Below are positions 1 through 64,000 of a stretch of DNA of 64,000 nt, in pieces. Position 1 is the first letter of the stretch. The number at the start of each line of letters is the position of its first letter. The stretch comes from Gordonia soli NBRC 108243 (GTDB taxonomy: Bacteria > Actinomycetota > Actinomycetes > Mycobacteriales > Mycobacteriaceae): positions 1-64,000 of the forward strand of contig NZ_BANX01000018.1 of assembly GCF_000334455.1 (NCBI RefSeq), written 5' to 3'. The notes below the pieces were generated by a model. The model had not been told where the DNA came from. It did not search any database and saw only the letters and a program-made list of their open reading frames with translations. Both the position numbers and the translations under genes were made by a program.

Positions 1-864
1 GCGCGCGGCCTCGCCATCGCGGACGGGGTGGTCAGTGTCCTGGCTCCCGGCCAGGGCCTCCTGCGGTACGACCTCTCCGGTCGTCCCGCCGTTCCGCCAC
101 GTGTCGCCACGCCCGATCTCGTGGCCCTCGTGCCCGCCGAGGGCGGGGGCCTGGTCGGCGTCGGCCCCGGCGTGCTGGTGCGCGTCGACGCCACGGGAGC
201 CACCACCACCGTGAAGACAACGGTGAACGACCCGACCGCGGTCGCCCAGACCGCCGACGGTCGGGTGGTGGTCGGCACGGCCGGCGGCCAAGTGGTGGTT
301 TTCGACGAGAACCTGGCGCAGGTCCGCACGATCCGCGGCTTCATCAGGGTCGACGAGCTGACCGCATCGCCGCGCGGTGCCGACCTCCCCGACGAGCAGG
401 TGGTGGTGGTCGATCGCGCACAGTCGTCGGCGACACCGGTCGACATCGACGATGGATCGCTGAAACCTGCGCTGCGTGCAGGCAACGGGGCGACCAACGC
501 GACCATCGATCACTTCGGCCGGGTGTCGGTCGCCAACACCCGGGACGGCGAGATCATCGGATTCTTCGGTTCACCGCTGGTCATGCGGTTCCGCTACCCC
601 GTGCCCGACGGTCCGTACGCCGTAGACTACGACGACACCCGCGAAGTCCTCTGGGTGTCGACGACGGCGAACAACGAGGTGGTGGCCTATGACCTGTCCG
701 GCGGTGAGCCCACGGAGAAGCGTCGATTCCCCGCAGTCGCCCAGCCGGATTCGGTCGTCGTCGACGATCGCAGCGGGACCGTCGCCGTCCTCTCCGCGCG
801 GACCGGCGAACTGCAACTCGTCGGCGCCGACGCCTCCACCGACGCCGCGACGCCGGGACGGTGA
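1..864 (+). CDS. LppL-like beta-propeller lipoprotein, 5' end cut by the window
   Basis: The reading frame is open from the first base to the TGA at 862-864, so the true start lies outside the window. About 287 residues are visible. They hold repeated short beta-strand blocks with VVVG-type strands and turns every 40-50 residues, as in YVTN/YncE-like beta-propellers. No catalytic motif is seen. It overlaps the next gene by 4 nt (GTGA) and lies two genes upstream of pyrD. That is the position of the lipoprotein gene lppL next to pyrD in mycobacteria, from memory. The signal peptide and lipobox would be in the missing N-terminus, so the lipoprotein assignment rests on context. Confidence 0.7.
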   Translation, partial: ARGLAIADGVVSVLAPGQGLLRYDLSGRPAVPPRVATPDLVALVPAEGGGLVGVGPGVLVRVDATGATTTVKTTVNDPTAVAQTADGRVVVGTAGGQVVVFDENLAQVRTIRGFIRVDELTASPRGADLPDEQVVVVDRAQSSATPVDIDDGSLKPALRAGNGATNATIDHFGRVSVANTRDGEIIGFFGSPLVMRFRYPVPDGPYAVDYDDTREVLWVSTTANNEVVAYDLSGGEPTEKRRFPAVAQPDSVVVDDRSGTVAVLSARTGELQLVGADASTDAATPGR

Positions 865-1169
865 ACGTGGCCGCTGACGATCACGTGGTGCGCCCGCGCA
901 CCGGCCGCGCCGGAACACGATTCGGCTCGCGTTACCCGCGCGGCTGGGAGGTCTCCTCGGAGGACGTCGAGACGATGCTGGTGAACCTGCCGCCCGATGT
1001 CACACGGGTCACCGCGTCGATGCGGCTGTCGCTCGAGGCCGAGTTCGGCGGGTGGGAGTTGTCCCGCGTGCGCCTGTACACCGACGGCACCCGGAAGGTG
1101 TTGCTGAAGCGTCGCAAGCCGCGACGTGGCGACCAGGGCTTCTCGGGGCAGGACGCGGCCGCATGCTGA
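861..1169 (+). CDS. small conserved actinobacterial protein (DUF5703-like)
   Basis: This 102-residue protein starts on a GTG that overlaps the upstream stop (GTGA), and its own stop overlaps the pyrD start (ATGCTGA). It is therefore translationally coupled on both sides. It is basic, with a tail rich in Lys and Arg (KRRKPRRGD around residues 84-92) and no membrane segment or known catalytic motif. I recall a short actinobacterial family, DUF5703, lying next to pyrD, and assign it there tentatively. Its function is unknown. Tight coupling suggests co-expression with dihydroorotate dehydrogenase. Confidence 0.65.
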
Positions 1170-2266
1170 ATCGCCTGGACGCGGCGCTCTACCCACTGCT
1201 GCTCCGGGTGATGTTCCTCTTCTCCCCCGAGCGCATCCACACCGTCGCCGCCGCAGCCATCCGCATCGTCGGACGCACCCCTGGCCTCCGCTACCTCGCC
1301 GCCACACTGCTGGCCGTCGACGACCCGGTACTGCGACAACGGGTGTTCGGCGTCGACTTCCCCGCACCGCTGGGGTTGGCCGCCGGTTTCGACAAGACCG
1401 CTGCGTCGGTGAACGCCTGGGGGCAACTCGGATTCGGATACGCCGAGGTCGGCACGATCACCGGTCGTGCGCAGCCCGGCAACCCGCAACCCCGATTGTT
1501 CCGACTACCCGCGGACCGCGCGCTGCTCAACCGGATGGGATTCAACAACCCCGGTGCGCATGCGGCTGCCGAGAATCTGGCCGCCGTCCGGCGCGGACCG
1601 GTGGCCGTGCCGATCGGCGCGAACATCGGCAAGACGAAGATCGTCGGGTTGGACGAGGCCACCGAGGACTACCTCGTGTCCGCACGACTGCTCGGACCGC
1701 TCTCGGATTTCGTCGTGGTCAACGTGAGCTCCCCGAACACCCCCGGGCTCCGTGACCTGCAGGCCGTCGATGCGCTGCGGCCGATCCTGGCCGCGGTGGT
1801 CGCCGAGGTGTCGGTACCGGTCTTGGTCAAGATCGCGCCGGACCTCGCCGACGCCGACGTCGACGCGGTCGCCGACCTCGCCATCGAGCTCGGGCTCGCC
1901 GGCATCGTCGCGACGAACACCACCATCTCGCGTGCAGGCCTGCGCTCGGATGACGCGGAGGTCGCCGATCTCGGCGCCGGCGGTGTCTCCGGTCCCCCGG
2001 TCGCTGATCGTTCCCTCGAGGTGTTGCGTCGTCTCTACGGACGCGTCGGCGGCCGGCTCGCGTTGATCAGCGTCGGCGGGATTGAGACCGTCGACCAGGC
2101 CTGGGAGCGCATCATCGCGGGAGCCGACCTCGTTCAGGGCTACACCGGTTTCATCTACGGCGGACCGCTGTGGGCGCGCCGGATCAATCTGGGGATCGCC
2201 GAGCGGGTCCGAGCCGGTGGGTTCGCCGCTCTGGCCGAGGCCGTCGGCAGCGCGACTCGCGACTGA
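1163..2266 (+). CDS. pyrD: dihydroorotate dehydrogenase (quinone), class 2
   Basis: This enzyme oxidises dihydroorotate to orotate in de novo pyrimidine synthesis and passes electrons from FMN to membrane quinone. The 367-residue protein has the class 2 N-terminal amphipathic helical region (about residues 1-40), the FMN-barrel motif [18 protein letters not shown], the catalytic-serine segment [21 protein letters not shown], the NTTISR substrate loop, SVGGIE and YTGFIYGGP. The ATG at 1163 was chosen because it gives the N-terminus typical of the family and overlaps the preceding stop. A hairpin follows the gene before the convergent PEBP gene. Confidence 0.97.
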
Positions 2267-2340
2267 CGAGCCACACCCACGGGCATGTCACCGCGCTCCA
2301 TCGGGCCGGACACCGCACCACAACCGGTGAGAACGGGTGA

Positions 2341-2368
2341 TGCCGTCACCTCCGCGGAGATGACGGCA
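2341..2368. terminator. hairpin between convergent pyrD and PEBP genes
   Basis: TGCCGTCA (2341-2348) pairs perfectly with TGACGGCA (2361-2368) around a 12-nt loop that itself contains TCCGCGGA. It lies in the 142-bp gap between the two converging genes and could serve both strands. There is no T-tract, which is common for actinobacterial terminators. Confidence 0.5.
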
Positions 2369-2408
2369 CCCCGATCAGACGCAGGAGGGCCCCACGAGCC
2401 GTCCCACC

Positions 2409-2954
2409 TCAGACGTCCTCCGCCGGCTGCTCGTAGGTGCCGACGATCCGGGCGCGCCCGATCGCATGCGAGAACAGGTTGAACCCGAGGTAGGCCGGGG
2501 TCGCACCGTCGGGTAGCTCCAACGACTCCACGTCCACCGCGTGCACGGCGACGATGTACCGGTGGGCGCCGTGGCCGGGTGGCGGCGCAGCGCCGACGTA
2601 TCGGGCCAACGAGGCGTCGTTGGCGAGCGTGACGGCACCGTCGGGCACGCCGCTCGCGGCCTCGTCACCCGCGCCCTCGGCCAGTGAGGTCACCGAGACC
2701 GGGATGTCGGCGACGGCCCAGTGCCAGAACCCGGAGGCGGTGGGGGCGTCGGGGTCGTAGACGGTGACCGCGAAGCTCTTCGTGCCCTCGGGATACCCCG
2801 ACCACGACAGTTGGGGCGATCGGTCCTCACCGCCGGCACCCATCAACCCACTCACCTGGGCGTTGGGCAGCGCGTCACCGTCGGCAAAGCTCTCCGACGT
2901 CACGGTGAACGTGGGCAGGTCGGGCAACGGCTCGTAGGGATCGTTCGTCGACAT
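2409..2954 (-). CDS. YbhB/YbcL-type PEBP (Raf kinase inhibitor-like) protein
   Basis: This 181-residue cytosolic protein belongs to the phosphatidylethanolamine-binding protein superfamily. Visible signatures are the ligand-pocket motif [15 protein letters not shown] and the [15 protein letters not shown] segment. The bacterial members have no settled function; ligand binding or protease inhibition has been proposed for homologues. The ATG at 2954 was preferred over a GTG at 2966 because GAGAGG sits 11 nt before it, whereas it directly abuts the GTG. Convergent with pyrD and followed by an M20 peptidase gene, the same trio as Rv2139-Rv2141c of M. tuberculosis (from memory). Confidence 0.9.
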
Positions 2955-3047
2955 CGGTGACGTCACCTCTCTGTTGGCGGCCGGACCACTCCCACTATGC
3001 CACCGCCGGCGCGCGCGACCGTCGTCGCCGCAGTCACCACCCGACGA

Positions 3048-4382
3048 TCAGCTGTTGTGCAAGAAGTGCTCGAAGACGTTGGTGCCGAAGCGAACTGCGT
3101 CCACCGGAACCCGCTCGTCGACGCCGTGGAAGAGCGCTGCGAAGTCGAGTTCAGGCGGCAACTGCAGCGGAGCGAAACCGAAACACCGGATACCCAGCCG
3201 CGCGAACGCCTTGGCGTCGGTGCCGCCGGACAGCATGTACGGCACCGTCTTGCCGTCGGGGTCGTGGGCGAGGACGGCGTCGTTCATCGCATCGACCAGG
3301 TGTCCGTCGAACGTCGTCTCGTACGAGTCGAGATGGGTGATCCACTCGCGGGTGATGCCGGGACCGAGCAACTCGTCGATCTCGGCCTCGAACGCGGCCT
3401 GCCGGCCGGGCAGTACCCGGCAGTCGATGACCGCCTCGGCCTTCTGCGGGATCACGTTCGCCTTGTATCCGGCCTTGAGCATCGTCGGGTTGGCGGTGTC
3501 CCGCAGCGTCGCACCGATGATGCGCGCCAGGTTGCCCAACTTGAACAGCGTGGTGTCGAGGTCCGGTGCGCCGGGGCGCAGGTCGAGTCCGGTCTCCTCC
3601 GAGACCACTCCCAGGAACTCCGCGACCGAGTCCGAGATGACCAGCGGAAAGGTGTGATTACCGATCCGCGCGACCGCTTCGGCGATGGCCGTGACGGCAT
3701 TGTCCTCGTGCAGGAACGACCCGTGTCCGGCGGTGGCGTCCGCGGTGAGTCGCATCCACGACAACCCCTTCTCCGCGGTCTCGACCAGGTACAGACGCCT
3801 GGTCGAACCGTCCGGACGGTCGACGGTGAGGCTGAAGCCACCGACCTCGCCGACCGCCTCGGTCACTCCTTCGAAGAGGTCCGGACGGTTGTCGACCAGC
3901 CAGTGCGAACCCCAGGTGCCGCCCGCCTCCTCGTCGGCCAGGAAGGCGAACACCAGCTCTCGCGGGGGCACGGTGTTCTCGCGTTTGAACTGACGGGCCA
4001 GGGCGAGCGCCATACCCGCCATGTCCTTCATGTCGACCGCGCCACGACCCCAGATGTAACCGTCCTCGACGGAACCGGAGAACGGATGGACGCTCCAGTC
4101 GGCAGGTTCGGCGGGGACGACGTCGAGGTGGGCGTGCACCAGCAGCGCACCGCGATCGGAGTCCGCCGGACCGGCCAACCGCGCGAAGACGTTGCCACGC
4201 CCCGGGCGTCCGGACTCGACGTAGACCGTCTCGTATCCGACTTCCTCGAGCTGCTCCGCGACCCAGCGTGCGCACTCGGCCTCACCGACGGTGGTCTCGG
4301 GCTCCCCGGTGTTGGTGGTGTCGAACTGGATGAGTCTGCTGACCAGATCGACCACTTCGTCGACCGCACGCTGGGAAGTCAC
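3048..4382 (-). CDS. M20/M25/M40 family metallopeptidase (DapE/ArgE-like)
   Basis: A 444-residue dizinc aminoacylase or peptidase. Metal-ligand signatures in order are HAHLDVVP, the bridging Asp in GRGAVDMKDM, the catalytic and bridging pair in ADEEAGG, and a late SGGTDAKAF region. The bacterial-exopeptidase dimerisation domain lies between them. The substrate cannot be told from sequence; annotators often use dapE2, but the true succinyl-diaminopimelate desuccinylase is usually a different gene. The GTG at 4382 was chosen because AGGAG lies 7 nt upstream. It is the last gene before the tRNA and is transcribed away from it. Confidence 0.9.
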   Translation of the reverse strand: MTSQRAVDEVVDLVSRLIQFDTTNTGEPETTVGEAECARWVAEQLEEVGYETVYVESGRPGRGNVFARLAGPADSDRGALLVHAHLDVVPAEPADWSVHPFSGSVEDGYIWGRGAVDMKDMAGMALALARQFKRENTVPPRELVFAFLADEEAGGTWGSHWLVDNRPDLFEGVTEAVGEVGGFSLTVDRPDGSTRRLYLVETAEKGLSWMRLTADATAGHGSFLHEDNAVTAIAEAVARIGNHTFPLVISDSVAEFLGVVSEETGLDLRPGAPDLDTTLFKLGNLARIIGATLRDTANPTMLKAGYKANVIPQKAEAVIDCRVLPGRQAAFEAEIDELLGPGITREWITHLDSYETTFDGHLVDAMNDAVLAHDPDGKTVPYMLSGGTDAKAFARLGIRCFGFAPLQLPPELDFAALFHGVDERVPVDAVRFGTNVFEHFLHNS

Positions 4383-4467
4383 CTCCACACTCCTACGGGA
4401 TTTGGGGTACGGGGGCAACCTCGGTTAATGTGGTCCGGCGGTTGCAATCAGCAGTGCACGCAACCAG

Positions 4468-4553
4468 GTCCGAGTGGCGGAATGGCAGACGCGCTAGCTT
4501 GAGGTGCTAGTGCCCTATTAACGGGCGTGGGGGTTCAAGTCCCCCCTCGGACA
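4468..4553 (+). tRNA. tRNA-Leu (anticodon GAG)
   Basis: An 86-nt cloverleaf with a long class II variable arm. The acceptor GTCCGAG (4468-4474) pairs with CTCGGAC (4546-4552), followed by discriminator A. The anticodon stem CTAGC/GCTAG encloses the loop TTGAGGT, giving anticodon GAG (reads CUC). The variable arm TGCCCTATTAACGGGCG forms its own stem and the T arm is GGGGGTTCAAGTCCCCC. CCA is not encoded. A strong terminator follows 9 nt downstream. Confidence 0.97.
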
Positions 4554-4562
4554 CCCAGAACA

Positions 4563-4598
4563 GAAACCCCCGGGATCCACCAGGATTCCGGGGGTTTC
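4563..4598 (+). terminator. intrinsic terminator of tRNA-Leu
   Basis: GAAACCCCCGG pairs with CCGGGGGTTTC around the loop GATCCACCAGGATT, which can pair further (GATCC/GGATT). The 3' arm ends in TTTC and lies immediately after the tRNA. Confidence 0.85.
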
Positions 4599-4632
4599 TC
4601 GTTGTGCGGCAAGGGCCGCGCGTCCCCTTGGC

Positions 4633-5586
4633 TCAGCCGGGCTCACCCAGGAACGCGCCCGCCGGGCGGCCGTTGGGATAGGGAAGCTCGACGCCGTGTT
4701 CCTCGTAGGCGCGCAGGATGTCGCGACGGATCCGCCGCTGTAGCGCCCACTGTGCGTTCGCCTTGGTCTTCAGGGTCAGCCGCAGGGTGATCATGTCGGG
4801 CGAGACGTCCTGGACGCCGAGCATCTCCGGCACGCCGAGCACGTCGCCGGCGACGGCCGGGTCGGCGATCGCGGCACGCGCAGCCTCCAACGCGACCTCC
4901 TGGGCGCGGTCGATGTCCGCAGTCAGCGCGACCGGCACCTCCACTCGGGCCACCGCATACTCCTGGCTCATGTTGCCGACACGGATGATCTCTCCGTTGC
5001 GCACGTACCAGAGCGTGCCGTCGATGTCCCGCAGCGTGGTGATCCGCAGACCGACCGTCTCGACCTCACCGATCGCCTCACCGACGTCGACGATGTCACC
5101 GACCCCGTACTGGTCCTCGAGCAACATGAACACACCCGACACGAAGTCGCGCACCAGATTCTGGGCACCGAAACCGATTGCGAGACCGATGATCCCGGCG
5201 GAGGCGATGAAGGGTGCGATGTTGACGCCAAGCACCGACAGTGCGGACAGGACGAACCAGACCAACAGGATGATCGACACCGTCGACTTCAGGACCGAGC
5301 CGATCGTCTGCGCCCGTTGCGCGCGTCGCTCGGCGACGACCGGATCCTTGCCACCCCGGGGTGACCGATCCCGTAGATGGCGCAGCAGAGCGGGTTTGGT
5401 GCTGTCGGAACCGGGAGCGGCGTCGGGCCGGCCGGGCGGGCGGCGGGTCGCGCGGTCGATGACCCGATGCAGGATCAATCTCAGGATGATCGCCACCAGG
5501 AAGTAGGCCGCGATCCGGATCGGGTTCTCGATGAGCCACTGTCGGCTCGTGTCGGTCCATTCGAAAGCCAGAACTTGCGCAGTCAT
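4633..5586 (-). CDS. MscS-family small-conductance mechanosensitive channel
   Basis: A 317-residue membrane protein. It has a first membrane helix near residues 20-45, a basic loop (about 45-90), a second helix near 95-120, and the pore-lining TM3 segment APFIASAGIIGLAIGFGAQNL. The MscS beta domain follows (YGVGDIVDV, a glycine-rich stretch and IRVGNMSQE), then a soluble C-terminal domain. It should gate under membrane tension to relieve hypo-osmotic stress. The ATG at 5586 was chosen because codons upstream of it have no hydrophobic or conserved content. It is divergent from the nucleoside hydrolase gene. Confidence 0.92.
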   Translation of the reverse strand: MTAQVLAFEWTDTSRQWLIENPIRIAAYFLVAIILRLILHRVIDRATRRPPGRPDAAPGSDSTKPALLRHLRDRSPRGGKDPVVAERRAQRAQTIGSVLKSTVSIILLVWFVLSALSVLGVNIAPFIASAGIIGLAIGFGAQNLVRDFVSGVFMLLEDQYGVGDIVDVGEAIGEVETVGLRITTLRDIDGTLWYVRNGEIIRVGNMSQEYAVARVEVPVALTADIDRAQEVALEAARAAIADPAVAGDVLGVPEMLGVQDVSPDMITLRLTLKTKANAQWALQRRIRRDILRAYEEHGVELPYPNGRPAGAFLGEPG

Positions 5587-5727
5587 GACCCCGACCGTAC
5601 GTACGTTTCCGAGGTTGTCGAGTGCCGGTGACGCCGCCCCGCGGCGTCCCAGCCGGTGCGCCAGGACACACACCGGCCTCCCGCCCGGCAGGACCGACGG
5701 GACTGTCGTAGGACACAATCGTCTCTC

Positions 5728-6840
5728 GTGACGCGCATCCTCTTCGACTGCGACACCGGCATCGACGACTCGGTGGCCCTGCTGTACCTGCTGGCGCGGA
5801 CCGATGCCGACATCGTCGGCATCGCATCGACCGCGGGCAACGTCCCCGTGGACGTGGTCACCCAGAACAATCTGGCGTGGTTGACGCTGCTCCAGCGAGA
5901 CGAGATCCCGGTACACGAAGGATCCGCGGTCCCCCTCGTCGGCGGACTGACCACCACCGAGGACACCCACGGTCCGCTGGGAGTCGGCTACGCGGAATTG
6001 CCGACACCCACACAGACCGTCGCCGCGACCGATGCCGCCGACGCATGGATCGCGGCCTCACAGGAGTACCCGGGCGAACTCGTCGGTCTGGTCACCGGTC
6101 CAGCGACGTCGTTGGCCACCGCGATCCGTCGGGACCCCGCGCTGCCGACCCGCCTCCGCCGACTGGTGGTGATGGGCGGGGCCTTCCACGTCCACGGCAA
6201 CACCACCCCACTCGGCGAGTGGAACGTCACGGTGGATCCAGAAGCCGCGGCGGAGATGTTCCACGCCTTCGCCGACGACGCCGCACCCACCCCGATCGTA
6301 TGCCCGCTGGACATCACCGAGTCCATCGCCATGACCCCCGATCACGTCGTCCGACTCGCAGGTGCCGCGGGATCGTCGCCGGTCGAACTGCTGGACGGCA
6401 CCGACGATCTCGGCACGCGATCGGTCGCCGACACCCCTGTCATCCGGCACCTGACCGATGCACTGCGCTTCTACTTCGAGTTCCACGACGCTCACGACGA
6501 GGGCTACATCGCCCACCTGCACGATCCGCTGGCGGCCGTGATCGCCCTCGATCCGGGAATCGCCGAGACGCGGCCGGCGCACGTCGACGTCGAGTTGGTC
6601 GGCTCGCTGACCCGCGGCGCCACCGTCGCAGACGAGCGTGGGCTGTGGGGAGGGTCGGTCAACGCGCGGATCGTCACGGCGGTCGACGCCGACGCGGTCT
6701 TCGACGAGGTGATCGACCGCGTCGCCGCACTGGCCGCCGCCCACCGCGACGCGGTCGGGTCGCGCCCTGCTGCCGGCGAACAGCAGACGAGGGACGAACA
6801 GGAGACGGGGGACGAACAGGAGACGGGGGACGACCAGTAG
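5728..6840 (+). CDS. inosine-uridine preferring nucleoside hydrolase family protein
   Basis: A 370-residue member of the nucleoside hydrolase family, which cleaves the N-glycosidic bond of ribonucleosides for purine or pyrimidine salvage. The Ca2+-binding signature DCDTGIDDS is at residues 7-15, the VMGGAF motif is mid-protein and the late catalytic-site element LHDPLAAV is present. The start is the GTG at 5728, placing the signature at the usual distance from the N-terminus. The last 20 residues are an added acidic Glu/Gln/Asp tail encoded by an 18-nt tandem repeat and are not part of the fold. Exact nucleoside preference is unknown. Confidence 0.9.
   Translation: MTRILFDCDTGIDDSVALLYLLARTDADIVGIASTAGNVPVDVVTQNNLAWLTLLQRDEIPVHEGSAVPLVGGLTTTEDTHGPLGVGYAELPTPTQTVAATDAADAWIAASQEYPGELVGLVTGPATSLATAIRRDPALPTRLRRLVVMGGAFHVHGNTTPLGEWNVTVDPEAAAEMFHAFADDAAPTPIVCPLDITESIAMTPDHVVRLAGAAGSSPVELLDGTDDLGTRSVADTPVIRHLTDALRFYFEFHDAHDEGYIAHLHDPLAAVIALDPGIAETRPAHVDVELVGSLTRGATVADERGLWGGSVNARIVTAVDADAVFDEVIDRVAALAAAHRDAVGSRPAAGEQQTRDEQETGDEQETGDDQ
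6793..6828 (+). repeat. 2 x 18-nt in-frame tandem repeat in nucleoside hydrolase tail
   Basis: Two identical 18-nt units (6793-6810 and 6811-6828) encode DEQETG twice, followed by a partial unit (DDQ, stop). The repeat forms the extreme C-terminus, so its copy number could vary without touching the catalytic fold. Confidence 0.9.
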
Positions 6841-6878
6841 GGCGCATCCGGTCGGCGGCGAGGGCTGCCGAGCCGGAG

Positions 6879-6884
6879 TAGCGT
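6879..6884 (+). promoter_or_regulatory. -10 hexamer TAGCGT for a leaderless transcript
   Basis: TAGCGT is followed by 6 nt and then the GTG start at 6891. A start site about 7 nt after the -10 would make the GTG the first codon of the mRNA. No Shine-Dalgarno sequence is visible. Confidence 0.5.
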
Positions 6885-6890
6885 CGCGGT

Positions 6891-7841
6891 GTGACGAAAC
6901 TCGGCTATCAGATCCCCAACTTCACCTACCCGGACGTCCCCGCCGACGAACTCTTCCCCACCATCACCCGCCAGGCCGTCGAGGCCGAGAACTCGGGATT
7001 CGACACGGTCCTCGTGATGGACCACTTCTATCAGCTCCCGATGCTCGGCAGCCCCGACCAGGAGATGCTCGAGTGCTACACCCTCCTGACGGCGCTCGCC
7101 CAGCACACCTCGCGGGTCCGCCTGTCCTCACTCGTCACCGGCAACACCTACCGGCATCCCACACTGCTCGCAAAGACCGTCACCGCGCTCGACGTGGTCT
7201 CTGGCGGCCGCGCGCAACTGGGAATCGGTGCGGGCTGGTTCGAGCTCGAGCACGACTCGCTCGGCTACGAATTCGGTACCTTCACCGACCGTTTCGAGAA
7301 GCTCGAGGAGTCGCTGCAGATCGTCCTCGGCATGCTGCGCGGTGAGCGTCCCAGCCTGGACGGCAAGTGGTATCAGGTCCGCGACGCGATCAACTCCCCA
7401 GCCCCACTGAGCCGCATCCCGGTGTTGATCGGCGGCGGCGGCGAGAAGAAGACGCTGCGACTCGTGGCCCAGTACGCCGACGAATCCAATCTGATATGCG
7501 CGGTCGAGGACATCGGCCGCAAGCTGGAAGCCCTTGCCGGGCACTGCGAACGGCTCGGCCGCGACCGCTCGGAGATCACCGTCAGCCTGCAGACGTCGGC
7601 ATGTGTCGCGCCGACCCGCGAAGAGGCCGAGCGTGAGTTCGACGCGTACCTCGAGCGCACCCCCGAAGCCGGGGTGCGTCGTGGAACGGCGATCGTCGGC
7701 GCTCCCGCCGAGGTCGCGGAGGCATACGCGTCGCTCCTGGCCACCGGGGTCGACGGGGTGACCGTGAACCTGCCCGCCAACGGGCACATCGAAGGCAGGG
7801 TCCAGTTGCTCGGTGAGGCACTGGCCCCGTTGATCAAGTGA
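6891..7841 (+). CDS. LLM-class (luciferase-like) F420-dependent oxidoreductase
   Basis: A 316-residue TIM-barrel oxidoreductase of the bacterial luciferase superfamily, of the type that uses coenzyme F420 in actinobacteria. Family segments are LGYQIPNF at the N-terminus, FDTVLVMDHF, the RVRLSSLVTGNTYRHP strand, AQLGIGAGW, and the phosphate-binding IPVLIGGGGEKKTLRL region. The GTG at 6891 starts directly before the first barrel strand. The substrate is not predictable, and F420 rather than FMN use is family-level inference. It converges on meaB with a strong hairpin between them. Confidence 0.9.
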   Translation: MTKLGYQIPNFTYPDVPADELFPTITRQAVEAENSGFDTVLVMDHFYQLPMLGSPDQEMLECYTLLTALAQHTSRVRLSSLVTGNTYRHPTLLAKTVTALDVVSGGRAQLGIGAGWFELEHDSLGYEFGTFTDRFEKLEESLQIVLGMLRGERPSLDGKWYQVRDAINSPAPLSRIPVLIGGGGEKKTLRLVAQYADESNLICAVEDIGRKLEALAGHCERLGRDRSEITVSLQTSACVAPTREEAEREFDAYLERTPEAGVRRGTAIVGAPAEVAEAYASLLATGVDGVTVNLPANGHIEGRVQLLGEALAPLIK

Positions 7842-7855
7842 CCTGCTGACGCGCT

Positions 7856-7885
7856 GCCGCGCGACGGTCCGCCCCGTCGCGCGGC
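7856..7885. terminator. bidirectional hairpin between LLM oxidoreductase and meaB
   Basis: CCGCGCGACGG (7857-7867) pairs perfectly with CCGTCGCGCGG (7874-7884) around a 6-nt loop, with one further G-C pair outside. It sits 15 nt after the oxidoreductase stop and 86 nt beyond the meaB stop, serving convergent genes. No T-tract. Confidence 0.6.
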
Positions 7886-7971
7886 TGCGCGTCGCCCTGC
7901 TGCGCTGTTTCTGGGCTGTTGCCTTCTGGGCGGTGACGACGTGCGAGCTCGAGCGACTGCCGTGGGGCGCC

Positions 7972-8993
7972 TCAGGACGGCGAGTCGAAGGCGTCGACGA
8001 TCTGCTGCGCGGCGAGGGCCGGTGTCAACGATCCATCCCGGACCCGGCTCTCCACCTCGTCCCGGATTCCCTTCACCTCGGCGCTGCGGCCGAGGCGGGT
8101 GAGGACGATGTCGGTGACCATCGACCAGGTCCACTCGACCTGCTGGCGTTGACGGGTCTCATCGAATCGGCCCGCTTCGGTCAGCACCTCGCGGTGCCGC
8201 GTGACCTCGTCCCAGTACTCGGTGACACCGGTGTTCTCCATCGCGCTCATCGTCAGCACGGGCGGCGTCCAGAGCGCGTCATGCGGGTGGATGAGTTTGA
8301 GGGCGTTGGTCAGTTCCCGCGCGGCCGAACGTGCCTCGATCGCGTGTTTGCCGTCCGCCTTGTTCACCACGACGACGTCGGCGAGCTCGAGAACGCCCTT
8401 CTTGATGCCCTGCAGCGAGTCCCCGGTCCGGGCCAACGTGAGAAAGGTGAAGGTGTCGACCATGTTCGCGACGGTGACCTCCGACTGCCCCACTCCCACC
8501 GTCTCCACGAGCACCACGTCGAACCCCGCGGCCTCGACCAGGACGATCGACTCGCGCGTGGCCTTCGCGACACCGCCCAACGTGCCCGACGTCGGGGACG
8601 GCCGGATATAGGCCTCTTTGGCCACCGACAGCTTCCCCATACGGGTCTTGTCACCCAGGATCGACCCGCCCGTGCGCGTCGACGACGGGTCGACCGCCAG
8701 GACCGCCACCTTGTGGCCCTGCTCGATGAGATGGGTGCCGAGGGTCTCGATGGTCGTCGACTTGCCCACGCCGGGGACACCGGTGATGCCCACCCGGAAC
8801 GACTTCCCCGCATGCGGTGTCAACCGCAGCAGGAGCTCCTGCGCGGCGGCGCGGTGGTCGGCACGGGTCGACTCGACCAGCGTGATCGCCCGCGCCAGTT
8901 CGGATCTGCGGTCGGCGAGGACGGCCTCGGCCAGCGCATCGACGTCGATGGGTCGCCCGCGGACGGGCCGCGAGGACGGTGCGGTGTCCCCCA

Positions 8994-8994
<1 letters not shown>
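7972..8994 (-). CDS. meaB: methylmalonyl-CoA mutase-associated GTPase MeaB
   Basis: A 340-residue G3E-family P-loop GTPase that gates cobalamin loading of methylmalonyl-CoA mutase and protects the enzyme from inactivation. The Walker A GVPGVGKST is at residues 72-80; the DPSSTRTGGSILGDKTRM switch region, ETVGVGQSE and the base-specificity motif NKAD follow. Its ATG shares one base with the mutB stop (TGATG), so it is the last gene of a coupled mutA-mutB-meaB operon. Confidence 0.96.
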
Positions 8995-11317
<2,323 letters not shown>

Positions 11318-11321
<4 letters not shown>

Positions 11322-13288
11322 GAGCTCGCTCCCACCCGGTCGCCTGCGGTCGTGTTGTCGGAGTCGTCCAGCTCGACGAGCAGCGCGTCGAGGACGGTCA
11401 CGGCGTCGATGCCGACGCGCAGCGAGTCGTCGGGTGCGTCGTCGCCGTCGGGCCACTCGGCCGCCGGCCCCGCCAGCAGCACTCGGCCGACACCGGCGGA
11501 GCGGGCCGCGGTCAACGCGGCCGGGCCGTCTTCGGCGTACCTCTTCTTGGTGCCGCACAACACCGCGACGGGCGTCTGTGCCTCGGTGACAGCGGTGGCG
11601 ATCGCATCCGCGGCCAGAGGCCCCGGGTTGGTGGCGTCGATACCGCCGGCGGCGAGCAGGTTCGCGACGAAGGTGGTGCGGCCGTTGTGCTCGGCCACCG
11701 GTCCCAGCGGGATCAACAGCACGCTCGGGCGACGGCCGTCGCGCGCCAGTCGCGCGTCGGATCGGTCACGCAGTTCCTCGAATCGTCGTGCGACACGGGC
11801 GAGTCGGGGCGATCCGTCGGGGACGTCCGTCGTTCCCGCGGCACCGTCGGCCAGGGCTCGCTCGGCCAGGTTGGGGAACTCGTTGACCCCCGTGACGGCG
11901 ATGCGGCGATGTGCGACCTCGGCGTCCCGTCGAGCCAGTGACCCGGCGACCCGGTCGGCGATCCAACCGTCGGCGAGGGCCTGTCGGTACCCACCGCGAG
12001 CCTCGATGTCGGTGAAGACCGACCACGCGTTCGCGGCGACCTCTGCGGTGAGCGACTCCACGAACCAGGAGCCTCCGGCAGGGTCGATCACCTTGCCGAG
12101 GTTGGACTCCTCGAGGAGCAGCAGCTGGGTGTTGCGGGCGATGCGCCGGGAGAAGGAAGGCTTCGATGTCCGGTCGTCGACCGGCAACGCGGCGTCGTAA
12201 CCGAGCACGGTGACCTGGTCGGCGCCACCGACGCCCGCCCCGAAGGCGGCGATGGTGCTGCGCAGCATGTTCACCCACGGATCGCGCTGGGTGAACATGG
12301 AGAGGTCGGTGACCGCGTGGGTGAGTGCGCCGCCGGCCTCGGGGGCGCCCGCGACCTCGGCGACGCGCGCCCAGAGTGCCCGCAGCGCACGCAGTTTCGC
12401 GATCCCGGCGAACTGGTCGTCGTCGACCGAGACCGCGAAGGTGATCTGCCGCAGTGCGTCCGCGGGGGCGAGTCCGGCGGCGGTGAGATCGCGCAGGTGT
12501 GCGACGGCGGCAGCGACGACCAGTGCCAACTCGAGGCCGTGATCGGCTCCCGCGGTGGCGAAGTCGGTGCCGTCGACCCGGAACGTCCGGACGTCGGCGG
12601 GAACTTCGGCGGCAAGCGCGACGGCGTCTGCGGGGTCGACCGTCGGGCGCCTGGAGAACGCCGCGGTCAGCGGTGACAGGCCGAGCGACAGCGTCGTCGC
12701 CGGCGTCGGGTCGGCGGCGACCGGTGCCCCTGCTGCCGCCTCACGCAACGCCAGCAGTGCGCGGGCAGCGGCGACACCGTCGGCGCCCGCATCGAGCGTG
12801 ACGGGTACGAGGTCGAGGTAGACGCCGGCGAGTACGGCAGCGATGTCGTCGACTCCGACACCTGCGCCGACACGCAACCAGAGACCGCTCGCGCCGTTGG
12901 CGAACGCATCCAGGATGCCGGTGTTCACATCGGCGATCGGCGCGTCCAGGTCGTCGCCGAATCGCTCGGTGACACGCCAGCCGACGTTCACGTCGCGGAC
13001 CGGGTCGGCACCGCGCACGTACGGGAAGCCCCCCGGCAGGCCGACCTCGGGGAGCTCGTCGCGTCGGGTGTAGAGCGGACGCACCGTCAGGCCGTCGGCC
13101 GTGGTCGTCGACAACAGTTCCTCGGCCGACGCCGGCAACTCCTCGACAGTGCTCCGCCGCGCCTTGGCCAGCACAGCCGCAGCGGCATCTGACCAGGACC
13201 TATAGGCGTCGTCGAGCGCCTGGCCGTCCAGTGGACCGGATCGCTGAGAAGCGTCCTGATCGGTCGGCGGTTGGTGGTCTGTGGGCAT
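11318..13288 (-). CDS. mutA: methylmalonyl-CoA mutase small subunit
   Basis: The 656-residue non-catalytic partner of MutB in the heterodimeric enzyme. It shares the TIM-barrel architecture (for example [23 protein letters not shown], seen as [12 protein letters not shown]) and a C-terminal Rossmann-like domain. In that domain the DxHxxG cobalamin ligand motif is absent (GPVAEHNGR instead), as expected for the small subunit. The ATG at 13288 is the first gene start of the operon, and a 131-bp divergent region separates it from the TVP38 gene. Confidence 0.95.
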
Positions 13289-13406
13289 TGGGGCGTTCCA
13301 CCTCCGTGTTGCTCCCTGTCGAGCGCGTACCCGACCTTAGCCGATCGCTCGGTCGGGACCCGACCCGGACGCTCCGGCGCGACAACGGCACCCGCGAATC
13401 CGCCAG

Positions 13407-13412
13407 TAGAGT
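13407..13412 (+). promoter_or_regulatory. -10 hexamer TAGAGT for a leaderless transcript
   Basis: TAGAGT is followed by 7 nt and then the GTG at 13420, which supports this GTG over the one at 13411, since 13411 falls inside the hexamer. Confidence 0.55.
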
Positions 13413-13419
13413 GACGCAG

Positions 13420-14208
13420 GTGTCCGAACCCCCGTCCGTCGCGCCATCCGACCGGTCTGCGGCCACGGCGTCGGACACCGCTCCGCGTCGGCGTGTCGAC
13501 GCCCGTGTGGTGAAGCGCGCAGCTGTCGTCGCAGTCGTCCTCGCCGCAGTGGTGGCCGCGTCGTATCTGGTGCCACTCCCTTCGGTGGCGAGTGTCCGCT
13601 CCTGGGGTGAGGACCTCGGACCGTGGTTCGTCGTCCTGTTCTTCGTCGCCTATGCCGTGGTGACCATCGCGCCGATCCCGCGATCGACCTTCACGGTGAT
13701 GTCGGGTGTTCTGTTCGGTCCGCTGGTCGGCTTCGTCGGGGCGATGATCGCGTCGACGGTCGCCGCCATGGCCGCGTTCTGGTTGGTCCGGGGACTCGGG
13801 CGCAGACGCGTCCAACCGTTCCTGACGAAGCCGATCGTCCGTTCCATCGAATACCGGCTGAGTCGACGAGGCTGGCTGGCCGTGGGGTCGATCCGGTTGA
13901 TCGCCGCCTGCCCGTTCTCGGTGGCCAACTACTGCTCGGCGCTGTCGTCGGTGCGACCACTGCCCTACCTCGTCGCCAGCGTCCTCGGGATGGCCCCTGG
14001 CACAGCGGCCGTCGTCTTCATCGGCGATGCGTTAACCGGCCAGCGCAACCCGCTGCTCCTGGGACTCAGCGCGCTGTTCTTCTCGCTGGGCATCATCGGC
14101 CTGGTACTCGACGCCCGACTGCCCGTGCGCTCCCCCGACGCCGACCCGACCACCGGCGAGGACCCAGCAGCCATGCGCGACGACCAGTCGACCGCTTCCG
14201 CAGGGTGA
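13420..14208 (+). CDS. TVP38/TMEM64 (DedA-like) membrane protein
   Basis: A 262-residue integral membrane protein of the SNARE-associated/VTT superfamily, a group linked to lipid scrambling or transport across the bilayer. There are an N-terminal helix (about residues 30-50), the characteristic re-entrant segment with APIPRSTFTVMSGVLFGPLVGF followed by a GAMIASTVAAMAAFWLVR helix, the conserved Arg/Pro stretch RLIAACPFSVANY, and two C-terminal helices. It sits next to mutA, as Rv1491c does in M. tuberculosis (from memory). The exact substrate is unknown. Confidence 0.85.
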   Translation: MSEPPSVAPSDRSAATASDTAPRRRVDARVVKRAAVVAVVLAAVVAASYLVPLPSVASVRSWGEDLGPWFVVLFFVAYAVVTIAPIPRSTFTVMSGVLFGPLVGFVGAMIASTVAAMAAFWLVRGLGRRRVQPFLTKPIVRSIEYRLSRRGWLAVGSIRLIAACPFSVANYCSALSSVRPLPYLVASVLGMAPGTAAVVFIGDALTGQRNPLLLGLSALFFSLGIIGLVLDARLPVRSPDADPTTGEDPAAMRDDQSTASAG

Positions 14209-14235
14209 CGATCGCCAGGTTCGTCGAGGCATTAC

Positions 14236-14297
14236 CTTGATTCACCCATATCAAGTTTGATAGCTTGATTTGTGCAAGTTGCGTTTCCTGGCTTGAT
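14236..14297 (+). promoter_or_regulatory. array of CTTGAT/ATCAAG half-sites upstream of the SatD gene
   Basis: CTTGAT occurs at 14236-14241, 14264-14269 and 14292-14297, exactly 28 nt apart, with an inverted ATCAAG at 14250-14255 midway between the first two. This yields two overlapping 20-bp inverted repeats with 8-nt spacers. The region is AT-rich against the surrounding GC-rich sequence. The third copy overlaps a possible -35 (TTGATC, 14293-14298) with CACTAT 17 nt downstream as -10. The gene behind it encodes a helix-turn-helix protein, so autoregulation is plausible. Confidence 0.6.
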
Positions 14298-14343
14298 CGA
14301 CCATGGGAACGTAGCCACTATCAGGGATGTCAGGTGACTCGCC

Positions 14344-14922
14344 GTGTACGTGATGACGACCGACCAGCAACGCAGCCGTCGAGAACCGGATCGTGTTCCC
14401 GGTGCCATCGAGGCCCTGAGTGGGATCCACACGGTCCGAACGTTCGATCGCACGGCAGGAGACGAGTTCCAGGCGGTACTCGACGACGTCGACGACGTCA
14501 TCTCGGCGGTCGTGATCCTGGCCGAGCTGGGCGGGTGGAGCATCGGCATCGGCATCGGCGATGTCGAGCAGCCCCTCCCCGCCCAGACCCGGGCTGGTCG
14601 CGGGCAGGCGTTCGAGCGGGCGCGCGTCGCCGTGACCGACGCCAAGCGCGCGCCGTACCCGGTCTCCGTCGTCGGATCCGACGACGATGCCACGACCGCT
14701 GCCCGAACCGCGGTACGGCTGTTGTATCTCGTGGTGTCGGAGCGATCACCCGCTGGGCGAGCAGCGGTGGCCCAGATGCGTCGGGACGGAACACAGTCGG
14801 AGGCTGCTGCGAGACTGGGCATCACCCCGCAGGCGATGTCCCAACGCCTGCGCACCGCCAACTGGCATCTCGAGGAGGACACCCGCATGCTCGCCGCCGA
14901 CCTGTTGAGGAGCGCCGGATGA
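14344..14922 (+). CDS. SatD-family protein with C-terminal helix-turn-helix
   Basis: A 192-residue protein resembling the SatD family of stress- or acid-associated bacterial proteins. The N-terminal half (about residues 20-130) has GDEFQAVLDD and the ELGGWSIGIGIGD strand-turn typical of that family, loosely like a nucleotide-cyclase or GGDEF-type fold. The C-terminus (about 150-185) contains an HTH, SEAAARLGITPQAMSQRL, suggesting DNA binding. The GTG at 14344 is preferred because AGGTGA lies 6 nt upstream; an ATG at 14353 is the alternative. It overlaps the next gene (ATGA). The biochemical activity is not established. Confidence 0.7.
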   Translation: MYVMTTDQQRSRREPDRVPGAIEALSGIHTVRTFDRTAGDEFQAVLDDVDDVISAVVILAELGGWSIGIGIGDVEQPLPAQTRAGRGQAFERARVAVTDAKRAPYPVSVVGSDDDATTAARTAVRLLYLVVSERSPAGRAAVAQMRRDGTQSEAAARLGITPQAMSQRLRTANWHLEEDTRMLAADLLRSAG

Positions 14923-15569
14923 CCGCGACCGCACTGACCCTGCTCGCGGTGCTCGCCGTCGTCCCCGTGGTACTCGGCAGGTTCACCAGGACGGCACCGC
15001 CGTGGCGCACGATCGCTCTCGCAGCCGGGATGATCGTGGTGCTCGGTGTCGCGGCCGTTTTCGCACTGGGCACCGACCGCGTGACCGGTGTACCCGCGGT
15101 GATCACGTACTTCCTGGTCGCGCTCGTCGCGGTGACCGGAGGCACGGCGATGGTCCGCGGCGCACTCGTCACCGGCGGTATCCCTCCGTGGCGATCGCCA
15201 GGAGACGGTTCCGAGGACGTCGCAGGCGACGACGCTGAATCCGTCGGCGCCGACCGGGCACGGACACCGCCACCCGCAGGCACACCGCCGGCAGCGGATG
15301 CGGCCACGTCACCGGACGAGCGCCGGGATCCGTCGATCGCTCCACTACGCGGCGGCCGGGTGATCGGATATCTCGAGCGTCTCGTGGTGGTGGGGGCGCT
15401 CGCGACGCACTGGCCCGAGGCGATCGCCATCGCGATGGCCGTCAAAGGTCTGGGCCGCTACCCCGAACTCCGCGAACCGGGGGCGGCCGAGCAGTTCATC
15501 ATCGGCACATTCGCCTCGGTGATCTGGGCCGCCGCCGCGGCCGGGGTCGGTCAGATCCTGGTGCGCTGA
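14919..15569 (+). CDS. membrane protein coupled to the SatD-family gene
   Basis: A 216-residue protein with three N-terminal hydrophobic segments (about residues 1-20, 28-48 and 54-80), a Pro/Ala/Asp-rich soluble linker (about 88-140) and two C-terminal hydrophobic stretches around GYLERLVVVGALATHWPEAIAIAMAVKGLGRYPEL and IIGTFASVIWAAAAAGVG. The C-terminal module resembles the short membrane domain often paired with SatD proteins. The ATG at 14919 overlaps the SatD stop by 4 nt, so the two are translated together. No transport or enzymatic signature is visible. Confidence 0.7.
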   Translation: MTATALTLLAVLAVVPVVLGRFTRTAPPWRTIALAAGMIVVLGVAAVFALGTDRVTGVPAVITYFLVALVAVTGGTAMVRGALVTGGIPPWRSPGDGSEDVAGDDAESVGADRARTPPPAGTPPAADAATSPDERRDPSIAPLRGGRVIGYLERLVVVGALATHWPEAIAIAMAVKGLGRYPELREPGAAEQFIIGTFASVIWAAAAAGVGQILVR

Positions 15570-15602
15570 CACCCGCCCGACCGTCGAACTCAGCCCTCGG
15601 CG

Positions 15603-16811
15603 TCAGGATGCGCCGTCGTCGACACCGGGCGGCGTGGCCTCGGGTGGCGCCTGCCAGTCCAGCGAGCCCTGCGAGGCGGTCGGGACGCTTCCCATGGAAC
15701 GGCTGGTGAGTGCCGACGGATCCGCCACCGGGGTACGCGCGACCGCCTCGGCCTCCCGAACCGCCTGTGCCACCTTGGGATCGGATGCCAGCGAGAACCA
15801 GTCCTCGACATCGGAGTCGTCGACCTCGGCCACCGGCTCGTCCGGCGCCTCGTAGCGGAACACCCCGTCGTCGCCCTGCTCGCCGAACGACTTCGCGAAA
15901 CCCTGTAGCGCCGAGCCGAAGTCGGACGGGACGACCCACACCTTGCTCGCCTCGCCCTTGGCCATCTCCGGCAACTGCTGCAGGTACTGGTACGCGAGGA
16001 GTTCCGGCGTCGGCTTGCTGGACTTGATCGCGGCGAACGTCTTCTCGATCGCCTTCGCCTCGCCTTGCGCGCGCAGATACTGTGCGGCCCGATCACCTTG
16101 TGCACGCAGGATTCTCGATTGTCGGTCGGCCTCCGCACCCAGGATCGCGGCCTGCTTGGCACCCTCCGCGGCGAGGATCTGACTCTGCTTGTTTCCCTCG
16201 GCCGTCTTGATCGCCGACTCGCGCTGCCCCTCGGCGGAGAGGATGGTCGCGCGCTTCTCACGGTCGGCCTTCATCTGCTTCTCCATCGACTCCTGGATCG
16301 ATGGCGGCGGCATGATGCTCTTCAGCTCCACACGGGCGACGCGCAGTCCCCACCGTCCGGTCGCCTCGTCGAGGACACCGCGCAGCTGACCGTTGATGGA
16401 GTCCCGGGAGGTCAAGGTCTCCTCCAGCGTCATCCCACCGACCACGTTGCGCAACGTGGTGATGGTGAGTTGCTCGACGCCGGCGATGTAGTTGTCGATC
16501 TCGTACACCGCCGACCGCGGGTTGGTCACCTGGAAGTAGACGACGGTGTCGATCGACAGGGTGAGGTTGTCTTCGGTGATCACCGGCTGCGGCTCGAAGG
16601 AGACGACACGTTCACGGATGTCGACGCGGGCACGGATGCGGTCGATGAACGGCAGCAACAGCGTCAACTGACCGGACACGGTCCGGGTGTATCGCCCGAG
16701 TCGTTCGATCACCGCGGCCTCGGCCTGCGGGATCAGCGCCACCGATTTGACCAGCACGGTCACCGCCAGCACCACGAGCAGCACCAGGACGACGAGACCG
16801 AAGATCTCCAT
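15603..16811 (-). CDS. SPFH/band 7 (stomatin-like) membrane-anchored protein
   Basis: A 402-residue protein with one N-terminal membrane helix (about residues 4-24) followed by an SPFH/prohibitin domain (VIERLGRYTRTVSGQL, VDIRERVVSFEPQPVITEDN, then LTITTLRNVVGGMTLEETL). A long Ala/Glu/Lys coiled coil (about 175-260) with AEGQRESAIKTAEGNK-type repeats and a low-complexity acidic/Pro tail come next. SPFH proteins scaffold membrane microdomains and protease complexes. The ATG at 16811 has GGAGAGG upstream; a GTG at 16820 overlapping the NfeD stop (GTGA) is possible. It pairs with NfeD as in Rv1487-Rv1488. Confidence 0.9.
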   Translation of the reverse strand: MEIFGLVVLVLLVVLAVTVLVKSVALIPQAEAAVIERLGRYTRTVSGQLTLLLPFIDRIRARVDIRERVVSFEPQPVITEDNLTLSIDTVVYFQVTNPRSAVYEIDNYIAGVEQLTITTLRNVVGGMTLEETLTSRDSINGQLRGVLDEATGRWGLRVARVELKSIMPPPSIQESMEKQMKADREKRATILSAEGQRESAIKTAEGNKQSQILAAEGAKQAAILGAEADRQSRILRAQGDRAAQYLRAQGEAKAIEKTFAAIKSSKPTPELLAYQYLQQLPEMAKGEASKVWVVPSDFGSALQGFAKSFGEQGDDGVFRYEAPDEPVAEVDDSDVEDWFSLASDPKVAQAVREAEAVARTPVADPSALTSRSMGSVPTASQGSLDWQAPPEATPPGVDDGAS

Positions 16812-16816
16812 CTGAT

Positions 16817-17245
16817 TCACCCTCTCCACACGATGGCGGTCGCGCCGTCGATCTGTACGACCGTCACCTCGATTCCCGGTTCGATGACCTCGCCCGGGTT
16901 CATGGACCGCGCCGACCACACGTCACCGTCGATCTTGACGCGTCCGTCGCGCTCGTCGACCTGCTCGGTCACGACCGCGTGCCGGCCCTCCAGGGCCTCG
17001 GTGTTGGTCAACACTCGAGGCCGACTCAGCATGTGACGCCGGGCAATCGGCCGGACCGCGGTCAGCAAAAGCACCGACACCACCGCGAACACCACGCCGT
17101 CGACCCAGACCGGTGGATCGAAGACATAGTCGACGCCCGCCGTGGTCAACGCACCGCCGGCCAACATGAGCAGGAAGAGTTCGCCGCCGAACATCTCGGC
17201 GACCACCAACACGATCGCGGCTACCAGCCAGAGCAGTGCGCTCAT
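16817..17245 (-). CDS. NfeD-family membrane protein
   Basis: A 142-residue protein with two or three membrane segments in the first 65 residues (ALLWLVAAIVLVVAEMFGGELFLLMLAGG and VDGVVFAVVSVLLLTAV) and a C-terminal OB-fold domain (about 80-142; EGRHAVVTEQVDERDGRVKIDGDVW and GIEVTVVQIDGATAIV). It is the short NfeD type that partners SPFH proteins. The gene runs into the SPFH gene with either a GTGA overlap or a 5-nt gap, so the two form one unit. Confidence 0.92.
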   Translation of the reverse strand: MSALLWLVAAIVLVVAEMFGGELFLLMLAGGALTTAGVDYVFDPPVWVDGVVFAVVSVLLLTAVRPIARRHMLSRPRVLTNTEALEGRHAVVTEQVDERDGRVKIDGDVWSARSMNPGEVIEPGIEVTVVQIDGATAIVWRG

Positions 17246-17263
17246 GTCACCAGTCTGCCAGAT

Positions 17264-17279
17264 GTCCGATTAGTCGGAC
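17264..17279 (-). promoter_or_regulatory. inverted repeat in the nfeD upstream region
   Basis: GTCCGA (17264-17269) and TCGGAC (17274-17279) form a perfect 6-bp inverted repeat with a 4-nt centre, 18 nt before the nfeD start. On the minus strand TAATCG inside it could act as a -10, so the repeat may be an operator. This is inference from position only. Confidence 0.35.
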
Positions 17280-17319
17280 TGATTCATCGGCACGCTCAGC
17301 ACCGATCACACACGCGGCA

Positions 17320-17343
17320 CCCGGGACCCGAACGGGCCCCGGG
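17320..17343 (-). terminator. GC-rich hairpin downstream of the DUF3097 gene
   Basis: CCCGGGACCCG (17320-17330) and CGGGCCCCGGG (17333-17343) pair with one mismatch. The hairpin lies 30 nt past the stop of the minus-strand gene and before nfeD. No T-tract. Confidence 0.45.
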
Positions 17344-17373
17344 CGGCACGCCGCGTCCGGATCCGGTCGCGGC

Positions 17374-18201
17374 TCAGGAGTCCTCGGGAGCGGCGGTCAC
17401 GAAGTCGATCAGCTCCTCGACAGATCGCAGCAGATCCACTTCGAGGTCACGGAAGTCCGACACGGCTCCGAGAACGCGACGCCAGCCGTCCTGCGGTGTG
17501 CCCCAACCCAATGCGTTGCACACACCGGTCTTCCAGTCGATCCCGCGCGGGATGACCGGCCACTCCCGGATGCGCACCGACGCAGGCTTCACCGCCTGCC
17601 ACACATCGATGTAGGGGTGACCGCACACGAGGACGTGGCCGGGTAGCGACGTCGTCAGGCGCGCCTCCTTCGAGCCGGCGACGAGATGGTCGACGAGGAT
17701 GCCCGCCCGACGATTCGGCGCGGGTCCGAATTCGGCCAACGCCTCCTCGAGGTTGTCGAGTCCGTCGAGGCTCTCGACGACCACACCCTCGTCACGCAGA
17801 TCGGCTCCCCACACCCGTTCCATCAAGGTGGCGTCGTGCACGCCTTCCACGAACAGGCGACTGGCCCGCGCGGTCCGGGCACGTCGGGTCGGCGCGACCC
17901 GCGACCCGGACGCCGTGGTGGTCACCGGGGCGGGCCGACGGACGCGGGGCTTCACCAGGGTGACCGGACGTCCGTCGATGAGGAATGCCGCAGGCCGAAG
18001 GGCGAACAACCGTGTCGCGCCGCGACGGTCCTCGAGACGGACGAACTCACCGTCGTAGGTCCGCTCGAGACCCACCACGGCACCGCAGAAGCCCGATGCC
18101 GCGTCCTCGACCACCAGGTCGCGCTCAGCGGCCATCTCGGGCACCCGTGGACGGGCACGGCGAGGGCTGCTCAGCACATCCTTGCCATACCGGTCAGCCA
18201 T
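17374..18201 (-). CDS. DUF3097 family protein
   Basis: A 275-residue soluble protein found in actinobacteria (Rv1486c type, from memory). The N-terminal part is a small beta-rich domain (GLERTYDGEFVRLEDRRG). The central part has FVEGVHDATLMERVWGADLRDEGVVVESLDGLDNL and LVDHLVAGSKE, which resemble the Glu and DxD motifs of a TOPRIM-like fold as in primases and nucleases. The C-terminus has VCGHPYIDVWQAVKP. A nucleic-acid role is inference from the TOPRIM-like pattern. The ATG at 18201 starts the only long frame here and is divergent from the next gene. Confidence 0.85.
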   Translation of the reverse strand: MADRYGKDVLSSPRRARPRVPEMAAERDLVVEDAASGFCGAVVGLERTYDGEFVRLEDRRGATRLFALRPAAFLIDGRPVTLVKPRVRRPAPVTTTASGSRVAPTRRARTARASRLFVEGVHDATLMERVWGADLRDEGVVVESLDGLDNLEEALAEFGPAPNRRAGILVDHLVAGSKEARLTTSLPGHVLVCGHPYIDVWQAVKPASVRIREWPVIPRGIDWKTGVCNALGWGTPQDGWRRVLGAVSDFRDLEVDLLRSVEELIDFVTAAPEDS

Positions 18202-18307
18202 GGTGGGCCAGTCCTGAATCGCTCACGCGGGACACGATATTGGTCGGACCGAGCGCGGCTTCACCCGACACGCCAGCGGACCGGCCGATCGGTATCGTAT
18301 GGGGATC

Positions 18308-19099
18308 ATGACCAGTTCTGATCTCGTCGTCTCGGGCCCCTCGGCGTGGCCGGCCTGTGCCCTGGGCGCATGGGCAGCCGCATGGGTGTCGGGCCGCTGC
18401 TCACCCGACGACGTGGTGGACACGTTGAGCGGGTTCGCCGTCCGACACGAGGTGGTCGGCCCCGCCGAGGACGACTCCGGTGACGGACCGCTCGCGGTGC
18501 TGGCGATGGTCCGCGGCCGCCGCGACCTCCGGATCCATCTGCCGGTGAGCGGGAATCCGGACGGATTGCCGCCCGGTCCCGCGACCGAGGCCGCATTGCT
18601 CGCCGGTCAGATACTGGTCATCGGCGGGGACTCACCGACCCCGGTCGGGGTGATCCCACTGATCACCGACGACGTGTGCCGATGGTCGGTGCATCGATAC
18701 GCTGCCCCGATCACCACCCCGTCGGGAGGCGGGCTCGGACAGGTGGATCACGATCTGCGCACGGCCATCCGGGAGAGTGCCGAGATGCTCGGCGAACTCG
18801 GCCGCGGGTCCGCCACGGCCCGTCGGGCCACCGACCTCCGTCTGGCGGTTCAGCGACTGGTCCTGCGACTGCTCGTCGACCTTCCCCCACACGACGTCAC
18901 CCGAGCGGATCGCATCCTCGAGAGCACGGCGCAGATCGAGGCCATCGTCGCGCTGGCGCTCGACGAGGGTGCGACCTTCGGCGCCACCGCGCGCACCGTC
19001 GACGCCGGCGACACACACCTGCGCGGACTCGTCAGGTCGGCGCGATCCGCGCGCGCGGCCGCGGTCAATGCGGTCATCGCGGAGCTGACCGCAGACTGA
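18308..19099 (+). CDS. conserved actinobacterial protein of unknown function
   Basis: A 263-residue protein I do not recognise with confidence. There is no signal peptide, membrane helix or cofactor motif. The first 150 residues mix beta-strands with Gly/Pro-rich turns (LLAGQILVIGGDSPTPVGVIPLI), and the last 110 are mainly helical with many Ala, Arg and Glu. It lies divergently from the DUF3097 gene across 106 bp. The ATG at 18308 was chosen over the ATG at 18299 because TCGTAT ends 7 nt before it, fitting a leaderless start; this choice is uncertain. Confidence 0.65.
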   Translation: MTSSDLVVSGPSAWPACALGAWAAAWVSGRCSPDDVVDTLSGFAVRHEVVGPAEDDSGDGPLAVLAMVRGRRDLRIHLPVSGNPDGLPPGPATEAALLAGQILVIGGDSPTPVGVIPLITDDVCRWSVHRYAAPITTPSGGGLGQVDHDLRTAIRESAEMLGELGRGSATARRATDLRLAVQRLVLRLLVDLPPHDVTRADRILESTAQIEAIVALALDEGATFGATARTVDAGDTHLRGLVRSARSARAAAVNAVIAELTAD

Positions 19100-19350
19100 C
19101 CGGTCCAAGCGCGGCTGAGGCGGTGTTCGCTGCCTCCGACTGTCGGGTGCCCGTTCGCCGAGTCGCCGGCTGTCGGCTTCTTGCGTGTCGGCTTCTCGTG
19201 GGGATTTCAGATTGTTGACACCTGAGCGCGTCGCGCTGCGCACATACCCGACTGAGCCTCGCTCACGTGCCAGAAATCCGCGGACGAAACCGAACGCCAC
19301 CGGATGGAACCACACCGAACCGACCGAACGACCCACACCGAACCGTCGAC
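19100..19350. other. gap between convergent genes, no gene seen
   Basis: This 251-bp region separates the unknown gene and hemH. It contains loosely repeated CACACCGAACC/GACCGAACG words (about 19308-19345) but no open frame with coding character, and no clear hairpin terminator was found. Confidence 0.5.
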
Positions 19351-20481
19351 TCAGGTGCGCGCGGGCCTGCGGGCGGGGACGCAGCACACTGCCCGGCAGG
19401 TGGAACCGTTGTCGGCGCAACCCAGTTCACGCCCGGCATCGTCTCCGGGGAGCGACGTCGGGCCGGTCGGCACCTCTCCCCCGCGGTAGCGGTCGATCAG
19501 ATCCGCGATCAGTGCGATGAAGCGGGTGTCGGTCCCGACGGTGTCCGCCCGGACATAGCCCAACCCCAGCCGCTCGGCCGTCTCGGCGGCCTCGTTGTCG
19601 AGATCCCAGACCACCTCGAGGTGATCGGAGACGAAGCCGACCGGACATACGACGACCTGCTCGGCACCTTGTGTGGCAACGATTTCCAGGTGGTCGCAGA
19701 TGTCGGGTTCGAGCCACGGCACCTGGGGCGGACCCGAGCGGGACTGCCAGACAAGGTCGAATTCGGTACCGTAACCGGCCTTCTCGGCGACAGCCGCGGC
19801 AGCAGCCGACACCTGCCGCTGATACAGCTGCCCACCGGAACCCGCCGGTCCGTCGGAACGGTCGGCGGCGACGGGGATCGAATGGGCGGTGAACACCAGT
19901 CGCGGACGGACGGGCCGGTTCGGGAGTTGCCCGACCGCGCGGATGACGGCGTCGCCGAAGGCCTCGACGAACGAGGGCTCGTGCCAGTATTGCGGCAGTT
20001 TGCGCAACAGCATCGGATCGGATGCGATCTCGGGCAGTGCCGCCGTGGCCGCCGACAGCGCACGCCCGATGTCCTCGTTGTACTGACGGCAGCCCGAGTA
20101 CCCACCCCACGCGGAGGTCGGGAAGACGAGCACGCGACGGTGGCCGGCCCGGTACATCTCGACGACGGTGTCCTCGATCATGGGATGCCAGTTGCGGTTG
20201 CCGAAGAAGACCGGCAGGTCGACTCCGCGGGATACGAGTTCGCCGCGAAGGGAGTCGATCATCTCGAGGTTGAGCCGGTTGATCGGCGAGACACCACCGA
20301 AGTGCAGGTAGTGCTCGGCCACCTCGTCCAGGCGTTCGGGGGGCACGCCTCGACCACGTGTGACGTTCTCCAGGAACGGCCGGACGTCTGCCGGTTCGTC
20401 CGGTCCGCCGAACGACAGGAACAGCACCGCGTCGAAGGCGATCGGGCTTCCGACCGCCTTCGACGCATCCGCCGTCGTCAC
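19351..20481 (-). CDS. hemH: ferrochelatase (coproporphyrin ferrochelatase type) with Cys-rich tail
   Basis: A 376-residue enzyme that inserts Fe2+ into the porphyrin, probably coproporphyrin III in actinobacteria. Family motifs are FLSFGGPD, HYLHFGGVSPIN, PTSAWGGYSGCRQY, FTAHSIPV with the catalytic His, and CPVGFVSDHLEV. C131 in the SGCRQY segment and a C-terminal cluster (C355, C362, C366, C367) match the pattern of actinobacterial ferrochelatases that carry a [2Fe-2S] cluster. The GTG at 20481 lies 1 nt after the inhA stop, so it is the third gene of fabG1-inhA-hemH. Confidence 0.95.
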   Translation of the reverse strand: MTTADASKAVGSPIAFDAVLFLSFGGPDEPADVRPFLENVTRGRGVPPERLDEVAEHYLHFGGVSPINRLNLEMIDSLRGELVSRGVDLPVFFGNRNWHPMIEDTVVEMYRAGHRRVLVFPTSAWGGYSGCRQYNEDIGRALSAATAALPEIASDPMLLRKLPQYWHEPSFVEAFGDAVIRAVGQLPNRPVRPRLVFTAHSIPVAADRSDGPAGSGGQLYQRQVSAAAAAVAEKAGYGTEFDLVWQSRSGPPQVPWLEPDICDHLEIVATQGAEQVVVCPVGFVSDHLEVVWDLDNEAAETAERLGLGYVRADTVGTDTRFIALIADLIDRYRGGEVPTGPTSLPGDDAGRELGCADNGSTCRAVCCVPARRPART

Positions 20482-20482
20482 G

Positions 20483-21325
20483 TCAGGAATCGCCCCCGAC
20501 GAAGTTGTCCGGGAACCAGGTGTTGTGGCTGGCCCCGCCGTCGACGTAGACGATCGAGCCGGTGGTGCCGGGCAGCCAGTCGGACAAGAGCGCGACCACC
20601 GACTTGGCCACGACGGTCGGGTCGTCGACGTCCCACCCGATCGGCGACGCGCCGTCCCAGTACTCGTTGAGCATGGTCAGCTGCTTGGCGTCGTCGGTGG
20701 CGGTACCCGCGATGGCCTTGGCGGCCAGGGTCTTGATCGGACCGGCGGCGACCAGATTCGACCGGACGCGCTTCGCCGTACCGACCTCGCGCGCGACATA
20801 GCGATTGACCGACTCGAGCGCGGCCTTCGCGACGCCCATCCAGTTGTAGTACGGCAGCGCGGTGCGCGGGTCGAAGTCCATGCCGACGATCGAGCCACCC
20901 TCTTTGAGTGCGGGCAGGACGGCGCGCGCCAGCGATGCGTAACTCCACGCTGAGATCTCGAAGGCCTTTGCGGCATCTGGACCCGGTCCTTCGAGGAACG
21001 GCTTCGCCTCCGGCCCCATCAGGGTCCGCGGTGCGAACGCGATCGAGTGCAGCACGCCGTCGATGCCGTCAGGTGCCAGCTCGGCGATCTTGCCCGCGAG
21101 GGCGTTGAGGTCGTCCTCACTGGTGATGTCGAGCCCGATGGCCGGCGGCACCTCCTTGGGGAGCCGCTTGGCGATCCGATCGATCAGCCGCAGGCGCTCG
21201 GGGATACCGGTGATGATCACCGTGGCCCCCTGCTCCTGGGCCATCGCCGCCGCGTGGAACGCGATCGAGGCGTCGGTGATGATGCCGGTGATGAGAACTG
21301 TCTTGCCGTCGAGGATTCCGCTCAC
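20483..21325 (-). CDS. inhA: NADH-dependent enoyl-[ACP] reductase InhA
   Basis: This 280-residue FAS-II enzyme reduces the trans-2-enoyl-ACP double bond during meromycolate elongation and is the isoniazid target in mycobacteria. It shows the Gly-rich start GIITDASIAFH, LDGVLHSIAF-like VLHSIAF with S94 at the same number as in M. tuberculosis, GMDFDP, the active-site pair Y160/K167 in YNWMGVAK, and PIGWDVDDP. The GTG at 21325 has AGGAG 7 nt upstream. It follows fabG1 by 75 nt. Confidence 0.97.
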   Translation of the reverse strand: MSGILDGKTVLITGIITDASIAFHAAAMAQEQGATVIITGIPERLRLIDRIAKRLPKEVPPAIGLDITSEDDLNALAGKIAELAPDGIDGVLHSIAFAPRTLMGPEAKPFLEGPGPDAAKAFEISAWSYASLARAVLPALKEGGSIVGMDFDPRTALPYYNWMGVAKAALESVNRYVAREVGTAKRVRSNLVAAGPIKTLAAKAIAGTATDDAKQLTMLNEYWDGASPIGWDVDDPTVVAKSVVALLSDWLPGTTGSIVYVDGGASHNTWFPDNFVGGDS

Positions 21326-21400
21326 GGGTTCACTCCTGGTGTGTGCTGCTCGAATCGATCGAGCGTCGGATGTCGGTCGGGTCGATCGAGGATCGGGTGC

Positions 21401-23195
<1,795 letters not shown>

Positions 23196-23201
23196 CAGGG
23201 A

Positions 23202-24140
23202 TCACCCGACTCCGGCTGCCAGCCCACGGCGACGCTGGGCGATGAACTTGACGGTGTCGGCGATCCAGTCGCGATCGGTGCGCAGGGTCATGGTCGGACC
23301 ACCGCACCCGCGGATGGTGCGATGCACGGTCGACTGATGCGCCGCGGCGGCCGCCGCGAAGTCGCGCCGGACGCGGTCGGTGATCACGATGTCCCGGACC
23401 TCGCCCGACTCGGCGTCGGCCAGGGTCACCTCGCCGACGTCGGGCAGTTCGAGGTCACGCGGATCGAGTACCTCGACCGCGAGCAGTTCGTGGTGGGCGC
23501 CGATGGCCCGCAGCGAACGTTCCCAGTCGATGGGCCCGAGGAAGTCGCTGATGACCACGGCAAGCCCTCGGCGGCGCTGTGGTCTGCGCAACGCCTCGAT
23601 CCCACCCTTCAGATCGCCTCGCACGCCCGGCCCGCTGCGTCCGGTGGTCGCGATCGCCTTCAGCAGGTTCTGTGCGTGGGCGCGTCCGGCACGCGCGGGC
23701 ACTCGTACGAGGGTGTCGCCACTGACCACGATGGCGCCGTGGCGGTTGCCTCCGCCGGTGGTGAGGTGGACGATCGCGGCTGCGGCGGCGACCGCCAGAT
23801 CGCGTTTGGTGCAGGCGACAGTGCCGAAGTCCAGGCTGGCCGACACATCGACCACCAGCCACGTCTCCAACTCGCGGTCGGCGATCATCTGGCGCACATG
23901 GGGTTGGGTGGTCCGCGCGGTGACCGACCACTCCATCCGCCGGATGTCGTCGCCGGGCTGGTACGCCCTGGCCTCCCCCGGCTCGGAGCCCGGCCCCGGG
24001 ATCAACCCGAGGTGCTCTCCCTGCAGGACCCCGTCGAGCTTGCGACGAACGGTCAGCTCCAGGGACTTGAGGGCAGCGGTGAGCTGCGGGTCCTGGAGCA
24101 GGCCGGCGCCCAGCGAGGGCAGTTCGCTATTGGCCGCCAT
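23202..24140 (-). CDS. DUF58 domain protein of the MoxR operon
   Basis: A 312-residue soluble protein. It carries the DUF58 signature YQPGDDIRRMEWSVTARTTQPHVRQM (about residues 83-108), directly followed by a VWA-like fold with a partial MIDAS (VVDVSASLDFG). The start overlaps the moxR end by 14 nt, so translation is coupled. The family is an adaptor between the AAA+ MoxR ATPase and the membrane VWA protein; the client here is unknown. Confidence 0.92.
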   Translation of the reverse strand: MAANSELPSLGAGLLQDPQLTAALKSLELTVRRKLDGVLQGEHLGLIPGPGSEPGEARAYQPGDDIRRMEWSVTARTTQPHVRQMIADRELETWLVVDVSASLDFGTVACTKRDLAVAAAAAIVHLTTGGGNRHGAIVVSGDTLVRVPARAGRAHAQNLLKAIATTGRSGPGVRGDLKGGIEALRRPQRRRGLAVVISDFLGPIDWERSLRAIGAHHELLAVEVLDPRDLELPDVGEVTLADAESGEVRDIVITDRVRRDFAAAAAAHQSTVHRTIRGCGGPTMTLRTDRDWIADTVKFIAQRRRGLAAGVG

Positions 24141-25317
24141 ACCGCCCAGACGCCTGATTCACCGGCGCGCCGTTCGGTCCCGGAAAGGGTTGCGCCGGTT
24201 GCTGAGTGGGGTTCGGTTGAGGCGCGGCCGGATAACCGTTGGCCGGTCCGGGCTGGGCACCGCCGGCGACCGGCTGGGTGCCGACCTGCGGGAGACCGAC
24301 CGTCTGCAGGACGCGGTTGATGACCTGGTCCGCGTCGACCTCGTCGGCCAGCGCGTCGTAGCTGAGCACGAGGCGGTGTCGGAGCACGTCGGGCATGATC
24401 TCGACGACGTCCTGCGGGATCACGTAGTCGCGCCCCCGGACCAGAGCCAGCGCGCGGGCCGCGGCGACGATGCCGAGGGTGGCGCGCGGCGAGGCGCCGT
24501 AGGACAACCAGGACGCGACGTCGGACAGACCGAGCTCGGCGGGACGTCGGGTGGCGTTGATGACGCGGACGACGTAATCGACCAGCGCGTGGTGGACGAA
24601 GACGGTCGCTGCGGTCTTCTGCAACCGCAGCATCGCCGCGGGATCGAGGACCTGCGACGCCGTCGGCGGGACGTTGCCCATCCGGTAGACGATCTCGCGC
24701 TCTTCCTCGACCGACGGGTAGTCGACCAGGATCTTGAACAGGAACCGGTCGCGCTGCGCTTCGGGCAGCGGGTAGACGCCCTCGTTCTCGATGGGGTTCT
24801 GCGTCGCCATGACCAGGAACGGGTCCGGCATCGAGTAGGTGGTGCCACCGATCGACACATGTCGCTCGGCCATCACCTCGAGCAGCGCCGACTGCACCTT
24901 GGCCGGCGCGCGGTTGATCTCGTCGGCGAGCAGGAAGTTGGCCACCACCGGGCCGAGTTCGGTGTCGAACTCCTCCTTGCCCTGCCGGTAGATCCGCGTA
25001 CCGATCAGGTCGGTCGGGACGAGGTCGGGCGTGAACTGCACGCGGGAGAACGAGCCGCCTACGACACGCGCGAAGGTCTCCACCGCCAGTGTCTTGGCCA
25101 CACCGGGCACACCCTCGAGGAGGATGTGACCGCGGGCCAGTAGTCCGACCAAGATGCGCTCGACGAGCTGATCCTGGCCGACGATCACCCGCTTGACCTC
25201 GTAGATGGCGCGCTCGAGCAGTTTGACGTCGGCGTCGCTGAGGGTGGCGGGCTCACCACCGTTCGGTCCGGGTCCCACACCCCCCGCGGAGTCGACACCT
25301 GCATGCGATGAGGTCAA
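24127..25317 (-). CDS. moxR1: MoxR-family AAA+ ATPase
   Basis: A 396-residue AAA+ chaperone-like ATPase. Walker A is GVPGVAKT (69-76), Walker B is FLLADEINRAP, sensor 1 is MATQNPIENEG, and the arginine-finger region follows (LPEAQRDRF). The last 60 residues are a Pro/Gln/Gly-rich low-complexity tail. The start is a TTG at 25317, chosen because AGGAG lies 6 nt upstream and the sequence from it fits the family N-terminus. It leads the moxR-DUF58-VWA unit next to the cell-wall hydrolase ripA, as Rv1479 does. Confidence 0.93.
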   Translation of the reverse strand: MTSSHAGVDSAGGVGPGPNGGEPATLSDADVKLLERAIYEVKRVIVGQDQLVERILVGLLARGHILLEGVPGVAKTLAVETFARVVGGSFSRVQFTPDLVPTDLIGTRIYRQGKEEFDTELGPVVANFLLADEINRAPAKVQSALLEVMAERHVSIGGTTYSMPDPFLVMATQNPIENEGVYPLPEAQRDRFLFKILVDYPSVEEEREIVYRMGNVPPTASQVLDPAAMLRLQKTAATVFVHHALVDYVVRVINATRRPAELGLSDVASWLSYGASPRATLGIVAAARALALVRGRDYVIPQDVVEIMPDVLRHRLVLSYDALADEVDADQVINRVLQTVGLPQVGTQPVAGGAQPGPANGYPAAPQPNPTQQPAQPFPGPNGAPVNQASGRYGGQ

Positions 25318-25547
25318 CCCGTGCTCCTGTTCGTGTCCGCGTCGTCCCGCCCCGGAGCCGACACCCGTCAGCGGAGTTCCTCCGCCTGCTGCGTTCAGGT
25401 AGGCCGACGCCGATCCAGTCGTCGACCTGTCGTTGACAGCCTAGTCACGTCGGCTGAAATCTCGCCAAGAAGACGCACCGGGTGCACTGTCCGATCGACC
25501 GGAACCGGCATCGGCGCCGTCGGAGGTGCACTCGGATGAGAAGGACG
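25318..25547 (-). other. gap between ripA and moxR, presumed moxR promoter region
   Basis: This 230-bp stretch has no coding frame. Both flanking genes read leftward, so it should hold the ripA 3' end and the moxR promoter. Two GGTGCACT words (25480-25487 and 25526-25533) are repeated 46 bp apart. No convincing -35/-10 pair or terminator was identified. Confidence 0.4.
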
Positions 25548-27086
25548 TCAGACCAGGCGGACGACGTTCGGCATCGCACCCGAGGTGCGCAGCGGCGACA
25601 CCTTGACCACGTCGCCGGACTGCGGGGCCTCGATCATCTTGTTGTCGCCGAGGTACAGCGCCACGTGCTGACTGGCGTTGGGGCCGTAGAAGATCATGTC
25701 GCCGCGTTTCATCTGCGAGAGCGGGAACTGCGGACCCGACGTGTACTGGTAGCCGGTGTAGTGCGGCAGGTCGATGCCGACACCGGCGAACCCGTAGATC
25801 ATCAGACCCGAGCAGTCGAAGCCGGTCTTGTTGTAGTCGCCGTAGCTGTCGGCTACACCACCGTCGCGGATGCCCTGCGTCGGGCCGTTGCCGTCGCCGC
25901 CACCCCACGCGTAGGGGACGTTCAGCTGCGACATCATCCGGTTGACCACGACCTCGACGGCTGCCGGCCCACGCAGGCCCGGCCGGACGTCGCCGCCCGA
26001 ACCGCCACCACCGGAGGAACTCCCGCCGAACAGTGAACCGAGAGATCCCGACCCGATACGCGAGCTCAGTGTGTCCGGGCCGCTACCGGTGAAGCTGGAG
26101 CCGCCGACGCCGAGTTCGTCGAGCAACTCCGAGTGCGGCACCTGCTGGTCGCCGATCAGCGCTGCGAGAGCCTTCTGGCCCAGATCGACGGCCAGTTTCG
26201 CGGCAGCCTGCGCGGCCATCTTGATGGCCTCGTTGTCGCCGGCGGCCGGCACGGCTTGCGGCCCGCTCGGTGCGGCAGGCGCTGATGGGTCGGCCTGACC
26301 GTTGGGCAGCAGCCCCGACAGCACTCCGCCTCCGGTGGTGCTCTCGACCGGCTTGCGCGCGCCCCGCAGCGCGTCGAGCCGCGCCTGGACACCGTCGCGC
26401 TTGTGCACGAGCTCGGACCGACGCTGCTGCTCCGACGACGCGGCACTCCGGGCGGCGGCGATGGCCGCCAACGCATCGCTCTTACGCGTCGCAGCACTCT
26501 TGGTCGCCGCAGCCGCCTGCCGCTTGGTCGCCTGTGCGGCCGCGACCCGATTGGCCTGTTGGTTACGTGCCACCTGCAGACGCTGGATGGTGTCTCGCTG
26601 CTCCTTGCCGACGCGATCGAGCACCGTGACCCGATCGAGCACCGACTGCGGGTTCGGCGAGGAGACGTAGTTGGACATCGAGCCGGACGCGCTTCCCTGC
26701 CGATACACGTCGCGCGCGAACTTGTCGAAAGAGGATTGAGCGTCGGTGACGGCGCGCTGCGCCTTCACCAGTGAACCCTGCGCACCCTTGGCCGCGACTG
26801 CTGCGAGCCGCTGTGCGGCGAGCGAGTTCTGGTAGTCCACGAGTGTCCGGTTGACGTTCTCCTGCTTGATGGCGACAGCGTTGTCGAGGTCGACCAGGTT
26901 CTGGTTTGCGGTGGCGATCTGATTGATCAGCCCGGAGATCGACGAATTCCCGCCCTTGCCGGACTGCTGCGGAGCCGCGAATGCCTGACCCGCGCCGAGT
27001 GTGCCGAGCAGCAGGACGGCCACGACAGCACCGAGGCGTGCCGAGCGCGGCGTCCCACGCGTCACACGAGTAGTACCTCGCCTCAC
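25548..27086 (-). CDS. ripA: RipA-type NlpC/P60 peptidoglycan D,L-endopeptidase
   Basis: A 512-residue secreted hydrolase that cuts the D-Glu/meso-DAP bond of peptidoglycan stems during daughter-cell separation. Residues 15-38 form a signal peptide ending near AFAAP. A long Ala/Gln-rich coiled coil (about 45-235) is the inhibitory and septum-targeting region, and a Gly/Ser linker precedes the NlpC/P60 domain (about 395-512). Catalytic residues are C425 (DCSGL), H474 (SQHVALYLGD) and E486, spaced exactly as C383/H432/E444 of M. tuberculosis RipA. The GTG at 27086 has GGGAG 5 nt upstream. Confidence 0.95.
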   Translation of the reverse strand: MRRGTTRVTRGTPRSARLGAVVAVLLLGTLGAGQAFAAPQQSGKGGNSSISGLINQIATANQNLVDLDNAVAIKQENVNRTLVDYQNSLAAQRLAAVAAKGAQGSLVKAQRAVTDAQSSFDKFARDVYRQGSASGSMSNYVSSPNPQSVLDRVTVLDRVGKEQRDTIQRLQVARNQQANRVAAAQATKRQAAAATKSAATRKSDALAAIAAARSAASSEQQRRSELVHKRDGVQARLDALRGARKPVESTTGGGVLSGLLPNGQADPSAPAAPSGPQAVPAAGDNEAIKMAAQAAAKLAVDLGQKALAALIGDQQVPHSELLDELGVGGSSFTGSGPDTLSSRIGSGSLGSLFGGSSSGGGGSGGDVRPGLRGPAAVEVVVNRMMSQLNVPYAWGGGDGNGPTQGIRDGGVADSYGDYNKTGFDCSGLMIYGFAGVGIDLPHYTGYQYTSGPQFPLSQMKRGDMIFYGPNASQHVALYLGDNKMIEAPQSGDVVKVSPLRTSGAMPNVVRLV

Positions 27087-27494
27087 CAGAGCTCCCTTGT
27101 CGTCCAGGGTTCGCGTAGCTCACCCACACGTCGGTTCGGTGGTGTACGGACGCCCCGGGCCAACATCTGTCCGTCGTGCACCACCCATCACATGTGTCGG
27201 CAGATTCCACTTGCACACCACACGTGACATGAGAACCGTACGTCACATGAGCCACATAGAAAATCGCTGTTCGTGAATTACAAACGCGTGATTACCTGCG
27301 AAAATGCTGTGAACTGGACAAAGGCGGCATGGGTCCACGAGGTATCGAATTGGCAACAGCGAGGTCGCCGAGAGATTCATGACGTCCGACGTCGCAGCGG
27401 CGTCCCGAGAGTGTCTGGAAGCTGGTCGCAGTCGGGGCTCCCGTACGCGTGCCGGACGCGTGAGACGGTCGGTCCCGAGGGGCGACGCCGGCGG
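27087..27494 (-). promoter_or_regulatory. ripA upstream region with an 11-bp direct repeat
   Basis: The 408-bp gap upstream of ripA has no coding frame. It contains CGTGACATGAG (27223-27233) and CGTCACATGAG (27241-27251), 18 bp apart with 10 of 11 bases equal, and a palindromic CACATGTG (27189-27196). It is AT-richer between about 27255 and 27330. On the minus strand TTGTAA, a 17-nt spacer and TCTATG near 27260-27285 could be a promoter. Such direct repeats are typical of response-regulator sites, and MtrA is known to control ripA in related genera; a link here is inference. Confidence 0.45.
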
Positions 27495-28202
27495 TCAGGC
27501 CCGGGAGTCGGAGCCCGGCCCGCCGGACTCGACGGATGCATCGTCGGCATCCGAGGGCTCGGCATCCGAAGGCGGCGCGGCGACCGTGGCCGGGCCGGAC
27601 GGGGCCGCGACGGTCGGCGAACTCGCCGATTCCGACGTATCGCGTGTGGTGGCATTCCGCGAGATGTGCAGGCCGCGCAAGCGTGCGAGCACGGCCCCGA
27701 CCACCACGACAACGAGCAGGACCAGGGTCACCAACGTCCAGTTCACGCCCGGCTCGGTCATCTGGTCGAACATCTGACGCGCCGCCAGCGGCGGGTTCGT
27801 GAGGGTGAGGTTGTCGGTCGCCTCCTCCTGCTGGACGCGACTGAAGTACGGCGACGAACTACCCACCGAGTTGGGGCCGAGCACGATCACCGTGCCACCG
27901 GTCTCCGACTGCAATTGGCTGGCGATGTCCCGGTAGTACGTGAACTTGGGCTGGGCCTCGGGCAGCACCACGAAGCTGACGTCGTACCCCTCGGCCTTCG
28001 CGTGCGCGACGACCTCGCGCAGGCCCGCGACCTGATCGGCGGGCGCGGCGACGTGATCGTCCTGGATGTCGGCGAGCAACGCCGCCATGTCGATGTCCTC
28101 CGGGATGATCGACAGGTTGTCGGTGGCTCCGACCGGCGCGGCGAGCACGAAGGTACCCGGATCGGCGAGAGCAGCTCCGGATGACGTCGAACCGGGACTC
28201 AT
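27495..28202 (-). CDS. membrane protein of the Rv1476/DUF6676 type
   Basis: A 235-residue protein. About 150 residues of alpha/beta domain (IPEDIDMAALLADIQDDHVAAPADQVAGL, YDVSFVVLPEAQPKFTYYRDIA) precede a single membrane helix (WTLVTLVLLVVVVVGAVLA) and a cytosolic or exposed tail of about 55 residues rich in Ser, Pro, Ala and Asp. There is no clear signal peptide. Its place directly upstream of ripA is conserved in mycobacteria, so a cell-envelope role is likely but unproven. The ATG at 28202 gives the family-like N-terminus; the upstream open frame is non-coding. Confidence 0.8.
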   Translation of the reverse strand: MSPGSTSSGAALADPGTFVLAAPVGATDNLSIIPEDIDMAALLADIQDDHVAAPADQVAGLREVVAHAKAEGYDVSFVVLPEAQPKFTYYRDIASQLQSETGGTVIVLGPNSVGSSSPYFSRVQQEEATDNLTLTNPPLAARQMFDQMTEPGVNWTLVTLVLLVVVVVGAVLARLRGLHISRNATTRDTSESASSPTVAAPSGPATVAAPPSDAEPSDADDASVESGGPGSDSRA

Positions 28203-28309
28203 CTGCCACGCTGCCTTTCCCCGCGCTCGCGCGGCCGGTGCACAACGCACCACGTCGGTGTTTCGCGCCCATGAAGATCCCACGGACATCCGCCTGTCGG
28301 CAAACCTAG

Positions 28310-31393
<3,084 letters not shown>

Positions 31394-31430
31394 GTCTTGA
31401 CCATGAGTCGATCGACCTCGGGAGACCTCG

Positions 31431-31997
31431 GTGCCCAAGGTCAGTGACGACCGCCTGGCCGCGCGCCGTCGGGAGATTCTCGACGGCGCGCGGCACTGCT
31501 TCGCCGAGTACGGCTATGACGGCGCCACCGTCAAGCGGATCGAGGAGTCCACGGGGCTGTCCCGCGGAGCGATCTTCCACCACTTCCGCGACAAAGAGGC
31601 CTTGTTCCTGGCGCTGGCCCACGAAGATGCCGAGCGGATGGCCGACGTCGCGGCCGAGCAGGGACTCGTCCAGGTCATGCGGGACGTGCTCGCACGTCCG
31701 CAGGACTTCGACTGGCTCGGGACCCGACTGGAGATCGCTCGGAAACTGCGCACCGACAGCAGTTTTCGCTCTGCGTGGCTGGCCCACTCCGCCGATCTCG
31801 AGTCGGCCACGCTGAGCCGACTCGAACGTGGCCGTGAGGCGGGCCGACTGCGCGACGACGTGCCGACCGAGGTCCTCGTGAAGTACCTCGACCTCGTCCT
31901 CGACGGACTCATCACGCGACTGGCGTCCGGCCAGCCGACCGCCGATCTGAACGCGGTCCTCGACCTCGTCGAGGAGTCGGTGCGCTCGCACGCCTGA
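31431..31997 (+). CDS. acnR: TetR-family repressor of aconitase, AcnR
   Basis: A 188-residue TetR regulator. The HTH (about residues 25-70) reads EYGYDGATVKRIEESTGLSRGAIFHHFRDKEALF, typical of AcnR. The C-terminal ligand domain is all helical; in C. glutamicum AcnR binds citrate-Mg2+ there. It starts on a GTG 37 nt after acn, so the two are probably co-transcribed, and the operator upstream of acn would make this a feedback loop. The order acn-acnR matches Rv1475c-Rv1474c. Confidence 0.93.
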   Translation: MPKVSDDRLAARRREILDGARHCFAEYGYDGATVKRIEESTGLSRGAIFHHFRDKEALFLALAHEDAERMADVAAEQGLVQVMRDVLARPQDFDWLGTRLEIARKLRTDSSFRSAWLAHSADLESATLSRLERGREAGRLRDDVPTEVLVKYLDLVLDGLITRLASGQPTADLNAVLDLVEESVRSHA

Positions 31998-32203
31998 CGC
32001 GTCGCTGCCTCCGATCTCGGCGCGCCTCGGGATCGTCGCGTGGGCACTGCGGGAACAGCGTGCCCGTGGCGTCGGGTGCGCACCGAGCGACCCGTGATCC
32101 CCAGATCGGCACACGCTGTTGGAACAGAACTGTCAAAACGTCCCAACGGGTTCGGGTGCACTTGTACGATCGCAGCACCATCCCCGTTGCGAGGAGAACG
32201 TCG

Positions 32204-33754
32204 TTGTTCCCTGGAGTTTTCGCCGCCACCACTCCCGACAAGCCCGCGGTGATCGTCGCCGCCACCGGAGCGCAGCTCACCTACGCGCAACTCGACGAGA
32301 ACTCGACGCGGCTCGCCAATCACCTCGAGAACCTCGGGCTCCGACCGGGCGACACCATCGCCATGATCTCGACCAACGATCTCCGACTTTTCGATGTGTA
32401 CTGGGCCGCGCTGCGCAGCGGTCTCTACGTCACCGCGATCAACAGTCACCTCACCGCTGCGGAGGTGGACTACATCCTGACCGACTGCAACGCCCGAGTG
32501 CTCTTCGCCGGGGCGTCGGTGGCCGAGGCGGTCGCCTCGACCGGCACCATCCCGGCCCTCGCAGACGACGGTCGGCGCATCGCCTGGGGTGGCCCGATCG
32601 ACGGCTTCGCCGACTACGACGCCGTACTGGCCACGGCGTCCGCCACACCGCGGGTCGACCAGCCGCGCGGCACCGACATGCTCTACTCCTCGGGTACCAC
32701 CGGTCGGCCGAAAGGCATCAAGGTGCCGCCGCCGGAGGGGCAGGTCGACGCGGTACCCGATGCCTACACAGCGATCTTCGCCCCGATGTACGGATTCGAC
32801 GCCGACTCGGTCTACCTGTCCCCCGCCCCGCTGTATCACGCAGCGCCACTGCGGTATTGCGGGATGACCAACTCGGTGGGCGGCACCGTCGTGATGATGG
32901 AGCGGTTCGAACCGGAGGCCGCCCTACAGGCGATCGAGACCTATCGGGTGACCCACAGCCAGTGGGTACCCACGATGTTCATCCGGATGTTGAAGCTCCC
33001 CGCGGCAGTCCGGGAGAAGTACGACGTCAGCAGCCTGAAGCTGGCCGTGCACGCCGCGGCGCCGTGTCCCGCCGACGTCAAGCGGGCGATGATCGAGTGG
33101 TGGGGTCCGGTGGTGCACGAGTACTACGCGGCCACCGAGGCCGCCGGCGCGACGTTCATCGGCCCCCAGGAGGCGCTCGACCATCCCGGCTCGGTGGGCA
33201 AGGCACTGCTCGGCGTGGTCCACATCTGCGACGAGGACGGCGCCGACCTTCCCGTCGGCGACGTCGGGCAGGTCTATTTCGAACGCGAGGAGATGACCTT
33301 CGAATACCACAACTCGCCGGAGAAGACCCGCGGCGCACAGCATCCCGCACACGCGAACTGGGCGACGACCGGCGACGTCGGATATGTCGACGGCGATGGC
33401 TACCTCTACCTGACCGATCGCAAGGCCTTCATGATCATCTCGGGCGGGGTCAACATCTACCCGCAAGAGGCGGAGAACGTGCTCGTCGGACACCCGGCCG
33501 TGTACGACGTCGCGGTCATCGGCGTCCCGGACGACGACCTCGGCGAGCAGGTGAAGGCCTGCGTCCAACTCGACCCGGCCTTCGCGCCGTCGGACCAACT
33601 CGCAGCCGATCTCATCGAATTCACCAAGGAGTCACTGGCCGCCTACAAGGCGCCCCGGACGGTCGACTTCGTCGACGACCTGCCGCGCACCCCGACCGGC
33701 AAGCTGGTCAAGGGTGTACTCCGCAAGCGGTACTGGCCTGAACCGGCGCACTGA
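32204..33754 (+). CDS. acyl-CoA synthetase (AMP-forming, FadD-like)
   Basis: A 516-residue ANL-superfamily enzyme that adenylates a carboxylic acid and transfers it to CoA. The P-loop-like motif is LYSSGTTGRPKGIK, the aromatic/acid motif is YYAATEAAGATF, TGDVGYVDGDGYLYLTDRKAFMII carries the hinge Asp and Arg, and the A10 motif is RTPTGKLVKG with the catalytic Lys. Specificity is unknown. The start is the TTG at 32204, chosen because GAGGAG lies 7 nt upstream and the protein then begins with the family-like segment FPGVFAATTPDKPAV. The 206-bp gap before it has a possible -10 (TACGAT, 32165-32170). Confidence 0.9.
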   Translation: MFPGVFAATTPDKPAVIVAATGAQLTYAQLDENSTRLANHLENLGLRPGDTIAMISTNDLRLFDVYWAALRSGLYVTAINSHLTAAEVDYILTDCNARVLFAGASVAEAVASTGTIPALADDGRRIAWGGPIDGFADYDAVLATASATPRVDQPRGTDMLYSSGTTGRPKGIKVPPPEGQVDAVPDAYTAIFAPMYGFDADSVYLSPAPLYHAAPLRYCGMTNSVGGTVVMMERFEPEAALQAIETYRVTHSQWVPTMFIRMLKLPAAVREKYDVSSLKLAVHAAAPCPADVKRAMIEWWGPVVHEYYAATEAAGATFIGPQEALDHPGSVGKALLGVVHICDEDGADLPVGDVGQVYFEREEMTFEYHNSPEKTRGAQHPAHANWATTGDVGYVDGDGYLYLTDRKAFMIISGGVNIYPQEAENVLVGHPAVYDVAVIGVPDDDLGEQVKACVQLDPAFAPSDQLAADLIEFTKESLAAYKAPRTVDFVDDLPRTPTGKLVKGVLRKRYWPEPAH

Positions 33755-33768
33755 TCGGCGACCGGCGA

Positions 33769-35397
33769 TCATGCCAACTCGATGAGCTCCTGGTACTCGG
33801 CGCTCCAGTGGTCTTCGGTGCCGTCGGGCAGCAGGATCACCCGCTGTGGATCGAGCGCAGCGGCGGCGCCGGGGTCGTGGGTGACGAGGACGACGGCTCC
33901 GGTGTAGCTACGTAGGGCGTCGAGAACCTGCTCGCGGGAGATCGGATCCAGGTTGTTGGTCGGCTCGTCGAGCAGCAGCACGTTGGCGGCCGACGACACC
34001 AGGCCGGCGAGCGTCAGTCGCGTCTTCTCGCCACCCGAGAGCGTGCCGGCCGGCTGGTCCAGTTGCGCACCGCTGAACATGAACGCGCCGAGCAACCCGC
34101 GGAGATCCTGTTCCCCGGCGTCGGGGGCAGCATGCCGGATGTTCTCCCAGACGCTGGCCATGTCGTCGAGGGTGTCGTGTTCCTGGGCGAAGTACCCGAT
34201 CTTGAGACCGTAGCCGGGCTCGAGCTGACCACGGTCTGGCTTCTCGACGCCGGCCAGCAACTTGAGCAGCGTCGTCTTGCCCGCACCGTTGAGTCCCAGC
34301 ACGACGACCCGACTGCCCTTGTCGATGGCCAGGTCGACTCCGGTGAAGATCTCGAGTGATCCGTACATCTTGGTCAGGCCGCTGGCCATGAGCGGGGTCT
34401 TGCCGCAGGACGCCGGCTCCGGGAACCGGATCCGCGCGGTGCGATCGGCCACCCGCTCTTCGTCGAGTGCGTCGAGCATCCGATCGGCACGCTTGAGCAT
34501 GTTCTGGGCTGCGACGGCCTTGGTCGCCTTCGCACCGAGCTTTGCAGCCTGGGTGCGCAGCGCCGCGGCTTTCTTCTCGGCGTTGGCGCGCTCCCGCTTG
34601 CGACGTTGCTCGTCGGTGGCACGCGCGTCGAGGTAGCGCTTCCAGCCCATGTTGTAGATGTCGGCCTCGCCCCGCACCGCATCCAGGAACCAGACGCGGT
34701 TCACCACGTCGGCGAGCAGGTCGACATCGTGGCTGATGACCACCAACCCGCCCTCGTGGTTCTGCAGGAAACTGCGCAACCAGGTGATGGAGTCGGCGTC
34801 GAGGTGATTGGTCGGCTCGTCGAGCAACAGCGTCGTGTCCGACTTACCGGAACCGTCGGATGCCGCGAACAGGATGCGCGCCAACTCGATTCGTCGTCGC
34901 TGGCCACCCGACAACGTGTGCAGCGGCTGACCGAGGACGCGGTCGGGAAGCCCGAGGCTGTTGCAGATTCGGGCTGCCTCGGACTCGGCCACGTAGCCAC
35001 CGAGCGCGGAGAACCGCTCCTCGAGCTGTCCGTACTTGCGGACCGCCTTGTCCCGGACCCGGTCGTCGGCGGCCTCGGCCATGAGGGCCTGCTGCTTCTC
35101 CATGTCGTGCAGGATCGAGTCGAGCCCACGCGCGGAGAGGACCCGGTCCTTCGCGAGGACGTCGAGGTCACCTTCCTTCGGGTCCTGCGGGAGGTAGCCG
35201 GATTCGCCGTTGCGGACGACGGTGCCCGCGTACGGCTCGGTCTCACCGGCCAGGATTCGGAGAGTGGTGGTCTTGCCCGCGCCGTTGCGGCCCACGAGGC
35301 CGATCCGGTCTCCCGGCGCGATGCGCAGCGCGGAGCCGGGCGCCGACAACAGGGTCCGAGCGCCCGCTCGAACTTCCAGGTCGGTCGCGGTGATCAC
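33769..35397 (-). CDS. ABC-F family ATPase (Rv1473 type)
   Basis: A 542-residue soluble protein with two ABC domains and no membrane span. The first has Walker A GRNGAGKTT, signature LSGGQRRRIEL and LLLDEPTNHLD. The second has GLNGAGKTT, LSGGEKTRLTL and LLLDEPTNNLD. The linker (about residues 235-300) is basic and rich in Lys, Arg and Ala. ABC-F proteins act at the ribosome E site, relieving stalls or protecting from antibiotics. Length equals Rv1473 (from memory), for which macrolide resistance was proposed; here the role is open. It converges with the acyl-CoA synthetase and diverges from the SDR gene. Confidence 0.92.
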   Translation of the reverse strand: MITATDLEVRAGARTLLSAPGSALRIAPGDRIGLVGRNGAGKTTTLRILAGETEPYAGTVVRNGESGYLPQDPKEGDLDVLAKDRVLSARGLDSILHDMEKQQALMAEAADDRVRDKAVRKYGQLEERFSALGGYVAESEAARICNSLGLPDRVLGQPLHTLSGGQRRRIELARILFAASDGSGKSDTTLLLDEPTNHLDADSITWLRSFLQNHEGGLVVISHDVDLLADVVNRVWFLDAVRGEADIYNMGWKRYLDARATDEQRRKRERANAEKKAAALRTQAAKLGAKATKAVAAQNMLKRADRMLDALDEERVADRTARIRFPEPASCGKTPLMASGLTKMYGSLEIFTGVDLAIDKGSRVVVLGLNGAGKTTLLKLLAGVEKPDRGQLEPGYGLKIGYFAQEHDTLDDMASVWENIRHAAPDAGEQDLRGLLGAFMFSGAQLDQPAGTLSGGEKTRLTLAGLVSSAANVLLLDEPTNNLDPISREQVLDALRSYTGAVVLVTHDPGAAAALDPQRVILLPDGTEDHWSAEYQELIELA

Positions 35398-35514
35398 GAC
35401 GGTCCAGTCTACGGGTAGGTCACCAGTGGCTCCCGTCACCCTGCCGGCCTCCGCGGACCGCACGCTGTGCGAAGTCGCTCCGTCCGATGGCCCCGGCGAC
35501 GATGTACCTCCGGT

Positions 35515-35520
35515 TACGGT
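35515..35520 (+). promoter_or_regulatory. -10 hexamer TACGGT before the SDR gene
   Basis: TACGGT is followed by 6 nt and the GTG at 35527, consistent with a leaderless mRNA. This favours 35527 over the in-frame GTG at 35521. Confidence 0.5.
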
Positions 35521-35526
35521 GTGGGA

Positions 35527-36318
35527 GTGACCGAAACCACAGGACAGCAGACCACGTCGGATCTCTCCGGACGCTCCGCGATCGTCACCGGTGCCAGCCG
35601 CGGCATCGGTGAGGCGATCGCAACCGAACTGGCCCGCCGCGGCGCGGCCGTCGTCATCACCGGCCGCAAGGCCGAACCGCTCGAAGAGGCAGCCGGCCGC
35701 ATCCGTGCCGCGGTCCCGGAGGCCGCCGTGACGGCCATCCCGGGCAACACCGGCGACGCCGACCACCGCAAAGCCGCTGTCGCCGCCGCTGTCGCCCAGG
35801 GCGGTGGCATCCACATCCTGGTCAACAACACCGGCATCAACCCGCTGGCCGGGCCGTTGATCGACGCCGACCTCGAGGCGTATCGCAAGATCTTCGACAC
35901 CAATGTGGTCGCCGCCCTGGGCTTCGTGCAGGAGGCCCACGCGGCCGGGATGGGCGAGACCGGTGGGTCGGTCGTCAACATCTCGTCGGTGGCAGGCATC
36001 CGGTCCACCGGCGTGATCGCTGCCTACGGCACCTCCAAGGCCGCATTGATCCGACTCACCGAGGAACTCGCCTGGGAACTGGGCCCGGGGATCCGGGTCA
36101 ACGCCGTGGCGCCCGCCATCGTCCGCACCAGGTTCGCGTCCGGACTGATCGCGGGCGACAACGAGGAACGAGCGGTGCAGGGCTATCCGCTCGGCCGGAT
36201 CGGTGAGGTCGAGGATGTCGCCCGCGCCGTCGCGTTCCTGGTCGGCGACGAGTCCGCCTGGATCACCGGCGACACCCTGCGCGTCGACGGCGGCCTTCTC
36301 TCCACCGGATCCCTGTGA
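35527..36318 (+). CDS. short-chain dehydrogenase/reductase (SDR)
   Basis: A 263-residue classical SDR with the NAD(P) loop TGASRGIG, the active-site Ser in NISSVAG and the YGTSK motif (Y and K of the triad), and C-terminal PLGRIGEVEDVARAVAFL as in FabG-like enzymes. The usual NNAG motif is NNTG here. The substrate is unknown. Its stop overlaps the start of crtL by 4 nt (GTGA), so the two are coupled, though an SDR is not an established carotenoid enzyme. Confidence 0.9.
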   Translation: MTETTGQQTTSDLSGRSAIVTGASRGIGEAIATELARRGAAVVITGRKAEPLEEAAGRIRAAVPEAAVTAIPGNTGDADHRKAAVAAAVAQGGGIHILVNNTGINPLAGPLIDADLEAYRKIFDTNVVAALGFVQEAHAAGMGETGGSVVNISSVAGIRSTGVIAAYGTSKAALIRLTEELAWELGPGIRVNAVAPAIVRTRFASGLIAGDNEERAVQGYPLGRIGEVEDVARAVAFLVGDESAWITGDTLRVDGGLLSTGSL

Positions 36319-37514
36319 CCCCTTTCCCCGATCAACCCGACAGGGTTTCGGAGGTCGGGGCACCCGACAGGGTCGTGGAGGTCGGGGCACCCGACAGGGT
36401 CGTGGTGGTCGGGGCGGGGCCGGCAGGCCGTGCGTTGTCGCATCGGCTGGCGCACCGCGGGGTCGCGGTCACGCTCATCGATCCGCACCCCGCGCGTCCG
36501 TGGCGGTCGACCTACGCCTGTTGGTCCGACGAACTGCCTGACTGGCTCGATCCGTCGGTGGTCTCGGCCGAGGTCGACTCGGTGCGGGTCATCGGTCACC
36601 GCCGCACCGAGGTCCACCGTGGGTATGCGGTGCTCGACACCGATCGTCTGCAGGAGACCCTGTCGGTCGTCGGTGACTCTCCTCTCGTCGTCTGCACTGC
36701 CGAGGCGGTCGCCGTGGCGCCGGACGGGGTCACCCTCGACGACGGCCGACGGATCGATGGTCGGGTGATCATCGACGCCCGGGGAGTCGGCGGGACAGGG
36801 CCGCGACAGACCGCATGGGGCATAGTCGTACCGACCGATGTGGCCGCGCCCGTCCTCGACGGTGCGTCGGCGATCCTGATGGATTTGCGGCCCGCGGACC
36901 CGACGGTCACCGGACTCCCCTCCTTCCTGTACGCGGTTCCACTCGACGGTGACCGCGTGCTCCTCGAGGAGACGTGCCTGGCGGGCGATCCAGCACTTCC
37001 GCTGTCGGAGTTGCGTACCCGGCTGGCCCAACGGCTGTCCCGGACCGGGATCGATCCGGCACTCGCCACCGCGACCGAGAAGGTCTCCTTCGGTCTGCAG
37101 GGCGCCAGCCGCGACCCGTGGCACCGACGACCGACGATGTTCGGCGCACGGGCCGGACTCATGCACCCGGCGTCCGGATACAGCGTCGCGGCGTCACTGG
37201 CCACCGCCGATCCGCTCGCCGCTGCGATCAGCGCAGGTGGCGATCCCACGCGTACCCTGTGGCCGCACTCGGCACGCATGGTCCAGCGCCTACGCGCGGC
37301 CGGCCTCGCGGTGCTGTTACACCTCGACGCCGACGACACGATGCGATTCTTCGACGACTTCTTCGACCTACCAGTCCATCGTCAACGCGCGTACCTGTCC
37401 GATCGCGATGACCTGCGAGGTCTGCTCGCAGCCATGCTCACCCTGTTCACCGCGACCGATCGGCGACTGCGTCGCCACCTCGTGCGAGCGGCGCCGCACC
37501 TCGTCGGACGCTGA
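36315..37514 (+). CDS. crtL: lycopene cyclase (CrtL type) with triplicated N-terminal strand
   Basis: A 399-residue FAD-linked cyclase that forms ionone rings on lycopene. The dinucleotide-binding strand VVVGAGPAGRALSHRL begins near residue 29. Family motifs are PSFLYAVPLDGDRVLLEETCLA and GARAGLMHPASGYSVAASLATAD, which match actinobacterial beta-cyclases. The GTG at 36315 overlaps the SDR stop. Unusually, residues 8-34 are three in-frame copies of a 9-residue unit (PDRVV-VGA) encoded by a 27-nt tandem repeat, so the first beta-strand is written three times. No other carotenoid gene is in the window. Confidence 0.88.
   Translation: MTPFPDQPDRVSEVGAPDRVVEVGAPDRVVVVGAGPAGRALSHRLAHRGVAVTLIDPHPARPWRSTYACWSDELPDWLDPSVVSAEVDSVRVIGHRRTEVHRGYAVLDTDRLQETLSVVGDSPLVVCTAEAVAVAPDGVTLDDGRRIDGRVIIDARGVGGTGPRQTAWGIVVPTDVAAPVLDGASAILMDLRPADPTVTGLPSFLYAVPLDGDRVLLEETCLAGDPALPLSELRTRLAQRLSRTGIDPALATATEKVSFGLQGASRDPWHRRPTMFGARAGLMHPASGYSVAASLATADPLAAAISAGGDPTRTLWPHSARMVQRLRAAGLAVLLHLDADDTMRFFDDFFDLPVHRQRAYLSDRDDLRGLLAAMLTLFTATDRRLRRHLVRAAPHLVGR
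36336..36416 (+). repeat. 3 x 27-nt tandem repeat at the start of crtL
   Basis: Units lie at 36336-36362, 36363-36389 and 36390-36416. Copies 1 and 2 differ at two bases, copies 2 and 3 at two. The unit is a multiple of three, so the frame is kept, encoding PDRVSEVGA, PDRVVEVGA and PDRVVVVGA. The third copy runs directly into the Rossmann glycine motif. Confidence 0.92.
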
Positions 37515-37515
37515 T

Positions 37516-40140
37516 CTACAGCCGCGAGTCGACCGGCTCCGATTCCAGGGCGAGCAACCCGAACACACACTCGTGCACTCGCCACAACGGCTCACCCGCG
37601 ACGTGCCGCGCCAACGCCTCACGCCCGAGGAGGTACTCACGCAGCGCCATCGACCGCTTGTGCCGGAGGTCCCGCTCTCGTAGCACCTCCAGCCGGTCGA
37701 GATAGGACGGCCCGTAGATGATGCGTAGGTACTCCGAGCTGCGAACCTTCACGCCCGGTGCCACGACCCTCCCCTTGTCGTCACGCACGGCGTTCGCCGC
37801 CGGCTTCACCACCATGCCCTCACCGCCGGCCGCGGTCAGCTCCGTCCACCACCGACCACCTGCGGCTCGGGACGCCGGGTCGCCTACGTCGACGACGCAC
37901 CGACGGGTGGACGCGAACAGCGATGGATCGGCTTCCACCAGCTGATCGGCAACGTCGAGATGCCAACTGTGTGGTTGTGTCTCGGCTGTCACTCCGCCCG
38001 CGCCGGCGCCGTGGGCGAGGATCTCGAACGGTGCGATGCGGACATCCGCGATGGTCGCCGTGGCGTCCACGTACCGCCCGTAGGCAGCAGTGAACGCGTC
38101 GACGTCGCGACGTCGGTCCTGCGTCGCGGCCAACATCTCACCGACATCCAACCCGCGGTCCGCAGCCGCGGAGAGTTCGGTCCGGAACAGATCGAGTTCG
38201 GCACCCGCCGCCGCGGAGACGGCGGCGAAGTGATCGCGGATCAGGCCTTCGCCCTTGATGTTCCATGGCAACAGCTCGGCATCGAGGATCAGCCAGTCCG
38301 ATTGCAGGGTGTCGAGGACGCCGGACGCGGCATCCCTGGTCCGGTCGAGCAGATCCGCCGTCGTCGGAGCGTCGAAGAAGGTTCGGCCCGTCCGGGTGAC
38401 GATCGCGCCCAACCCGTCCACGACACCGAATGCCGAAGCCGCGGCAGCCTGGTCACGGGTCACCACCACCATCGCCCGCGAGCCCATGTGCTTCTCCTCG
38501 CAGATCACCTCCGCCACACCTGACCGCGCATAGAAGTCGAAGGCCGCGTCGGGATCCTCGAGCAGTCCCGGGCTCCGTCCACCCACCGGGCTCATCGTCG
38601 GCGGCAGGTACCTCAGCCACCGTGGGTCCACCGCATATCGCGACATCACCTCGAGTGCCGACGCCGCGTGCTCGGCGCGAACGGTGACCGACGGCCCGAG
38701 ACGCGTGGTGATGACCCGCTTCCCGGCGACATCGTCGAGCCGCACCCGCGCGCGTACGCGGGCGTCGGCATCCGAGTCGCCGTAGCCCATCGGACGCTCT
38801 GGCTCCCAGTACGTCTCGTGCGCCGAGACCGCGACGGTCTCACGCTCGGGATGGCGCAGCGCCGTGAGCCGGCCACCGAAGACACAACCGGTGTCGATGC
38901 ACAGCGTGTTGTTGACCCAGCCGACCGCCGGAACGGGTGTGTGCCCGTAGACGACCGCTGCGGCGCCTCGATAGTCACGCGCCCAGTCGATCCGGATCGG
39001 AAAGCCATGACGATCGACCTCGCCGGAGGTCTCGCCGTACATCGCGAGGCTCCGAACCCGCCCGGACGATCGACCGTGGTATCGCTCCGCGAGACCTGCG
39101 TGGGCCACGACGAGACGTCCGCCGTCGAACAGATAGTGCGACACGAGGCCGTCGAGGAAGGTGATCACCGCGGCGACGAAGTCATCGGGCTCCCTGGCCA
39201 ACTGCGCCAGGGATTCCGCCAGACCGTGGTTCATGGTGAGCCGACCTCGGTCACGCCCGCTGCCGGTGCGCTGCCGAAGCGCCTTGAGTAGCTTCTCCTC
39301 GTGGTTCCCGCGCACGCAGATCGCTTGTCCGGCAGCCACCATCGACATGACGAGACGGAGCACCGCCGGGGTGTCCGGCCCGCGGTCGACGAGGTCACCG
39401 ACAAAGATGACCCGACGGCCGTCCGGGTGATCCTCCATCGTCGCGACCGCTGCCCCGTCGGGACGCGGAGCCGGTCTCCAGCCGAGGCGTTCGAGCAACT
39501 CGACGAGCTCGGCGTGACAACCGTGGACGTCGCCGATGATGTCGAACGGTCCCGTCTCGTCGGTCCGATCGCTGAAGAGTCTCGTGCGAGTGATCGACGC
39601 GGCATCGATCGCGTCCACACCCTCGAGGATGTGGACGAATCGGAAGCCCTCTTTGCGAAGTCCGCGCCCGTATCGGCGCAGCAGCCGGTGCTGACGCACG
39701 ACGACACCGCCGTCGACGTCCGTCCGCCCCGCAGTACGTCGCGTCAGCTCGTCGAGCGGCACGTCGAGGACGATCGCGACCGCGAAGACGTCGTGCTCCT
39801 TGGCCAGATCGACGAGGGCACGCCGATCCTCCGGGCGCACCGACGTGGCGTCGACGACGGTCAACAGACCTCGACGGAGTCGACGTGCCGCTACGTCGAA
39901 GATCACACTGAACGCATCGGTGGTGGCCGACTGGTCGGTCGGGTCATCCGCCACCAGACCGCGAAAGGCGTCCGAGGACAGTACCTCGGTCTCCTGGAAG
40001 ACCCGCCGGGCGAACGTCGACTTGCCCGCACCGGAGACACCGACGAGTACGACGAGGCACAGGGCCGGGATGTCCAGTCCGGTTGCGGTCACGGGGCTCG
40101 CGGCGTCGTCCACGGGGAACACCGCGTTCTCGTCGGTCAT
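37516..40140 (-). CDS. pnkp: polynucleotide kinase-phosphatase-ligase Pnkp (RNA repair)
   Basis: An 874-residue three-module RNA end-healing and sealing enzyme. Residues 28-190 are a P-loop 5'-OH kinase (GVSGAGKST, 34-42). Residues 198-430 are a calcineurin-like 2',3'-phosphatase (GDVHG 203-207, GDLVDRG 248-254, GNHE 278-281, H347, YGHT 398-401). Residues 480-874 are a nucleotidyltransferase/ligase with K550 in EEKHMGSR, ILDAELLPWN, GGEGMVVKP and KVRSSEYLRIIYG. Length and order match Clostridium thermocellum Pnkp. Its start overlaps the hen1 stop (ATGA). The ligase of bacterial Pnkp needs Hen1 to seal, which fits the coupling. Confidence 0.95.
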   Translation of the reverse strand: MTDENAVFPVDDAASPVTATGLDIPALCLVVLVGVSGAGKSTFARRVFQETEVLSSDAFRGLVADDPTDQSATTDAFSVIFDVAARRLRRGLLTVVDATSVRPEDRRALVDLAKEHDVFAVAIVLDVPLDELTRRTAGRTDVDGGVVVRQHRLLRRYGRGLRKEGFRFVHILEGVDAIDAASITRTRLFSDRTDETGPFDIIGDVHGCHAELVELLERLGWRPAPRPDGAAVATMEDHPDGRRVIFVGDLVDRGPDTPAVLRLVMSMVAAGQAICVRGNHEEKLLKALRQRTGSGRDRGRLTMNHGLAESLAQLAREPDDFVAAVITFLDGLVSHYLFDGGRLVVAHAGLAERYHGRSSGRVRSLAMYGETSGEVDRHGFPIRIDWARDYRGAAAVVYGHTPVPAVGWVNNTLCIDTGCVFGGRLTALRHPERETVAVSAHETYWEPERPMGYGDSDADARVRARVRLDDVAGKRVITTRLGPSVTVRAEHAASALEVMSRYAVDPRWLRYLPPTMSPVGGRSPGLLEDPDAAFDFYARSGVAEVICEEKHMGSRAMVVVTRDQAAAASAFGVVDGLGAIVTRTGRTFFDAPTTADLLDRTRDAASGVLDTLQSDWLILDAELLPWNIKGEGLIRDHFAAVSAAAGAELDLFRTELSAAADRGLDVGEMLAATQDRRRDVDAFTAAYGRYVDATATIADVRIAPFEILAHGAGAGGVTAETQPHSWHLDVADQLVEADPSLFASTRRCVVDVGDPASRAAGGRWWTELTAAGGEGMVVKPAANAVRDDKGRVVAPGVKVRSSEYLRIIYGPSYLDRLEVLRERDLRHKRSMALREYLLGREALARHVAGEPLWRVHECVFGLLALESEPVDSRL

Positions 40141-41516
40141 GAGTCGTCCTCGTCGTCTCGGGTGAACACGGCGACCTGGGTCGGCGTGCCCGCATCCGGG
40201 TCCTCGTCACCGATACCGTCATAGGTCACGGCGTATCGGTACTCGTCGGCGACCGACGCGGCCCAGGTGGTGAACTCCGCACGCGTGAACTCGAATCGGT
40301 GATCCGGGTGGCGGAACCGCGCGCCCAGCCCGTACACCGCGTTGTACTCACGATTCGGGGTCGTCACGACGACCGTGCGGGGCGACATCTCGTCGAACAC
40401 GGATGCCATCGCGGTGGCCAGGCGGTCGGCGTCGACGTGTTCGACGACCTCCATCAGCACGACGGCGTCGTAACCACGACATCGCTCGTCGGCGTACATC
40501 AGCGACGACTGCCACAGGTCGATTCCGGGCCATCGGTCGAGCCGAGCCCGAGCGGCATCGAGAACCGCCGGCGCGACGTCGATCCCGGCCAGCCGGCCGA
40601 ACCCGTTGCGGGCCAGCGCTGCGAGTAGTCTCCCCTCGCCGCACCCGACGTCGAGCACCGATCGGGCTCCGGTCTGTTCGAGCACGTCCACCACCCGGGA
40701 CAGCCGCCGGCGCGCGAGTGGTTCGCGGTGGGGCGCCGCGGCCTCCCCCGACGTCCCGGATCCGCCGTCCGGTCCCGCTCCATCGCGACCGTCCGACGAC
40801 GACACGTCGGATGCCATCCGCGCGGAGGCGGTTTCGGCCAGATGGCGCAGGTTCTTGACATAGCCCGCGACGATGTCGTCGCGGTGGGGATGGTCGACGA
40901 GCCATCCGTCCCCGAGTCGCTCGAGCTTGTCGATCTCCTCGTCGTCGACGAAGTAGTGCTTGTCGTCGGCGAGCACCGGGATCACCACTGCGATGTGGCG
41001 CAACGCGTCTCGGATCGATTGACTGCCCGACAACCGAATGGTGACGAAGTCGGAGTCACCCCATTCCTGCGGACTCAACGGCTGCGCGACCTCCGACACC
41101 CGCCAGCCGAGCGGTGCGAACAGTTCGGTCGGCTTCCGTTGCGAGCGCACCGGAACCGACGGGATCGTCAGGGTGAGTGGCCAGCGGACGTCGACGAGGT
41201 CGGGACGGTTCGCGCATCGGCCGGCGAGTGCGTCGCCGAAGACCTTGCCCAGTGCCACGATCAAGCGCGACGATGCCGCATACGGGACAGTGTTGACGTG
41301 TCGGTCGACGTCGCCGCCGCGGTCGATCTGTGCGCCCTCGCCGTCGACATGCAGGACCGCACGACAGGTGTCGGAGGTCGCGACGGGATAGAACACGGTC
41401 GCGCGGCCCTGACTGGTCGCGAACTCCTGGACCCGGTCGGGATGCTTGTGCAACAGGTAGCCGAGATCGGTCGCCGGGTACTGCCCGCTCCGCGAGACTT
41501 CCATCGACAGGATCAC
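40137..41516 (-). CDS. hen1: 3'-terminal RNA ribose 2'-O-methyltransferase Hen1
   Basis: A 459-residue partner of Pnkp. The N-terminal half (about 1-245) is the Pnkp-activating domain. After an acidic Gly/Ser linker (237-260), residues 265-450 form a Rossmann methyltransferase: SAM loop VLDVGCGEG (287-295), metal ligands E356, E359 and H360 in MEVVEHVD, and H406 in HPDHRFEF. It 2'-O-methylates the 3' end of broken tRNA before ligation, protecting the repaired site from a second cut. The GTG at 41516 is preceded by TACCGT and 6 nt (leaderless). Coupled to pnkp by a 4-nt overlap. Confidence 0.95.
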   Translation of the reverse strand: MILSMEVSRSGQYPATDLGYLLHKHPDRVQEFATSQGRATVFYPVATSDTCRAVLHVDGEGAQIDRGGDVDRHVNTVPYAASSRLIVALGKVFGDALAGRCANRPDLVDVRWPLTLTIPSVPVRSQRKPTELFAPLGWRVSEVAQPLSPQEWGDSDFVTIRLSGSQSIRDALRHIAVVIPVLADDKHYFVDDEEIDKLERLGDGWLVDHPHRDDIVAGYVKNLRHLAETASARMASDVSSSDGRDGAGPDGGSGTSGEAAAPHREPLARRRLSRVVDVLEQTGARSVLDVGCGEGRLLAALARNGFGRLAGIDVAPAVLDAARARLDRWPGIDLWQSSLMYADERCRGYDAVVLMEVVEHVDADRLATAMASVFDEMSPRTVVVTTPNREYNAVYGLGARFRHPDHRFEFTRAEFTTWAASVADEYRYAVTYDGIGDEDPDAGTPTQVAVFTRDDEDDS

Positions 41517-41522
41517 GGTCTC

Positions 41523-41528
41523 ACGGTA
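41523..41528 (-). promoter_or_regulatory. -10 hexamer TACCGT of the hen1-pnkp operon
   Basis: On the minus strand TACCGT is followed by 6 nt and the hen1 GTG, so the RNA-repair pair seems to have its own promoter separate from the DUF1992 gene 61 nt upstream. Confidence 0.45.
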
Positions 41529-41577
41529 CGCAGGTACGCAACCGATTTCGGGTGAGCGGCGTGCAACCGTGCCCGGT

Positions 41578-41967
41578 TCAGGACAGCTCGCGCCACCGGG
41601 TGATCATGGCGTCCACGTCGACGAGCGGCGCGACCAGGTTCGACGTCGGTCCGCGGCCGCGGGAACCCAGCCGCTCGTACCGTACGCGCCGGTTGTAGTC
41701 CTCGAGGACGGCCCGCACCGCATTTTCCCCGGTGAGACCGCGCAACGATTCCGGGAAGCCGTCGGCCTCTTTGCGCAATCGGAGGACCGGCGGCAGCAGC
41801 GCAGAGGAGCCGAGATTCTCGTCACGGATCTTGCGTTTGACCCACCAATCGGGGTCGTCGCTGTCGGAGAGGTCGAGAGGCTTGCCCGCACCCGGCAGAT
41901 CGTCGAAGTCACCGCGGGCGGTGGCCTCGCGGATGAGGCGCTCGACGCGCGACTCGAACCGATGCAC
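41578..41967 (-). CDS. DUF1992 (DnaJC28-like) protein
   Basis: A 129-residue protein carrying the DUF1992 domain, also found in animal DNAJC28. Typical segments are IREATARGDFDDLPGAGKPL near the N-terminus, DDPDWWVKRKIRDENL, and the C-terminal RRVRYERLGSRG region. There is no J-domain and no membrane helix. The function is unknown. It lies between the SUF operon end and hen1, on the same strand as both, with gaps of 86 and 61 nt; the start is the ATG at 41967. Confidence 0.88.
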   Translation of the reverse strand: MHRFESRVERLIREATARGDFDDLPGAGKPLDLSDSDDPDWWVKRKIRDENLGSSALLPPVLRLRKEADGFPESLRGLTGENAVRAVLEDYNRRVRYERLGSRGRGPTSNLVAPLVDVDAMITRWRELS

Positions 41968-42053
41968 GGCTGTTAAACCCAGACCGACGTCGCCGAGTGA
42001 GGATCACAGCGACGCAGGAGTGAGGACCGGAGCGACAGCGGGCGTCGGGCCAT

Positions 42054-42419
42054 CTACACCGTGAAGCCCAGCGCGCGGAGCTGTTCGCGTCCGTCGTCGG
42101 TGATCTTGTCGGGCCCCCACGGCGGCAGCCACACCCAGTTGATCTCGAGGTCGGTGCAAAGTCCGCTGCTCACCAGGGCTGCTCGCGACTGGTCCTCGAT
42201 GACGTCGGTGAGCGGACACGCGGCCGAGGTCAGCGTCATGTCCAGCTTGGCGACGGCGTCGTTGTCGATGTCGATCCCGTAGACGAGGCCGAGGTCGACG
42301 ACGTTGATCCCGAGTTCCGGATCCACGACATCGCGCATCGCCTCTTCCACGTCTTCGACCAGTGGCAGCGACGTGGTGGGCGCTTTCGGCGCGGTGCCGG
42401 TGGTGGTGTCTTCGGTCAT
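42054..42419 (-). CDS. sufT: SufT-like Fe-S assembly factor (MIP18/DUF59)
   Basis: A 121-residue protein with the MIP18/DUF59 fold: VEDVEEAMRDVVDPELGINVVDLGLVYGI and the TSAACPLTDVI segment with the conserved Cys. It assists Fe-S maturation or repair and corresponds to Rv1466. The ATG at 42419 shares a base with the sufU stop (TGATG), which fixes the start and makes it the last gene of the SUF operon. Confidence 0.93.
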   Translation of the reverse strand: MTEDTTTGTAPKAPTTSLPLVEDVEEAMRDVVDPELGINVVDLGLVYGIDIDNDAVAKLDMTLTSAACPLTDVIEDQSRAALVSSGLCTDLEINWVWLPPWGPDKITDDGREQLRALGFTV

Positions 42420-42892
42420 CAGGACTCCTTTGCGGTCACGGGGGCGTGCTTCTCGTCGACCGTCTGTGCCAACGCGTCCTTGAACGCCAACCATCCCAGC
42501 AACGCGCATTTCACACGCGCCGGGTACTTGCTCACGCCGGCGAAGGCGATGCCGTCGCCGATGATGTCCTCGTCGCCCGCTTCGGTGCCGCGGGAGGTCA
42601 TCATGCTGTTGAACGCGCCGATGGTGGCCAATGCATCATCCACCTTCGAGCCGACGACCTGATCGTGCAGCACCGAGGTGGAGGCCTGCGAGATCGAGCA
42701 TCCCTGGCCGTCGTAGGAGATGTCCTCCACGACCGTCCCGTCGTCCGACAACGTGACCCGGAGCGTCACCTCGTCTCCACAGGTGGGGTTGACGTGGTGG
42801 ACCTCGGCACCGAACGGGTCTCGCAGTCCGCGCCCATGGGGGTGTTTGTAGTGGTCCAGGATCACTTCCTGGTACATCTGTTCCATCCGCAC
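42419..42892 (-). CDS. sufU: SUF system sulfur relay/scaffold protein SufU
   Basis: A 157-residue IscU-like protein that accepts persulfide from SufS. The metal and sulfur ligands are C38, D40, C65 and C129 (NPTCGDEV, GQGCSIS, RVKCALLGW), with the GRGLRDPFGAEVHHV start typical of the SufU branch. The GTG at 42892 has GGGGGA 9 nt upstream and lies 5 nt past the sufS stop; a long upstream extension of the frame is antisense noise. Length matches Rv1465. Confidence 0.95.
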   Translation of the reverse strand: MRMEQMYQEVILDHYKHPHGRGLRDPFGAEVHHVNPTCGDEVTLRVTLSDDGTVVEDISYDGQGCSISQASTSVLHDQVVGSKVDDALATIGAFNSMMTSRGTEAGDEDIIGDGIAFAGVSKYPARVKCALLGWLAFKDALAQTVDEKHAPVTAKES

Positions 42893-42897
42893 GGCGA

Positions 42898-44292
<1,395 letters not shown>

Positions 44293-45066
44293 TCAGGACG
44301 CGGCCGCGGCCGACGTGAACCGGACGTAACCGTTGTCCTCGAGCTCGTCGGCGAGCTCCGGACCACCCGACTCCACGACCCGGCCGTTGACGAACACATG
44401 CACGAAGTCGGGCTTGATGTAGCGCAGGATTCGCGTGTAGTGGGTGATCAGCAGGATGCCGCCGTGCTCGTTCGCCTTGTACCGGTTGACACCCTCGGAC
44501 ACCACACGCAGGGCGTCGACGTCCAGACCGGAGTCGGTCTCGTCGAGGATCGCGATCTTCGGCTTGAGCAGGTCGAGCTGCAAGATCTCGTGGCGCTTCT
44601 TCTCGCCGCCGGAGAACCCCTCGTTCACGCTGCGCTCGCCGAACGACGGATCGATCTCCAGCGCCGTCATCGCCTCCTTGGTCTCCTTGACCCAGTGGCG
44701 CAGCTTCGGGGCCTCGCCGCGGACCGCGGTCGCCGCGGTCCGGAGGAAGTTCGACATGGAGACGCCGGGCACCTCGACCGGGTACTGCATCGCCAGGAAC
44801 AGCCCCGCGCGGGCGCGCTCGTCGACGCTCATCTCCAGCACGTCCTCACCGTCGAGGGTGATCGACCCGGAGGTCACCTCGTACTTGGGATGGCCGGCGA
44901 TGGCGTAGGACAGGGTCGACTTGCCGGACCCGTTGGGGCCCATGATGGCGTGCGTCTCGTCGGAGCTGACCGTGAGGTCGACACCCTTGAGGATGTGGAT
45001 CGGCTCGGCATCCGAGTCGGACTGTGCGACGTCGACATGCAGGTCGCGGATTTCCAGAGTGGTCAC
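44293..45066 (-). CDS. sufC: Fe-S assembly ATPase SufC
   Basis: A 257-residue ABC-type ATPase that drives the SufBCD scaffold. Walker A is GPNGSGKST, the signature is FSGGEKKRHEI, and the Walker B region ILDETDSGLD shows the SufC-specific spacing. The start is a GTG at 45066, with GGAAG 5 nt upstream. The gene follows sufD by about 50 nt and precedes sufS by 84 nt. Confidence 0.96.
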   Translation of the reverse strand: MTTLEIRDLHVDVAQSDSDAEPIHILKGVDLTVSSDETHAIMGPNGSGKSTLSYAIAGHPKYEVTSGSITLDGEDVLEMSVDERARAGLFLAMQYPVEVPGVSMSNFLRTAATAVRGEAPKLRHWVKETKEAMTALEIDPSFGERSVNEGFSGGEKKRHEILQLDLLKPKIAILDETDSGLDVDALRVVSEGVNRYKANEHGGILLITHYTRILRYIKPDFVHVFVNGRVVESGGPELADELEDNGYVRFTSAAAAS

Positions 45067-45115
45067 GATGTCTTCCTTGATGATTCGGGGCTGTGGTTGG
45101 CTGAAGTCCGCGCGC

Positions 45116-46291
45116 TCAGGCGCCGGCGGATTCGAGTTCGACCTCGATGGCCGCCTCGAGACGCTCACGCAGTTCCGGGACACCGATCTTGGCGATCACC
45201 TCGCGGAAGAACCCACGCACCACGAGACGGCGAGCCTGGTCCTCCGGAATGCCCCTGGCCTGCAGGTAGAACAGCTGCTCGTCGTCGAATCGGCCGGTGG
45301 CACTGGCATGCCCGGCGCCGACGATCTCGCCGGTCTCGATCTCCAGGTTCGGCACCGAGTCCGCGCGTGCGCCGTCGGTCAGCACCAGGTTGCGGTTCAA
45401 CTCGAAGGTGTCGGTGCCCTCGGCCTCGGGACGGATCAGCACGTCGCCGATCCACACCGTGTGCGCCTCGCGGGCGCGATCGCCCGGGACGCCTTGCAGG
45501 GCACCCTTGTAGACGACGTTCGAACGGCAGTGGGGCTGGCTGTGATCGACCAGCAGTCGCTGCTCGAGGTGCTGTCCCGCGTCGGCGAAGTACAGACCCC
45601 AGAGTTCGGCGTCACCGCCGGGGGCGTCGTAATGCACCACCGGGGACAAGCGGACGAGATCGCCGCCCAAACTGATCGCGAAGTGACGGATCACCGAGTC
45701 GCGACTGAGCTTCACGTGATGTGCGGCCACGTGAACCGTGTCGTCGGCCCAGTCGTGGACGTTGACAACGGTCAGCGCGGCCTGGTCACCGACGACGAAC
45801 TCGACGTTCTCAGCGTATGTCCCGCTGCCCTTCTGGTCGAGGACCACGACGGCGCGCGCGAACGGCTCCAACCGGATCTGCAGGTGCCCGAAGGCCACCT
45901 CGCCCTCACCCGGTCCGGTCACGGTGATGGTGACCGGGTCGGACAGCTCGATCTCGGTGCCGACCGTCACGACGGTGGCCTCGGTGAAACCTGAGTACGC
46001 CTGTGCGGCGATGCGGTCGAAGGGCACGCCACCCTGGCCGAGGCGCTCGTCATCACGACCGACGGTCTCGACACGGACGCCGTCGGTGACTCCCTCGACC
46101 TCGACGCCCGCCTCACCGGACCGCTGCGCGGACCCGTCGTGCAGACCGCGAAGGCGACGGAACGGCGTGAACCGCCATGCCTCCTCACGTGAGTGGGGCA
46201 CCTCGAAGGCGTCCACGTCGAACGACGTGAACTGCTCACCCTTGTTGACCGCGAGGGCCGCCGGGGTGGCGGGGATCGTGGGATCCGCCAT
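45116..46291 (-). CDS. sufD: Fe-S cluster assembly protein SufD
   Basis: A 391-residue beta-helix protein that pairs with SufB in the SufBC2D scaffold. Visible family segments are SREEAWRFTPFRRLRGL at the N-terminus, the repeated beta-helix strands in the middle (LYFADAGQHLEQRLLVDHSQPHCRSNVVYKGAL) and GHASATGRFDDEQLFYLQARGIPEDQARRLVVRGF at the C-terminus. The ATG overlaps the sufB stop by one base (TGATG). Confidence 0.96.
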   Translation of the reverse strand: MADPTIPATPAALAVNKGEQFTSFDVDAFEVPHSREEAWRFTPFRRLRGLHDGSAQRSGEAGVEVEGVTDGVRVETVGRDDERLGQGGVPFDRIAAQAYSGFTEATVVTVGTEIELSDPVTITVTGPGEGEVAFGHLQIRLEPFARAVVVLDQKGSGTYAENVEFVVGDQAALTVVNVHDWADDTVHVAAHHVKLSRDSVIRHFAISLGGDLVRLSPVVHYDAPGGDAELWGLYFADAGQHLEQRLLVDHSQPHCRSNVVYKGALQGVPGDRAREAHTVWIGDVLIRPEAEGTDTFELNRNLVLTDGARADSVPNLEIETGEIVGAGHASATGRFDDEQLFYLQARGIPEDQARRLVVRGFFREVIAKIGVPELRERLEAAIEVELESAGA

Positions 46292-47754
46292 CAGCCGACC
46301 GCCCCTTCCATCTGCAGCTCGATGAGCCGGTTGAGCTCCAGCGCGTACTCCATCGGGAGTTCCTTGGCGATCGGCTCCACGAATCCGCGGACGACCATCG
46401 CCATCGCCTCGTCTTCGGTCAGCCCGCGACTCATCAGGTAGAACAACTGGTCGTCGCTCACCTTCGAGACGGTGGCCTCATGACCCATCGTCACGTCGTC
46501 CTCACGGATGTCGACATACGGATACGTGTCGCTCCGGCTGATCTGATCGACCAGCAGCGCATCACATTTCACCGTCGAGCGGCTGCCATGGGCACCGTTG
46601 TTGATCTTGATCAGGCCGCGGTACGACGCTCGTCCGCCGCCGCGCGCCACCGACTTGGACACGATGTTGCTGGAGGTGTTCGGCGCCAGGTGCACCATCT
46701 TGGAGCCGGTGTCCTGGTGCTGCCCCTCGCCGGCGAAGGCGACCGACAGGACCTCGCCCTTGGCGTGCTCGCCTGTCAGCCAGACGGCCGGGTACTTCAT
46801 GGTGACCTTGGAGCCGATGTTGCCGTCGATCCACTCCATGGTCGCGCCGGCCTCGGCCTTCGCACGCTTGGTGACCAGGTTGTAGACGTTGTTCGACCAG
46901 TTCTGGATGGTCGTGTAGCGGCAGCGGCCGCCCTTCTTGACGACGATCTCGACCACGGCCGAGTGCAACGAGTCGGTCTTGTAGATCGGCGCGGTGCAGC
47001 CCTCGACGTAGTGCACGTAGGCGCCCTCGTCGACGATGATCAGCGTCCGCTCGAACTGACCCATGTTCTCGGTGTTGATCCGGAAGTAGGCCTGCAGCGG
47101 GATGTCGACGTGCACACCCGGCGGGACGTAGATGAACGATCCACCCGACCACACCGCGGTGTTCAGCGCAGAGAACTTGTTGTCGCCTGCGGGGATGACC
47201 GATCCGAAGTACTCCTGGAACAGCTCCGGGTGCTCCTTGAGACCGGTGTCGGTGTCGAGGAAGATCACGCCCTGCTGCTCGAGGTCCTCACGGATCGAGT
47301 GGTAGACCACCTCCGACTCGTACTGGGCGGCGACACCGGCGACCAGACGTTGCTTCTCGGCCTCGGGGATGCCGAGCTTGTCGTAGGTGTTCTTGATGTC
47401 CTCGGGGAGGTCGTCCCAGGACGCGGCCTGCTTCTCGCTGGACCGCACGAAGTACTTGATGTTGTCGAAGTCGATGCCGTCGAGCTCGGCGCCCCAGTGC
47501 GGCATCGGCTTGCGATCGAAGATGCGCAGCGCCTTGAGACGCTGTTCCAGCATCCATTCGGGCTCGCTCTTCTTCGCCGAGATGTCGGCGACGACCGCGT
47601 CGGACAGACCGCGCTGGGCGCTGGCGCCCGCCTCGTCGGAGTCGGACCAGCCGTAGCCGTATGTGCCGAGGGAGGCGATGGTCTCCTCCTGCGACAACGG
47701 CGTTGGCTTGACCGGCGTACCGGTGTCGGTCGCGGCGGGATCGGTGACTGTCAT
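46291..47754 (-). CDS. sufB: Fe-S cluster assembly protein SufB
   Basis: A 487-residue scaffold core. It contains [34 protein letters not shown], the [21 protein letters not shown] strands, [18 protein letters not shown] and the C-terminal [22 protein letters not shown]. The sequence is continuous, so the intein known in M. tuberculosis SufB is absent. Its ATG overlaps the sufR stop by 4 nt, so regulator and scaffold are translated in one unit. Confidence 0.97.
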
Positions 47755-48545
47755 CGCGAGGCCTTTCGACTCGTCTTCTGGTGAGCGGGTGTGGGCTGGG
47801 GCCCGCTCGCTGTCGTGTCTGCATCGGCAGGCGATGCGACACCATCCGGCGGAGGATGCAGCGGCACGTGGGTGGTGCAGGCGCAGTCACCGTTGGCGAT
47901 CGTCGCCAGGCGTTGCACATGCGTGCCGAGCAGTTGGGTGAAGACCGCGGTCTCCGCCTCACACAACTCCGGGAACTCGGTGGCCACGTGGGCGACCGGA
48001 CAATGGTGTTGGCAGATCTGCATACCGGTGCCGACCTGCCGGGTGTTCGCCGCGAATCCCGCGCTGGTGAGGGCGTCGGCGATCTCGTCGACCGTCTCGG
48101 CCACGGAACCCGACTCGTCGGCCGGGGTGACCCCTGCGACGATTCGTTCCACCCGGTCGCGGGCGAAATCCTCCACCGCGTCCGAGCCACCGATGTCACG
48201 CAGCTTGCGCATCGCGGCGCCCGCGAGATCGTCGTAGGCGTGCCGCAGTTTGCCGCGACCGCCTGCGGTCAGCTGGAACCACTTGGCCGGACGTCCACGA
48301 CCACGCTGCCCGAAGCCCGAGGACGAGACCTCCACGTCGCCCGCGGCGACGAGCGCGTCCAGGTGTCGGCGGACGCCCGCCGGGCTGATACCCAGACGCT
48401 CCGCGATCTCGCCTGCGGTCAACGGACCACCCTCGACCAGCAGTGTCACCACTGCGTTCCGGGTGTGGCCGTCGTGATGTCCGGCGACGGGGGTATCCCC
48501 GACTCCGGCGCCCGAGGGCACGACATCACTCCGCACGGTTTTCAC
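47751..48545 (-). CDS. sufR: SufR-like Fe-S-sensing repressor of the SUF operon
   Basis: A regulator of about 264 residues with a DeoR/ArsR-like winged helix near residues 28-90 ([26 protein letters not shown]) and a C-terminal domain with C178, C182, C195, C221 and C223. The spacing of C182, C195 and C223 matches the ligand cysteines of Rv1460. It should bind its operator with its cluster loaded and derepress suf when clusters are lost. The start is uncertain: GTG 48545 falls within the predicted operator and GTG 48536 is an alternative; the better motif AAGGAGG lies 27 nt before 48545 and does not decide it. Confidence 0.9.
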
Positions 48546-48556
48546 AACACGAGTGT
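48542..48556 (-). promoter_or_regulatory. SufR operator ACACT-N5-TGTGA
   Basis: On the minus strand ACACT (48556-48552) and TGTGA (48546-48542) flank 5 nt, a perfect inverted repeat identical to the SufR site reported for mycobacteria (as I recall). It overlaps the proposed sufR start codon, implying that the repressor covers the start region of its own operon. Confidence 0.8.
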
Positions 48557-48674
48557 GACGTAATTGATTCCTCCTTTCCAGCAAGGGCACCCTTAGCGTT
48601 CGTTCATCCGCCGGCGTGTCGACCCCGCCGTCGAGGCCCGTGCGAGGGGATGTGGGCCTCGACCGGACTGGCAC

Positions 48675-48680
48675 TAGAGT
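48675..48680 (+). promoter_or_regulatory. -10 hexamer TAGAGT for leaderless mptB mRNA
   Basis: TAGAGT is followed by 6 nt and the GTG at 48687. No Shine-Dalgarno sequence is present. It sits 119 bp from the divergent SufR operator. Confidence 0.5.
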
Positions 48681-48686
48681 CGTCGT

Positions 48687-50495
48687 GTGCCAGAAACCAC
48701 AGTCCTGCGTCGCGCGTTGGACTACCTCGGGCTCGCCGGCGGACGGCGGAAATCGGCGGTTCGGCCGGACGCCGACCGTCCCGGTGACTATGGTCGCGCC
48801 GTCGCGCGTCTGCACGACGACGAGCGTGAGGTCGGTCCGCTCAACGCCGAGGAGAACCGTCGCCTGCAGCGCATCAAGCTGTTCGGGGCGACCGGTTCGG
48901 TACTGCTGCTGATCGGTTCGCTCGGTACGGGGGCCGTCCCCGTGCTGCAGAACCCGACCGCGGGTGTCCGCGTGCTCTCGCTGCCCTCGCGCATGTGGAG
49001 CACCGCGCTGACGCTGTCGATCGGCGGCACGCTGATGCTGGTCGTCGCCTGGCTGTTGATCGGGCGGTTCGCGGTCGGCAGGTTCAGCGTCGAGGTCTTC
49101 CACGGCCGCAGCCCCGAACGGCGCATGACGCGACGACAGGCCGACCGGACCCTGCTGCTGTGGATCGCCCCGATCGTCATCGCTCCCCCGCTGTTGAGCA
49201 AGGACGTCTACTCCTATCTCGCCCAGAGCGCGATCGCCTTCCGCGGCATGGACCCGTACGTGGTGAGTCCGGTCCGAGGTCTGGGCGTGGTACACGAACT
49301 CACCCGGTCGGTGCCCAACCTCTGGCGGGACACACCCGCGCCCTACGGGCCGCTCTTCTTGTGGATCGGCAAGGGCATCACCGCTGTGACCGGCGAGAAC
49401 ATCACCGCAGCGATCTTCCTGCACCGGATCGTCGCCCTCGTCGGTCTGGCACTGATCGTCTGGGCACTGCCTCGTCTGGCCCGTCGCTGTGGTGTCTCGT
49501 CGGTCGCCGCGCTCTGGCTCGGCGCGATGAACCCGCTGGTCATCCTGCATCTGGTCGGCGGCATCCACAACGAGGCCCTCATGCTCGGCATGATGCTGGT
49601 CGGCCTCGAACTGTCCTTCCGGGCCATCTACGGTGCCGACCGATTACGCCGCGAGGGATCCGCATTCTGGCCCTCGCGATCCGGCTGGATCCTGATCGCG
49701 GGTGTCGCGGTGCTGTCGGCGTCGTCGATGGTGAAGGTCACCTCGATGCTGGCGCTGGGGTTCGTCGGCATCGCCCTCGCGCAGCGGTGGGGCGCGACAC
49801 TGCCGGCCCTCCGGCATGCACCCCGTTCACAGTGGTGGGCGCGATCGAAGCAATCGGTCATCGCGCTGTCGGCCTCGGCGGCGTCGCTGGCGGTGATCCT
49901 CGGGGTCGTCGTGATCGGGATCTGCGTCGGCACCGGCCTCGGGTTCGGGTGGACGTCCACATTGAGCACCGGCGAGATCGTGCGGTCCTGGATGTCGATG
50001 CCGACGCTGTTGTCGGTGACGACGGGCCGCATCGGTATCGGGCTCGGGCTCGGCGACCAGACACAGGCCATCCTCGACGTCTGTCGGCCCATCGGACAGC
50101 TGATCGCGGCGGTCTTCGTCGTCCGGTGGCTGCTGGCGGCGCTCGGTGGTCGGCTGCATCCGCTAGGTGCCCTCGGTGTGTCAATGGCCACAGTGGTGCT
50201 CTTCTTCCCCTTCGTCCAGGCCTGGTACCTGCTGTGGGCCGTCATCCCGTTGGCTGCCTGGGCCACCGGCCGCTGGTTCCGTCTCACCGCGATCGCCGCG
50301 TCGGCGATCATCGCGATCGTCGTCATGCCGACCAGCTCGAACACCAGCGGAGTCGTTCTCGCGCAAGGGCTTCTCGCCGGCGTGATCATGGTCGCGATCC
50401 TGACCGCCCTCTTCTTCGAGGATCTCCGACTCCGTCGACGTCGCACCCCGGTCACGGAGTCCGAGGACGAGGTCCCCACCTCCACGTCGCCGTGA
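48687..50495 (+). CDS. mptB: polyprenyl-phosphate-mannose alpha-(1->6)-mannopyranosyltransferase MptB
   Basis: A 602-residue GT-C membrane enzyme that uses decaprenyl-phosphate-mannose to extend the alpha-(1->6) mannan core of lipomannan/lipoarabinomannan. About a dozen hydrophobic segments are seen. A loop with SKDVYSYLAQSAIAFRGMDPY carries the GT-C acidic motif. Then come APYGPLFLWIGKGI and NPLVILHLVGGIHNEALMLG. The short soluble N-terminus (about residues 1-65) is basic. The position beside sufR and the ABC exporter equals Rv1459c. Confidence 0.9.
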   Translation: MPETTVLRRALDYLGLAGGRRKSAVRPDADRPGDYGRAVARLHDDEREVGPLNAEENRRLQRIKLFGATGSVLLLIGSLGTGAVPVLQNPTAGVRVLSLPSRMWSTALTLSIGGTLMLVVAWLLIGRFAVGRFSVEVFHGRSPERRMTRRQADRTLLLWIAPIVIAPPLLSKDVYSYLAQSAIAFRGMDPYVVSPVRGLGVVHELTRSVPNLWRDTPAPYGPLFLWIGKGITAVTGENITAAIFLHRIVALVGLALIVWALPRLARRCGVSSVAALWLGAMNPLVILHLVGGIHNEALMLGMMLVGLELSFRAIYGADRLRREGSAFWPSRSGWILIAGVAVLSASSMVKVTSMLALGFVGIALAQRWGATLPALRHAPRSQWWARSKQSVIALSASAASLAVILGVVVIGICVGTGLGFGWTSTLSTGEIVRSWMSMPTLLSVTTGRIGIGLGLGDQTQAILDVCRPIGQLIAAVFVVRWLLAALGGRLHPLGALGVSMATVVLFFPFVQAWYLLWAVIPLAAWATGRWFRLTAIAASAIIAIVVMPTSSNTSGVVLAQGLLAGVIMVAILTALFFEDLRLRRRRTPVTESEDEVPTSTSP

Positions 50496-50549
50496 GAGGA
50501 GTCGACGCCTGCCCGCCGGACGATTTTTTGGGCGACGGCTCCCACCGCC

Positions 50550-50555
50550 TAGGCT
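50550..50555 (+). promoter_or_regulatory. -10 hexamer TAGGCT for the ABC exporter operon
   Basis: TAGGCT is followed by 7 nt and the GTG at 50563, fitting a leaderless transcript for the ABC-ctaA unit. Confidence 0.5.
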
Positions 50556-50562
50556 GATCGAT

Positions 50563-51566
<1,004 letters not shown>

Positions 51567-51570
<4 letters not shown>

Positions 51571-52364
51571 GCTCGGCATCGACAGACCTGTTCCCCGCCG
51601 GCACATTCGCGCCGCGCCCCGCACCCGCCGGGATCGTCCGGATGCTGACCGCGCAGTCGGCCCTGGAGTTCCGGCTCCTCGTCCGTAACGGTGAGCAGTT
51701 GCTGCTGACCCTGTTCATCCCGGTCACCCTGCTGATCGGCCTGTGCCTGTTCCCCATCGACACCGGCCTCGGTGACGGTCCCGCAGCCCGCGCGACGACC
51801 TTCGTGCCGGCGATCATGACCGTGGCGGTGATGTCGACGGCGTTCACCGGGCAGGCGATCGCCGTCGGATTCGACCGACGCTACGGAGCGTTGAAACGTC
51901 TGGGTGCCACGCCCATCCCGCGCTGGGGCATCATCGCGGGCAAGTCGGTCGCGGTGATCGCCGTCGTGACAGCGCAGTCGGCGATCATCGGTGCGATCGG
52001 ACTGGCCTTCGGTTGGCGTCCGCATCCGCTGGCCCTGCTGCTCGGGGCCATCATGATCGCAATCGGGACCGCGACCTTCGCCGCACTCGGACTGCTGCTC
52101 GGCGGCACGCTGAAGGCCGAGGTGGTCCTGGCTCTGGCGAACCTGCTCTGGTTCGCGATGGTCGGCATCGGCAGCCTGGTGATCCTCGGATCACGGGTTC
52201 CCGACGCCGTCGTGTGGATCGCCCGGTGCATGCCGTCCGGTGCACTGACGGAAGCGCTCGACCAGGCGTCGCGTGGATCGTTCGACATGATCGGGGTGGG
52301 CGTGTTGCTCGTGTGGGCGGTCGTCGCGACAGTCCTGGCAGTGAGGTGGTTCCGATTCCGATGA
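51567..52364 (+). CDS. ABC-2 type transporter permease
   Basis: A 265-residue membrane protein with six hydrophobic segments (for example LLLTLFIPVTLLIGLCLF, FVPAIMTVAVMSTAFTGQAIAVGF, IIAGKSVAVIAVVTAQSAIIGAIGLAFG and GVGVLLVWAVVATVLAVRW). It carries the DRRYGALKRLGATPIPRW loop typical of ABC-2 permeases coupled to DrrA ATPases. It is linked by ATGA overlaps to the ATPase upstream and to ctaA downstream, so all three genes are one operon. Confidence 0.93.
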
Positions 52365-53368
52365 CGACGTCGCAGGCTCCCCGCCCGGCCGATACCGCGG
52401 TCGCGCAGACCACGGACCCGAACGGTTCCCGCTGGTCGCGGATCCCCGGATTCGGTCGTCCCACACCTTCGTTCGTCCACCGCTGGGCCATCGGCCTGCT
52501 CGTCGCGAACATCGGCATCGTCGCCACCGGCGGAGCGGTGCGCCTCACCGGCTCCGGTCTCGGCTGCCCCACCTGGCCCCAGTGCACCGACAACTCCTTC
52601 GTGCCGCACGGAGAGCTCGGCATCCACGGTGTGATCGAGTTCGGCAACCGGATGCTCACCTGGGTGCTGATCATCATCGCGATCGCGACCTGGACAGCCG
52701 TGCTCCGCGCGACGACCAGCCCACGTCGCGACACCCTGCTGGCCACGGTCCTCGCGTTGGGGATCCCGTTCCAGGGCGTGATCGGTGGGATCACGGTGTT
52801 GACCCAGCTCAATCCGTGGGTGGTCGCGCTGCACTTCCTGCTCTCGATGGGTCTCGTATCCGGGGCGACGGTCCTGGTCTACCGAACCCGCCCCAACCTC
52901 ACACCGGGATCGACGCCCTCACTGTCGGCCCGCTACGGCGTCGTGCTGTCCTGGCTGCTGTACCTCGCCACCTGGGTGACCGTCTACCTGGGGACGGTCG
53001 TGACCGGTTCCGGTCCGCACGCCGGGGACGTGAAGGCACCCCGCAACGGCCTGGCTCCCGGTGCCGCCACCCAACTGCACGCCGATGCCGTGTTCGTGCT
53101 GGTCGGACTCACCATCGCGATCACAGTCGTCGCGCTCGTCGGCCGCCTGCCCCAGGCGCGGGTGGTGCTGACCTACGTCGGGCTGCTCGTCCTCCAGGCC
53201 GTGATCGGTGTCGTGCAGTACGTCACCGACCTACCGATCGCGCTCGTCATCGCGCACATGATCGGCAGCGCGCTGCTGCTGGTCGGTGCGACGTGGTTGG
53301 TCCTGCGGTTCCGTACCGCCGAGGCTGAACCCTACGGCGGGTCAGAGAAGGCGTCCTCAGCAGTCTGA
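52361..53368 (+). CDS. ctaA: heme A synthase CtaA
   Basis: A 335-residue membrane enzyme that oxidises the C8 methyl of heme O to the formyl group of heme A for aa3 oxidase. Eight membrane segments are present. The N-terminal half has the extracellular loop VRLTGSGLGCPTWPQC with paired Cys and a heme-ligand His (LGIHGVIEFGNRM), and the C-terminal half repeats the helix bundle with LHADAVFVLVG and IAHMIGSALLL. The ATG at 52361 overlaps the permease stop (ATGA). Confidence 0.95.
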   Translation: MTTSQAPRPADTAVAQTTDPNGSRWSRIPGFGRPTPSFVHRWAIGLLVANIGIVATGGAVRLTGSGLGCPTWPQCTDNSFVPHGELGIHGVIEFGNRMLTWVLIIIAIATWTAVLRATTSPRRDTLLATVLALGIPFQGVIGGITVLTQLNPWVVALHFLLSMGLVSGATVLVYRTRPNLTPGSTPSLSARYGVVLSWLLYLATWVTVYLGTVVTGSGPHAGDVKAPRNGLAPGAATQLHADAVFVLVGLTIAITVVALVGRLPQARVVLTYVGLLVLQAVIGVVQYVTDLPIALVIAHMIGSALLLVGATWLVLRFRTAEAEPYGGSEKASSAV

Positions 53369-53390
53369 CCGTATCCAGCTGACGGTCGGT

Positions 53391-53419
53391 GTCCCCGGAT
53401 CGCCGGGCAACCCGGGGAC
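53391..53419. terminator. hairpin between convergent ctaA and 53499-53894
   Basis: GTCCCCGG (53391-53398) pairs perfectly with CCGGGGAC (53412-53419) around a 13-nt loop. It lies 22 nt after the ctaA stop in the gap between convergent genes. Confidence 0.5.
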
Positions 53420-53498
53420 GGCGCCGCACGCATGCGATCCGGATCCGGCAGTGGACAGTCGAGATCAGAGAACCCCGAGAATCACACGGTGGCCGAGA

Positions 53499-53894
53499 TC
53501 AGAGGACGGCGGAGTTGCGCGCCTTCGGAAAGTGCTTCTGGCCGGCGACCCAGCCGGCCATCTTCCGGTAGTGGGTCGGGGACACGGTGGTCTCCGACGT
53601 GAGCTCGCGATCCCATTCGGCGACCTCGACGCCGTCGACGGTGTCGACCACGGCCTGGGCGACGGCGAGGTCGGCGACCACCTGATCGCCGAGGAGGCCA
53701 CCCTTCTCACCGACGAGAGTGATGCGGACCCCGGCGCCACCGATCGGCTGGAGGACGGCTTTGGCCGAACCCTCCCGCGAGACAAAAGAAGAGACCGCCG
53801 AGATGACCCGTCCGGGCACCGACGGACGGGGTGCGCTCGCGGCCTCCTCGGTGGTGGTGTCGGTGGTCGTCTCCGAGCCCGTGTCGTCGCTCAT
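53499..53894 (-). CDS. conserved actinobacterial protein of unknown function
   Basis: A 131-residue protein with an acidic Thr/Glu-rich N-terminus (about residues 1-25, unstructured) and a compact C-terminal domain with SREGSAKAVLQPIGGAGVRITLVGEKGGLLGDQVVADLAVAQAVVDTVDGVEVAEWDREL. No catalytic motif is seen. It may correspond to the hypothetical gene next to qor in mycobacteria (Rv1455 type), but the match is from location. The ATG at 53894 is the first methionine after which the sequence is protein-like. Confidence 0.7.
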   Translation of the reverse strand: MSDDTGSETTTDTTTEEAASAPRPSVPGRVISAVSSFVSREGSAKAVLQPIGGAGVRITLVGEKGGLLGDQVVADLAVAQAVVDTVDGVEVAEWDRELTSETTVSPTHYRKMAGWVAGQKHFPKARNSAVL

Positions 53895-53946
53895 GCGTCG
53901 AGCATACCGCCACCGGCACGGTCGGTTCCGAGCGCGGTGGGGCGTG

Positions 53947-53952
53947 TAGAAC
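53947..53952 (+). promoter_or_regulatory. -10 hexamer TAGAAC for leaderless qor mRNA
   Basis: TAGAAC is followed by 6 nt and the ATG at 53959, again consistent with the codon being the transcript start. Confidence 0.45.
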
Positions 53953-53958
53953 GGTCCC

Positions 53959-54933
53959 ATGCGTGCAATCCAGGTGACCCGACACGGCGGTCCCGAGGTT
54001 CTCACCTACGGATCGGTCGACGACCCGGTTCCCGCTCCCGGCGAGGTCGTGGTCCGGACCACCGCGATCGGCGTCAACTTCATCGACACCTATCTGCGCC
54101 GCGGGCTCTATCCGTCGACCCCGCCGTACATCCCGGGCACCGAGGGCGCGGGTGTGGTCACCGCCGTCGGTACCGAGGTCGATGATCTGGAGGTCGGCCG
54201 CCGCGTCGCCTGGACCGATGCCCCGGCGAGCTACGCGGAGTCGGTCGCGGTTCGCGCCGACCGCGCGGTGCCCGTCCCCGACGCAGTGCCCGACGAGGTG
54301 GCCGGATCGTCGTTGTTGCGCGGTTTGACCACCCACTACCTGCTCGACGGCAGCGCGCATCCCGAGGCAGGCGACACCATCCTGGTGCATGCCGGAGCCG
54401 GTGGTGTCGGACTGTTGCTCACCCGTCTGGCCTCTGCGCGAGGGGTTCGGGTCATCACGACCGTCTCCGACGACGCCAAGGAGGAGCTGTCGCGGGCCGC
54501 CGGTGCCGCCGAGGTGCTGCGGTACGGCGACGGTCTGGTCTCCGGGGTGCGTGACATCACGGGCGGACGCGGCGTCTCGGTCGTCTACGACGGCGTCGGC
54601 GCCGACACATTCGAGCACTCGCTCGCCGCCGCTGCGATCCGGGGCACGATCGTGCTGTTCGGGGCGGCCAGCGGACCGGTGCCGCCGTTCGACCTGCAGC
54701 GGCTCAACCAGGCCGGCTCACTGTCGGTGACCAGGCCCACCCTGGCGCACTTCATCGCCGACCCCGATGAGTTGGCATGGCGGGCCGGTGAGTTCTTCGC
54801 GGCCGTCACCGACGAGACGCTGGACGTCCATGTCGGGAATCGCTACGCGCTGGCCGATGCCGAGCAGGCGCATCGCGATCTGGAGGGCCGTGCGACGACC
54901 GGCAGTACGGTTCTGGTCCCCGGCCGACCGTGA
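53959..54933 (+). CDS. qor: NADPH:quinone oxidoreductase (zinc-free MDR family)
   Basis: A 324-residue medium-chain reductase. The GroES-like N-terminal domain has RHGGPEVLTYGSV, IGVNFIDTYLRRGLYP and GTEGAGVV, and the Rossmann domain has HAGAGGVGLLLTRLA. Zinc-ligand cysteines are absent, as in quinone oxidoreductases. It transfers a hydride from NADPH to quinones or enones. It corresponds to Rv1454c in position. Confidence 0.93.
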   Translation: MRAIQVTRHGGPEVLTYGSVDDPVPAPGEVVVRTTAIGVNFIDTYLRRGLYPSTPPYIPGTEGAGVVTAVGTEVDDLEVGRRVAWTDAPASYAESVAVRADRAVPVPDAVPDEVAGSSLLRGLTTHYLLDGSAHPEAGDTILVHAGAGGVGLLLTRLASARGVRVITTVSDDAKEELSRAAGAAEVLRYGDGLVSGVRDITGGRGVSVVYDGVGADTFEHSLAAAAIRGTIVLFGAASGPVPPFDLQRLNQAGSLSVTRPTLAHFIADPDELAWRAGEFFAAVTDETLDVHVGNRYALADAEQAHRDLEGRATTGSTVLVPGRP

Positions 54934-55043
54934 GCAGGCATCGAGCATGACGGGGCGTCGAGCGGAGCCAGGGATCGAGCGGGGTCCGGGGATGGGGCGG
55001 GGTGCGGCCGGCGCTCGTGATCTCCGCGAGCCCGCGTCTCGGA

Positions 55044-56147
55044 TCAGAAGTAGCTGGTCACCAGCGGCAAGTTGACCACCGCATCGATCGCGAGTCCGCA
55101 GAACAGGATCGCGAGGTATTCGTTGGACTGCAGGAACACCTTGAGTGGCGCAACCTCTGCGCCACGACGGGTCTCGCGGTAGAGCTTCTGCACTCGGCTG
55201 CCGAACCAGATACCCGCCGCGACCGCGAGGCCGGCGTAGATCCAGCTGGTGGCGGCGATCAGGACCAGCGATGCTGCGACGGTGGCCCACGTGTACCAGA
55301 CCATCTGTCGGGTGACCTGCTGCTCGGTCGCGATGACCGGCAGCATCGGCACGCCGGCAGCCTTGTAGTCCTCCTTGTATCGCATGGCGAGGGCCCACGT
55401 GTGCGGAGGTGTCCAGAAGAAGATCACCGCGAACAGCACGACCGGCTGCCAGCTCAGCGAACCCGTCACCGCGGCCCAACCGACCAATGTCGGCATGCAC
55501 CCGGCTGCGCCGCCCCAGACGACGTTCTGCCAGGTCCGGCGTTTGAGGATCATCGTGTAGACGCCGACGTAGAACGCAATCGTCGCGGTCACCAAGAGCG
55601 CACTGAGCAGGTTGGCGGCCGACCACAGGACGACGAACGAACCGACACCGAGCAGGATGCCGAACACAAGTGCGTTGCGGGGTGCGACGGCGCGGCGGGC
55701 CAGCGGCCTACGCGCGGTGCGCTTCATCTTCTGATCGATGTCGGCGTCGGCCACCATGTTCAGTGTGTTGGCCGATGCCGCACCGAGCCATCCGCCCAAC
55801 AGTGTGAACGCGATGAGCGCGAGATCGACGTGACCGCGGTCGGCCTGCAGCATCACCGGGATGGTGGCCACCAGCAGCAGCTCGATGACGCGCGGCTTGG
55901 TGAGTGCGATGTACGCCAGGACGGTCGCCCGCACCCGCCGCCAGCCGGTCTCCGGGGTCGTCTCCTCGACGACGTCCACGGTCGGTTCCGGGTGTGCGGT
56001 GGCGGAATCGACGTCGGCCGCATCGGCGGTCGCCGGGACGTCCGCGGATTCGGCGACCCGACCCGAGTCCGACGTCCGAGGGGAGGTCGACCGGGTGCCG
56101 CGTGATGCTGCGGACCACTCTCCGGTCACTCGCTCCCCAATCCTCAC
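55044..56147 (-). CDS. ctaB: protoheme IX farnesyltransferase CtaB
   Basis: A UbiA-family prenyltransferase of about 367 residues that makes heme O from protoheme IX and farnesyl diphosphate, the step before CtaA. The two Mg-PPi motifs are [18 protein letters not shown] and [11 protein letters not shown]. Eight or nine membrane segments are visible. The N-terminal 75 residues are a low-complexity region without homology to the fold, and the start is uncertain: the GTG at 56147 has AGGGAG 5 nt upstream, but further in-frame codons exist up to 56246. Confidence 0.9.
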
Positions 56148-56517
56148 GGCCACTCCCTCTGCCGGCGCCCGGTCCGCCCCGGTGTCGGGTGTGGACGACG
56201 TTCGGATGCCGTCGTGAACGGGTACGCCTCGGCTACTACAGAGCATGGTAGACCGTGCGATCCGCTAACAGAGAATCGAGGTGGAGGCCTGCGGGAGCGA
56301 CATCCGCGCCACCTCCGACATCCGCGCGACGCCCACCCGACACGCGCTGCTCATCGGAGTCGACGCCTACCGACCGGTCCACGCGCCGGAGAGGTCGGCG
56401 CACGACTAGGCTGGGTTGCGAACAGGCCGAACCGTCCGCTGCAGACTGCCCCCGGACCATCCCGGATCGCTGTCGCGAACGGTTCACCACCGACGAAGTA
56501 CAGGAGACAGTACGACC
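56148..56517. promoter_or_regulatory. divergent ctaB/tkt control region
   Basis: The 370-bp region between ctaB and tkt has no convincing gene. TAGGCT at 56407-56412 could be the tkt -10, giving a leader of about 99 nt, with AGGAG at 56502-56506 as ribosome binding site. The GC-rich open frames crossing the region lack protein-like character. A ctaB promoter near TACCAT on the minus strand (about 56245) is only a guess. Confidence 0.4.
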
Positions 56518-58614
56518 GTGGCTGAGACCGACGAGATCCGCGCACTTACCCGGCCGAATCACCCCGGCGACTGGTCCGACCTCGACACCCGCTCCGTCGA
56601 CACCGTGCGTGTCCTGGCCGCCGACGCGGTGCAGAAATGCGGCAGCGGGCACCCTGGCACCGCGATGAGCCTGGCTCCGCTGGCCTACACCCTGTTCCAG
56701 CGCATCCTCCGGCACGATCCCGCCGACCCCACCTGGGTCGGCCGCGACCGGTTCGTGCTGTCCTGCGGGCACTCCAGCCTCACGCTCTACATCCAGCTCT
56801 ACCTCGGCGGTTTCGGTCTGGAGCTCGAGGATCTCGAGGCCCTGCGCACCTACAAGTCGAAGACCCCGGGCCACCCGGAGTTCCGCCACACCCGCGGTGT
56901 GGAGATCACCACCGGCCCACTCGGCCAGGGTCTGGCCTCCGCGGTCGGCATGGCGATGGCGTCGCGGCGTGAGCGCGGTCTGTTCGATCCCGAGCCAGCT
57001 TGGGGCGCAAGCCCGTTCGACCACTACATCTACGTCGTCGCATCCGACGGCGACATCGAGGAGGGAGTCACCTCCGAGGCGTCGTCGCTGGCCGGGACCC
57101 AGCAGCTGGGCAACCTGATCCTGTTCTACGACGACAACAAGATCTCGATCGAGGACGACACCACGATCGCCCTCACCGAGGACACCGCGAAGCGGTACGA
57201 GGCCTACGGTTGGCACGTACAGGTCGTCGAGGGCGGCGAGGACGTGGTGGCCATCGAGGCCGCCGTCGAGGAGGCCAAGAAGGTCACCGACCGTCCGTCG
57301 ATCATCGTGCTGCGCACCATCATCGGATACCCGGCACCGACCAAGATGAACACCGGCGCCGCCCACGGTGCCGCGCTCGGTGACGACGAGGTCGCCGGTA
57401 TCAAGAAGGCACTCGACTTCGACCCGTCGAAGAACTTCGACGTGAGCGACGAGGTCATCGCCCACACCCGAGCGTTGGTCGACCGTGGTCGCGAGGCACA
57501 CCACGCCTGGCAGCAGGACTTCGACGCATGGGTCGCCCGTGAGCCGGAGCGCAAGGAGCTCTTCGACCGCGTGACCCGCGACGAACTGCCCGCCGGATGG
57601 TCGGACGTGCTCCCGTCCTGGGAGGCAGGCGGCTCAGTCGCCACGCGCTCCGCATCCGGTGACGTCCTCAGCGCCGTCGGCCCGGTGCTCCCCGAGCTGT
57701 GGGGCGGTTCCGCCGACCTCGCGGGCAGCAACAACACCACCATGAAGGGCGCCGACTCGTTCGGTCCGGTGTCGATCAAGACCGACACCTGGAACGCCGA
57801 ACCCTACGGGCGCACACTGCATTTCGGTGTTCGTGAGCACGCGATGGGCGCCATCTTGTCGGGCATCGTGCTGCACGGCCCGACCCGCGCCTACGGCGGC
57901 ACCTTCCTGCAGTTCAGCGATTACATGCGGCCCGCGGTACGACTCGCGTCGCTGATGGACATCGATCCCATCTACGTCTGGACCCACGACTCGATCGGTC
58001 TCGGCGAGGACGGCCCGACCCACCAGCCGGTCGAGCACCTGGCCGCCCTGCGAGCGATCCCGAACCTCAGCGTGGTCCGACCCGCCGATGCCAACGAGAC
58101 CGCCTACGCATGGAAGACCATCCTCGAGCGCTCCAGCAGCAGCGGCCCGGTCGGTCTGGCACTGACCCGACAGAAGGTCGCCGTCCTGGAGAACACCTCG
58201 GCCGAGGGTGTGGAGAAGGGCGGCTACGTCCTCGTCGAGTCCTCCACCTCGCTACCGGAGGTGATCCTGATCGCCACCGGGTCCGAGGTCGAGATCGCGG
58301 TCGCCGCCCGCGAGGCGCTCGAGGCGCAGGGTGTGGGCACGCGGGTCGTGTCGATGCCGTGCCTCGAGTGGTTCGAGAGTCAGGACCAGAACTACCGCGA
58401 CCAGGTGCTCCCCCCGACCGTTCGGGCCCGGGTGTCCATCGAGGCCGGGATCGCACTGTCGTGGCACAAGATCGTCGGTGGCTTCGGTGAGAGCGTCTCG
58501 CTGGAGCACTACGGCGAGTCCGCCGACTACCAGACCCTCTACCGGGAGTTCGGCATCACGCCCGAGGCCGCCGTCGCCGCCGCCCAACGCTCGATCGCCA
58601 ACGTGAAGGGATAG
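56518..58614 (+). CDS. tkt: transketolase
   Basis: A 698-residue TPP enzyme of the non-oxidative pentose phosphate pathway. The N-terminal [22 protein letters not shown] and [19 protein letters not shown] then [12 protein letters not shown] make the TPP pocket. The central domain has [12 protein letters not shown] and [29 protein letters not shown], and the C-terminal domain closes the fold. The start is the GTG at 56518 preceded by AGGAG. It is the first of five co-oriented genes ending with pgl. Confidence 0.97.
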
Positions 58615-58616
58615 AG

Positions 58617-59735
58617 ATGACCCAGAACCCGAATCTGGCAGCACTGTCGGAAGCCGGCGTGTCGGTCTGGCTCGACGACCTGTCGAGGGATCGCATCCGC
58701 TCCGGCAACCTCCAGGAGCTCATCGACACCAAGTCGATCGTCGGCGTCACGACCAACCCGTCGATCTTCCAGGCCGCCCTCTCCAAGGGGAACGCCTACG
58801 ACGACCAGGTCCGTGAGCTCGCCGCCCGCGGCGCCGACGTCGACGCGACCGTCCGCACCGTCACCACCGACGATGTCCGCGAGGCCTGCGATGTCCTCGC
58901 TCCGCAGTTCGAGGCGTCCAACGGTGTCGACGGCCGCGTCTCGATCGAGGTCGATCCGCGGCTGGCGCACGATGCCGACAAGACCGCCGCACAGGCCATC
59001 GAACTGTGGAAGATCGTCGACCGGCCGAACCTCTTCATCAAGATCCCGGCCACCGAGAAGGGTCTGCCGGCCATCACCCGGACCCTCGCCGAGGGGATCA
59101 GCGTCAACGTCACGCTGATCTTCTCCGTCGACCGCTACAAGGCGGTCATCGACGCATATCTGGCCGGTCTGGAGCAGGCGAAGAAGGCCGGCCACGATCT
59201 GTCGACGATCCACTCGGTCGCGTCGTTCTTCGTATCCCGGGTGGACACCGAGATCGACAAGCGACTCGATGCCATCGGCACCCCCGAGGCCACTGCGCTC
59301 AAGGGCAAGGCCGCGCTGGCCAACGCACGCCTGGCCTACGTCGCCTACCAGCAGTACTTCGAGGTCGAGTCCCGCTTCCAGGGACTCGTCGGCGAGGGCG
59401 GACTCCCTCAGCGTCCGCTGTGGGCGTCGACCGGTGTCAAGAACCCGGACTACCCCGACACCCTCTACGTATCCGACCTGGTGGCACCGAACACGGTGAA
59501 CACGGTGCCGGAGAAGACCCTGGACGCGTTCGCCGACCACGGCGAGGTCAACGCGGACTCGATCATCGGGACCGGCCCTGCATCGGAGGCCGTGTTCGCG
59601 GACCTGGCGAAGGTCGGCATCGACGTCGACGACGTCTATCAGGTCCTCGAGGTCGAGGGTGTGGACAAGTTCGAGCAGGCCTGGAACGAGCTGCTCAGCG
59701 CGACGGCCGAACAGCTCGACGCCGCAAAGGGCTGA
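58617..59735 (+). CDS. tal: transaldolase
   Basis: A 372-residue transaldolase of the long actinobacterial type. The early motif is [25 protein letters not shown] follows, and the Schiff-base Lys is in [12 protein letters not shown]. The later [17 protein letters not shown] and [24 protein letters not shown] motifs also match. It starts 2 nt after the tkt stop. It exchanges three-carbon units between sedoheptulose 7-P and glyceraldehyde 3-P. Confidence 0.97.
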
Positions 59736-59738
59736 GCC

Positions 59739-61283
59739 GTGGCCGAGCGCGCCGGTGAGGCGTCCTGGGCTAATCCACTCCGCGACAGCCGCGACAAGCG
59801 GCTGCCGCGGATCGCCGGGCCCAGCAGTCTGGTGATCTTCGGCGTGACCGGCGATCTTGCGCGCCGCAAGCTGATGCCTGCGGTCTACGACCTCGCCAAC
59901 CGCGGTCTGCTCCCGCCGAGTTTCGCCCTGGTCGGCTTCGCCCGGCGCGACTGGGACACCGAGGATTTCGGCAAGATCGTGCACGATGCGGTGCGCGAGC
60001 ACTCGCGGACCGAGTTCCGCGAGGACGTGTGGGAGCGCCTGGCCGAGGGGTTCCGGTTCGTACAGGGCTCCTTCGACGATCCGGAGGCGTTCACCGCGCT
60101 CGCGCAGACACTGGGCGACCTGGACCGTCAGCGCGGCACCGACGGCAATCACGCCTTCTACCTGTCGATCCCACCCGGTGCGTTCCCGGTGGTGTGTCAA
60201 CAGCTGAAGGACTCGGGTTTGGCCGATCCGACCGGCGGCAGCTGGCGACGCGTGGTCATCGAGAAGCCCTTCGGCCACGATCTGCAGAGCGCCCAGGAGC
60301 TCAACGCGGTCGTGAACAGCGTCTTCCCCGAGGAATCGGTGTTCCGGATCGACCACTACCTGGGCAAGGAGACGGTCCAGAACATCCTGGCACTGCGCTT
60401 CGCCAACCAGCTGTTCGATCCGCTGTGGAGTTCCCACTATGTCGACCATGTCCAGATCACCATGGCCGAGGACATCGGGTTGGGCGGGCGCGCAGGCTAT
60501 TACGACGGCATCGGCGCTGCCCGGGACGTCATCCAGAATCACCTGCTGCAACTGCTGGCCCTCATCGCGATGGAGGAGCCGGTCTCCTTCGAGCCGAGTC
60601 AGCTGCAGGCCGAGAAGATCAAGGTCCTGTCGGCGACCCGCAACATCCTGCCGTTGGCCGAGAACACCGCTCGCGGTCAGTACGGGCCGGGGTGGCAGGG
60701 CGGCATCAAGGTCCCGGGCCTGCTCGACGAAGAGGGGTTCGCAAAGGATTCGTCCACCGAGACCTTCGCCGCGATCGCCGTCGAGGTCGACACCCGACGG
60801 TGGGCCGGGGTGCCGTTCTATCTGCGTACCGGAAAGCGCCTGGGACGCAGGGTCACCGAGATCGCAATCGTGTTCAAGCGCGCCCCGCACCTCCCCTTCG
60901 ATCAGACGATGACCGAGGAGTTGGGCCAGAACGCACTCGTCATCCGGGTCCAGCCGGACGAAGGAGTCACGCTGCGATTCGGCTCCAAGGTGCCCGGCCC
61001 CGGCATGGAGGTCCGCGACGTCAACATGGACTTCAGTTACGGGCAGGCGTTCACCGTCGCCTCACCGGAGGCCTACGAGCGCCTGATCCTCGACGTGCTG
61101 CTGGGTGAACCGTCGTTGTTCCCCGTCAACGCTGAGGTCGAATTGTGTTGGCGCATCCTCGATCCGGTCCTCGAGGCATGGTCCGAGGCCGGGCATCCGG
61201 ACACCTACGAGTCGGGGACCTGGGGACCCGCGTCGGCCGACGAGATGCTGGAACGGGTCGGTCGAGTGTGGCGCCGACCATGA
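59739..61283 (+). CDS. zwf: glucose-6-phosphate 1-dehydrogenase
   Basis: A 514-residue enzyme of the oxidative pentose phosphate pathway producing NADPH. The dinucleotide site is FGVTGDLARRKL, EKPFGHDLQSAQELN follows, and the substrate motif RIDHYLGKETVQN holds the catalytic His. It starts on a GTG 3 nt after tal. Its activity is likely tuned by OpcA, encoded two frames later, as in corynebacteria and mycobacteria. Confidence 0.97.
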   Translation: MAERAGEASWANPLRDSRDKRLPRIAGPSSLVIFGVTGDLARRKLMPAVYDLANRGLLPPSFALVGFARRDWDTEDFGKIVHDAVREHSRTEFREDVWERLAEGFRFVQGSFDDPEAFTALAQTLGDLDRQRGTDGNHAFYLSIPPGAFPVVCQQLKDSGLADPTGGSWRRVVIEKPFGHDLQSAQELNAVVNSVFPEESVFRIDHYLGKETVQNILALRFANQLFDPLWSSHYVDHVQITMAEDIGLGGRAGYYDGIGAARDVIQNHLLQLLALIAMEEPVSFEPSQLQAEKIKVLSATRNILPLAENTARGQYGPGWQGGIKVPGLLDEEGFAKDSSTETFAAIAVEVDTRRWAGVPFYLRTGKRLGRRVTEIAIVFKRAPHLPFDQTMTEELGQNALVIRVQPDEGVTLRFGSKVPGPGMEVRDVNMDFSYGQAFTVASPEAYERLILDVLLGEPSLFPVNAEVELCWRILDPVLEAWSEAGHPDTYESGTWGPASADEMLERVGRVWRRP

Positions 61284-61396
61284 GCGATCTCCTGGACGCC
61301 GCAGTGCAGGGCACCTGGACAGCGGTTCCCGTTCGACCGACGGCGACCGCACCCACACCTCACCTCGTCATCTCGATCACCGGGAGGTTTCGATGA
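61280..61396 (+). CDS. overlapping 38-codon ORF between zwf and opcA
   Basis: The ATG at 61280 overlaps the zwf stop (ATGA) and the TGA at 61394-61396 overlaps the opcA ATG (ATGA), filling the 109-nt gap between the two genes exactly. The 38-residue product begins MSDLLDAAVQGTW and ends in ITGRFR. It has no recognisable domain. It could be a small protein or a coupling ORF that brings ribosomes to opcA, although opcA has its own GGGAGG. It is not proven to be translated. Confidence 0.4.
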   Translation: MSDLLDAAVQGTWTAVPVRPTATAPTPHLVISITGRFR

Positions 61397-62313
61397 TCAA
61401 GGATCTGCCCGACACCTCGACCGTCGCCGTCAGCAAAGAGCTCGTGAAGATGCGGGAGTCAGGCGGCGCGGTCACGCTCGGCCGAGTGCTCACCCTCGTG
61501 GTCAAGACCGACCTCGGCGAGCCGACCGAAGGTGCGATCGAGGCCGCCAATGCCGCGAGCCGCGAGCATCCCTGCCGCGTCATCGTCGTCGCCAGTGGTG
61601 AACGGACCGTCGAGTCGAGGCTCGACGCCCAGATCCGTGTGGGTGGCGACGCCGGCGCCTCGGAGGTGGTGGTGCTCAACCTCTACGGCGAGCTCGCCGA
61701 CCACGGCCACTCGGTGGTCATCCCGTTCCTGCTGCCCGACACCCCGGTCGTCACGTGGTGGCCGGGCCATGCCCCGGCGGTCCCCGCCCAGGATTCGCTC
61801 GGCCAGTTGGGACATCGCCGGATCACCGACGCCTCCCACGACGGCGACGCCGCTGCTGCCCTGGCCTCGCGCCGCGCGGGGTACGCCCCCGGCGACTCCG
61901 ACATCGCCTGGTCGCAGATCACCCCGTGGCGAGCGCTCCTGGCATCGGCCTTCGACCGGCCGCCGCACACCACCGTCGACAGCGTGAAGGTGACCGGCCC
62001 GGCCGAGTCGCCGAGTGTCGACCTGCTCGCGGGGTGGCTGCGATCCGCACTCGGGGCACCGACACTGCGGGCCCGCGGGAGCTTCGAGGTGCGCATCGAA
62101 CGATCCGACGGCGTCCTGATCCTCGCCGTCGACCAGAACAACAATGCCGTGCTCAGCAGCCCGAATCGGCCCGACGGACGCATCGCCATGATGGTCCGCG
62201 GGATCAGCGACTGTCTCGCCGAAGAACTGCGTCGGCTCGACCCCGACGAGATCTACGAACTCGCACTGCACGGCCTCACCGAACTCGACTTCGTCACCGA
62301 GGGAGCTGCCTGA
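61393..62313 (+). CDS. opcA: glucose-6-phosphate dehydrogenase assembly/allosteric protein OpcA
   Basis: A 306-residue protein that assembles or activates the Zwf tetramer in response to redox state. Family segments are LPDTSTVAVSKELVKMRESGGAVTLGRVLTLV, NAASREHPCRVIVV, DAQIRVGGDAGASEVVVLNLYG and LPDTPVVTWWPGHAP. The ATG at 61393 matches the family start (M. tuberculosis OpcA begins similarly) with GGGAGG 5 nt upstream. Its stop shares a base with the pgl start (TGATG). Confidence 0.95.
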   Translation: MIKDLPDTSTVAVSKELVKMRESGGAVTLGRVLTLVVKTDLGEPTEGAIEAANAASREHPCRVIVVASGERTVESRLDAQIRVGGDAGASEVVVLNLYGELADHGHSVVIPFLLPDTPVVTWWPGHAPAVPAQDSLGQLGHRRITDASHDGDAAAALASRRAGYAPGDSDIAWSQITPWRALLASAFDRPPHTTVDSVKVTGPAESPSVDLLAGWLRSALGAPTLRARGSFEVRIERSDGVLILAVDQNNNAVLSSPNRPDGRIAMMVRGISDCLAEELRRLDPDEIYELALHGLTELDFVTEGAA

Positions 62314-63056
62314 TGTCACAGCCGATCGAGACACTGGTGTTCGAGAACTCCGCCGAACTCGTCGACACCGCCGCGCGCCGGTTCGTCGACGTGATCACCC
62401 GTGCCCAGTCCGAGCGCGGGATCGCGTCCGTGGCACTCACCGGTGGCAGCAACGGCATCGCGTTGCTTCGTCGGCTCGCCGAGAACAGCGGCACCATCGA
62501 CTGGTCCCGTGTCGAGATCTACTGGGGCGACGACCGTTTCGTCGCATCCGACGATCCGGAACGGAACTCGGGACAGGCTCGTGAAGCGTTGCTCGACCAC
62601 GTTCCGGTCGACCCCGACCGCATCCACCCGATGGCCGCTCTCGACGGCCCGCTCGGCGACGACATCGCCGCCGCCGCCGCGGAGTACGCGGCCGTCCTGG
62701 CATCCACCGACGACTCCCCCTCCCCAGCATTCGACATCCACCTCCTCGGCATGGGCGGCGAGGGGCACATCAACTCGCTCTTCCCGCACACCGCGGCCAC
62801 TGCCGAGGAGACCAAGACGGTACTCGCCGTGGAGGATTCGCCCAAGCCACCGCCGCGACGACTCACGCTGACCCTCCGGGCGGTCAACCGATCCCGCGCG
62901 GTGTGGTTCCTGGTGGCCGGCGCCGACAAGGCCGCGGCCGTCGCGGCGGCCCACTCCGGAGCCGCGGCCGCCGACTGGCCCGCGGCAGGCGCGCACGGCA
63001 CGACCGAGACCGTCTGGTTCCTCGATCACGCCGCGGCGGGGCACCTACCCACGTAG
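62313..63056 (+). CDS. pgl: 6-phosphogluconolactonase
   Basis: A 247-residue enzyme that hydrolyses 6-phosphogluconolactone. Motifs are SVALTGGSNGIALLRRL near the start, VEIYWGDDRFV, and GMGGEGHINSLFPH with the catalytic His. It ends the tkt-tal-zwf-opcA-pgl operon. The same order occurs as Rv1449c-Rv1445c in M. tuberculosis, transcribed in one direction. Confidence 0.96.
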   Translation: MSQPIETLVFENSAELVDTAARRFVDVITRAQSERGIASVALTGGSNGIALLRRLAENSGTIDWSRVEIYWGDDRFVASDDPERNSGQAREALLDHVPVDPDRIHPMAALDGPLGDDIAAAAAEYAAVLASTDDSPSPAFDIHLLGMGGEGHINSLFPHTAATAEETKTVLAVEDSPKPPPRRLTLTLRAVNRSRAVWFLVAGADKAAAVAAAHSGAAAADWPAAGAHGTTETVWFLDHAAAGHLPT

Positions 63057-63065
63057 TTCCACACC

Positions 63066-63212
63066 CGTCGACCGTGCGCTCCAGATCGTCGACCGTGCGC
63101 CTGAAATCACCGACCGTGCGCGTCGACACGGCTATGCGCACGATCGACGGATCCGAGCACACGGTCGACGCGGCACGGTGCACGATCGACGCGACCGAGC
63201 GCACGATCGACG
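63066..63212. repeat. 7 x 21-nt palindromic repeat array between pgl and ppc
   Basis: Seven 21-nt units fill 63066-63212 without gaps: 63066-63086, 63087-63107, 63108-63128, 63129-63149, 63150-63170, 63171-63191 and 63192-63212. The first three carry CGACCGTGCGC forward; the last four carry the inverse (GCGCACGATCGACG and variants). The two halves can fold into a long imperfect hairpin. The array sits exactly between the stops of two convergent genes, ending 2 nt before the ppc stop, so it may act as a bidirectional terminator. Confidence 0.85.
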
Positions 63213-63213
63213 A

Positions 63214-64000
63214 CTAGCCGCTGTTGCGGAGTGCAGTTGCTAGGCCGTTCATCGTCAGCTGAATACCCCGCCGCACGAGCGGGGTGTCTTCACCGGCCCG
63301 GAACCTGCGCAACAACTCGACCTGGAGCAGGTTGAGCGGCTCCAGGTACGGGAAGCGGTTGTACACCGAACGCTTCAGCGCGGCATTGTCGGCCAGCAGA
63401 TCGTCGGTACCGGTGATACGCGCGTACATGGCGATGGTGCGCTCGTGCTCATCGACGATCTTGCCGAAGACCGTCTCGCGGAGAGTCTCGTCGGGCACCA
63501 GCTGCGCATAGCGATGCGCCAGGCCCATGTCCGACTTGGCCAGCACCTGAGCCATGTTCGACATCACGGTCTGGAAGAACGGCCACTCGGCGTAGTAGCG
63601 CCGCAGCGTCTCGAGTCGTCCGGTGTCGTCGCCGATCCATTGCTCGAAGGCGGACCCGGTGCCGTACCAGCCGGGCAACATCACACGCGACTGCGTCCAC
63701 GAGAGCACCCACGGGATGGCCCGGAGGTCGGAGATCTTCTCCGTCTGCTTCCGCGACGCCGGGCGGCTGCCGATGTTGAGCGCACCGATCTCCGACAGCG
63801 GGGTCGACGTGGTGAAGTACTCGACGAATCCCGGTGTGTCGTGCACGAGTTCGCTGTAGGCCGAACGGGCCAGGGCCGCCAGCTCGTCCATGGTCTCGTA
63901 CGCCGACTCCGACTCGTCGCCCAGTCCCTCGACGTCGAGCAGCGACGATTCGATCGTGGCGGCGAGGAGGGTCTCGAGGTTGCGTCGGGCAGCAACGGGT
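63214..64000 (-). CDS. ppc: phosphoenolpyruvate carboxylase, N-terminal part beyond the window
   Basis: The C-terminal 261 residues of PEPC, which carboxylates PEP to oxaloacetate to refill the TCA cycle. The segment [37 protein letters not shown] carries the active-site Arg loop and the conserved SWTQ-R-LPGWYG block. The C-terminal helix ends [12 protein letters not shown], as the family does. The frame stays open to the window edge at 64000, so the gene continues to the right. Confidence 0.95.

Follow-up and report, generated by a model that had tools for sequence, protein, structure and literature searches.

Work on the bacterial Pnkp-Hen1 complex, a heterotetramer whose repair includes 2'-O-methylation, comes from Clostridium thermocellum and Anabaena variabilis. 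Eukaryotic HEN1, a small RNA 2'-O-methyltransferase, acts on small RNAs and has no known Pnkp partner, and we know of no methyltransferase partner for the RNA ligase RtcB. In the Pnkp1-Rnl-Hen1 complex of Capnocytophaga gingivalis, as described in the available part of its published account, the ligase activity has a protein of its own, and hen1 is not linked to the genes for the other two components (PMC4411300).

The locus considered here lies in Gordonia soli NBRC 108243, in a window of 64,000 nucleotides (the whole stretch of DNA that was analysed). It shares with the bacterial Pnkp-Hen1 complex the two-gene operon layout, the kinase-phosphatase-ligase order, the combination of Hen1_L with a methyltransferase domain, and the catalytic residues; it differs in its divergent sequence and in its setting at the tail of suf genes, and no defining difference was found. 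The four activities of Pnkp1-Rnl-Hen1 are all predicted from the Gordonia genes, but here the ligase lies inside Pnkp and hen1 is adjacent, so the locus is not of that type. With eukaryotic HEN1 it has in common a homologous methyltransferase domain (PDB 4xcx, 5wy0, 3htx). RtcB likewise repairs RNA after cleavage but belongs to another protein family (PF01139), and a gene for it is also found in the G. soli genome, on another contig (C41).

A complete Pnkp-Hen1 cassette

An earlier note on this DNA had read two coupled genes as a kinase-phosphatase-ligase and a Hen1 methyltransferase, and curated families, domain order and residues all back that identification (Table 1). The two ORFs were recovered where the note had placed them, and the 4-nt overlap is borne out by both coordinates and sequence. 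A profile search, which the note had proposed, places both proteins above the curated NCBI equivalog cut-offs (340 bits for bacterial Hen1, TIGR04074; 750 bits for bacterial Pnkp, TIGR04075). With these cut-offs passed and PDB relatives found for every domain of Hen1 and Pnkp (E 1e-37 to 1e-104), the sequence matches are far beyond chance.

Table 1. Features of the G. soli cassette and its surroundings, in window coordinates
Feature	Position	Strand	Evidence
hen1	40137..41516	-	459 aa, GTG start; TIGR04074 516.7 bits
Hen1 N-terminal domain (Hen1_L)	40815..41516	-	PF12623 269 bits, residues 1-234; PDB 4dqz E 3.2e-50
Hen1 methyltransferase domain	40161..40718	-	residues 267-452 vs PDB 3jwg, E 1.2e-48
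hen1 stop / pnkp start overlap, 4 nt	40137..40140	-	ORF coordinates and sequence
pnkp, kinase-phosphatase-ligase	37516..40140	-	874 aa, ATG start; TIGR04075 1222.9 bits
Pnkp 5'-OH kinase domain	39601..40077	-	residues 22-180 vs PDB 4gp6, E 5.8e-39; GVSGAGKST at 34
Pnkp phosphatase (metallophosphoesterase) domain	38929..39549	-	PF00149 54 bits, residues 198-404; PDB 4j6o E 3.2e-92; GDVHG at 203
Pnkp ligase (adenylyltransferase) domain	37534..38658	-	PF16542 510.8 bits, residues 495-869; K550
DUF1992 (DJC28_CD) gene	41578..41967	-	61 nt upstream of hen1; PF09350 75.6 bits
sufT-like gene, end of suf run	42054..42428	-	PF01883 70 bits; below NCBIfam cut-offs
sufR-like, sufB, sufD, sufC, sufS, sufU	42419..48464	-	collinear with cassette; sufR and sufC starts inferred
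Lycopene cyclase family gene	36315..37514	+	convergent with pnkp, other site border; PF05834 210.3 bits; TIGR01790 218.1 bits (cut-off 209.5)

The residues that the note had named are all present, both the three Pnkp signatures listed in Table 1 and E356, E359, H360 and H406 of Hen1, which we take to be metal-binding active-site residues; Pnkp also has an RGNHE motif at residue 277. Alignments were inspected for loss of catalytic residues, which the note had said would count against its reading, and none was seen: the four Hen1 residues are invariant in 125/125 rows and Pnkp K40, D57, R60, D97, D249, R253, N279 and K550 are identical in 95/95, the rows being close relatives picked by similarity, among which some other checked positions vary. 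By family and structure match, the N-terminal domain of Hen1 is of the kind that would activate Pnkp ligase. Kinase, phosphatase and ligase are combined in one protein above the cut-off, as in bacterial Pnkp, and hen1 and pnkp are adjacent on one strand, as in a predicted operon. The arrangement recurs in relatives, since a same-strand Pnkp gene lies behind hen1 in 103 of the 104 loci with longer flanks (a set in which some genomes, fetched twice, are counted twice), the sole unpaired locus (L102) being near a contig end; by listed ORF starts, 101 of the 103 pairs overlap or are spaced by 20 nt or less. Judged by sequence, the Gordonia gene pair is a canonical, complete Pnkp-Hen1 RNA-repair cassette of an already known kind, and we put the probability that it forms a functional RNA-repair operon at about 0.9.

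The reactions of the Gordonia proteins are taken over from published work on relatives. An endoribonuclease cut would leave 2',3'-cyclic phosphate and 5'-OH ends, of which the 3' end would be cleared by the Pnkp phosphatase and the 5' end phosphorylated by the Pnkp kinase; Hen1 would methylate the terminal 2'-OH and, through its N-terminal domain, enable the Pnkp ligase to seal the break, and the rejoined RNA would then resist a second cut at that bond. This activity agrees with published biochemistry, and resistance to re-cleavage by colicin D has been demonstrated for the related Pnkp1-Rnl-Hen1 complex, as far as the available part of that source goes (PMC4411300). A role against a ribotoxin may be proposed by analogy; it leans on that biochemistry and not on the Gordonia locus.

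Patchy distribution and probable exchange of alleles

Presence in neighbouring taxa, a further check named in the note, proved patchy. Hen1 and Pnkp both occur in an identical set of 25 of the 59 Gordonia genomes, a count in which not every copy is proven intact, since the Pnkp match of one carrier (G018) ends at model position 777 of 851, with the downstream part in another frame. Hen1 was found in 3/198 genomes of the largest sister genus sampled, which is probably Mycobacterium. The 25 carriers comprise two unlike lineages, the window's own (13 genomes) and another (12); no genome has both (chance 0.035 if the two were independent, but the genomes are related). Ten of the 13 cassettes of the window lineage stand at the 3' end of the suf genes, while the remaining 3/13, and 12/12 of the other lineage, lie away from suf. 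All 13 other genomes fetched have the suf-side interval without a cassette, and one cassette remnant was also seen.

The note's proposal that the cassette was gained here or lost elsewhere finds a partial answer in this patchiness within Gordonia, with two lineages, cassette-free sites and a remnant; counting gains against losses did not succeed, the marker tree being unreliable. That tree, of aconitase, covered 57 of the 59 genomes (no row for G010 and G042; G015 and G039 partial) and on it the S label requires 8 changes, the O label 6 and either label 12, but we rejected it as a species marker because the aconitases of G000 and G018 are 97% identical and six other proteins only 52-88%. Among mobile elements, Hen1 matched 21 of 72,556 records in a plasmid collection (17 covering at least 80% of Hen1, at least one of these being chromosome-sized) and 4 of 50,697 in a phage collection, none over 80% of Hen1.

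In the sister pair G001/G028, flanking DNA is 85-97% identical and the cassette 62-82%, which suggests that the cassette was swapped as a unit. Four-fold sites also differ more in the cassette (0.52 in hen1, 0.48 in pnkp) than in four flanking genes (0.19-0.33), so exchange is favoured over faster protein evolution in this pair. Exchange was clear in none of five other suf-site pairs compared: in G031-G032, and between a Kitasatospora record and Williamsia muralis, the cassette is mildly raised over sufU and sufT and not over lycopene cyclase, and in G040-G018 the raised genes are sufU and sufT instead (ORF starts in these comparisons being mechanical).

A conflict module, or a response to the cell's own stress?

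A patchy spread of this kind is more in keeping with an accessory role in stress or conflict than with housekeeping. We consider it possible, at odds well short of even, that the cassette is a module for conflict with phages or other bacteria and, in the manner of defence genes, is swapped at a variable site. Presence/absence and allele exchange speak for this, but clear exchange is confined to the one pair. The relative G047 has GmrSD_N, HipA and Mrr-like genes in the same interval between sufT and lycopene cyclase, and phage XacN1 has genes for PNKP and for a Hen1-like protein, according to the part of the report available (PMC5852040). Against this, none of the 8 other Pfam-matched ORFs of that interval, 5 of which are oxidoreductase or LuxR-type, is a defence gene by name; with G047 the one clear case, we do not regard the suf site as a defence hot-spot. 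The cassette's absence from the PADLOC listing also speaks against such a module, as does the distribution of PrrC/RloC-type nucleases (PF13166), found in 0/25 carriers and 3/34 non-carriers. PADLOC returned weak partial MADS matches only (45 bits, Hen1 residues 273-390; 20 bits, Pnkp residues 24-46), and assignment to that defence system (mad2/mad3) was rejected for want of a convincing whole-protein match. A conflict role would be compatible with Pnkp-Hen1 enzymology.

The note had also seen no toxin nearby. This holds for those ORFs of the 19-54 kb segment that were scanned, though short toxins would escape such a scan. For two scanned ORFs ABC_tran is the best match, with a further match to AAA_21, in whose family description a putative AbiEii toxin appears. 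Recurrent neighbours were surveyed at 95 Hen1 loci, duplicates dropped, using ORFs of at least 80 aa within 6 kb and leaving out shorter ones; of the 45 largest clusters listed, 10 representatives were scanned against Pfam, and these included no toxin (2 transporters, 4 metabolic or RNA-modification proteins, 4 without a Pfam match). Some of the last four may be wrong-strand shadow ORFs. RtcB occurs in 17/25 carriers and 14/34 other genomes (Fisher p 0.065), but kinship is ignored in this test and we therefore claim no association; its gene adjoins hen1 in one genome only (G016).

The less usual features of the cassette are its position at the tail of iron-sulfur cluster genes and its patchy presence and swapping among related species. 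The run reads sufR-like, sufB, D, C, S, U, T, DUF1992, hen1, pnkp, all collinear, with gaps of 86 and 61 nt near the cassette; sufB, D, C, S and U exceed NCBIfam cut-offs and the SufR-like protein falls below (76 bits against 178.8). All 10 suf-site Gordonia genomes, and W. muralis, carry the cassette on the same strand as suf; in 9 of the 10, judged by listed starts, no more than 108 nt separate hen1 from the gene before it. Such a layout could mean that the cassette is expressed as a suf operon tail under SufR and mends breaks in RNA that stem from stress within the cell itself (iron shortage, oxidation, internal RNases) and not from foreign ribotoxins. This too is compatible with the enzymology, and the available part of one report describes suf induction under iron limitation in M. 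tuberculosis (PMC6034842). We nevertheless think it somewhat unlikely: the ten loci probably share descent, so that their agreement in strand does not amount to ten independent events; cassettes away from suf occur in both Gordonia lineages; sufT, sufU or DUF1992 is near the cassette in 0/69 loci outside the window lineage (L058-L126); and scans for promoters (0 found, 0.8 expected) and terminators (3 found, 3.8 expected) did not rise above shuffles.

That the genes are degenerate and without function is very improbable. The window lineage does stand apart from the rest of Hen1, a quick tree giving it a stem of 0.56 changes per column, and it deviates at columns at least 95% conserved elsewhere (4 in Hen1, 7 in Pnkp). 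The G. soli pair nevertheless has full-length frames, 15/15 lineage members keep the four Hen1 residues and Pnkp K550, and in every pair compared dN is far smaller than dS.

Implications

Our preferred reading is thus a probably functional RNA-repair operon. A more specific proposal, which we judge unlikely, is that the divergent lineage of Gordonia and Williamsia forms the 3' tail of a SufR-controlled suf operon, where iron or oxidative stress would switch on repair along with iron-sulfur assembly, and that alleles are swapped as whole blocks between species. If true, block exchange at the suf site would fit genes locked in an arms race against RNA-cleaving agents that keep changing, and read-through from the suf genes would couple RNA repair to those two stresses. 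To our knowledge, the enzymes of bacterial Pnkp-Hen1 are understood in vitro and their natural substrate and trigger are not established. A suf-adjacent cassette that is missing or swapped in close relatives may supply well-matched strains for comparison, with iron or oxidative stress as a specific candidate trigger.

Cassette anatomy and gene neighbourhood

The RNA-repair cassette of the window is of an ordinary, already known type, and the earlier note's reading of it is sound. The hen1 and pnkp genes do overlap by 4 nt, a profile check of the two proteins recovered their Pfam domains, and every residue that the note had listed for Hen1 and Pnkp is found in the window sequence. All domains of both proteins are matched by solved structures of relatives in the PDB. 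In the alignments, the four named Hen1 residues are invariant in 125/125 rows and K550 of Pnkp in 95/95.

Coordinates of the features discussed, in the window and in fetched loci (L-handles) of compared genomes (G-handles denote Gordonia)
Feature	Sequence	Position	Strand	Content
hen1	window	40137-41516	minus	Pfam: Hen1_L, methyltransferase
pnkp	window	37516-40140	minus	Pfam: AAA_33 kinase, Metallophos, PNKP_ligase
Aconitase gene	window	28514-31393		
Pnkp and lycopene cyclase genes	L128 (G018)	10326-12935 and 12182-12931		each divided between two frames
RtcB gene	L142 (G016)	6747-7862		
Pnkp fragment	L144 (G041)	9232-9744		C-terminal (ligase) part
sufT-lycopene cyclase interval	L148 (G047)	9595-15659		GmrSD_N, HipA and Mrr-like genes
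Luciferase-like monooxygenase ORF	L090	9017-9928		

Published work describes Pnkp-Hen1 as a heterotetramer (PMC4411300) in which the N-terminal domain of Hen1 activates the ligase (PMC4411300; likewise PMC3973293). By the same account, pnkp and hen1 always share one operon, repaired RNA is protected by 2'-O-methylation, and re-cleavage by colicin D was assayed with the Pnkp1-Rnl-Hen1 complex (PMC4411300). Other papers report PNKP and a Hen1-like protein in phage XacN1 (PMC5852040) and a putative Pnkp1-Rnl-Hen1 complex in Borgs (PMC11208441).

In the window, the cassette closes a one-strand run of iron-sulfur cluster genes (sufR-like, B, D, C, S, U and T) followed by a DUF1992 gene, hen1 and pnkp, with gaps of 86 nt before DUF1992 and 61 nt before hen1. 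Because the terminator scan performed no better than shuffles (the sole terminator-like site on the cassette strand lies inside pnkp), co-transcription of the suf genes and the cassette is something we infer rather than observe.

The earlier note saw no toxin nearby, which agrees with our scan of a subset of window ORFs, all of at least 124 aa. PrrC/RloC-type genes were found in none of the 25 cassette carriers among the Gordonia genomes, versus 3 of the 34 others. The window host has RtcB on a separate contig; in G016 an RtcB gene directly precedes hen1-pnkp in the same orientation, with a gap of about 70 nt, and blastp found no RtcB in the other loci compared with it. At locus L090, hen1 is immediately preceded, on its own strand, by a luciferase-like monooxygenase ORF; the cluster of this ORF is represented in 35/95 loci, mainly from Streptosporangiaceae and Actinomadura, and this is probably a shared gene order.

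Distribution among genomes

Hen1 exceeds the NCBI curated equivalog cut-off (TIGR04074, 340 bits) in 25/59 Gordonia genomes, and Pnkp (TIGR04075, 750 bits) does so in the same 25. In an order-level sample Hen1 passes in 90/298 genomes, and in only 3/198 of its largest sister genus, probably Mycobacterium. The M. tuberculosis suf operon is given as Rv1460 to Rv1466 in an abstract whose opening mentions neither hen1 nor pnkp (PMC6034842).

The G018 Pnkp match stops at model position 777 of 851, the remainder being in another frame, and its lycopene cyclase gene is likewise divided, so that these are either broken genes or sequencing errors. G041 has a Pnkp ligase fragment alone, near 4.03 Mb, and a cassette-free suf site near 1.04 Mb; the fragment is probably the remnant of a lost cassette, far from the suf site.

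The aconitases of the window and G018 share 97% identity, whereas identity is 52-88% over six other proteins from these genomes, which suggests, from sequence comparison, that the aconitase gene was transferred recently.

Two Hen1 lineages and the suf site

The 11 loci nearest the window Hen1 (best-segment identity 54-62%) are in records titled Gordonia (8), Williamsia muralis (2) and Kitasatospora (1). We generated a quick Hen1 phylogeny (125 proteins, many of them top-scoring picks rather than a random sample; LG+G4, SH-aLRT support only), whose depth and order are unsure because of a long-branch warning and midpoint rooting. One lineage, S, includes the window and comprises 13 Gordonia sequences, W. 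muralis and the Kitasatospora record (support 100, stem 0.56). The other 12 Gordonia sequences, O, are placed among other actinobacterial Hen1 at more than one place, and no Gordonia genome carries both. Across six proteins, the record titled Kitasatospora arboriphila (L053, NZ_JNYV01000001.1) shares 94-98% identity with W. muralis; mislabelling or contamination of this record is probable. Lineage S departs from columns at least 95% conserved elsewhere at 4 positions in Hen1 and 7 in Pnkp, none of them among the catalytic residues checked.

Ten of the 13 S genomes carry the cassette in the sufT-lycopene cyclase interval, after DUF1992 in 8 and before it in 2 (G001 and G028); in the remaining three (G033, G054 and G004) suf genes are absent from the fetched stretch around the cassette. 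In 9/10 suf-site genomes hen1 is at most 108 nt from the preceding gene; in G008 a Pyr_redox-family gene intervenes before it. All 12 O cassettes are away from suf, and sufT, sufU and DUF1992 were near the cassette in 0/69 loci outside lineage S (L058-L126).

The same interval is cassette-free in 13/13 other Gordonia genomes fetched, which were hand-chosen, not random. Eight of these intervals are shorter than 1 kb and five span 1.7-6.6 kb. Our ORF scan covered four of the longer five, G005 being the fifth: G047 carries the genes listed in the table, a Pfam scan found a LuxR-type gene in G034, and in G051 and G053 no Pfam family matched the main ORFs that were scanned.

Probable cassette exchange

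G001 and G028 share the same cassette insertion point, and G028 has about 3.6 kb of extra DNA adjoining DUF1992. Compared in 250-base windows, the two genomes share 85-97% identity in the flanks, with a single exception at the upstream edge (80%), versus 62-82% in the cassette. Faster protein change could be proposed; however, four-fold degenerate site differences are raised too (0.52 and 0.48 in the cassette versus 0.19-0.33 in flanking genes), and the sequences of this one pair therefore point to replacement of the entire cassette by recombination. Five other suf-site pairs gave no clear sign of exchange. G046 has an S cassette at the suf site, and G055 has an empty suf site and an O cassette elsewhere; four flanking proteins of the two are 85-97% identical.

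The open-licence titles and abstract openings listed, in which suf and Hen1 were not searched jointly, contain no report of Pnkp-Hen1 beside suf or of its exchange in Gordonia, a silence that is weak evidence of absence. What is mildly new here is the setting of the cassette at the tail of the suf genes, together with one case of block exchange.
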